NCBI GenBank assembly: GCA_002364615.1
Contig: DEYP01000005.1
Span: 1 to 33,111 of the forward strand
Origin: Arsukibacterium sp. UBA3155
GTDB taxonomy: Bacteria; Pseudomonadota; Gammaproteobacteria; Enterobacterales; Alteromonadaceae
Direction: 5' to 3'
Length of the DNA stretch: 33,111 nt
Below the pieces are notes generated by a model. The model saw nothing but the letters and a program-made list of their open reading frames with translations, had not been told where the DNA came from and did not search any database. A program made the position numbers and the translations under genes. Of the stretch, positions 1-33,111 are shown one piece after another. How positions within the stretch are numbered: position 1 is the first letter of the stretch; each line of letters begins with the position of its first letter.

Positions 1-104
1 GTCTACTGATCATGGGTAACTCGGCAATAAAACGCCAAATACTAAATAGGAAAAACCATGCAATGAACTCTGAAGTTAGATATATTTATTAAGTATCAAT
101 GTGT

Positions 105-130
105 TAATGCACTTGCATTACATGTAATGC
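105..130. repeat. Three alternating TAATGC/GCATTA half-sites
   Basis: TAATGC (105-110), GCATTA (115-120) and TAATGC (125-130) alternate in orientation with 4-nt gaps, so each half-site starts exactly 10 bp after the last, about one helical turn. The right two form a perfect 16-bp palindrome at 115-130. A further TAATGC lies at 241-246, just before the first gene. The geometry is that of an operator for a dimeric regulator. The regulator is unknown. Confidence 0.5.
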
Positions 131-167
131 TTCTTAATTATTTACTTCTAGATTGCTATTAAACGCA

Positions 168-215
168 CTAAAAATATCTCTAAAAATTCGTCTAAAAATG
201 TTACTAAATATTTGA
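168..215 (+). repeat. 12-bp direct repeat (iteron-like) array, four units
   Basis: CTAAAAAT begins at 168, 180 and 192, with a degenerate fourth copy (CTAAAT) at 204. The period is exactly 12 bp. The array lies 50 bp upstream of a gene whose product ends in a ribbon-helix-helix segment, and directly precedes a TTGACT (212-217) that could serve as a -35 box. It could be the operator of that protein or a relic of a replication or partition site. The periodicity is seen directly; the function is inferred. Confidence 0.55.
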
Positions 216-264
216 CTTGAAATTTTGCTTCAGAATTAGATAATGCGTACCTTAAATATTAACA

Positions 265-1257
265 ATGAAGATGTCCATGGATCACAATGAGAATACCTAC
301 TCCAGCAATTACCGTCCGGCACGAGAACACGTAGAAATCGAGATTAGCTCGAAGAAGCAGTGTTATTGGCTTTTCACTTACTTGCTACGTCGCAGATGGT
401 TTGAGCAACAACATCACGTTTCACAACGCTTCCCAGTGTTAAAAGACTGTGATCACCTTGAAATTGAACAACTGGTGAAAAATACGTTTAGCTGGCGCAG
501 TCAACTGACCATAGTGGATCGAATGACTGCTGATCTTTACCAAAAAATTGTTCATCAGTACCTTGTCTCAAAAATTGATGACAACGATATATCCTGGATC
601 GATACAACTTACGATCGCGTTGTAAATGCTTGTTGGTTTAAAGTGCGTTTACACGAAGAGTTGAAATACGAAAATAATCAGTCGCCCACAAGAAAGATAA
701 TTTATCCAATAACACCTATAGAGCAGACACCAGTTTCAACCAAATCTAGGCGTAAAACGATAAAAGACTTCTTCCATTTCTGGGAAGAAAGTGCAGTAGA
801 AAAAATTAGATTTATTAATTATTTAAAAGATTTCTCTAATTCTCTTTCTCGTGAAGATAATTTATCAAAATGGCTTTCAGTTGATAACTTCACGCAGCAC
901 GAATGGGCCGCAAACTATTTGATTGAGCAGCGTGATTTCCCTTATAGCGCACTTATTCAGTCAATAAATCCTGCACAGTTGTATAGTAATATCATCGCTT
1001 CTGTAGACTGTTGGGCGATGCAACCAGATCAAAAAACGCTGTTTTTAATTAGAATTAAAAAAGCATGGGCAACTCAAAAGCATCGTCTTAGCCGACAAGA
1101 TAAAAAATCATATAATTTTGTCATGAGTAAATCTGTATCAAAAAAGCTTGATAAATTAGCCATAAGTAACGAGTTATCTAAAAGTGAGTTGGTGGAGAAG
1201 CTAATAACCGATGAACTAAAGCGCCACTACAGTAACGGCGGAAAGTCCAGTGAGTAA
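265..1257 (+). CDS. Hypothetical protein with C-terminal ribbon-helix-helix segment, MatP-like tail
   Basis: Family not recognised. The 330-residue product is hydrophilic, with no signal peptide or membrane segment. Residues 1-160 are rich in Trp and charged residues. Residues about 281-320 read as a strand followed by two helices (KKSYNFVMSKSVSKKLDKLA, then LSKSELVEKLITDEL), the pattern of a ribbon-helix-helix DNA-binding fold. The preceding stretch (W250, then a basic helix around RIKKAWATQKHR) recalls the C-terminal half of MatP, the Ter-macrodomain protein of enterobacteria, in spacing and in the basic-linker-then-RHH order; MatP is only about 150 residues. That resemblance is my own eye comparison and may be superficial. 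In-frame ATGs at 265, 271 and 277 are all possible starts, and none has a clear Shine-Dalgarno. Base composition is visibly more AT-rich than the genes after 3261, suggesting acquired DNA. Confidence 0.75.
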   Translation: MKMSMDHNENTYSSNYRPAREHVEIEISSKKQCYWLFTYLLRRRWFEQQHHVSQRFPVLKDCDHLEIEQLVKNTFSWRSQLTIVDRMTADLYQKIVHQYLVSKIDDNDISWIDTTYDRVVNACWFKVRLHEELKYENNQSPTRKIIYPITPIEQTPVSTKSRRKTIKDFFHFWEESAVEKIRFINYLKDFSNSLSREDNLSKWLSVDNFTQHEWAANYLIEQRDFPYSALIQSINPAQLYSNIIASVDCWAMQPDQKTLFLIRIKKAWATQKHRLSRQDKKSYNFVMSKSVSKKLDKLAISNELSKSELVEKLITDELKRHYSNGGKSSE

Positions 1258-1270
1258 AGTGGTGAGTAAC
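1250..1270 (+). repeat. Left copy of a 21-bp imperfect repeat flanking the AbiE module
   Basis: This 21-bp stretch, built on GTGAGTAAA, matches 3001-3021 at 18 of 21 positions. The two copies bracket the broken small gene and the AbiE operon. They may be recombination or insertion scars, or leftovers of related start regions. Confidence 0.35.
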
Positions 1271-1466
1271 AAAGAGAAAATCGTCCTGATTTAACAATCC
1301 TGGTAACCATAAATATGGTGTTACTGAACCGGTTAACCGACCTAAAGTCAAACCGGTTAAACAACTGGACTTAGACACAGTGGAAGGTCAGCGCCTGGTT
1401 CACGCTGAGACGCAGCGTATTTTATTGAAACACCAAAATACTTTTAAACGCCTGGCTTCGCTTTAG
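1262..1466 (+). pseudogene. Frameshifted small hypothetical gene (about 68 codons)
   Basis: A GTG at 1262 opens a frame (VSNKEKIVLI) that stops at 1292-1294. The neighbouring frame then continues from 1290 with no stop until TAG at 1464-1466. It encodes a protein-like sequence containing NNPGNHKYGVTEPVNRPKV and a helical tail LVHAETQRILLKHQNTFKRL. Removing one T from the TTT run at 1290-1292 would join both parts into a single small protein. The product is not recognised. It lies between the RHH gene and the AbiE operon in AT-rich accessory DNA. The second part could instead be a short intact gene with a start I cannot see. Confidence 0.45.
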
Positions 1467-1519
1467 TTTCCAGCAAAACACTCTAATCGCCCCTTCAAAA
1501 TTACTGGACGAATCAGAGT

Positions 1520-1564
1520 ATAAATGTCGTATTTTTGCATTTGATAAATGTCGTATTTTTGCAT
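1520..1564 (+). repeat. Two perfect 21-bp direct repeats (operator candidate)
   Basis: The same 21 bp (core ATGTCGTATTTTTGCAT) occurs at 1520-1540 and 1544-1564, offset by 24 bp. The second copy fills the spacer of the predicted promoter of the toxin-antitoxin operon; the first lies immediately upstream of the -35. AbiEi-type antitoxins are known to repress their own promoters, so these are the likely binding sites. Confidence 0.7.
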
Positions 1565-1569
1565 ATGCT
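1541..1569 (+). promoter_or_regulatory. Predicted sigma-70 promoter of the AbiE-type operon
   Basis: -35 TTGATA (1541-1546), a 17-bp spacer and -10 TATGCT (1564-1569). The spacer coincides with the second 21-bp repeat, so a repeat-binding repressor would block polymerase. The predicted transcript would start just before the AGGAGG Shine-Dalgarno at 1585-1590. Confidence 0.6.
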
Positions 1570-1596
1570 ATGACCATTATTCGCAGGAGGTATCAG

Positions 1597-2001
1597 ATGA
1601 CGATACTAGACAGACTACAAACCAGAGTGAAGCGCGCTAAGCGTTCTGTTTTCCTGCGTTCTGATTTTACTGATATCGCTGATTATGATCAGGTTGGCCG
1701 TGGACTCAGAAGCCTGGTGCAAGAGGGCTTGCTGCTGAAAATTGGCTATGGCCTCTATGCGCGCGCTAGGGTCAACCGCATAACTGGTCAGTTAATGCCT
1801 GACAATCCTGCGGGTAACGATGGGGTGCTGATTGAGGCGATGGAAAGGTTAGGTGTTGACTATCAGCTAGATAGTTTGTCTCTTAAAAGTTTGTCGGGCG
1901 AAAGCACCCAAATTCCGGCAAGTGTCAAAATTATTCCAAAGAGTTCGCGCTTTACCCGCAAGATTGCGGTAGGGAAACAGCGTGTCAACGAAATTCGATA
2001 G
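1597..2001 (+). CDS. DUF6088-type AbiEi-like antitoxin (type IV toxin-antitoxin)
   Basis: Putative antitoxin and transcriptional repressor of an AbiE-type phage-defence module. The 134-residue protein carries an N-terminal winged-helix-like segment (SDFTDIADYDQVGRGLRSLV, then QEGLLLKIGYGLYARAR), typical of DUF6088/AbiEi antitoxins, which bind their own promoter and act without direct contact with the toxin. An earlier in-frame ATG lies at 1570, but AGGAGG at 1585-1590 sits 6 nt before ATG 1597, which decides the start. The 3' end overlaps the toxin gene by 20 nt, so translation is probably coupled. The direct repeats in the promoter fit autoregulation. Family assignment is from sequence pattern alone. 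Confidence 0.82.
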   Translation: MTILDRLQTRVKRAKRSVFLRSDFTDIADYDQVGRGLRSLVQEGLLLKIGYGLYARARVNRITGQLMPDNPAGNDGVLIEAMERLGVDYQLDSLSLKSLSGESTQIPASVKIIPKSSRFTRKIAVGKQRVNEIR

Positions 2002-2974
2002 CTCACTTTTTGTAGATGTTGCCAATGCCTTAGGACTTGGCAACCCTGCTATTGTTGAAAAAGACTATTATGTCGTGCAACTGCTGCAGCACATATCCAC
2101 GCTTGAATTTGAGTATCACCAAATCGTGTTCTCTGGCGGAACAGCACTGGCAAAGTCAGCTATCAAAACGTATCGCATGTCTGAAGATATTGATCTGAAG
2201 CTCGTCCCCAGGCCAGCCTTTTCTGAACTTGCATCTAAAAATGCGAAGAGAAATGCACGCAAGGTTGCTAAACAGCTGGTTGAAGCAACACTGGGGCAAA
2301 GTAAGATGTTCTCTGTTGAGACATCACCTACCGTGCTAGATGAATACAGATACTTTAGCTTCGATATCCGGTACCCACAGGAATACCAGCAAGCACCCTG
2401 CCTTCGCCCATTTATCAAGTTAGAATTTATCGAATCTGAATTGCTTAGTGTGGCTGAGGCCCGGAGTATCCAGTCTATTTACGCGAAAATGTTAAACTCT
2501 GATATCGAGATTAAGCAGTTGTCTTGTGCTGTTATTCTTGAGACTCAGGCAGAAAAGTTACTTTCAATGATGCGAAGGACTGCCAGTGTTGCCCGCAATA
2601 ACGCACGTGATGATGATGAAACTTTAGTCAGGCATATCTACGATACTTACCATATTCAGCTTGCCCAACCTTCAGATATCAATCAACTCGGCGCACTGGT
2701 AGCAAAGTCCATAAGAATCGATGTTGAGCGATATGGTAATCAACATCCACAGATGGTTGACTCCCCCATAGACGAATTGCGCTTTGGGTTGCAACTCTTA
2801 ATAGATGACCCAAAGTTCATTCAGCGATATAACAGTTATGTTAGCCCCATGGTGTATGCCGACAACCCTGTTCAGTGGCAAGACGCATTGGCGGTTTTTG
2901 TGAAGTTGGCTAATGACGTATTGGATTATGTAGAGCAACAATTTGATGACCCGCTTTCGAATGTAAGCAGTTAA
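1982..2974 (+). CDS. AbiEii/AbiGii-type nucleotidyltransferase toxin
   Basis: Toxin of a type IV (AbiE) system. AbiEii family members are DUF1814 nucleotidyltransferases that arrest growth, in characterised cases by adding nucleotides to tRNA, and are associated with abortive phage infection. The 330-residue product has the expected motifs: GGTALAK at 52-58, SEDIDLK at 67-73 (the metal-binding D-x-D pair), IKLEF at 145-149 and TQAEKLLSMMRR at 188-199, with the conserved Lys at 192. Translation starts at GTG 1982, inside the antitoxin gene, a usual arrangement for this pair. All catalytic motifs look intact, so the toxin is probably functional. No other defence gene is visible beside it, but the DNA is AT-rich and mobile-looking. 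Confidence 0.88.
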   Translation: MSTKFDSSLFVDVANALGLGNPAIVEKDYYVVQLLQHISTLEFEYHQIVFSGGTALAKSAIKTYRMSEDIDLKLVPRPAFSELASKNAKRNARKVAKQLVEATLGQSKMFSVETSPTVLDEYRYFSFDIRYPQEYQQAPCLRPFIKLEFIESELLSVAEARSIQSIYAKMLNSDIEIKQLSCAVILETQAEKLLSMMRRTASVARNNARDDDETLVRHIYDTYHIQLAQPSDINQLGALVAKSIRIDVERYGNQHPQMVDSPIDELRFGLQLLIDDPKFIQRYNSYVSPMVYADNPVQWQDALAVFVKLANDVLDYVEQQFDDPLSNVSS

Positions 2975-3000
2975 TGAGTATTTAAAGCGAACAAAAAGTG

Positions 3001-3021
3001 GTGGGTAAAATGGTGAGTAAA
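3001..3021 (+). repeat. Right copy of the 21-bp imperfect repeat flanking the AbiE module
   Basis: Matches 1250-1270 at 18 of 21 positions. It lies 26 bp after the toxin stop codon. The 286 bp from here to the next gene are AT-rich, and I see no gene in them. Confidence 0.35.
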
Positions 3022-3196
3022 ATCAGAAATATGATAGACCAAAAAACACCAACCATTTGATTACTATATATATTAAAAAACAAATCAATTAACAAATCCA
3101 GAATATTGAATAAATCAACTTATTGAAGAGTGGTCTCGCCTGCGGTGTTTGTATCAGCTGCCATCTTTTTCCATGTCACGCTCACCGCATATAGCA

Positions 3197-3225
3197 TTCT
3201 TACCTATACGTACCGATGCTATAAT
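3197..3225 (+). promoter_or_regulatory. Possible sigma-70 promoter of the M14 peptidase gene
   Basis: A perfect -10 TATAAT at 3220-3225 with a poor -35 (TTCTTA, 3197-3202) at 17-bp spacing, about 35 bp before the ATG at 3261. Confidence 0.45.
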
Positions 3226-3260
3226 TTTTTATCTGATTATTATGAGCGGAATATCATTTC

Positions 3261-4181
3261 ATGGATAAAATTTATCATATTGGCACCGCAGGCCAGCCGT
3301 GGGGCGCAGCAGAAAAAGCACAATGGCTCGCTGAGCAAAGTATTAAGCGCAGTGTGTTTACCGAGGTATACCCGGAAATTGAGGCATTAAAAACAGATTT
3401 TGATATTGAGCAGTATGGTGAACTGGACTACCAGGCTGTCAGCGATAAGTGTTATCCCTTGTATGCGGTTAAAAGCCGTAACTGGCAAGGCACTAAACCC
3501 ACCGTGCTGATTACCGGTGGTGTGCATGGTTATGAAACCAGTGGTGTGCATGGCGCGCTGCGTTTTTTACACACCAAAGCGAAAGCTTACGCTAAACAGC
3601 TAAATATTCTGGTTTTACCCTGTATCAGCCCCTGGGGCTATGAAACCATTAACCGCTGGAACCCACAGGCAATTGACCCAAACCGTAGTTTTGGCCAAGC
3701 CGGCACGGCTAGTGAAGCACAGCAAGTGCGTAATTACTTAGCCAGTCTGGATACTCACTTTACGCTGCATATTGATTTGCATGAAACGACTGACAGTGAC
3801 AACAGCGAGTTTCGCCCGGCGAAAGCAGCCCAAGATGGTACTGTTAACCACAACTGGAATATCCCCGATGGCTATTACACCGTAGACGATGCAGAGCATC
3901 CGTGCCCCGCACTGCAAAAGGCAATTATCGACAGCGTTGCAAAAGTCACTCATATTGCCGAACCCGATCAGGATGGTAAATTAATTGGCGAGCCAACCCA
4001 GCAGCCCGGAGTAATTAATTATGCCAAAGCAACGCTAGGCTTATGCGCCAGCGTAACAGAGGCCTTACTGGTCAGCACTACAGAAGTATACCCGGACAGC
4101 CCGAGCGCTACGCCAGAGCAGTGTATTGAGGCCCAGGTAGCCGCCATAACCGGGGCACTGGAATATTTACTCGCACAGTGA
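3261..4181 (+). CDS. M14-family zinc carboxypeptidase-like hydrolase
   Basis: Probable zinc-dependent amidohydrolase or carboxypeptidase of the M14 superfamily (succinylglutamate desuccinylase/aspartoacylase-like branch). The zinc ligands appear as H89-x-x-E92 in GGVHGYETSG and H174 in HIDLHETTD. The substrate-carboxylate motif DPNRSF is at 139-144, and the probable catalytic Glu is E267 in SVTEALL. There is no signal peptide, so the 306-residue enzyme should be cytoplasmic. Substrate is not inferable. It stands alone, convergent with the PepSY/TonB receptor pair and downstream of the AT-rich accessory block; base composition here returns to that of the rest of the chromosome. The ATG at 3261 has only a weak upstream GAGCGG as Shine-Dalgarno. 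Confidence 0.85.
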   Translation: MDKIYHIGTAGQPWGAAEKAQWLAEQSIKRSVFTEVYPEIEALKTDFDIEQYGELDYQAVSDKCYPLYAVKSRNWQGTKPTVLITGGVHGYETSGVHGALRFLHTKAKAYAKQLNILVLPCISPWGYETINRWNPQAIDPNRSFGQAGTASEAQQVRNYLASLDTHFTLHIDLHETTDSDNSEFRPAKAAQDGTVNHNWNIPDGYYTVDDAEHPCPALQKAIIDSVAKVTHIAEPDQDGKLIGEPTQQPGVINYAKATLGLCASVTEALLVSTTEVYPDSPSATPEQCIEAQVAAITGALEYLLAQ

Positions 4182-4227
4182 TCAACGTCAGCAGACGCTG
4201 CCCGCCTGAAACGCGCCGGCAGCTAGC

Positions 4228-4758
4228 TTACGACCGAAGTGAACGGGAATGGCGTTTTTTTAGTTTGCTGCTTAACGTGGTATACAGCAATACTGTGCCA
4301 CTGCACCACATCAGAAACAGCAAAATGCCGGCGGGTAAAAACAGCCAAAGCTTTGCTGATTCTGCGAACCAACTGCCATCATGGATCGATTCAATAATAT
4401 CGGAACGGCGGTATGCTACGTGCAAAACTTCACCCGTATGGGCATCAATTTGCATTTCCCAGCGGTTGCTGGCCACCACTTTCATAACGCCTTTGTCGGG
4501 CCGCACATCAATACGATCAATCTGCTGCCATTCGCTTACATCAAGTTCTGGCACAGACTGAGCAATCAGCAATACTTGCTGAAAACTCATACTTGGCGAT
4601 GCACTGGTACCGGTCATGGTCGGCGGCTGCACCCAGTCAAATTGCTTTTTAACTTGCAACAGAATGCCACTGCCAAACACAATCAGTGACGGAATGATAA
4701 TTGCCAAAGCAAACCATAAATGAAACTGGCGGCTAAGCTGACGTAATTTAGGATTCAC
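4228..4758 (-). CDS. PepSY-associated transmembrane protein
   Basis: Small inner-membrane PepSY protein of the kind paired with TonB-dependent receptors and thought to help metal or siderophore handling (for example reduction or release of iron). The 176-residue product has two membrane segments (about 16-37 and 140-162) bracketing a periplasmic PepSY-like region with RWEMQIDAHTGEVL and the family signature RRSDIIESIHDGSWF. The frame is open back to 4860, overlapping the receptor gene, but GTG 4758 has AAAGGG 8 nt upstream and begins the typical NPKLRQLSRQFHLWF start, so I prefer it. It lies 71 bp downstream of the receptor stop codon on the same strand and is probably co-transcribed with it. 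Confidence 0.83.
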   Translation of the reverse strand: MNPKLRQLSRQFHLWFALAIIIPSLIVFGSGILLQVKKQFDWVQPPTMTGTSASPSMSFQQVLLIAQSVPELDVSEWQQIDRIDVRPDKGVMKVVASNRWEMQIDAHTGEVLHVAYRRSDIIESIHDGSWFAESAKLWLFLPAGILLFLMWCSGTVLLYTTLSSKLKKRHSRSLRS

Positions 4759-4829
4759 TGCTATGGCCCTTTTTAATAAAAATAACGCGTTATCGGTGGT
4801 ATTAAAGCATCCTACGGAAAACTGAGTAT

Positions 4830-6758
4830 CTAAAAATGATACTCGGTACTGAACACCCACTGCCGGCCTCGGGCAGGCGGCGCAAGGTCGTCCCGGGATG
4901 TCACATAGTAGGCATCAGTAATATTGGTAACATTTAGTGACAGCTGCCATGCCGGTGACAACGCATAGTTGTAACCCATACTAAGTGAATTAACACGGTT
5001 TGTCGGCAGCTCCCCCGGTACACTGTCATCAGATGCACTGCGATGCGTCAATGCAACAAATCCCTCACTTTTACCTGCATAGATTGAAAGCGACATTCTG
5101 TGCTGTGCTGGCACAATATCCGCAATGAGCTTACCGGCATTATCTTCCCCCGTCAGCCATTGGCCGCCTAGTTTTAACTCAGCAGCAAGACCGGCAGCAG
5201 AAAACGTATGGCTCAGTTGATAGTTCACACCAGCAATTTTCGCCCGATCAAGGTTTCTATATTGTTGCAGGCTGGGCGACAGGGTAATTTGCTCGATATA
5301 ATGACTAATGTTGTGCTGGAATACTGATAGATAAAACGCTGACGACAGTGCTTTATAATGCAGTGATACATCGACATTGTTGGCTTGCTCTGAACGCAAA
5401 TCCGGATCACCTAACACCTGCCCCCTGGGTGTTTCTCCACGGTAAAAACGCTCAGTCAGACTGGGTACCCGATAGCCGTGACTCAAATAGCCTGATAGTG
5501 CCCAGCTAGGTGATAGCGCATGACGATACCCTATAAAGGCACTAACGCTGCTGTCTTGTTCACTACTGCTTATTAAATCAGTTCTTAAATTACTGCTTTG
5601 CGTGGTTGAGGACAGCCGCGTCCCTGCCGCCAGCATGCCTGACGATACCTTTTTGGTCGCATCTGCTGCGCCATAAAGCTCCCATTGCTGCGCATCCAGA
5701 ATGCGCTGGTCAGATACAGAGGGCGCGGCAGCGGATATGGCCTCCCGCTCATTAACTTGTACGCCAAGCCGGGCGTCGACACCTGTACGCCAGTGGATAG
5801 CCCAGTCTCCTGCAGCCGAAAGCGCCAGGGAGTTGCTAATATGCATGCCGGTATTCAGCGCATTGCTTTCAAGCGCATTAAATCGCCGTGATGGACGGGT
5901 AATATGAGTCGTCAGTTGCGAATTGTGGGCATATACCGTAGCGTTGTGCCAGTTAAAAACGACTTTTGCCAGCGCATGCTCATTTGTCGGGTAAAGGGTG
6001 AAACGGCTGGACGGATCATCAGCGCTCGCCTTAGCAACATTATTTGCTCCAGAATATAGCAATAACGCATCGCGAACCTTGTCTTGTGCAGATTGTTTGC
6101 GCAGAACCAGACTATGTTGTTCAAACCGATCCTGGATTGGGTTTGAATTGCCATCTTTACTGTTATTAGCATGTTGATGATTCACCATCCAACTGACATT
6201 GCTGGCCGCATGTTCGCCGCTAACCAGCACTTCGCGGTAGTTGTTATTCGTCCCGTATCGTAACAGCAAGCCCGGTGATTGCGGCACACGCAAGCTAAAG
6301 TCGATGCTACCGCCAATCGCACCAGCGCCCAGCTGAGTTGACGCGACTGCCGGGTAGACCCTCGCCTGCGCCACCATAGAGGGCGGCAAAAATTCCGCCG
6401 CACTGCCGGCACGACGCTCAGTGTGAATTGGAATGCCTTCTACCAGCGTTTGCACCCGCCAGCGTGCTGAGCCGCGAATATTAACGCTTTGCAACAGCCC
6501 GCCCTGCCCGCTCAGGTTAACCATCGGTAGGTCCTGTAGCAAAGAGGCCAGACTATCGGTGCTAATGTGTGTGCGGTCGATGCTATTGCTTACCGACAGC
6601 AGCTCGGTCGCCGCATGCTGAACATTGGGCGCGCGGCCAATCACTTCGATCCTTAAAATATCTTCCACCTTGTCTGCGTCTTCCACATTATCTGCATAAA
6701 CCTGTGCAGCACAAAGGTAACAAGGTATGACTAAAAAACAACAAAGAAGTCTGGGCAT
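4830..6758 (-). CDS. TonB-dependent outer-membrane receptor
   Basis: Outer-membrane gated transporter, likely for a ferric siderophore or other metal chelate, powered by TonB-ExbBD. The 642 residues comprise a signal peptide (MPRLLCCFLVIPCYLCAAQVYA), a TonB-box-like DILRIEVIG near residues 33-41, a plug domain (VNIRGSARWRVQTLVEGIPI, GAGAIGGSIDF) and a 22-strand-type barrel ending in YHF, the aromatic terminus recognised by BAM. Length is at the short end for the family. The ligand cannot be told from sequence; no siderophore biosynthesis genes are nearby. It is the first gene of a two-gene leftward unit with the PepSY protein and is divergent from the exported propeller gene at 6949. Confidence 0.9.
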   Translation of the reverse strand: MPRLLCCFLVIPCYLCAAQVYADNVEDADKVEDILRIEVIGRAPNVQHAATELLSVSNSIDRTHISTDSLASLLQDLPMVNLSGQGGLLQSVNIRGSARWRVQTLVEGIPIHTERRAGSAAEFLPPSMVAQARVYPAVASTQLGAGAIGGSIDFSLRVPQSPGLLLRYGTNNNYREVLVSGEHAASNVSWMVNHQHANNSKDGNSNPIQDRFEQHSLVLRKQSAQDKVRDALLLYSGANNVAKASADDPSSRFTLYPTNEHALAKVVFNWHNATVYAHNSQLTTHITRPSRRFNALESNALNTGMHISNSLALSAAGDWAIHWRTGVDARLGVQVNEREAISAAAPSVSDQRILDAQQWELYGAADATKKVSSGMLAAGTRLSSTTQSSNLRTDLISSSEQDSSVSAFIGYRHALSPSWALSGYLSHGYRVPSLTERFYRGETPRGQVLGDPDLRSEQANNVDVSLHYKALSSAFYLSVFQHNISHYIEQITLSPSLQQYRNLDRAKIAGVNYQLSHTFSAAGLAAELKLGGQWLTGEDNAGKLIADIVPAQHRMSLSIYAGKSEGFVALTHRSASDDSVPGELPTNRVNSLSMGYNYALSPAWQLSLNVTNITDAYYVTSRDDLAPPARGRQWVFSTEYHF

Positions 6759-6919
6759 GGAGCAGGCTTTTAATTATGCAACAACAATGACTATGCTTAA
6801 CTCAGCAGTATAAACAAGTCATCAGTATGCGGTATGTTTTCTGCCGCATATTTCGGCTTGGTTAACGAAAAGCCATTGAACAGCTAGGTTATTCGCTTTA
6901 ATCAGGTTAATGCTAAATA

Positions 6920-6938
6920 AATAATGATAAATACAATT
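6920..6938. promoter_or_regulatory. Weak Fur-box-like sequence
   Basis: AATAATGATAAATACAATT matches the classical 19-bp Fur consensus at about 13 positions, nearly all in the left half. It lies between the divergent TonB receptor and the 6949 gene. In AT-rich intergenic DNA such a match can occur by chance. Confidence 0.25.
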
Positions 6939-6948
6939 CGGGGATCCT

Positions 6949-9900
6949 ATGAATTTTCTCTATAAAGCCTTTTTGGTCAGCACCTTGTGTGTGTCCAGCG
7001 CGGTATGCCTGGCTGCAGAAGAGTCCGACGAAGCGGCATTCAGTAAAAAGACGTTTAAAGCATTAGAATTTCGTAACATTGGCCCGGCTTATATGTCGGG
7101 ACGTATTGCCGATATAGCCGTTGATCAAACAAACCCATCTACCTGGTACACTGCCGTTGGTTCAGGCGGTGTCTGGAAAACCACCAATGCCGGCACCACC
7201 TGGACACCCATTTTTGACGAAGAGTCGGTTTACTCCACCGGTGACGTCACTATAGATCCCTCTAACCCTAATATCATCTGGCTGGGGACAGGTGAAAACA
7301 GCGGCGGGCGACACATTAGTTTTGGCGATGGCGTTTACAAGTCACTGGATGGCGGTAAAACCTGGGAAAATATGGGGCTTAAAAACTCTGAGCGCATTTC
7401 AGATATTGTCATTCACCCACAAAATTCAGATATCGTCTGGGTGTCAGCGCAAGGCCCGTTGTGGTCCAAGGGCGGTGAGCGGGGCTTATATAAAACCGTT
7501 GATGGCGGTAAGAACTGGACACAAGTATTAGAGCCTGCAGACGAGTGGACTGGCGTTACCTCATTGCAGCTTGACCCGCGTAACCCCGATAAATTGTATG
7601 CCGCGACCTGGTCACGCCAGCGTACCGTTGCCAGCTACGTGGGTACCGGTGAAGCTGCCGGCATTCACACCTCTGATGACGGTGGCAACAGCTGGACCAA
7701 ACTTAAAACGGGTTTACCTGAAGGTAATATGGGTAAAATTGGTTTGGCCATTTCGCCCATGCAACCCGACGTATTGTACGCAACAATAGAAACCGATAAT
7801 CGCAAAGGCGGCTTTTACCGTTCTGAAAATCGCGGTGCGAGCTGGCAGCGTGTGTCTGATGAAGTAGGTGGCGGCACCGGCCCGCATTACTATCAGGAAA
7901 TATTCGCCGACCCGCATCAGTTTGATCGTGTTTATATCGCCAGTAATTACAGCAAAGTCTCTGACGATGGCGGTAAAAGCTGGACGCCGATTAACACCAA
8001 ACGCAAACATGTAGATGATCATGCCATGGCGTTTCATCCGACCGATGCCGATTTTGTGCTGATGGGTTCTGATGGTGGCATTTATATGTCACATGACCGC
8101 ATGGCGAACTGGCGTTATATCGCCAACCTGCCGCTTACCCAGTTTTACAAAATTGCCGTAGACGATGCTAAACCGTTTTACACGGTTTATGGTGGCACCC
8201 AGGATAACTCAACCCAGGGCGGACCTTCGCAAACGAATCGAAGTGAAGGCATTAAAAATAAAGACTGGTTTTTAACCCTTGGCGGTGATGGCCACCAGCC
8301 AGCTATTGAGCCTGGCAACCCCAATATCATGTACTCGCAGTGGCAACAGGGCAATCTGGCCCGGCGGGATTTAAAAACCAAAGAAAACGTCTACATTAAG
8401 CCGCAACCTCGTCCGGGTGAGCCGGCCGAAAGGTATAACTGGGATGCACCAATCAATGTGTCAGCGCACGATCCAAAAAGGCTGTATTTCGCGTCACAAC
8501 GTGTCTGGCGCTCTGATGACCGCGGAGATAGCTGGGTAGCGGTGTCTGCTGACCTGACCAAAAACGGCAACCGGATGCACATGCCGGTTATGGGCCGCAC
8601 CTGGTCGGTAGAGGCTGGTTGGGACATCTATGCCATGTCCGAGTATCACACTATAGCCAATTTTGCTGAAAGCCCGGTTGATCAGAACACTTTATGGGTA
8701 GGTACCGATGACGGTCTGCTTCAGGTAACCACCGACGGCGGCAAAAACTGGAAAAAGATTGAGCTGGACGATATCAAAGGTGTGCCTGCAACCGCCTATG
8801 TTAACGATATTCGTGCCGATTTATTCGACCCTAATACCGTTTATGTCGCTTTAGATAACCACAAATACGGTGATTTTAAACCTTATTTAATCAAATCTAC
8901 CGATTTGGGCCGTAAGTGGACATCACTGGCGGGCAGCCTGCCAGAGAAACACCTGGTGTGGCGTATTGTGCAAGATCATGTCAACAAAGACCTGATGTTT
9001 ATCGGCACAGAGTTTGGCGTATTTTTTACCGTCGATGGCGGCAAAGAATGGCTGGAACTGGAAGGCGGCATGCCAACGATTTCTAGCCGTGATATACAAA
9101 TTCAGCGCCGTGAGAACGATTTAGTCGCCGGCACCTTTGGTCGCGGTATCTATATTCTGGACGACTATTCACCGCTGCGCGCCTTAACCCCTAAGGCTAT
9201 GGAACAGGCTGCGCTGCTGTTCGCGCCTAGCCGACCAGTAAAATGGTTTATGCTCGATGATAACCATAGTGAAACAGATGGCGATGATCGGTTTGTTGCT
9301 GAAAACCCGCAGCACGGTGCAACTCTAACCTACTATCTGAAAGACAGCCTCCTAACCGATCAGGAGAAACGGCAGGAAGCTGAGAAAAAAATGGTGAAGG
9401 ATGAAAAGTATCCTAAATATCCAGAGTGGGAAGCCATTGAAGCTGAGAATGACGCTGCCAAACCGGCGGTGTATGTCGAGATTACCGATAGCCAAAATCA
9501 GGTAATAAACCGAGTTACTGGCGATACCAAAAAAGGCCTGCATCGCCTGACCTGGGATATGACGTATGCACCGCAAAGTGCCGTTATCAGTGTCAAGGAA
9601 GAGGATGAGCAAAACGAAGGCTTTATGGCGCCACCAGGCACCTATACTGCCACCTTATATCAGCGCGTCGGCAGCCAAATCTCGCAACTGGCCGCCCCGG
9701 TTGCGCTGACGCTTGAAGCTATTTACGAGCCGACACTACAAGGGCCGTCATCATCGCAGACGATTGCCTTTACTCAGCAGTTAATCGCAGCAGACAGACG
9801 CTTGTCTTCGGTTGAAGCCGTTCTCAAAGACTTGAGCAACACTCTGAAGCTGGTCCGTGAGGCCATAAGCCATACCCCCGGGGACATTGTTAAGCTGGAG

Positions 9901-10269
9901 CAGCAATACGCCGCTATAGCCGATGAACTAAACGCGATTTCAACCGAGATGTACGGCTTAGAATCGCGTGAAAGAATGGGTATTAAACCGGCTAATATTG
10001 TCAGCAGACTGCAGTATGCTATGTCTGCTTCATGGTCGTCGTATGGCCCAACCACCCAACACAAAGAGCAACTCGGGTTTGCACTCAGCGCCCTGAATAA
10101 CGCCAGCTCGCGCATTCAAACCCTGCAAAGTTCGGCGTTGCCTGCCTTGCAAAATGCCATTGTTGACGCTGGCGGCCCCTGGACTCCAGGCATTAACGTA
10201 ATCGCTGAATCACAGCGTGAATTTGGGTTGCTCCTGTCAGCTACAGTGACAGGAGCAAATTCGCGATAA
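6949..10269 (+). CDS. Exported BNR/Asp-box (VPS10-like) propeller protein
   Basis: Large periplasmic or secreted protein of the WD40/YVTN/BNR-repeat group often labelled glycosyl hydrolase or sortilin-like; no enzymatic activity is demonstrable from sequence. It opens with a signal peptide (MNFLYKAFLVSTLCVSSAVCLA). From about residue 60 to 750 it carries at least ten Asp-box repeats of the S/T-x-D-x-G-x-x-W type, such as TTNAGTTW, SLDGGKTW, TVDGGKNW, SDDGGNSW, SDDGGKSW, SDDRGDSW, TTDGGKNW and TVDGGKEW, which would form two propellers. The last 350 residues are a beta-rich stretch followed by helices (DRRLSSVEAVLKDLSNTLKL). Related proteins are common in Alteromonadales, Bacteroidetes and Xanthomonadales, sometimes near peptidases. 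GGGGA lies 4 nt before the ATG. A strong hairpin is embedded in the last coding codons, and a terminator follows. Confidence 0.88.
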   Translation: MNFLYKAFLVSTLCVSSAVCLAAEESDEAAFSKKTFKALEFRNIGPAYMSGRIADIAVDQTNPSTWYTAVGSGGVWKTTNAGTTWTPIFDEESVYSTGDVTIDPSNPNIIWLGTGENSGGRHISFGDGVYKSLDGGKTWENMGLKNSERISDIVIHPQNSDIVWVSAQGPLWSKGGERGLYKTVDGGKNWTQVLEPADEWTGVTSLQLDPRNPDKLYAATWSRQRTVASYVGTGEAAGIHTSDDGGNSWTKLKTGLPEGNMGKIGLAISPMQPDVLYATIETDNRKGGFYRSENRGASWQRVSDEVGGGTGPHYYQEIFADPHQFDRVYIASNYSKVSDDGGKSWTPINTKRKHVDDHAMAFHPTDADFVLMGSDGGIYMSHDRMANWRYIANLPLTQFYKIAVDDAKPFYTVYGGTQDNSTQGGPSQTNRSEGIKNKDWFLTLGGDGHQPAIEPGNPNIMYSQWQQGNLARRDLKTKENVYIKPQPRPGEPAERYNWDAPINVSAHDPKRLYFASQRVWRSDDRGDSWVAVSADLTKNGNRMHMPVMGRTWSVEAGWDIYAMSEYHTIANFAESPVDQNTLWVGTDDGLLQVTTDGGKNWKKIELDDIKGVPATAYVNDIRADLFDPNTVYVALDNHKYGDFKPYLIKSTDLGRKWTSLAGSLPEKHLVWRIVQDHVNKDLMFIGTEFGVFFTVDGGKEWLELEGGMPTISSRDIQIQRRENDLVAGTFGRGIYILDDYSPLRALTPKAMEQAALLFAPSRPVKWFMLDDNHSETDGDDRFVAENPQHGATLTYYLKDSLLTDQEKRQEAEKKMVKDEKYPKYPEWEAIEAENDAAKPAVYVEITDSQNQVINRVTGDTKKGLHRLTWDMTYAPQSAVISVKEEDEQNEGFMAPPGTYTATLYQRVGSQISQLAAPVALTLEAIYEPTLQGPSSSQTIAFTQQLIAADRRLSSVEAVLKDLSNTLKLVREAISHTPGDIVKLEQQYAAIADELNAISTEMYGLESRERMGIKPANIVSRLQYAMSASWSSYGPTTQHKEQLGFALSALNNASSRIQTLQSSALPALQNAIVDAGGPWTPGINVIAESQREFGLLLSATVTGANSR
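10228..10258 (+). repeat. 12-bp perfect inverted repeat in the 3' end of the BNR gene
   Basis: TTGCTCCTGTCA (10228-10239) and TGACAGGAGCAA (10247-10258) form a 12-bp stem with a 7-nt loop, entirely inside the last codons of the BNR gene. No T-run follows, so it is not a standard terminator. A genuine terminator lies 39 bp further on. Confidence 0.6.
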
Positions 10270-10296
10270 ATCCCAACCAAATCTGACTCTATTGCC

Positions 10297-10320
10297 AAGC
10301 CCGCATACTGCGGGCTTTCT
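10297..10320. terminator. Intrinsic terminator between convergent genes
   Basis: AAGCCCGC (10297-10304) pairs with GCGGGCTT (10310-10317) across a 5-nt loop, followed by a short T-rich tail. It lies between the stop codons of the rightward BNR gene and the leftward diguanylate cyclase gene and could serve both directions. Confidence 0.75.
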
Positions 10321-10322
10321 GA

Positions 10323-13300
10323 TCATGCCAGCTGTTTACCCCGGTTGGCCAGCAACCATTTCCTGTCCAGCAACTCGTCAAGGTCTGCTTTCACATCAAC
10401 ACTGCTTAAGCTGCCAGGCGCCATTGGGCCCGCTTGCAGCAGCATATAGTCTGCCCGGCCAGAATTTTTAATTTTGTACAGGGCAGCATCCGCTAAGTAC
10501 AAACTGTATTGCCAGTCCCAGTCAGTTGGCTGAATTATGGCGCCGATAGAACAGGTAATCGTCACAGGAGCACCTAATTGTTGCTGCCAGGGATAGCTAT
10601 GCACCAACTGTTGCAGGCGTTCAATATAATGTTGTACCTCGCTGCTTTGTTCCAGCACCAGCAAAAACTCTTCACCTCCCCAACGGATTAAATGATCATT
10701 ACTGCGGCTGTGCTGCTGCAAAATTGCGGCAAAATGTTTTAAAACACTGTCGCCCAGTTGATGACCGTATTGATCGTTAATTCGTTTAAAGTAATCTAAA
10801 TCCAGCAAAATCCAGGTCAGTGGCTGCTGATTGCGCTGAGCCCGGGCCAGCATGGCATCAATATTTACATCCAGATAATGTCGGTTATGCAATTCAGTTA
10901 AGGCATCCTGCATACTCATTTGCTGCAGTTTCTGATTCGCCAGATACAATTCCTGTGTGCGCTGCGTAACCTGGCGGCTTAACTCTTCACGCGCATTAGC
11001 CAGCGACGCTAACCGTAAACGATATACCAGCCAGAACGACATGATAAGCAATGCCAGTAACAGTAAACGCGCCGTTATGGTTTCATACCAATAAGGTTTC
11101 AGCACAATATCCATCGCAGCGGCATCACTCCAGCGATAATCACCGGCAACCTTTACCTGCACCTGAAACCGATACTTTCCCGGCGGTAAATTGGTGTAAA
11201 ACGCTTCACGCCGGCTACCGGCGGCAATCCAGTCCTGCTCATAGCCTTCAAGTTTATAACGGGTCTCAATAGAAGACGCCTGATAATAATAGGGTGCACT
11301 AAAACGGAAGTGCCAGTCACGTTGCTCGGGCGATAAGATGGCAGAACTTCCATCAAATTGCTTATTTAGCGCCGTCAGGCTTTCTATTACCGGGATAGGT
11401 ACTGCAGCATAGCTATTTAACCGATCTAAGCGCAGGGCAATAATACCGTCGAGGGTTGGGAACCATAACCGGCCCTGGTGCACCACGCCCTTGTTACTGC
11501 CAGCCCCATTACAACAACGATGAGAGTCTGTCGCAGCCTCAGGCTGACGATCGTCAACCAGCATATACAACTTACTTACTTTTCCTTGCAGCAGCGCCGG
11601 ATAATCCAGACGGTAAAACCCTTCAAAATTACTGATCACCAGTTTGTCGTTAACCAGGGAGGCATGCATAACCCCATTACCCGGCAATCCACTTTGTTGG
11701 TTAAAGTGTTGCCAGTTACCTGGTTGTCCCAGTAAAAATCCCTGATCGAAACTGCCCACCAGCATATTACCATCAGCAAATTCTGCCAGCACCGAGATAA
11801 ACTTACCCGCCAGCGGCATATCAAGCACCGGCGCAAAAAGTCCCTCACTGCTTCGCAAATATAAGCCTGACTCGGTACCAACCCACAGCCGGCCTTTACT
11901 GTCCGGCAATAATGCTCTGATACTCACTTCAGTTAATGGCGCGGCCAGCCCCTGCTGGCTAAGTTCGCCCTGCTCTATGTGATACAGACCGCCATTGCTG
12001 CCGACCCAAATTCGCTGCTGCTCTTCCGCAAGCGTGGTGATCAATAAATGGGCGGTTTCTGGATAATTTTTCTGCCAGGCCAGCGTATTACTATCCAGCA
12101 CAGCTAACCCGGCCCTTGTGCCGACCCACAACTTATCCTGCTGCTCTAGCATACTGTAAACGAAAGGGCTGGGTAATTTCTGGTCCCACAACTTATCCTG
12201 CTGCTCTAGCATACTGTAAACGAAAGGGCTGGGTAATTTCTGGTTAGCCAGCAATGGCTGGTACTGACCGTCTTTTAACAAGGCCATGCCCTGGCTGGTG
12301 CCTACCATCAAGTGGCGCTGCCACGGCAATACTGCCCAACTGTAAGGATCGGGCAATCCCTCAGCGGTACTGTACCGTTCAGTAAGGGCTGAACGCAGGC
12401 GTATTACGCCATGGGCGCGGCTACCCATACAGATATTCTGATGCTGGTCTTCTAACATGCTCTCGACCCAGCTAAAGGGTTGGCCCGGGATGCCCGGCAG
12501 CGGCACCTCAGTCACCTGGCCGGACTGAATCTGATACAATCCTTCAACCGTAGACAGCCATACCTGACGCTGTTTATCCAGATACAGCAACTCAATACGA
12601 CTTTTCGGCGATGCGTCGGGTAACGTCATTGCTTGCCAGCGCCCCTGCTGCCAGCGATAAAGGCCATTGTTGGTGCCGATATAAACCGTATTGCTATTGA
12701 CCACCAGCTCCGTGACCTGAATAGCCTCAGCGGCATCAGGTGCCGGGTACCAGCGATACTGTTCTGACTGGTAGCGGGCAAAACCATCCTGGCCACCTAT
12801 CCATAAAATATCGTCCTGTGAATACAACTGAAACACCGCCGTCCGATGCTCGGCTACTTCAACTAACTGATTGTTCTGCCATTGATATAACTGGTTGGCG
12901 CCAATAAAAAAACGGCCATCGGATAATTCTGCAAAGCTGCTGATCATACCCAGTTTTAAGGAGGCGGTATCCACCGCGGTAAACTCGCCATTGGCAAAAT
13001 AACTTAAGCCATTGACGGTGCCAATCCACAGCCGTTTATTGCTGTCCAGATATAAGCTAGTGACTAAATTGGATAATAGTTGTGGGGTGTTGGCAGTATT
13101 AAACACGGTAAACTGATGGCCATCAAACCGTGCCAGACCACCCTGAGTACCCAGCCAGATATAGCCCTGCTCATCTTGCGCCATGGCGGTAACCGACACT
13201 TGCGGCAGCCCGGCTTCGACCGACCAGCCACGGTACAAGGTGGAGGGATTACCCTGAATACCTGGCATAGCCTGCACGCAGACAGCCAACAGCATCGAAC

Positions 13301-13331
13301 ACAACATTGCCATAGCAACATATCTGACCAC
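10323..13331 (-). CDS. Membrane diguanylate cyclase with periplasmic propeller and Y_Y_Y sensor
   Basis: Probable sensor that makes cyclic di-GMP from two GTP. Order in the 1002 residues: signal peptide (about 1-22); two seven-bladed Reg_prop propellers with repeated G-x-x-x-G-L-x-R/Y and I/L-W-x-G motifs (30-650); a Y_Y_Y domain (about 680-745, LPPGKYRFQVQVKV); one membrane helix (751-772); a short coiled coil (LANAREELSRQVTQRTQEL); and a C-terminal GGDEF domain (830-985). The active site reads GGEEF, a functional variant, and RSND lies five residues before it, a textbook inhibitory I-site for product feedback. No kinase domain is present, unlike BT-type hybrid two-component sensors with the same propellers. 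Residues about 363-402 contain a perfect 20-residue tandem duplication. The start is GTG 13331 with AAGGAG 8 nt upstream. Confidence 0.92.
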   Translation of the reverse strand: MVRYVAMAMLCSMLLAVCVQAMPGIQGNPSTLYRGWSVEAGLPQVSVTAMAQDEQGYIWLGTQGGLARFDGHQFTVFNTANTPQLLSNLVTSLYLDSNKRLWIGTVNGLSYFANGEFTAVDTASLKLGMISSFAELSDGRFFIGANQLYQWQNNQLVEVAEHRTAVFQLYSQDDILWIGGQDGFARYQSEQYRWYPAPDAAEAIQVTELVVNSNTVYIGTNNGLYRWQQGRWQAMTLPDASPKSRIELLYLDKQRQVWLSTVEGLYQIQSGQVTEVPLPGIPGQPFSWVESMLEDQHQNICMGSRAHGVIRLRSALTERYSTAEGLPDPYSWAVLPWQRHLMVGTSQGMALLKDGQYQPLLANQKLPSPFVYSMLEQQDKLWDQKLPSPFVYSMLEQQDKLWVGTRAGLAVLDSNTLAWQKNYPETAHLLITTLAEEQQRIWVGSNGGLYHIEQGELSQQGLAAPLTEVSIRALLPDSKGRLWVGTESGLYLRSSEGLFAPVLDMPLAGKFISVLAEFADGNMLVGSFDQGFLLGQPGNWQHFNQQSGLPGNGVMHASLVNDKLVISNFEGFYRLDYPALLQGKVSKLYMLVDDRQPEAATDSHRCCNGAGSNKGVVHQGRLWFPTLDGIIALRLDRLNSYAAVPIPVIESLTALNKQFDGSSAILSPEQRDWHFRFSAPYYYQASSIETRYKLEGYEQDWIAAGSRREAFYTNLPPGKYRFQVQVKVAGDYRWSDAAAMDIVLKPYWYETITARLLLLALLIMSFWLVYRLRLASLANAREELSRQVTQRTQELYLANQKLQQMSMQDALTELHNRHYLDVNIDAMLARAQRNQQPLTWILLDLDYFKRINDQYGHQLGDSVLKHFAAILQQHSRSNDHLIRWGGEEFLLVLEQSSEVQHYIERLQQLVHSYPWQQQLGAPVTITCSIGAIIQPTDWDWQYSLYLADAALYKIKNSGRADYMLLQAGPMAPGSLSSVDVKADLDELLDRKWLLANRGKQLA
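12125..12244 (-). repeat. Perfect 60-bp tandem duplication in the propeller coding region
   Basis: 12125-12184 and 12185-12244 are identical over 60 bp. In the protein this repeats QKLPSPFVYSMLEQQDKLW, adding 20 residues in frame to one propeller blade. Absence of any divergence means it is very recent, or an assembly artefact. Confidence 0.95.
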
Positions 13332-13510
13332 GCCATTGGCTCCTTGCTTTGTTTACACTTTGATAATAGCGGTTACCTTACTAAAAAGCCGGTGCCAATT
13401 TTGATAAAAAACAGACGAATGGCAGATATTTCGCTCTTAGCGGTCAGGTTGCACTATTGGTCTTACCAGTGCTAAGCTCGATAGATTGTCCGAAACTGAA
13501 AAGGCTTATC

Positions 13511-13987
13511 ATGTCTTTGTTCAAAGCTAACCTGGGTTTACGGTTTTTTGCCTGGCGCTATATTCCGTTAATTGGCTTCTGTTCACCTAAAATTGTCCGG
13601 ATGGACGACAGCACGCTGGAAGTGACCATGCCGCACAGCTGGCGCACCAAAAACCACTTAGGCAGTGTTTATTTTGGCGCTTTAGCTATCGGCGCCGATC
13701 TCGCCGGGGCTTTTCTGGTCTTTTCTAAAGCCAAAGCGCGCGGCATCAATGCCAATTTTGCCTTTAAAGATGTGCAAGGGCAGTTCTTAAAGCGCCCGGA
13801 AGCCAAAGTTCACTTTACCAGTGAAGACGGTGGCATCATCGACCAAATGCTGGACGAGTCTCTGGCCAGCGGCGAGCGGGTTAACAAGCCGGTAAAGGTA
13901 ACCGTTACCTGCCCCAGCCTGCACGGTAGTGAGCCGATGGCTACGTTTACCCTGACGCTATCTGTTAAAGCCAAAGTAAAACGTTAA
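13511..13987 (+). CDS. DUF4442/YiiD-type hotdog-fold protein
   Basis: Predicted hotdog-fold protein of the thioesterase-like DUF4442 group, 158 residues, cytoplasmic. The segment NHLGSVYFGALAIGADLAGAF (about 50-70) matches the hotdog central helix of PaaI/YiiD-like proteins, and IRTK-like basic residues precede it (SWRTKNH). A substrate, presumably an acyl-CoA or acyl carrier thioester, is inferred only from the fold. The frame is open back to 13457, but ATG 13511 has AAAAGG about 8 nt upstream and begins the usual MSLFKANLGLRFF. It is divergent from the cyclase gene and precedes gmk by 81 bp. There is no visible reason to link it functionally with gmk. Confidence 0.83.
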   Translation: MSLFKANLGLRFFAWRYIPLIGFCSPKIVRMDDSTLEVTMPHSWRTKNHLGSVYFGALAIGADLAGAFLVFSKAKARGINANFAFKDVQGQFLKRPEAKVHFTSEDGGIIDQMLDESLASGERVNKPVKVTVTCPSLHGSEPMATFTLTLSVKAKVKR

Positions 13988-14068
13988 CGGCACTGTTTGC
14001 ACCCAGGCAGCGTACAGTCTAAAATTGCGCTTTAATTGTCTGGCCCGTGGCCGCAGTCGAGTGTAGCA

Positions 14069-14701
14069 ATGCAAGAACTCAGTGGTAACCTGTTTATTGT
14101 CTCTGCCCCCAGTGGTGCGGGTAAATCATCCCTTATCAACGCCTTGTTAAAAAACCACCCTGACATGCAAGTCAGCGTGTCGCATACCACCCGCCAGCCA
14201 AGGCCCGGTGAGATAGACGGAGTTCACTATCACTTTATCAGCGTTGAGCAGTTTAAACAGCGTATAGTCGAAAACGAATTTTTAGAGTGGGCTGAGGTTT
14301 TTGGCAATTTCTACGGTACCTCTCGCAGCGCTATTGTTGCCAACCTGAGCCAGGGTATTGATGTATTTCTGGATATCGACTGGCAGGGAGCCCGGCAAAT
14401 TCGGCAGCAGGCACCGGGCACGCTGGGCATTTTTATTTTGCCGCCCAGCATGGCCGCACTGCAGCAACGTTTAGTGCAACGGGGTCAGGACAGCGATGAG
14501 GTTATTGCCAAAAGAATGGCTCAGGCACAAAGCGAAATGCAACACGCCGACGAGTACGAGTACCTGATTATCAATGATGATTTTGAGCAGGCATTACGTG
14601 AACTCAATCACATCGTTTTAAGCCAGCGCAACAGCTTACCATCGCAGCAAAGCCGGCATCGCCTGTTGATGCAACAACTGTTGGCGAAACCAGCAAAATA
14701 G
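14069..14701 (+). CDS. gmk: Guanylate kinase
   Basis: Phosphorylates GMP to GDP with ATP in the cytoplasm; essential for GTP, and so for (p)ppGpp and cyclic di-GMP supply. The 210-residue product matches the family length (207 in E. coli). It has the P-loop [10 protein letters not shown] at 12-21, the GMP-binding [18 protein letters not shown] region, and [11 protein letters not shown]. The frame extends back to TTG 14036, but ATG 14069 gives the family N-terminus. It heads the conserved gmk-rpoZ-spoT group; rpoZ starts 48 bp downstream. Confidence 0.97.
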
Positions 14702-14733
14702 CGTAAACTATGCGGTCTTGTAATATACCTGAA

Positions 14734-14745
14734 CACTCCGGAGTG
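14734..14745. promoter_or_regulatory. 12-bp perfect palindrome overlapping the rpoZ ribosome binding site
   Basis: CACTCCGGAGTG is self-complementary. Its right half contains the GGAG Shine-Dalgarno of rpoZ, whose ATG starts 5 bp after the palindrome. It could pair to mask the ribosome binding site or be a protein-binding site. Confidence 0.5.
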
Positions 14746-14749
14746 GCGA

Positions 14750-15025
14750 ATGGCTCGCGTAACAGTTGAAGATGCAGTAGATAAAATTGGTAACCGTTTC
14801 GATTTAATTCTGGTTGCGGCCCGTCGTGCCCGCCAACTGGCAGTTGAAGGCAAAGAGTCTATGGTCGATCGCGAAAACGATAAGCCCACTGTGGTTGCTC
14901 TGCGCGAAATTGAACAAGGCTTTATTACCAACAGCATTCTTGATGAACAGGAAAAACGCGACCAGATGCAGCAAGAAGCTACTGAAATGGCCGCCGTCGC
15001 CGCAATTATCGGTTCTGATCAGTAA
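14750..15025 (+). CDS. rpoZ: RNA polymerase omega subunit
   Basis: Small RNA polymerase subunit that chaperones beta-prime and, in enterobacteria, forms part of a ppGpp site. The 91 residues match E. coli omega throughout: [34 protein letters not shown] and [15 protein letters not shown]. It sits between gmk and spoT, the standard proteobacterial position that links the ppGpp target to the ppGpp enzyme. GGAG in the upstream palindrome is the ribosome binding site. Confidence 0.97.
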
Positions 15026-15139
15026 AAACCTGCCAAACATTGCCAGCGGCGCTTTAGCCGTTGGCATCTGCGTGTTTTAGACGTATATTCTTAACTAACC
15101 AGCGTAACGAAGTGTAGCTGTCGAAGTTTGGGAGCGTTT

Positions 15140-17260
15140 GTGTATCTATTTGAAGGCCTGAAAAATCAAATTTCCGCCTACCTGCCGGCAGAGCAGGTTA
15201 GCCTGGTGCAGCAGGCCTACGTTGTTGCGCGCGATGCGCATGCCCCGCAAACCCGTTCCAGCGGTGAACCATACATTACCCACCCGGTAGCAGTAACCAG
15301 TATTCTGGCTGAAATGCGCATGGATCATGAAACATTAATGGCAGCACTGCTGCATGATGTGATTGAAGACACCGAATACAGCAAAGAAGATTTAGCCAGG
15401 TTGTTTGGCGATACCGTGGCCGAACTGGTGCAAGGGGTGAGCAAGCTCGATAAAGTAAAGTTTAAAGATTATCAGGAGTTTGAAGCTACCAATCTGCAAA
15501 AAATGTTTATGGCCATGACCCAGGACATCCGGGTTATTTTGATAAAACTGGCCGACCGCACTCACAATATGCGCACCCTTGGTGCACTTCGGCCGGAAAA
15601 ACGCCGGCGTATCGCAAAAGAAACCCTGGAGCTGTATGCCCCTATCGCCAACCGCCTGGGTATTCACAATATTAAGAACGAGCTGGAAGACTTAGGCTTT
15701 CAGGCTCTGTACCCTATGCGTTACCGGGCACTGGGCAGCGCCGTTAAACTGGCCCGCGGCAACCGGCGCGAACTGTTGGAAAAAGTGCAGAATGAAATTC
15801 GCAGCCGCATCAGTGACGCCGGTATCGAAGCCGAGGTCAGTGGCCGGGAAAAACATCTGTACAGTATTTACCGCAAGATGAAAAACAAAGAACTGATGTT
15901 CAATGATGTGATGGACATCTATGCCTTTCGGGTGGTGGTGAACTCTATCGATAATTGCTATCGCATTCTGGGCCTGGTGCACAACCTGTATAAGCCGATT
16001 GAAATCCGCTTTAAAGACTACATTGCCATTCCGAAACAAAATGGCTATCAGTCGTTGCATACCTCGTTAATTGGCCCACATGGTATTCCGGTCGAAATTC
16101 AGATGCGCACCCGCGAAATGGACGAAATGGCCGACAAAGGGATTGCCGCGCACTGGATGTATAAATCAAACGGTGAGCATAAAGATACCACTGCGCAAAT
16201 CCGGGCCCATCGCTGGATGCAAAGCCTGCTGGAATTACAGCAAAGTGCCGGTACCAGCTACGAATTTGTCGAGAACGTTAAATCGGAATTGTATCCGGAA
16301 GAGCTGTACGTTTTTACCCCCAAAGGTAAAATTGTTGAATTGCCCATTGGCGCTACCGCGGTTGATTTTGCCTATGCCGTGCATACCGATGTCGGTAACC
16401 GCTGTGTCGGTGCCAAAGTCGACCGTCGTCCTTATTCGCTCAGTAAAACCCTGGAAACCGGTCAGACCGTCGAAATCATTACCAGCCCTGGCGGCAAACC
16501 CAACGCCAACTGGCTTAACTATGTTGTCACCAGCCGGGCAATACTTGGCATTCGCAATTATTTAAAACGCCAGCAGCAAAACGAAGCCATCAGTCTGGGC
16601 AAGCGCTTGCTCACCTCGGCGCTGGGTGAAGTGAAGCTGGAAGACATTGCCGTCGATCGCATTGAGCAAGTACTTAAAAACGTTCATCAGCAATCGTTTG
16701 ACGCCTTATGTAGTGAGATTGGCCTGGGTAATCAGTTACCGGTAGCCATAGCCCGGCGCCTGCTGGGTGAATTTGAAGCCGATGACACCAGTGGTAAAAA
16801 CAGCTCGCCGTTACCGAAAAGCAACGCCTTCATTGTCGGCTCAGAAGGCATGCTGGTCACCTTTGCCAAGTGCTGCCGCCCGATACCTGGTGATGAAATT
16901 GTGGCAAATGCGACCCCGGGTAAAGGCTTAAATGTGCACCGCAGCGATTGTCGCAATATTAAAGGCTGGGAACGCGACCCGGCGAAATTTTTCGCCATTC
17001 GCTGGGATAACACCAGCGACAAACAATTCTTATGTGATATCCGGGTGTTTATTATCAATCGTCAGGGGGTATTGGCGAAGTTAACAACGCTACTTGCGAC
17101 CCAAAACTCGAATATTCAGGACTTGGTTACCGACGACAGAGACACCGGTGAATACGTGATTAAAATTACCCTGTCAGTACAGAACAGGGTGCATCTGGCA
17201 AATGTTATGCGCAAAATACGCGTGTTGCCAGATGTTCAAAAAGTTTACAGAAGGAAATAA
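15140..17260 (+). CDS. spoT: Bifunctional (p)ppGpp synthetase/hydrolase
   Basis: Synthesises and degrades the alarmone (p)ppGpp. The 706 residues carry an N-terminal HD hydrolase domain with LLHDVIEDT (71-78) and [11 protein letters not shown] (138-148), a synthetase domain with RFKD at 290-293 and NGYQSLHTS (the RxKD signature of bifunctional or SpoT-like enzymes rather than the ExDD of RelA), a TGS domain (about 390-450), a zinc-finger/RIS-like [11 protein letters not shown], and a C-terminal ACT domain. Both active sites look intact. The frame extends to TTG 15128, but GTG 15140 has GGGAG 5 nt upstream and gives the family start VYLFEGL. In E. coli spoT is followed by trmH; here ridA follows after 4 bp. 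Confidence 0.97.
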
Positions 17261-17264
17261 TTCT

Positions 17265-17657
17265 ATGTCAAAAGTCATTATCCGCACCGAAGCCGCCCCG
17301 GCTGCAATTGGCACATACAGCCAGGCGGTAAAAATTGGTACCACGGTGTATTTATCAGGTCAGATCCCGCTGGTGCCTGCCAGCATGCAAATGGTGTCAG
17401 AAGACTTCGCCGAACAAACGCATCAGGTTTTTAAAAACCTGGCTGCCGTCTGCGATGCTGCCGGTGGCACCTTAAATAACATGGCTAAATTGAATATTTT
17501 TCTGGTTGATCTTGGCCAGTTCGCCACCGTTAACCAGGTAATGAGCCAGTACTTTGCCGAGCCCTATCCGGCCAGAGCAGCAGTGCAGGTTAGCGCCTTG
17601 CCCCGTGGCGCTCAAATTGAGATCGACGGTATAATGGAAGTTCCATCAACCCACTAA
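17265..17657 (+). CDS. ridA: RidA enamine/imine deaminase
   Basis: Hydrolyses reactive enamine and imine intermediates released by PLP enzymes such as threonine dehydratase, protecting PLP enzymes from damage. The 130-residue product is full-length, with [25 protein letters not shown] and the substrate-carboxylate Arg in [21 protein letters not shown] in the last codons of spoT serves as its ribosome binding site, so the two are co-transcribed. Its stop codon overlaps the next start (TAATG). A PLP aminotransferase lies 14 kb away in the same window, but no direct link is implied. Confidence 0.95.
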
Positions 17658-18514
17658 TGAATAAAAAAATCGCGTTACTCAGCCTTTTTTTTGCCAGCCT
17701 GTGCTTGCCGCTGCAGGCTACTGTGGATTCGCCAGAGGTAGTGACTGAGCAAACGGCAGAGCCGATAACCCCTGTTATTACTGCCGCCGCCAAGCCGAAA
17801 CTGACCTGGTGCCTGGATCATTTTCCGTACTTCCATGACTATGATGCCACGACTACTCCTACCGGCCCTTCAGTAGAGTTAATGCAGGAGCTGGCCAGAC
17901 GGGTTGGTTTTGAGCTTAATTTTACGCCACGAACAAACCTGGCCCGTTGTTTAAAATTGATGGAGCAAGGCAAAGTCGATTTAATGACCAATCTGAAGTT
18001 CAGTGAGCAGCGCAATCAGTTTATGGTACTGTTGCCGTACAGTAATAATATTGCCGAGAGTTTATTTTTACGGCTAAACGATGAGCGGCTGATTCAAAGC
18101 CAGGCGCAGTTGCGGGGGCTTACCCTGGCGACCTTGCGTCACTTTTTATATAACCCCGCTACCATGGTATTAATCGCCGAGGAATCACGCCATATTGCCC
18201 AGGTCGACAGTATTGAAATAGGCCTGGAGATGCTGCTACGTAACCGCATCGATGGTCTGGTGGCGCCGACCATCAGCACCACCGAAGCCATTAACGCTGC
18301 CAGCTCCTATCAGCATCGTTTTAAAATTGCGCCTATAGATTTCAGCGGCACTGCGCCGAATAATATTCATCTGGCCATCGCCAGAAACAGTCAGAATAAA
18401 GCGCTGATACCCTTGCTACAGCAACATCTGCAAGCCATGATTGATGATGGTACAGTAGCGCGGCTTATTCGCAGCCCAGAGAACCGCACCGACGTAAAAG
18501 AGCTGAAACAGTAA
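17657..18514 (+). CDS. Periplasmic substrate-binding protein (SBP family 3-like)
   Basis: Secreted binding protein resembling the polar-amino-acid ABC transporter family. The 285 residues begin with a signal peptide ([21 protein letters not shown]). A mature two-lobed domain follows: TWCLDHFPYF, GPSVELMQELARRVGFELNF, CLKLMEQGKVDLMTNLKFSEQR, then GLEMLLRNRIDGLVAPTISTTEAI. No permease or ATPase gene is adjacent, so it may be a stand-alone sensor or orphan binding protein, as many Alteromonadales carry. Its ATG overlaps the ridA stop. Ligand unknown. Confidence 0.82.
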   Translation: MNKKIALLSLFFASLCLPLQATVDSPEVVTEQTAEPITPVITAAAKPKLTWCLDHFPYFHDYDATTTPTGPSVELMQELARRVGFELNFTPRTNLARCLKLMEQGKVDLMTNLKFSEQRNQFMVLLPYSNNIAESLFLRLNDERLIQSQAQLRGLTLATLRHFLYNPATMVLIAEESRHIAQVDSIEIGLEMLLRNRIDGLVAPTISTTEAINAASSYQHRFKIAPIDFSGTAPNNIHLAIARNSQNKALIPLLQQHLQAMIDDGTVARLIRSPENRTDVKELKQ

Positions 18515-18589
18515 GCAGATTAACGCTTTGCCTGTGCCCTTTCCCGGTTTACACTAAAACCATCCGCCAGCTTTAGTTAAGAGAGCACC

Positions 18590-20686
18590 TTGCCGCATAC
18601 CCGACTGGATAGCCTCAGCATCAGCCTGATCAAAGGCGTGGGTGCTAAAGTGGCACAGCGCCTGGAAAAGCTGGGTATTGCCAGCGTACAGGATTTACTG
18701 TTTCATTTACCGCTGCGTTACGAAGATCGCACCCGAATTTATGCCATTGCCGATCTTATGCCCGCCACCCACGCCACGGTAATGGCTGAGGTTATCAGCA
18801 GCGATATTCAGTTTGGTAAAAGGCGTAGCTGGCTGGTGAAAGTAGCCGATGGCAGCGGGTTTTTAACCTGCCGCTTTTTTCATTTCAGTGCCGCCCAGAA
18901 AAATGCAGTAACGCCGGGGGTGAAGCTGCGCTTGTTTGGTGAAGTAAAACGCGGGCCACGCGGCGTTGAAATGCTGCATCCGGAATACCGGGTGGTGCAG
19001 GAAGAACCCATCGTGCAGGTGTCCGAAACCCTGACCCCAGTGTATCCTACTACCGAGGGTATAAAACAGGCAAGTTGGCGCAAACTGACCGATACCGCGC
19101 TGGAGTATTTACAACGCTATGCCCCGGTTGAATATCTTAGTGCAACGTTACTCAGTTCGCCCTGGTCACTGGCCGAAGCGCTGGCTTATATCCACCGGCC
19201 GCCACCAGATGCAGCGCTTAGCCTGCTGGAGCAGGGGCGCCACCCGGCGCAGCAACGGTTAATTCTGGAAGAGCTGGTAGCCCAGCAGTTAAGCATGTAT
19301 CAGCTGCGTAGCCATAGCCAGCAACAGCATGCGGTGGCATTGCCTGAGCAGCCGGCGTTAACCCGGAAGTTTTTAGCCAGTTTGCCCTTTCAGCTAACGG
19401 GCGCGCAGCAGCGGGTTGTGGCAGAATTGCGGCAAGATTTAGCCAGGTCGCTGCCCATGCTTCGGCTGGTACAAGGCGATGTCGGCTCTGGCAAAACTCT
19501 GGTTGCTGCCCTGGCAGCGCTAACCGCGATTGCTCAGGGGTATCAGGTCGCGCTCATGGCACCAACCGAATTACTGGCAGAGCAACATGCTGCCAATTTT
19601 ACTACCTGGTTTAGCCCGCTGGGTATTGAGGTCGCCTGGCTTGGGGGTAAAACCAAAGGCAAGACACGGGATAACACCCTGACAAAGCTCGCCGATGGTA
19701 GCGCCCAGATGGTGCTGGGTACTCATGCCTTGTTTCAGCAAAGTGTCACATTTTGTAAGCTGGCGCTGATTATTATTGACGAGCAGCACCGCTTTGGGGT
19801 GCACCAGCGACTGGCGCTGCGCGAAAAAAGTGGTATGGCGGGCGTATTCCCACATCAGTTGGTGATGACCGCTACTCCCATTCCCCGAACGCTGGCCATG
19901 ACCGCCTATGCTGATCTCGATACCTCGGTTATCGACGAGCTGCCCCCAGGCCGCACCCCGGTAACCACCGTCGCCATTCCTGACAGCCGCCGTAGTGAGA
20001 TTATTGAACGGGTTCGTAATGGTGTGCTGCAGGATCACCGCCAGGTGTACTGGGTATGCACCCTTATTGAAGAGTCAGAAGTACTGCAATGCCAGGCCGC
20101 TGAAGATACCGCCGCCAGCCTGACCGCCGCCTTACCTGAGCTGCAGGTAGCACTGGTGCATGGCCGCTTAAAAAGCGCTGAAAAACAAGATATTATGGCG
20201 CGTTTTAGCCGTGGTGAAATCGACCTGCTCGTCGCCACCACCGTAATCGAAGTGGGGGTAGATGTACCCAATGCCAGTTTAATGATTATTGAAAACCCCG
20301 AGCGGCTGGGTCTGGCGCAACTGCATCAGTTACGGGGCCGGGTTGGCCGGGGCAGTGCGGTCTCCCACTGTGTGCTGTTATATCATGCGCCATTGTCCAA
20401 AACCGCACAGGCGCGCCTGGCCGTGCTGCGTGACAGTAACGATGGCTTTATTATTGCCCAGCGCGATCTGGAAATACGGGGACCGGGTGAACTGTTAGGC
20501 ACCCGTCAAACCGGATTGTTGCAGTTTAAAATTGCCGATATCAGCCGCGACGCCGAGCTTATTCCGCATGCCCGCCAATTAGCAGCACAACTATGGCAGC
20601 AGGGGCAGCAGCAAAACGATCTGACCGCCTGTCAACAATTGATCCGGCGCTGGCTGGCCAACAAAGACATTTATGGTAATGCCTGA
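18590..20686 (+). CDS. recG: ATP-dependent DNA helicase RecG
   Basis: Branch-migrating helicase that remodels stalled replication forks and R-loops. The 698 residues (693 in E. coli) hold the wedge/OB domain with [18 protein letters not shown] near the N-terminus, Walker A GDVGSGKT at 296-303, the DEQH box at 397-400, TATPIPRT, and helicase motifs V and VI ([23 protein letters not shown]). The start is TTG 18590 with GAGAG upstream; no better start is in frame. It closes the gmk-rpoZ-spoT neighbourhood, as in E. coli, and is followed 11 bp later by a DUF1445 gene. Confidence 0.96.
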
Positions 20687-20697
20687 AGGAGGCAAAC

Positions 20698-21483
20698 ATG
20701 TTAACGCTTACTCCTCATCAGTTACGTCTGCAATGCCGCAGCGGCGCCTTTAGCGGCAATACCTCGGGCTTTGCAGCAGGTTTTGTCCAGGCCAATATGG
20801 CCATTTTACCCCGCCAGTACGCCGCCGATTTTCTGCAGTTTTGCCATTTTAACCCCAAACCCTGCCCTTTACTGGGTATGGCAGCCACACCGGGCGCAAT
20901 TGATATGCCGGCAATGGCCAAAGATCTGGATATCCGCAGCGATTTACCAAAATACCGAATTTTCCGGCACGGTAAGTTAGCGGATGAAGTCACTGATGTG
21001 CGAAGTGTCTGGCGGGATGATTTAGTGACCTTCTTAATTGGCTGCTCGTTCTCATTTGAGGAATCGCTGCTGGCAGATGGTCTGGAAATTCGCAATATCA
21101 CCGAGCAGGTTAACGTGCCAATGTACCGCACTTCTCTCGCCTGTACCCCTGCCGGGGTGTTTCATGGCGGTATGGTGGTCAGTATGCGGCCGATGAAACC
21201 CGCCGATGCCATCCGCGCTATTCAGATTTGCTCACGCTTTCCGCAGGTACATGGCGCACCGGTGCATTTTGGCGATCCGGCTGCTATTGGTATTAACGAT
21301 ATTACCAAGCCAGATTTTGGTGATGCCGTTAGCATTAAACCCGGTGAAGTGCCGGTATTCTGGGCCTGTGGTGTGACGCCCCAGGTGGCAATAGCCAATG
21401 CCAACCTTGATTTTTGCATAACCCACAGCCCGGGCCACATGCTGGTTACTGATATTCCTAACAGCAAACTGTCGGTGTTCTGA
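20698..21483 (+). CDS. DUF1445 protein (YcsI / D-glutamate cyclase N-terminal-type)
   Basis: Putative hydro-lyase family PF07286, 261 residues, cytoplasmic. Signatures include [55 protein letters not shown] and [11 protein letters not shown]. The family is the N-terminal half of vertebrate DGLUCY, which converts D-glutamate to 5-oxo-D-proline, and B. subtilis YcsI is encoded within the 5-oxoprolinase operon. AAGGAGG lies 6 nt before the ATG, giving strong initiation. It follows recG by 11 bp, an apparently accidental neighbour, while the functionally related pxp genes and the other half (DUF4392) lie from 27911 onward on the same strand. The specific activity of this protein is inferred. Confidence 0.88.
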
Positions 21484-21485
21484 CT

Positions 21486-21505
21486 AAGGCTCTGGCCAGA
21501 GCTTT
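21486..21505. terminator. Candidate bidirectional terminator
   Basis: AAGGCTCT (21486-21493) pairs with AGAGCTTT (21498-21505), with one G-T pair, around a GGCC tetraloop; the core is a 14-bp palindrome. It lies between two convergent stop codons. The T-run is short, so efficiency is uncertain. Confidence 0.5.
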
Positions 21506-21518
21506 GAGGTACTCAGGC

Positions 21519-24500
21519 TTAACTTTTAAAATAACTGCGCAGCGAACTGCCGCTGCTGAACACACTGATCATACTGCCGAGCACCCCGGCAATAGAGGCG
21601 GCCACGATATGCAGCGACTGACCTGAGGTCAGGGCAATGCCACCGACAATAACCACCGCCAGCGCTGCAAAACTAAGCCGGTAATTTTTCCACACCCCGG
21701 CTTCGCCTACTTTTACCAATTGCCGTAAAGTTTCAGACGGCTCCGCATTTTGCACAAACTGACGGAAACTGCGATTAACCAACGTCAGTTTGCCACGGCT
21801 TACCCGTAGCAAACCATTGATCGCCAAATGTTCTATCATCAGGCAATTAAGCGGGTTCAGTTGGTGGCCGTTGGCCAGATTAAACAGCGCCAGCTTCTCT
21901 TCGTTGCTGCAGCCTTCCCACTTATATCGATATAAGGCATCGGCATGAGTCAGGATAAAATTCAAAGTCGCCCATTGCCGGGTCGTCAGGCCATCGCTGC
22001 CGCGCCAAAGCCCCGGGCGAGGCTCAGCTTGTGTAGTGTTTAGCTGGTCTGTCGTGGCGGGCAATGGCCCAAGCAACGGGTACGCGTCGATTTCCTGCTG
22101 CAACATGTCAGCGTCTAACGGCTCAGCCAGGGTATCTGGCATTTGTACATTAAAGTTAAGTAAGCATTCTGACCAAGTCAGGTATTCAGATTGCTGCAAG
22201 GCACTTTCGCCATCAGCAACTATCTCGTCTTTAATGGTCAGCCGCTGCAAACTGTTAAACCCCATCACCAGGGTAAATTTACTAAGCTCGCCTAATAAGG
22301 TCAGCGCTTTAAGTTCAGTAATCAGGCCCAGTAACAACTGGCGCCGCCTCGGGCCATTGAGGCCGGTGTCTATCTGGCTAAGGGTAACCTGCATTGGTTT
22401 GCCTGGCTCGCTCTGTTGCAGCATTATTGACACGTTCTGCAATTCATCCTCAAGCTGTTGTAAGGTGGCACTACGCTGGTAAAGCTGCTCAAAACCCGGC
22501 AGCAGCGCGCTGTCGCTTTGCGCTAACCGTACTTGTTTTAACAGCATCAGTAAATTAACCCCGGCCGGGGGGCAAGCGCTCAGCTGTAGTTGCAGCCCGT
22601 CAACCAGCCGTGTCGCAGGTGCAAGCTGCGTCTTGGTGCTCAGCTGATAAATATGCCGTAGAAAATCACTGTCATAACCCAGTCGCAGCCATAATACCCG
22701 GCGCACATAAAGCTGCCACAGTACTAAAAACAGCAGTAAAGGCAGCAAAAACTGCACACTGACAAGCAACAGCTGGCTCAGTGTTTTCGGGCTGTTGCTG
22801 GTATCATGCAACGTTTGCATCGCCACAGTGCCAATGCCATGTTCATTGTCAGGTGCGCTGCGCTGCGCCTCACTATTCATCTCAAGCGGCTCTAAGCGCA
22901 CCAGAAAGGTTTTTACCCACTGCCACAAGTATGTATTGCCAATAATGGTACTGAGTTTAGGATAATCATCCGGCAAACCGCTACTGCTAACGCCAGCGCA
23001 GCGCTGCTGATAGGTTGCCACAGACCAGGAAACCGGCAGCAGCTGGGTCGGTTGCAAACGCTGCTCAGTAATAGAATTAGGAAAACGGTTTATAGCAAAC
23101 TCATGTAACTCGGCCCGCTCACGGTTAAACTCAATACATTGCATTTTGGCGTAATGGGCCTGCAACGCCTGCTGCGGCACCTTACTGATGTAAGATAAAT
23201 AGCTAAACGGCAGTAAACTGATGACCGCAACACTGCCGGCAATAATTAGTTTAGCGCCCGGTTTAATTATCGGTGCCTGCGGTTTGCGCTGGCGCAAAAA
23301 CAGGCTGACGCAACCAATAATAAGCAAAAACAATACGGCGCTTAACCACGGTAATACTGCGGTTAATTGGCTGGAGGGGATAGTAAGCTGCAGCGCAGTT
23401 CGTAGCGCAAAAAAACCATAAACCAGGCCCCAGACCAGTGACACCAGCAATAACAAGCGTCGGCTGTCAAAACCAAGCGGGATCCCCAGCCGGTTTTTAA
23501 CCAGCTTGCTGTTAACAAAGCGTCGCAGCAGCTGCAACGCGGTGATTAACAGCAAAAAGAATACAATCATGCTGACGCTGAAAATCAGAAACTGATTGCT
23601 CATAATGGCATCGACATGATCCTGCGGATAAAACAACACCAGCGCCCATTCATCTACCGGTGAGCCAGTCAGGATAAAATTGCCGGGCTGACCATGATAA
23701 AAGCCGGTCAGGCCAGTTCTGACACTATTGCCGGTGGGCTCCCCGGATCTGACAGTCTGGCTCAGCAGGTTGCTCTCACTGCCAATATAGTAAATATTCT
23801 CAACAAAGGTGCGGCTGTTATCATTGTGATACAACACCTTGCCAGTACGTCGTTCTACCACCATAAACTGCAAGCCGTTGGCAGAGGGTGGTGCCAGGCT
23901 TACCGACGGTAATACCACATCGGCCACCAGCACAAAGCCGGCATCGCTGACCTCCCTGTCACTATCGCTGTCACTGCCACCATTCTCGTTTTGCCTGGCC
24001 TGTAGTGGCATCGCAATAGTCGTGCCCCGGGTACCGTTATTCACATTCAGCAACCGCTGAATATAGACATTGTCAAAGCTCTGCCCTTTCAGCGTCAATT
24101 GCCAGCCATTACCATTACGTACCCGCTTAAAGTAATCACGGTGCGATAAATCATACACCTTAGGCGCCGCGTTGTTTTCCAGAAAATACATAGACGGAAA
24201 ACGTGAGCGGCCAGCTGCATCCAGCATGCTTACCGACAATAGCTTACCCGACACTGCTGTACTATTTTGACCAGAATCTTGACCAGAATTTTTATCTGAA
24301 TTTTGACGATAATGTTGAAGATAGTACGTTTGCATGGTGCATTCTTTGTCAGCGTCGACGTGCATGAGCTTCGGATAAAAATCATAGGCCAGCTCTGTCT
24401 TTGAACAGGGTGCAAACTTTTGCTGATAATTAATTTGCTTTAACGTTGCCGCCGCCGGTAACAACGATTTGTCGACTGCACTCCCCTGCCAGTGCTGCTG

Positions 24501-25640
24501 GTAGTAGGCACTGTAGCTTTGCAGATCGCTAAATACAGCGTGGATATCCGCCGTTAAGTCAGCCCGTAATTTTTCAATATAATCTTGCGCCTGCTGCTGC
24601 CGGCTCTGCTGCCATACGGTTACGGTCAGATAGCTGAAAATAAGCGCCAGTAATACCGAAAAAAAACCATAGGCCACCAGATAACAAAAGCTGGCATATA
24701 AGCGGTTCACCGACTGGTTTTTCGGCTGCAAATACATCCGAAGTACCGACCAGACAAAGGTTAAGCTTACCAGGGTGGCAAACAACAAAGGAATATTCCA
24801 GTAGCCGCTGCCCTGCTCTGCCAGCTGTTGCTGAGGCAGCAAACCCACCAGATACAACTGCGATACCGCCTGATCTGCTGCATTATTGTTTACAGCGACC
24901 AGCCCGGCGGCCAGTCGCATCGGATAAATAAACAGCCGGTAGTCACCGTAAGACAACTCCATGTCCAGATGAACACTGTAGCTGGGCAGCCTGGGTTCTG
25001 GTGGCGCTCTGCTATCGGTTACTTCACTGAAAAAATCACTGTATTGCTGCTTGCTTAGTGCTTCGGTTACGCTGGTTAAATTAACAAAAGAAATGGTTGT
25101 TTCACCGCCAGTGCTGGCCAGCACCTGGCTATCTTCGGTAACAAACAACAACTGGCTGAAACCACGTTCTGGCTCAGGTAAAAAATCGGCATGCTGAATT
25201 TCCGCTTCAAGGTAATTTACAGTGTTGTTGTCAGTTTGTTGATACCAACGCAGCTGCACTTTATCCTGGGTTAACCAGTAGCGATTGCGGTAGCTGGCGC
25301 AAGGGGTCGTGCTCTGTTCTCCCTCCTTCTGCGGACAGTCGCCGGACAGCTGTTGGCGGTGGGTCACTTTGTAACTGGGAAACAACGCCCTGATAGCAGT
25401 TTCGCTTTCCTGATAATCATACAAGCTTTGCAGTTTTATCAGGTTTTCAGTAAAGATATTACTGGCTTCCGCCAACACCCTGAAGTAGTCCTGATTAATC
25501 ACACTGCTGCGGGCCTGGGCGTAACGGTAGTAACCAAACACCATTAGCGCCAGTAATGCCGCCATCAGCAACAGTAACCCGGCAATCCGTTTCGGGCCGG
25601 TTTTTCTCTGGCGCGGTTCTGGTGCGGTGTCGCTTTGCAT
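21519..25640 (-). CDS. Large multi-pass membrane protein of unknown function with extracytoplasmic Cache-like regions
   Basis: I do not recognise this family. The 1373 residues contain a membrane segment at 18-40, an extracytoplasmic region to about 280, two more segments (282-306, 312-345), a second extracytoplasmic region (about 345-670) with Cache-like wording (FPSMYFLEN, YDLSHRDYFKRVRNG), four segments (about 680-700, 727-747, 760-780, 797-817), a third extracytoplasmic loop with three Cys, one segment at 953-980, and a cytoplasmic part of about 330 residues. That part ends in a winged-helix-like stretch (MIEHLAINGLLRVSRGKLTL, then NRSFRQFVQ) and a C-terminal membrane hairpin (1317-1340, 1342-1362). 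No kinase, GGDEF, EAL, methyl-accepting or P-loop motif is visible, so the output is unknown. It lies in the same orientation as the propeller lipoprotein gene, 141 bp apart. Confidence 0.8.
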   Translation of the reverse strand: MQSDTAPEPRQRKTGPKRIAGLLLLMAALLALMVFGYYRYAQARSSVINQDYFRVLAEASNIFTENLIKLQSLYDYQESETAIRALFPSYKVTHRQQLSGDCPQKEGEQSTTPCASYRNRYWLTQDKVQLRWYQQTDNNTVNYLEAEIQHADFLPEPERGFSQLLFVTEDSQVLASTGGETTISFVNLTSVTEALSKQQYSDFFSEVTDSRAPPEPRLPSYSVHLDMELSYGDYRLFIYPMRLAAGLVAVNNNAADQAVSQLYLVGLLPQQQLAEQGSGYWNIPLLFATLVSLTFVWSVLRMYLQPKNQSVNRLYASFCYLVAYGFFSVLLALIFSYLTVTVWQQSRQQQAQDYIEKLRADLTADIHAVFSDLQSYSAYYQQHWQGSAVDKSLLPAAATLKQINYQQKFAPCSKTELAYDFYPKLMHVDADKECTMQTYYLQHYRQNSDKNSGQDSGQNSTAVSGKLLSVSMLDAAGRSRFPSMYFLENNAAPKVYDLSHRDYFKRVRNGNGWQLTLKGQSFDNVYIQRLLNVNNGTRGTTIAMPLQARQNENGGSDSDSDREVSDAGFVLVADVVLPSVSLAPPSANGLQFMVVERRTGKVLYHNDNSRTFVENIYYIGSESNLLSQTVRSGEPTGNSVRTGLTGFYHGQPGNFILTGSPVDEWALVLFYPQDHVDAIMSNQFLIFSVSMIVFFLLLITALQLLRRFVNSKLVKNRLGIPLGFDSRRLLLLVSLVWGLVYGFFALRTALQLTIPSSQLTAVLPWLSAVLFLLIIGCVSLFLRQRKPQAPIIKPGAKLIIAGSVAVISLLPFSYLSYISKVPQQALQAHYAKMQCIEFNRERAELHEFAINRFPNSITEQRLQPTQLLPVSWSVATYQQRCAGVSSSGLPDDYPKLSTIIGNTYLWQWVKTFLVRLEPLEMNSEAQRSAPDNEHGIGTVAMQTLHDTSNSPKTLSQLLLVSVQFLLPLLLFLVLWQLYVRRVLWLRLGYDSDFLRHIYQLSTKTQLAPATRLVDGLQLQLSACPPAGVNLLMLLKQVRLAQSDSALLPGFEQLYQRSATLQQLEDELQNVSIMLQQSEPGKPMQVTLSQIDTGLNGPRRRQLLLGLITELKALTLLGELSKFTLVMGFNSLQRLTIKDEIVADGESALQQSEYLTWSECLLNFNVQMPDTLAEPLDADMLQQEIDAYPLLGPLPATTDQLNTTQAEPRPGLWRGSDGLTTRQWATLNFILTHADALYRYKWEGCSNEEKLALFNLANGHQLNPLNCLMIEHLAINGLLRVSRGKLTLVNRSFRQFVQNAEPSETLRQLVKVGEAGVWKNYRLSFAALAVVIVGGIALTSGQSLHIVAASIAGVLGSMISVFSSGSSLRSYFKS

Positions 25641-25690
25641 GGCGCTGGCCTTAAGTTAACAATTAAGTAATAACTTAAACTCAGCAAATT

Positions 25691-25764
25691 GCAACCTGTA
25701 GCAGGTCAGACGTGCTTAGCACGCTGGTAAATTAGCAACTACACGGAGGAGAGCGCTGACCTGC
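25691..25764. repeat. Nested palindromic intergenic element
   Basis: GCAGGTCAG (25701-25709) is the exact inverse of CTGACCTGC (25756-25764). Between them lies CGTGCTTAGCACG (25711-25723), a 5-bp stem with a 3-nt loop, and just before them CCTGTAGCAGG. It fills the gap between two leftward genes and looks like a REP/BIME-type element. Copy number elsewhere cannot be judged here. Confidence 0.5.
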
Positions 25765-25781
25765 CTGCGCTTTCCTTGCGG

Positions 25782-27638
25782 CTAATATTGACCAATAACC
25801 TGCTCCGGTAACTGCCAGTTACTGTGATACACCCTGTCATCAACAATAAAATAAATATCATCTTCCACCAGTACACTGCGAGCCCCCCAAGATAAGCCGT
25901 ATAAGCTGCTTTGGGTGGCAATTAACTCGCCGGTAATATCCATCGCACCATTGCTGTCAACTTCCAGGGTCAATAAACTCAGCTGCTCCCCCAATTCTGA
26001 TGAGTAGCGACTCAGCGGCAATGCCAGCCGGGTCACATTACCATGCTGCAATGTTGTCAGGCTGTGGTGCTGAAGCTCTAGCGGCGAATACTGCGCATTG
26101 AACACCAGTTCCTGTTGCACTACCGCATCGTTTGCACTGACATCAAACAAGGCTACTTTTGAACCCGCCGTTTCCCAAAGAGGAAATCCCTCAGCATTAA
26201 GTTCAATTTGCTGGCCCAGTCCCCACAATAGGTTTTCATTAATACTGTGCAGATAAGCGGAATACCCCGGAATTTCCAGCTCTCCAACTATGGCTGGCTG
26301 CAGTGGGTTGCTGATATCCAGGGTGTAAAGGGGATCAGTGCGCTCAAATGTCACGACATAGGCGCGATCTGCAACAAAACGAACGCCGTAAATATCTTCT
26401 CCTGGCTTGCCGATCACCTGATCTGGCTGCTGAGCGTTTGGAAGCCGGGCAACCACCTTCAGGCTGGTACCGTCCTGCTGCAAAGTAAGAAACTGATGTT
26501 GCAGCCCCGCTTCCGACCAGCGGCTGGTCAGCAGCATCAGGTGCTGTTGTTTTTCATACAACATAAAGGCGCTCTGGCTGCCGCCTATGTAACCCTCTAC
26601 TGCCCCGGTAGCCTGATAGCCAACTGATGCCTCATCCAGCGAAAACTTATGCAATACCGTTCTGACACTTTCTTCACCGCTGACTGAGCCATGCAGATAC
26701 AAATGCTCTGTCGACATGTAAATATCGGCTATCGAGGCAACGATACAACTGCTTTGGGTTTGATACGGCGCGCTGGTTGCAATACGGGTAACTACCACCA
26801 TCCTGCTGCTACCTTCGTTTGTCTGCATATCAGCCGGCAGATAACACTGTTGCGAGGCAATTAAAGGCTCAGTCGCAGCCTCGTTAAGTTGCCGTTTAGG
26901 CATTAGCTCAGTGAGATCAGTGTTTGTTAGCACCTGCATATTGTTCAGCTTGTCAGCCACGGTTGCTGCATGAGGCCGGAATCCCTCCACAGCCGGTGTA
27001 TAACGTGATACCAGCCACACAGCCTCTGCAGTGCGACGGCTGGCAATCAGCTGGCCATCGAACTGCATCCGGTAAACGTTATTGCCCTGTTCAAATACCT
27101 GAACAATGATCTGAGAACTGGCAGCATCCCAGCCGTAGGAAGAAAAGGGCTGGTAAGCGTAACCATTAATATCAGAGCCAACTACTGTTAATTGGTCGTC
27201 ACTGACATAAATGCCGTCTATATGTTGCAGCTCTGGTGAAAGTTCAACATCCTGCAGCGCACTAAGGCTACTGTCCTCATTACGTTGCCAGCGCTTAACA
27301 TAAGGCCTTGCGTCCTGATGCTGTACTCCGCTGACATACAACGTTTGTGCGGCAAATTTCACCCGGTCTGCCTCATCCACCCCCTGAGTAATTAAATTGG
27401 TGGTCGACACTAGCTCCGCTGGTGGTGGCGAGCCATTGCCAGCAAGAGGCACGTCAGCCTGAGCATACAAACCATTTTTTAAATAACTGGCCAGTGGCTG
27501 ACCGCTTACCCTGGTCAATGGTGCCGTGCTGGCACCAGCAACCGAAACCTGCCACAAGTTTGCACTTTCGTCCGTATCTGAACCATCACCGCACGCCACC
27601 AGCAACACACTGGCAGCCACTGCGCTTAGTACTCTCAT
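25782..27638 (-). CDS. Beta-propeller domain lipoprotein (PF09826-type)
   Basis: Predicted outer-envelope lipoprotein of 618 residues. The N-terminus MRVLSAVAASVLLVACGDG has a lipobox ending at Cys16. Residues 79-94 (TTNLITQGVDEADRVK) match the hallmark of the PF09826 secreted beta-propeller family, followed by repeated DISNPLQPAIVGELEIPGYS-like blades. Function of the family is not established. The frame is open to 27659, but of three nearby ATGs the one at 27638 has GAAAGGA about 8 nt upstream and gives a standard lipoprotein signal, so I chose it. It is upstream of the 1373-residue membrane protein in the same direction. A shared job at the envelope is possible but unproven. Confidence 0.85.
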   Translation of the reverse strand: MRVLSAVAASVLLVACGDGSDTDESANLWQVSVAGASTAPLTRVSGQPLASYLKNGLYAQADVPLAGNGSPPPAELVSTTNLITQGVDEADRVKFAAQTLYVSGVQHQDARPYVKRWQRNEDSSLSALQDVELSPELQHIDGIYVSDDQLTVVGSDINGYAYQPFSSYGWDAASSQIIVQVFEQGNNVYRMQFDGQLIASRRTAEAVWLVSRYTPAVEGFRPHAATVADKLNNMQVLTNTDLTELMPKRQLNEAATEPLIASQQCYLPADMQTNEGSSRMVVVTRIATSAPYQTQSSCIVASIADIYMSTEHLYLHGSVSGEESVRTVLHKFSLDEASVGYQATGAVEGYIGGSQSAFMLYEKQQHLMLLTSRWSEAGLQHQFLTLQQDGTSLKVVARLPNAQQPDQVIGKPGEDIYGVRFVADRAYVVTFERTDPLYTLDISNPLQPAIVGELEIPGYSAYLHSINENLLWGLGQQIELNAEGFPLWETAGSKVALFDVSANDAVVQQELVFNAQYSPLELQHHSLTTLQHGNVTRLALPLSRYSSELGEQLSLLTLEVDSNGAMDITGELIATQSSLYGLSWGARSVLVEDDIYFIVDDRVYHSNWQLPEQVIGQY

Positions 27639-27910
27639 TGTCAGCATCCTTTCAGGCATTTTAATAAAATATCAATCTAACCATAAGGTGAACATCAAGC
27701 TGTCTCTATTTGCGATTAACTGTATAAATTTGTAATTGTACCAGCTCAGCCTACTAATGAATTTTGCCGCAGTCAGATGCCACATTTGGCCTGAAGCAGC
27801 TTTGTAACTGGCAGAACAAGCGGCAGCGTGAATAACCTGCTCTGCGCTATTGCTTATTGACCTGACAACATGAATAATTTATTCCTTAAACCACAGACCA
27901 GGGAGATAGC

Positions 27911-28645
27911 ATGCTACTTAATTGCGATTTAGGCGAAAGCTACGGCAGCTGGACCATGGGCCTCGATAGTCAGGTAATGCCTTATATTGATCAGGCCAAC
28001 ATTGCCTGTGGTTTTCATGCTGGCGATCCCGATGTGATGCAGCGCACACTGCAACTGGCTAAACAGCATAATGTGGCCATTGGTGCCCACCCGGCCTATC
28101 CTGATTTAAATGGCTTTGGCCGGCGCAGCATGCATTGCTCGCACAACGAAATTATTAACTTAATGCATTATCAAATTGCCGCGCTGGACGGCATGGCGCA
28201 GTGCCAGGGTGTAAGCTTAAGCTACGTAAAACCACATGGTGCGCTGTATAACGATATGATGAGCAAACCTGCGGTCTGGCAGGCGGTAGTGCAGGCCATA
28301 GCCAGCTACCATAAACCCTTAAAACTGATGCTGCTGGCCGATAATAGCCGCCAGACTTATCAGCAACAGGCCGCTGAGTTAAAGGTGAAACTGTTGTTTG
28401 AAGCCTTTGCCGACAGGCGCTATACAGATGAGGGTAAGCTAACTCCGCGCAGCCAAAGCGGTGCGGTATTACATGATGCGGCAGTACTGGCTCAGGTGTC
28501 TGAATTACTTAACGATGGCAGCGTAACCACAGCCAGCGGCCAGCGCCTGGCGCTGCAAGCCGATACCCTTTGTGTGCATGGCGACAACCCGGCAGCGGTG
28601 GCACAGATGGCGCAAATTCGCCACCTATTGCAGGCAGTACGCTGA
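27911..28645 (+). CDS. pxpA: 5-oxoprolinase subunit A (LamB/YcsF family)
   Basis: Subunit of the ATP-dependent 5-oxoprolinase PxpABC, which opens the damage product 5-oxoproline to glutamate. The 244-residue product shows all LamB/YcsF signatures: NCDLGESYGSW, NIACGFHAGDPDVM, GAHPAYPDLNGFGRR, YVKPHGALYNDM and LCVHGDNPAAV. GGGAGA lies 4 nt before the ATG. It opens a tight rightward run with pxpB (2-nt gap), pxpC (4-nt overlap) and the DUF4392 gene (14-nt overlap), so one operon is very likely. The 272 bp upstream, towards the divergent lipoprotein gene, contain no other gene I can support. Confidence 0.95.
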   Translation: MLLNCDLGESYGSWTMGLDSQVMPYIDQANIACGFHAGDPDVMQRTLQLAKQHNVAIGAHPAYPDLNGFGRRSMHCSHNEIINLMHYQIAALDGMAQCQGVSLSYVKPHGALYNDMMSKPAVWQAVVQAIASYHKPLKLMLLADNSRQTYQQQAAELKVKLLFEAFADRRYTDEGKLTPRSQSGAVLHDAAVLAQVSELLNDGSVTTASGQRLALQADTLCVHGDNPAAVAQMAQIRHLLQAVR

Positions 28646-28647
28646 GC

Positions 28648-29334
28648 ATGTCGCTATACCGTCTTACCCTGGCCAGCGAAAACGCGGTTATGGTGTATTT
28701 TGAGCAAAAAATGGCCGCAGATATTGCCGGTTTAGTGCAGCAGGCCATGCCGCTTATTCGCCAGGCACTGGGCCAGCACTTAGTCGAACTGCTGCCCTCT
28801 TATGCCTCGGTACTGGTAGTATTTAACCCGTTTAGTTGTGATCATTTCGCCGTTAACGCTCTGCTTAACAAGGCACTTGCCGCGCTTAGCCCTAATACGT
28901 CTGCCAGTGGCAGGCGTATTGAGCTACCGGTCTATTACAGCGAGCAAAGCGGGCCCGATTTAGCCCTTATTGCCAAAACCAAACAGCTGACAATTGATGA
29001 AGTCATTAAACTGCACCAACAGCAGCTGTATCGGGTCTATGCCATTGGCTTTGCCCCGGGTTTTGCTTACTTAGGTGAAGTGGCAGAACAACTGGCCATG
29101 CCCCGCCTTGCCTCGCCGCGCGCAAAAGTGCCGCGTGGGGCGGTAGCGATTGCCGATAGGCAAACCGCGGTTTACCCGGCTGTATCGCCCGGTGGCTGGA
29201 ATATTATTGGCCTTTGCCCTACCCCAATGTTTCAGCCGGATAACGACCCCGCCATGCCGGTGGCCGTTGGCGATGAAGTGCAATTTGTGGCCATTAGCAA
29301 AGCCGAGTTTTTGCAATTGGGTGGCGAGCTATGA
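28648..29334 (+). CDS. pxpB: 5-oxoprolinase subunit B (KipI family)
   Basis: PxpB partner of the 5-oxoprolinase complex; homologue of the B. subtilis KipI protein. The 228-residue product has the conserved GFAPGFAYLGE and the segment RAKVPRGAVAIADRQTAVYP followed by SPGGWNIIG. The frame is open back to 28570, inside pxpA, but ATG 28648, 2 nt after the pxpA stop, begins the family N-terminus MSLYRLTLASENAVMVYF. Its stop overlaps the pxpC start as ATGA, indicating coupled translation and probably equal subunit amounts. Confidence 0.94.
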   Translation: MSLYRLTLASENAVMVYFEQKMAADIAGLVQQAMPLIRQALGQHLVELLPSYASVLVVFNPFSCDHFAVNALLNKALAALSPNTSASGRRIELPVYYSEQSGPDLALIAKTKQLTIDEVIKLHQQQLYRVYAIGFAPGFAYLGEVAEQLAMPRLASPRAKVPRGAVAIADRQTAVYPAVSPGGWNIIGLCPTPMFQPDNDPAMPVAVGDEVQFVAISKAEFLQLGGEL

Positions 29335-30395
29335 GCCATTTTGAAGTGGACTATTTTGAAGTGGGCTATTTTGAAGTGCTTAGCCCCGGCGTTCATAGCC
29401 TTATTCAGGATCAGGGCCGCTTTGGCCAGGGCGCACTGGGCTTAACCAACGGCGGGCCGCTCGACGCTAGCTCGGCGCACTGGGCGAATGCCCTGGTAGG
29501 TAATGGTGCGAATGCCCTGGTTGGTAATAGTGCGAATGCCCTGGTTGGCAATAACCCTAATGCCAGTTTAATTGAGTGCAGCATTGGCGGCTTGCAGTTA
29601 AAGGTTCATTGCAGTTCCAACCTGTGCGTTACCGGTGCCAGCCTTGCCCTTACCATTAATGGTAAAGCAAAAACACTGTGGCAAAGCCATCCTGTGCAGG
29701 CGGGCGATGTTATCGAACTGGGCATGGTAAGCCAAGGCCTGCGCGCTTACTTGGCCGTTGCCGGTGGTTTTCAAATCGCCCCACATTTTGGCAGTACCGC
29801 TACCGTTGTGCGCGAGGGCATTGGCGGCCTTAACCAAAACGGCGCTAAGCTGCAACCGGGCGACAAACTGCCACTGCGGGCCAGCGCACCGTTAGCGCCA
29901 CGGCAATTTGCTAACGCCATGCAACCTGATTTTGATTTTAGCAAAGGCCTTAGCCTGCGACTTGTTGAAGGCTACCAGCAGCCATTATTCAGTAGCGTGG
30001 CGCGCCAGCGGTTTTATCTTAATCACTACACCGTGACCCCAAAAGCCGACCGGATGGGCGTTAAACTCAGCGGCCCAGCCATTGAATGCACCAGCCAGAG
30101 CCTACTTTCTGAGGGCATTTGCTACGGTGCCGTGCAAATTCCGCCCGACGGCCAACCCATTGTGCTGCTAAACGACCGGCAAACGCTGGGCGGCTACCCG
30201 AAAATTGGCAGCGTGTTGTCGCTCGATTGCTGGAAGCTGGCACAGGCACCGGCCGGCACCGTGCTAAGCTTTGAAAAAATTGACCCGCAGCAGGCCCACA
30301 ATGCGTTGCTGCTGGCCCGGGCCTATGATGCAAGGCTATTGGCAGAAATTAACTCGCGTTGCAGCAGCGCTGGAGCAGATCATGACAACACCTGA
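29331..30395 (+). CDS. pxpC: 5-oxoprolinase subunit C (KipA / carboxyltransferase-like)
   Basis: PxpC subunit, homologous to biotin-dependent carboxyltransferase domains; with PxpA and PxpB it hydrolyses 5-oxoproline using ATP. The 354 residues include SPGVHSLIQDQGRFGQGALG, TNGGPLD, DRMGVKLSGP and CYGAVQIPPDGQPIVLLNDR with LGGYPKIG, all family hallmarks. Two in-frame expansions are unusual: a YFEV triplication at residues 3-17 and an ANALVGN triplication at about 52-75, where relatives have a single copy. The catalytic segments are untouched, so function is probably kept. The 3' end overlaps the next gene by 14 nt. Confidence 0.94.
   Translation: MSHFEVDYFEVGYFEVLSPGVHSLIQDQGRFGQGALGLTNGGPLDASSAHWANALVGNGANALVGNSANALVGNNPNASLIECSIGGLQLKVHCSSNLCVTGASLALTINGKAKTLWQSHPVQAGDVIELGMVSQGLRAYLAVAGGFQIAPHFGSTATVVREGIGGLNQNGAKLQPGDKLPLRASAPLAPRQFANAMQPDFDFSKGLSLRLVEGYQQPLFSSVARQRFYLNHYTVTPKADRMGVKLSGPAIECTSQSLLSEGICYGAVQIPPDGQPIVLLNDRQTLGGYPKIGSVLSLDCWKLAQAPAGTVLSFEKIDPQQAHNALLLARAYDARLLAEINSRCSSAGADHDNT
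29337..29381 (+). repeat. 15-bp tandem repeat, three units, in pxpC 5' end
   Basis: Three 15-bp units (29337-29351, 29352-29366, 29367-29381) sharing ATTTTGAAGTG encode HFEVD, YFEVG and YFEVL. The family N-terminus normally has one such strand. Confidence 0.85.
29484..29555 (+). repeat. 24-bp tandem repeat, three units, in pxpC
   Basis: Three 24-bp units (29484-29507, 29508-29531, 29532-29555) sharing GCGAATGCCCTGGT encode ANALVGNG, ANALVGNS and ANALVGNN. The copies differ by only a few bases, implying recent slippage or unequal crossover that kept the frame. Confidence 0.9.
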
Positions 30396-31221
30396 TTTAC
30401 CCGCGCTAAGCCAGCAGATAGAACAACTCCTGGTAGCGCGCAATTTACGCGGCATGCAACTGCTGCAACAACAGCTTCGTCCGGGTTATATCCTGCGAGC
30501 CGCCAGGCTGATTAACCAATGCCAGGGCACGGTATTAATTGGCACCGGTTTTCCGGTACTCGACACCTTTGAAACCGACGGCCCGGTTGGCGCTATTGCG
30601 TTGTACCAGCTGTTAGAGCAGTTAGGCGCCAGGCCAATACTGGTAAGCGGCAACCCGCTCTGTTCAGTGTTAGCCAGCCGTTACCGTACCTGGCAAATCA
30701 GTGTTAATCAGCAGCAGAATCTGCCGGCTATTGCCAGTCAGGCACTGGCTGAGCTGCAACCGCAGCTGGTGATTTCGATAGAGCGCCCCGGCTTTACCGC
30801 AAATAGCCGCTACGCCAATATGCGCGGTGAAGATATTACCGAGCGCTGCGCCAGTTTCGACCACTTTTTAAGTTTGGCCAGTTGCCCCACTATTGGTATT
30901 GGTGACGGCGGCAACGAAATAGGTATGGGCAATATGGCGGCATTTTTAGGTCAGCTGAATATTACCCCGGCCGTCACAGAATGTGACGAACTGCTGGTAG
31001 CCGACGTGTCTAACTGGGCCGCCTGGGGTATTATTGCCATGGTGTCAGTGTTGCAGGGTCGTGATTTACTGACCGGTGCAGACCCGCTGCAGATCCTTAA
31101 GTTTTTATCGGCCCACGGCAGTGTCGATGGGGTTACCCGGTTAAATACCTTAACCGAAGATGGTTTGCCCTATACCGAAGGCGAGCAGCTGATTAGAGAA
31201 CTTAAATTACTAACGAAATGA
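30382..31221 (+). CDS. DUF4392 protein (D-glutamate cyclase C-terminal-type)
   Basis: Predicted cytoplasmic protein of 279 residues in the family that forms the C-terminal half of vertebrate DGLUCY (D-glutamate cyclase). Signatures are VLIGTGFPVLDTFETDGPVG, ERPGFTANSRYANMRGEDIT and IGIGDGGNEIGMGNM, with acidic and glycine-rich stretches likely to form the active site. The frame is open back to 30271, but ATG 30382 has GGAG 6 nt upstream and lies 14 nt before the pxpC stop, so the gene is translationally coupled to the oxoprolinase operon. This placement, next to an enzyme that consumes 5-oxoproline and before a D-amino-acid aminotransferase, supports a role in D-Glu/5-oxoproline interconversion. 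The activity itself is inferred. Confidence 0.9.
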   Translation: MTTPDLPALSQQIEQLLVARNLRGMQLLQQQLRPGYILRAARLINQCQGTVLIGTGFPVLDTFETDGPVGAIALYQLLEQLGARPILVSGNPLCSVLASRYRTWQISVNQQQNLPAIASQALAELQPQLVISIERPGFTANSRYANMRGEDITERCASFDHFLSLASCPTIGIGDGGNEIGMGNMAAFLGQLNITPAVTECDELLVADVSNWAAWGIIAMVSVLQGRDLLTGADPLQILKFLSAHGSVDGVTRLNTLTEDGLPYTEGEQLIRELKLLTK

Positions 31222-31449
31222 GAGTCGGTGTAACAGCCGAACCGATATACCCACACCAACACGCCGTGAATACGTCCCTGTAGGCTCGGTTATGAACTTC
31301 ATCCATGAAGTTCACCCTGGCGGGCCAGCGGAGCTGTTCAAATTCGTTCCTGACGAATTTGTCCCGCAAATCCAGGGCTTCAACGGTTGGTTTAGGGTAC
31401 ATCGATTCTGCTTTACGAATTTCTGAGTAGCATCTTAAAGAGAACTTCA
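31222..31449. repeat. Intergenic stretch with consecutive palindromic hairpins (REP/MITE-like)
   Basis: No gene is supported here. Two perfect inverted repeats stand out: GAACTTCAT/ATGAAGTTC (31294-31302/31305-31313) and CAAATTCGT/ACGAATTTG (31339-31347/31353-31361). A third related but decayed unit lies around 31264-31290. All three centres share C-A/G-T-C/T-C-A/C-T-G (31273, 31300, 31345). The pattern is that of a dispersed palindromic repeat inserted between DUF4392 and the aminotransferase. An 84-codon leftward frame spans it but does not look coding. Confidence 0.6.
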
Positions 31450-32322
31450 ATGACAACAGTGTATTTAAATGGCCAGTTTATGCCGGCAAGCGAGGCCAAA
31501 ATTTCGCCAATGGATCGCGGTTTTTTATTTGGCGACGGCATTTACGAAGTTATTCCCAGCTACCATGGCCGTTTTGTCGGTTTCAAACCACACATTGCCC
31601 GTATGCAAGATGGCTTAAGCCAGCTGTCGATAGACCCGGCGCTACACCTGGCCGACTGGCAAAGCATTTGTCAACGCCTGCTAAGCGATAACCGCAATAC
31701 AAATGGCGATAATCAGGCAGTCTATATTCAGGTAAGCCGCGGTACCGACAGCAAACGCAACCATGCATTCCCTGCCAATATCAAAGCCACGGTGTTTGCC
31801 TATGCCTTCCCTATTGCGCCCGAGCCCATCGCCGATAAAAGCAAAGCTACAACGTTTAACGTGGTAACGGGGCAAGACTTACGCTGGCAGCGCTGCCATA
31901 TTAAATCCACCTCGCTGCTGGGCAATGTATTACATTATCAACAAGGCTACGCCAGCGGTGCCCAGGAAATACTGCTGTTCGATAAAGACGCTAACCTAAC
32001 CGAAGGCGCTGCAGTAAATGTGTTTGTAATTAAAAACGGCGTTATCGCCACCCCGCCGCTAACAAATAAGTTATTGCCGGGTATTACCCGTTTATTGCTG
32101 TTAGATATTTTGCGCAAACACAGCAGCATTACAGTGGAAGAGCGTGATATTTCCGAGCAAGAAGTATTCGCCGCCGACGAAATATGGCTTACCAGCTCCA
32201 GCAAAGAAATTGCGCCAGTACTTAAAGTTAACGAGCATACCGTGGGTAATGGCGAAGTCGGCGATGTCTGGCTTGCTGCGCAAAAGCTGTTTAGCCAGCA
32301 CAAGTATGATGAACTTGTCTGA
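31450..32322 (+). CDS. dat: D-amino-acid aminotransferase (class IV PLP)
   Basis: PLP-dependent transaminase interconverting D-alanine plus 2-oxoglutarate with pyruvate plus D-glutamate; other D-amino acids usually also serve. The 290-residue product has the fold-type IV N-terminus (SPMDRGFLFGDGIYEVIP), the PLP lysine K152 in WQRCHIKSTSLLGNVL, and TEGAAVNVF with E185. R103 and H105 in the RNHAFP motif match the D-amino-acid transaminase residues that bind the substrate carboxylate, separating it from branched-chain aminotransferases. It is separated from DUF4392 by a 228-bp hairpin-rich gap, so it may have its own promoter. It could supply D-Glu for peptidoglycan or feed a D-Glu cyclase. Confidence 0.9.
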   Translation: MTTVYLNGQFMPASEAKISPMDRGFLFGDGIYEVIPSYHGRFVGFKPHIARMQDGLSQLSIDPALHLADWQSICQRLLSDNRNTNGDNQAVYIQVSRGTDSKRNHAFPANIKATVFAYAFPIAPEPIADKSKATTFNVVTGQDLRWQRCHIKSTSLLGNVLHYQQGYASGAQEILLFDKDANLTEGAAVNVFVIKNGVIATPPLTNKLLPGITRLLLLDILRKHSSITVEERDISEQEVFAADEIWLTSSSKEIAPVLKVNEHTVGNGEVGDVWLAAQKLFSQHKYDELV

Positions 32323-32375
32323 TTTGACAAAGTCTCAATTGAGATACAAACTAAGCCAGTAATTAAATCAGACAA
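32315..32375. promoter_or_regulatory. Promoter with nested palindromes upstream of the RelB/RelE-type operon
   Basis: TTGTCTGATTT (32315-32325) and AAATCAGACAA (32365-32375) are an 11-bp perfect inverted repeat. Between them are a consensus -35 TTGACA (32324-32329), a 12-bp palindrome TCTCAATTGAGA (32333-32344) and a -10-like TACAAA (32345-32350, short 15-bp spacer). The left arm includes the dat stop codon. RelB/DinJ antitoxins repress their own promoters through palindromes, so this is the probable operator. Confidence 0.55.
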
Positions 32376-32390
32376 AAACAGGTGAATTCA

Positions 32391-32684
32391 ATGACGACAT
32401 CAATGATACATGTCAGGGTAGATACCGAATTAAAAGCAGATGCCGCTGCTAAGCTGGCAGACGTTGGGTTAACCGTATCAGATGCTGTTCGTATTTTACT
32501 CACCCGCATCTCAAAAGAAGGTGGTTTACCTGCTGGCCTGGTCGCTGATGCAAGCGCCTATGATGCTTGGTTTAAAGCCAAAGTACATGAAGCTTTGAAT
32601 GATCCTGCAGAGGCGTTACCGCATGCAGATGTCATGAATGACATTCAGACATTAATAAATCGCAAACGAAATGCGCAAGCTTAA
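32391..32684 (+). CDS. RelB/DinJ-family antitoxin
   Basis: Antitoxin and autorepressor of a type II toxin-antitoxin pair. The 97-residue product starts with a ribbon-helix-helix domain: MIHVRVDTELKADAAAKLAD, then GLTVSDAVRILLTRIS and GGLPAGLV, the DinJ/RelB signature. The acidic C-terminal half should wrap and neutralise the toxin. A GTG at 32382 is in frame, but it overlaps the AGGTGA Shine-Dalgarno used by ATG 32391. The 3' end overlaps the toxin gene by 14 nt. Confidence 0.9.
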   Translation: MTTSMIHVRVDTELKADAAAKLADVGLTVSDAVRILLTRISKEGGLPAGLVADASAYDAWFKAKVHEALNDPAEALPHADVMNDIQTLINRKRNAQA

Positions 32685-32946
32685 CTGGAAACCAACGGCC
32701 AAGGCAGACCTCTTTGCCATTCTGGAATTTATTGCTGAAGATAATATTAATGCCGCTCAGCAGCTAAAAGATCTTATTGAAACTAAAACAGTCGCACTTC
32801 AAACTCAACCTGAGCTCTACCGCAGTGGTAGGGTAGAAGGGACCCGCGAGATGGTCGTTCATCCAAACTATATTGTTATTTATACAGCATCAGATACTGA
32901 AGTTTTAATTTTAAGAGTATTGCACGCAGCTCAGCAGTGGCCTTAG
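32671..32946 (+). CDS. RelE/ParE-family toxin
   Basis: Probable type II toxin of 91 residues, translated with a 14-nt overlap after its antitoxin. The N-terminal helices (KLNWKPTAKADLFAILEFIA), PELYRSGRVEGTREMVVHPNYIVIYTA and the C-terminal ILRVLHAAQQWP match the RelE/ParE superfamily. ParE members target gyrase and RelE members cleave ribosome-bound mRNA. The VLHAAQQWP tail and YIVIY strand favour a ParE-like fold, while the antitoxin is RelB/DinJ-like, so the target is left open. The gene looks intact. Confidence 0.9.
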   Translation: MRKLNWKPTAKADLFAILEFIAEDNINAAQQLKDLIETKTVALQTQPELYRSGRVEGTREMVVHPNYIVIYTASDTEVLILRVLHAAQQWP

Positions 32947-32991
32947 ATCCAGAGTATTAGTATACCAACTGTAACTAGTATTCGCTTCTCA

Positions 32992-33071
32992 CCAAATCTC
33001 CCCCCCTTCTTTGTCAAAGAGGGGAACTAACCCGTCCCACTTTAGCAAAGGGGGACTACAGGGGGATTTGG
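32992..33071. mobile_element. MITE-like palindromic element
   Basis: An 80-bp element bounded by CCAAATC(T)CCCCC at 32992 and GGGGGATTTGG ending at 33071, inverted repeats differing by one base insertion. Two internal hairpins (about 33003-33025 and 33034-33055) carry short CAAAG/CTTTG stems with C-runs and G-runs. No coding capacity. It lies 45 bp after the toxin stop, at the outer side of the toxin-antitoxin pair. Similar C-rich/G-rich palindromes are dispersed in many proteobacteria. Confidence 0.6.
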
Positions 33072-33111
33072 TTTGTTCTCATGCCAATTAATTTTTATCT
33101 GACCCTGAGGG

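What the first reader, a model, noticed from the sequence alone, without database searches (positions are those of the whole stretch)
20698..32322. Both halves of D-glutamate cyclase plus 5-oxoprolinase and D-aminotransferase in one neighbourhood
DUF1445 (20698) and DUF4392 (30382) are separate genes here, while vertebrate DGLUCY fuses them. DUF4392 overlaps pxpC by 14 nt and is followed by a D-amino-acid aminotransferase with an intact RNH motif. Together they outline D-Ala/other D-amino acids -> D-Glu (Dat) -> 5-oxoproline (DUF1445/DUF4392) -> Glu (PxpABC, ATP). Known: the DGLUCY reaction, PxpABC as oxoprolinase, YcsI beside pxp in Bacillus. Inferred: that the split proteins form one enzyme or work in sequence. 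Open: whether PxpABC accepts the D-form or a racemase is missing. This would be a bacterial D-Glu salvage or detoxification route.
Basis: partly seen in the sequence, partly recalled or inferred. Interest (0 to 1): 0.72.

Follow-up and report, generated by a model that had tools for sequence, protein, structure and literature searches.

The report
Bacterial D-glutamate recycling gene cluster
A bacterium and many of its relatives carry the genes for the two halves of an animal D-glutamate-degrading enzyme close to genes that turn its product into ordinary glutamate, and in several relatives beside genes that eat cell-wall fragments, which points to an untested pathway for recycling cell-wall D-glutamate.

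Summary
In detail: DUF1445, PxpA, PxpB, PxpC, DUF4392 and a D-amino-acid-type transaminase are intact at the stated places. The neighbourhood is not chance. In 80 named relatives pxpABC-DUF4392 is nearly constant; Dat follows in 67 of 74 testable loci and DUF1445 leads the same operon in 45 of 74. The window's clade has split DUF1445 off. In 79 family genomes the two domains occur in the same 15. New here: NamZ lies within 35 kb of DUF4392 in 9 of 13 genomes with both, with MurQ, symporter and GH3 beside it in five. Elsewhere DUF4392 sits beside MurL-type genes. Best reading: salvage of murein D-glutamate via 5-oxoproline to glutamate. The one-enzyme idea is less favoured: without DUF4392 nearby, DUF1445 lies within about 5 kb of 5-oxoprolinase-type genes of two unrelated kinds in 11 of 16 contexts, which suggests two steps, with DUF1445 acting on 5-oxoproline, perhaps as the missing racemase. 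No activity was tested. A rival remains: this genome shows no MurI over cut-off and no MurL, so Dat may supply wall D-glutamate.

The parts
20698..21483 (+). DUF1445 / PF07286 protein (YcsI, UPF0317 family), 261 aa, N-terminal half of vertebrate D-glutamate cyclase; starts 11 nt after the recG-like gene
   Evidence: PF07286 229.6 bits, NF003969 415.6 bits; 2pif/3db9 by sequence and fold; C56, C116, C224 present in 86 of 86 sequences
27911..28645 (+). pxpA, 5-oxoprolinase subunit A (LamB/YcsF)
   Evidence: PF03746 319.4 bits; NF003816 364.6 bits over its cut-off 213
28645..29334 (+). pxpB, 5-oxoprolinase subunit B
   Evidence: PF02682 218.3 bits; TIGR00370 163.4 bits over its cut-off 145.55
29331..30395 (+). 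pxpC, 5-oxoprolinase subunit C, with a 24-nt tandem repeat near its start
   Evidence: PF02626 278.1 bits; TIGR00724 252.3 bits over its cut-off 230.2; below the equivalog cut-off of NF045499 (203 of 500); repeat
30382..31221 (+). DUF4392 / PF14336 protein (D-glutamate cyclase-like C-terminal domain), 279 aa, overlaps pxpC by 14 nt
   Evidence: PF14336 216.8 bits; homologue and fold match of TON_0340; six metal-site acidic residues E64, D66, E134, D175, E179, D249 in 87 of 87 sequences
31450..32322 (+). dat, fold-type IV PLP transaminase of D-amino-acid transaminase type
   Evidence: PF01063 160 bits; best solved relatives are D-amino-acid aminotransferases 4m0j/4pbc; R103 in 74 of 75, H105 and K152 in 75 of 75
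18590..20686 (+). recG-like gene, upstream neighbour of the split-off DUF1445 gene (context only)
   Evidence: ORF; the same adjacency in relatives; the name RecG is recalled from the sequence, no family search was run on it

Best explanation
The genes are a partly split form of a gammaproteobacterial operon that salvages D-glutamate, most likely released from peptidoglycan, to glutamate. Proposed steps: (1) murein fragments are broken down (NamZ, NagZ-type GH3, MurNAc kinase, MurQ, in some relatives a D,D-peptidase or amidase-type protein; these sit near the module in several relatives and on another contig here), giving D-Glu and D-Ala; (2) Dat and, where present, Alr exchange amino groups between D-Ala, D-Glu and their keto acids; (3) DUF4392, a metal-site protein, with DUF1445 turns D-Glu into 5-oxoproline, the reaction shown for mouse DGLUCY; (4) PxpABC opens 5-oxoproline to glutamate with ATP. 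Shown here: the gene anatomy, family membership, conservation of the metal site, operon conservation and genomic linkages. Known from others: the DGLUCY reaction and the PxpABC reaction on 5-oxo-L-proline. Inferred: that these proteins carry out these reactions, the substrate source, the direction of Dat, and how the steps are divided between DUF1445 and DUF4392.
For: Identical distribution of the two domains in 79 family genomes (15 and 15, none discordant), hits within 4 kb of each other in 12 of 15. In named relatives DUF1445 is at operon distance in 45 of 74 testable loci, Dat downstream in 67 of 74, both together in 36 of 68 testable on both sides; alanine racemase downstream in 13 of 74 (family confirmed on one member). 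One MAG contig (L090) has PxpC and DUF4392 in a single 607-aa frame. NamZ in 13 of 15 DUF4392-positive against 21 of 64 negative genomes (p 2e-4 uncorrected). NamZ within 35 kb of DUF4392 in 9 of 13; PxpA within 35 kb of NamZ in 6 of those 13 against 1 of 16 DUF4392-negative genomes with NamZ and PxpA. NamZ, MurQ, symporter and GH3 beside the pair in L133, L136, L138, L140, L142. Pseudoalteromonas large plasmids: FAD/Fe-S dehydrogenase, GH3, DUF1445, PxpA, DUF4392, transaminase in 4 of 4 opened, of 5 hits. DUF4392 beside MurL-type genes in G354 and G403. Six metal ligands invariant.
Against: No activity is shown for any protein. The window itself carries none of the NamZ/MurQ/GH3-type genes; in this draft genome that cluster is on another contig, and 4 of 13 genomes with NamZ and DUF4392 have them on different contigs. 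Two DUF4392-positive genomes lack NamZ (G260, G279). The study of a free-standing DUF4392 protein that I saw reports Mn2+ phosphatase activity (PMC5132392). The genome has no MurI over cut-off and no MurL match, so Dat may be needed to make D-Glu, which sits uneasily beside a D-Glu-degrading enzyme. In Pseudoalteromonas PxpB and PxpC are not in the cluster, so PxpABC action there is not assured. Statistics ignore shared ancestry, and the named loci and family genomes overlap in part (L118/L137, L069/L141 and L054/L144 share sequence).
Confidence: 0.62

Rival explanations
1. Wall-supply rival: in this genome Dat, not MurI, makes D-Glu from D-Ala and 2-oxoglutarate for peptidoglycan synthesis, and DUF1445/DUF4392/PxpABC only drain surplus D-Glu and 5-oxoproline.
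For: No glutamate racemase over cut-off (best 31 bits, cut-off 146.65) and no MurL in the own genome; MurI is over cut-off in 5 of 15 DUF4392-positive against 44 of 64 other family genomes (p 0.017 uncorrected). Alr-Dat pairs would feed D-Ala into D-Glu.
Against: All five MurI-positive DUF4392 genomes have a Dat within 10 kb (in G266 on the other strand), and 5 of the 10 MurI-negative ones (G232, G253, G278, G289, G294) show no Dat in the stretches held, so nearby Dat does not track loss of MurI. Linkage to NamZ/MurQ genes is catabolic.
Confidence: 0.25
2. One-enzyme rival: DUF1445 and DUF4392 proteins assemble into one heteromeric D-glutamate cyclase, equivalent to fused DGLUCY.
For: Fusion in vertebrates (PMC5132392, PMC5339696, passages); identical distribution within the family.
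Against: DUF1445 without DUF4392 nearby within about 5 kb of PxpA (7) or an OPLAH-type gene (4) in 16 contexts; DUF4392 with no DUF1445 in the stretch beside MurL-type genes; archaea are said to have DUF4392 but no DUF1445 (PMC5132392, passages). No complex could be modelled with the tools.
Confidence: 0.2
3. Ordinary 5-oxoproline housekeeping: the operon only removes 5-oxo-L-proline formed spontaneously from Gln and Glu; DUF1445 and DUF4392 are accessory and unrelated to D-Glu.
For: PxpABC is established for this role (PMC13274462, abstract and passages); PxpA is in 70 of 79 family genomes.
Against: The link to NamZ follows DUF1445/DUF4392 more than PxpA: PxpA is within 35 kb of NamZ in 1 of 16 DUF4392-negative genomes with both; in G266 and G272 the pair stays near NamZ while PxpA is elsewhere. 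D-amino-acid genes are in the operon.
Confidence: 0.1
4. DUF4392 is a metal-dependent phosphatase, as proposed for TON_0340, acting on a phosphorylated small molecule in this pathway.
For: Same fold and same six acidic residues; Mn2+-dependent phosphatase activity reported (PMC5132392, abstract and passages).
Against: That paper left the physiological substrate open; the mouse fusion protein converts D-Glu to 5-oxo-D-proline (PMC5339696); context points to D-Glu.
Confidence: 0.08

Closest known systems
Vertebrate D-glutamate cyclase DGLUCY (C14orf159, 9030617O03Rik; EC 4.2.1.48)
   Same: Both domains, DUF1445 and DUF4392, are present; the metal-site residues of DUF4392, reported as absolutely conserved including human, are conserved
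   Different: Here two separate genes, in many relatives in one operon with pxpABC and dat; no activity tested
PxpABC 5-oxoprolinase (B. subtilis, C. glutamicum)
   Same: All three subunits in order; DUF1445 (YcsI) is also in the B. subtilis ycsG/pxp operon (PMC10448178, passages)
   Different: Here combined with DUF4392, a D-amino-acid-type transaminase and, in some relatives, alanine racemase; no NRAMP-type transporter gene was found in loci L001-L121
TON_0340 (Thermococcus DUF4392; 4dwz, 4fc5, 5gkx, 5gl2-5gl4)
   Same: Fold (TM about 0.7-0.8) and all six metal-site acidic residues
   Different: TON_0340 was described as a phosphatase; here the context is D-Glu and 5-oxoproline metabolism
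NamZ-NagZ-MurK-MurQ MurNAc catabolism clusters
   Same: Physically linked to the pair in several relatives; such a cluster is on another contig of this genome
   Different: Those genes handle the sugars; this module would handle the D-Glu of the stem peptide
MurD2-MurL route to peptidoglycan D-Glu (Xanthomonas)
   Different: The window's genome has no MurL match; both MurL-type genes score below NCBI's cut-off

Membership tests
D-glutamate cyclase (DGLUCY type) | PF07286 (DUF1445) domain | tested here: met
   229.6 bits, cut-off 25
D-glutamate cyclase (DGLUCY type) | PF14336 (DUF4392) domain | tested here: met
   216.8 bits, cut-off 27.9
D-glutamate cyclase (DGLUCY type) | both domains in one polypeptide | tested here: not met
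   separate genes about 9 kb apart; none of 1872 ORFs of the fetched loci checked carries both
D-glutamate cyclase (DGLUCY type) | converts D-Glu to 5-oxo-D-proline | not testable with these tools
   needs an enzyme assay
DUF4392 / TON_0340 metal enzyme | six invariant Asp/Glu metal ligands | tested here: met
   E64, D66, E134, D175, E179, D249 align with those listed for TON_0340 and are in 87 of 87 sequences
PxpABC 5-oxoprolinase | PxpA, PxpB and PxpC encoded together | tested here: met
   27911-30395
PxpABC 5-oxoprolinase | each subunit over NCBI's equivalog cut-off | tested here: inconclusive
   PxpB over TIGR00370; PxpA over subfamily models only; PxpC over a domain model only, 203 of 500 for NF045499
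D-amino-acid transaminase | PLP lysine and R-x-H carboxylate site | tested here: met
   K152 75 of 75, R103 74 of 75, H105 75 of 75; alignment with 4m0j, 9pxs; the roles of these residues are recalled
D-amino-acid transaminase | over the curated cut-off of TIGR01121 or NF005209 | tested here: not met
   217.6 of 277.45 and 244.2 of 320; so called only 'D-amino-acid transaminase type'
Murein (MurNAc) catabolism cluster | NamZ, MurQ, kinase and GH3 genes adjacent in this window | tested here: not met
   no match of these reference proteins in the window; in this genome such a cluster is on contig C20

The most novel reading that the evidence does not exclude
The pathway is two-step and DUF1445 is the missing 5-oxoproline racemase (or another 5-oxo-D-proline-specific enzyme): DUF4392 cyclises D-Glu to 5-oxo-D-proline, DUF1445 converts it to the L form, and PxpABC or an OPLAH-type 5-oxoprolinase opens it. 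This would explain why DUF1445 alone travels with two unrelated 5-oxoprolinase types and with likely 5-oxoproline importers (NRAMP-type, TRAP-type), why it has three invariant cysteines, and why vertebrates fused the two domains.
Probability: 0.25. Interest if true: 0.78.

Novelty: new variant of a known kind. Interest (0 to 1): 0.6.

Why it matters
D-Glu is a standard part of bacterial cell walls, yet I found little on how bacteria break it down. If right, this gives a concrete bacterial D-Glu salvage route that ends in glutamate, links it to MurNAc recycling, and offers testable functions for two protein families (DUF1445, DUF4392) that also make up the human enzyme DGLUCY, including a way to ask which half of the human protein does what. 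It also bears on how bacteria without MurI deal with free D-Glu.

Tried and rejected
A DUF1445-DUF4392 complex could not be modelled: structure prediction takes one chain, and none of 1872 ORFs checked in the fetched loci carries both domains. A MurI-like racemase fold for DUF1445 was looked for in the fold search and not seen: beyond 2pif and 3db9 the only matches at E <= 0.001 are two chains of 3nek, an NrpR-like protein (E 3e-6 and 3e-5, TM 0.4-0.5), so the racemase idea rests on context and cysteines, not on fold. PxpA co-occurrence was tested as support and dropped as uninformative (70 of 79; 15 of 15 against 55 of 64, p 0.19). Loss of MurI as the reason for the module was tested: enriched but not clean (5 of 15 against 44 of 64). 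MurL was sought in the family and found in 1 of 79, a DUF4392-negative genome. The stretch between DUF4392 and dat was examined as a possible RNA element: it occurs in both orientations and also elsewhere in relatives, with no Rfam family, so it is treated as a dispersed repeat. Distance-matrix correlations between the operon proteins (r 0.67-0.91; loci L132-L134 left out) fit shared descent and add little.

Rows dropped before counts: the 16 DUF1445-only contexts are 13 plasmid rows opened of the 25 listed (of 240 records) and three genomes; left out are H6 (same plasmid as H1, which has DUF4392) and H16, H18-H21, H23-H27 and H30, which were not opened. H8, H9 and G202 were read by tblastn, not by annotation. 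The rest of the genomes behind the plasmids was not searched for DUF4392. The 80 named loci are the best 80 of 180, so they lean towards close relatives. G432's DUF4392 context was not resolved. PF07286 was not searched in the phylum sample, so whether G354 and G403 have DUF1445 elsewhere is unknown. One of the five Pseudoalteromonas hits (H2) was not opened.
Full report
Observation. On the + strand lie DUF1445 (20698-21483), pxpA (27911-28645), pxpB (28645-29334), pxpC (29331-30395), DUF4392 (30382-31221, overlapping pxpC by 14 nt) and a class IV transaminase (31450-32322); all match their Pfam families far over the cut-offs. NCBIfam agrees for DUF1445 (NF003969), PxpA (subfamily) and PxpB; PxpC and the transaminase stay below the equivalog cut-offs. 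DUF1445 starts 11 nt after the recG-like gene and is separated from pxpA by two minus-strand genes, so in this window it is not part of the pxp operon.

Operon conservation. One scan of genome contigs with the DUF4392 protein gave 80 named loci, the best 80 of 180. In these, PxpC was found in 80, PxpA and PxpB in 79 each (L086 is cut), Dat downstream on the same strand in 72 and DUF1445 in 63 of the stretches held. Where at least 4.2 kb upstream is held, DUF1445 lies at operon distance in 45 of 74; in 14 loci (Arsukibacterium, Rheinheimera, Alishewanella) it lies further upstream, in most of them behind recG, and in 15 of the 74 it is not in the held stretch. Of 68 loci testable on both sides, 36 have both DUF1445 at operon distance and Dat downstream. 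The likely ancestral order is DUF1445-pxpA-pxpB-pxpC-DUF4392-dat, seen in Marinobacterium, Neptuniibacter, Thalassotalea, Colwellia and Alkalimonas, and without dat in Leucothrix; the window's clade has split DUF1445 off. A LysR gene sits between DUF4392 and dat in 22 loci (counted by hand, either strand), and an alanine racemase directly after dat in 12 by ORF clustering (13 of 74 testable loci by tblastn). In one MAG contig (L090) PxpC and DUF4392 are one 607-aa frame.

Co-occurrence. In 79 genomes of the same family PF14336 occurs in 15 and PF07286 in the same 15, with no discordant genome. The hits lie within 4 kb of each other in 12 of the 15; the exceptions are the own genome and the two others of its genus. 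In three genomes (G253, G266, G294) the two genes are neighbours while pxpA is on another contig, and in G272 pxpA is about 0.5 Mb away. PxpA is in 70 of 79 genomes, so its co-occurrence means little. In a class-wide sample of 229 genomes PF14336 was in 1 (the own genome), PF07286 in 4 and PF03746 in 21; in a phylum sample of 349, PF14336 was in 10.

Link to the cell wall. In five relatives (L133, L136, L138, L140, L142) the pair sits beside genes for exo-N-acetylmuramidase NamZ (PF07075), MurNAc 6-phosphate etherase, a sodium:solute symporter, a GH3 NagZ-type protein and a MurR-type regulator; a BadF-type kinase was labelled in four of them (not in L138). Families were confirmed on L133 and, for MurQ, L136; the other members are by similarity. 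L142 also has an S13 D-Ala-D-Ala carboxypeptidase. L137, L118 and L055 have GH3 with a HGSNAT-type acyltransferase (L118 and L137 share sequence and are probably one genome); L139, L087 and L095 have a fused amidase/beta-lactamase-type protein (L087 by similarity). NamZ is in 34 of 79 family genomes: 13 of 15 DUF4392-positive and 21 of 64 negative. In 9 of the 13 genomes with both, NamZ lies within 35 kb of DUF4392. As a control, PxpA is within 35 kb of NamZ in 6 of these 13 and in 1 of 16 DUF4392-negative genomes with NamZ and PxpA. These figures are not corrected for relatedness. The window has no such gene; in the own genome a NamZ-MurQ-kinase-symporter-GH3-HGSNAT cluster is on another contig (by similarity; NamZ by PF07075). 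In Pseudoalteromonas large plasmids (4 opened of 5 hits) the order is FAD/Fe-S dehydrogenase (divergent), GH3, DUF1445, PxpA, DUF4392, transaminase, with no PxpB or PxpC annotated in the stretch. A dehydrogenase of that kind also follows the pair in L133; an inferred role would be oxidation of the D-lactate that MurQ releases.

DUF4392 by itself. It is homologous to TON_0340 (E about 3e-31), and a confident model (pLDDT 90.6) matches its structures at TM about 0.7-0.8. The six acidic residues listed for TON_0340 (PMC5132392, abstract and passages) correspond to E64, D66, E134, D175, E179 and D249, present in 87 of 87 sequences. That paper reports Mn2+-dependent phosphatase activity and leaves the natural substrate open. 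In G354 DUF4392 overlaps a MurL-type gene by 11 nt, and in G403 it lies in a run of same-strand genes with MurD- and MurL-type genes; both MurL matches are below NCBI's cut-off of 700 bits (434.7 and 267.1), and neither genome has a MurI match. In G340 it lies about 7 kb from PxpA and PxpC genes. DUF4392 thus tends to follow D-glutamate.

DUF1445 by itself. Over 86 sequences C56, C116, C224, R164, H185, H243, D78 and T227 are invariant. The model (pLDDT 91.2) matches 2pif and 3db9, and then, at E <= 0.001, only 3nek, an NrpR-like protein; NrpR is regulated by 2-oxoglutarate (PMC4902934, passages). In 16 contexts without DUF4392 nearby (13 plasmids and G107, G190, G202) PxpA lies within about 5 kb in 7 and an OPLAH-type hydantoinase/oxoprolinase in 4, with neither in 5. 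An NRAMP-type transporter gene is annotated in 6 of the 7 PxpA cases, and G107 carries TRAP-type genes (recognised from sequence, not by a family search). PMC13274462 (abstract and passages) reports that PxpT, a homologue of YcsG, is required for 5-oxoproline use in C. glutamicum, and discusses TRAP receptors that bind 5-oxoproline beside a eukaryotic-type oxoprolinase. PMC10448178 (passages) instead calls YcsG, of the NRAMP family, a Mn2+ importer. The OPLAH-type protein of G107 matches caprolactamase models best, below cut-off, so its substrate is not certain. DUF1445 thus tends to follow 5-oxoproline.

Mechanism. Mouse DGLUCY, the fusion of both domains, converts D-Glu to 5-oxo-D-proline without racemase activity on Glu (PMC5339696, abstract and passages). 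PxpABC yields L-glutamate from 5-oxo-L-proline (PMC13274462, abstract). The simplest scheme is murein D-Glu -> 5-oxoproline -> Glu, with Dat and Alr handling D-Ala and amino-group exchange. The context evidence divides the two halves: DUF4392 with D-Glu, DUF1445 with 5-oxoproline. Against this, the mouse product is the D form, and people given D-Glu accumulate 5-oxo-D-proline (as cited in PMC5339696), so the mammalian DUF1445 half does not seem to racemise efficiently; and no fold match to a known racemase was seen.

Wall-supply question. The own genome has no MurI over cut-off (best 31 bits of 146.65) and no MurL. D-Glu for the wall must then come from elsewhere, and D-amino-acid aminotransferase is a known alternative (PMC8788868, passages). 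MurI over cut-off is missing in 10 of 15 DUF4392-positive and 20 of 64 other genomes. Nearby Dat does not track MurI loss, so I keep salvage as the main reading and supply as a rival; both may be true of Dat.

Novelty. Searches of the paper library (titles and abstract starts only, listings capped) showed no report of a bacterial D-Glu salvage operon of this kind. The library holds open-licence papers only, and a look-up for the 2017 PxpABC paper (identifier recalled) found it not held. PMC11580864 (Table 1) lists human GLUCM with 0 full-length and 6 split homologues in gut bacteria, so near-adjacency of homologues of the two halves has been noticed in a list. PMC5132392 already proposed that the fused genes act in sequentially linked steps. 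Both reactions are known; the combination, the murein link and the division of labour would be new.

Facts were mended in this version (kinase in four, not five, of the clusters; like-for-like PxpA control added; joint operon count, PxpC-DUF4392 frame, repeat orientation and NRAMP absence added).

Noticed in passing
Described only.
   Followed up: partly
L090:8987-10810: PxpC and DUF4392 in one 607-aa open frame in a Porticoccaceae MAG, a possible natural fusion; single contig.
   Followed up: partly
window 31222-31449: About 190 nt strongly palindromic element between DUF4392 and dat (fold z -3.35); near-copies in relatives in both orientations at this place and, in a few, elsewhere; no Rfam match. 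Probably a dispersed repeat; effect on dat expression unknown.
   Followed up: partly
window 29484-29564 and 29338-29378: Two short in-frame tandem repeats (24 nt x about 3, 15 nt x 2.7) near the start of pxpC.
   Followed up: no
window 12125-12244: Perfect 60-nt tandem duplication inside the minus-strand GGDEF/Reg_prop gene 10323-13331.
   Followed up: no
window 32382-32946: RelB-type antitoxin followed by a ParE-type toxin gene downstream of dat.
   Followed up: no
window 3261-4181: Zinc-peptidase-like AstE/AspA or M14 protein, weak match; possibly a murein peptide amidase, not tested.
   Followed up: no
window 1982-2974: AbiEii-type nucleotidyltransferase gene (86 bits).
   Followed up: no
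L125, L126, L128, L131, L166, L167: NRAMP transporter, PxpA and DUF1445, often with PxpBC-type and biotin carboxylase genes, on plasmids of Levilactobacillus, Bacillus, Rhizobium, Aureimonas and Klebsiella; suggests a mobile 5-oxoproline-use cassette, in most with a biotin carboxylase part.
   Followed up: partly
G000, whole genome: No glutamate racemase over cut-off and no MurL, although two genomes of the same genus (G244, G290) have MurI.
   Followed up: partly
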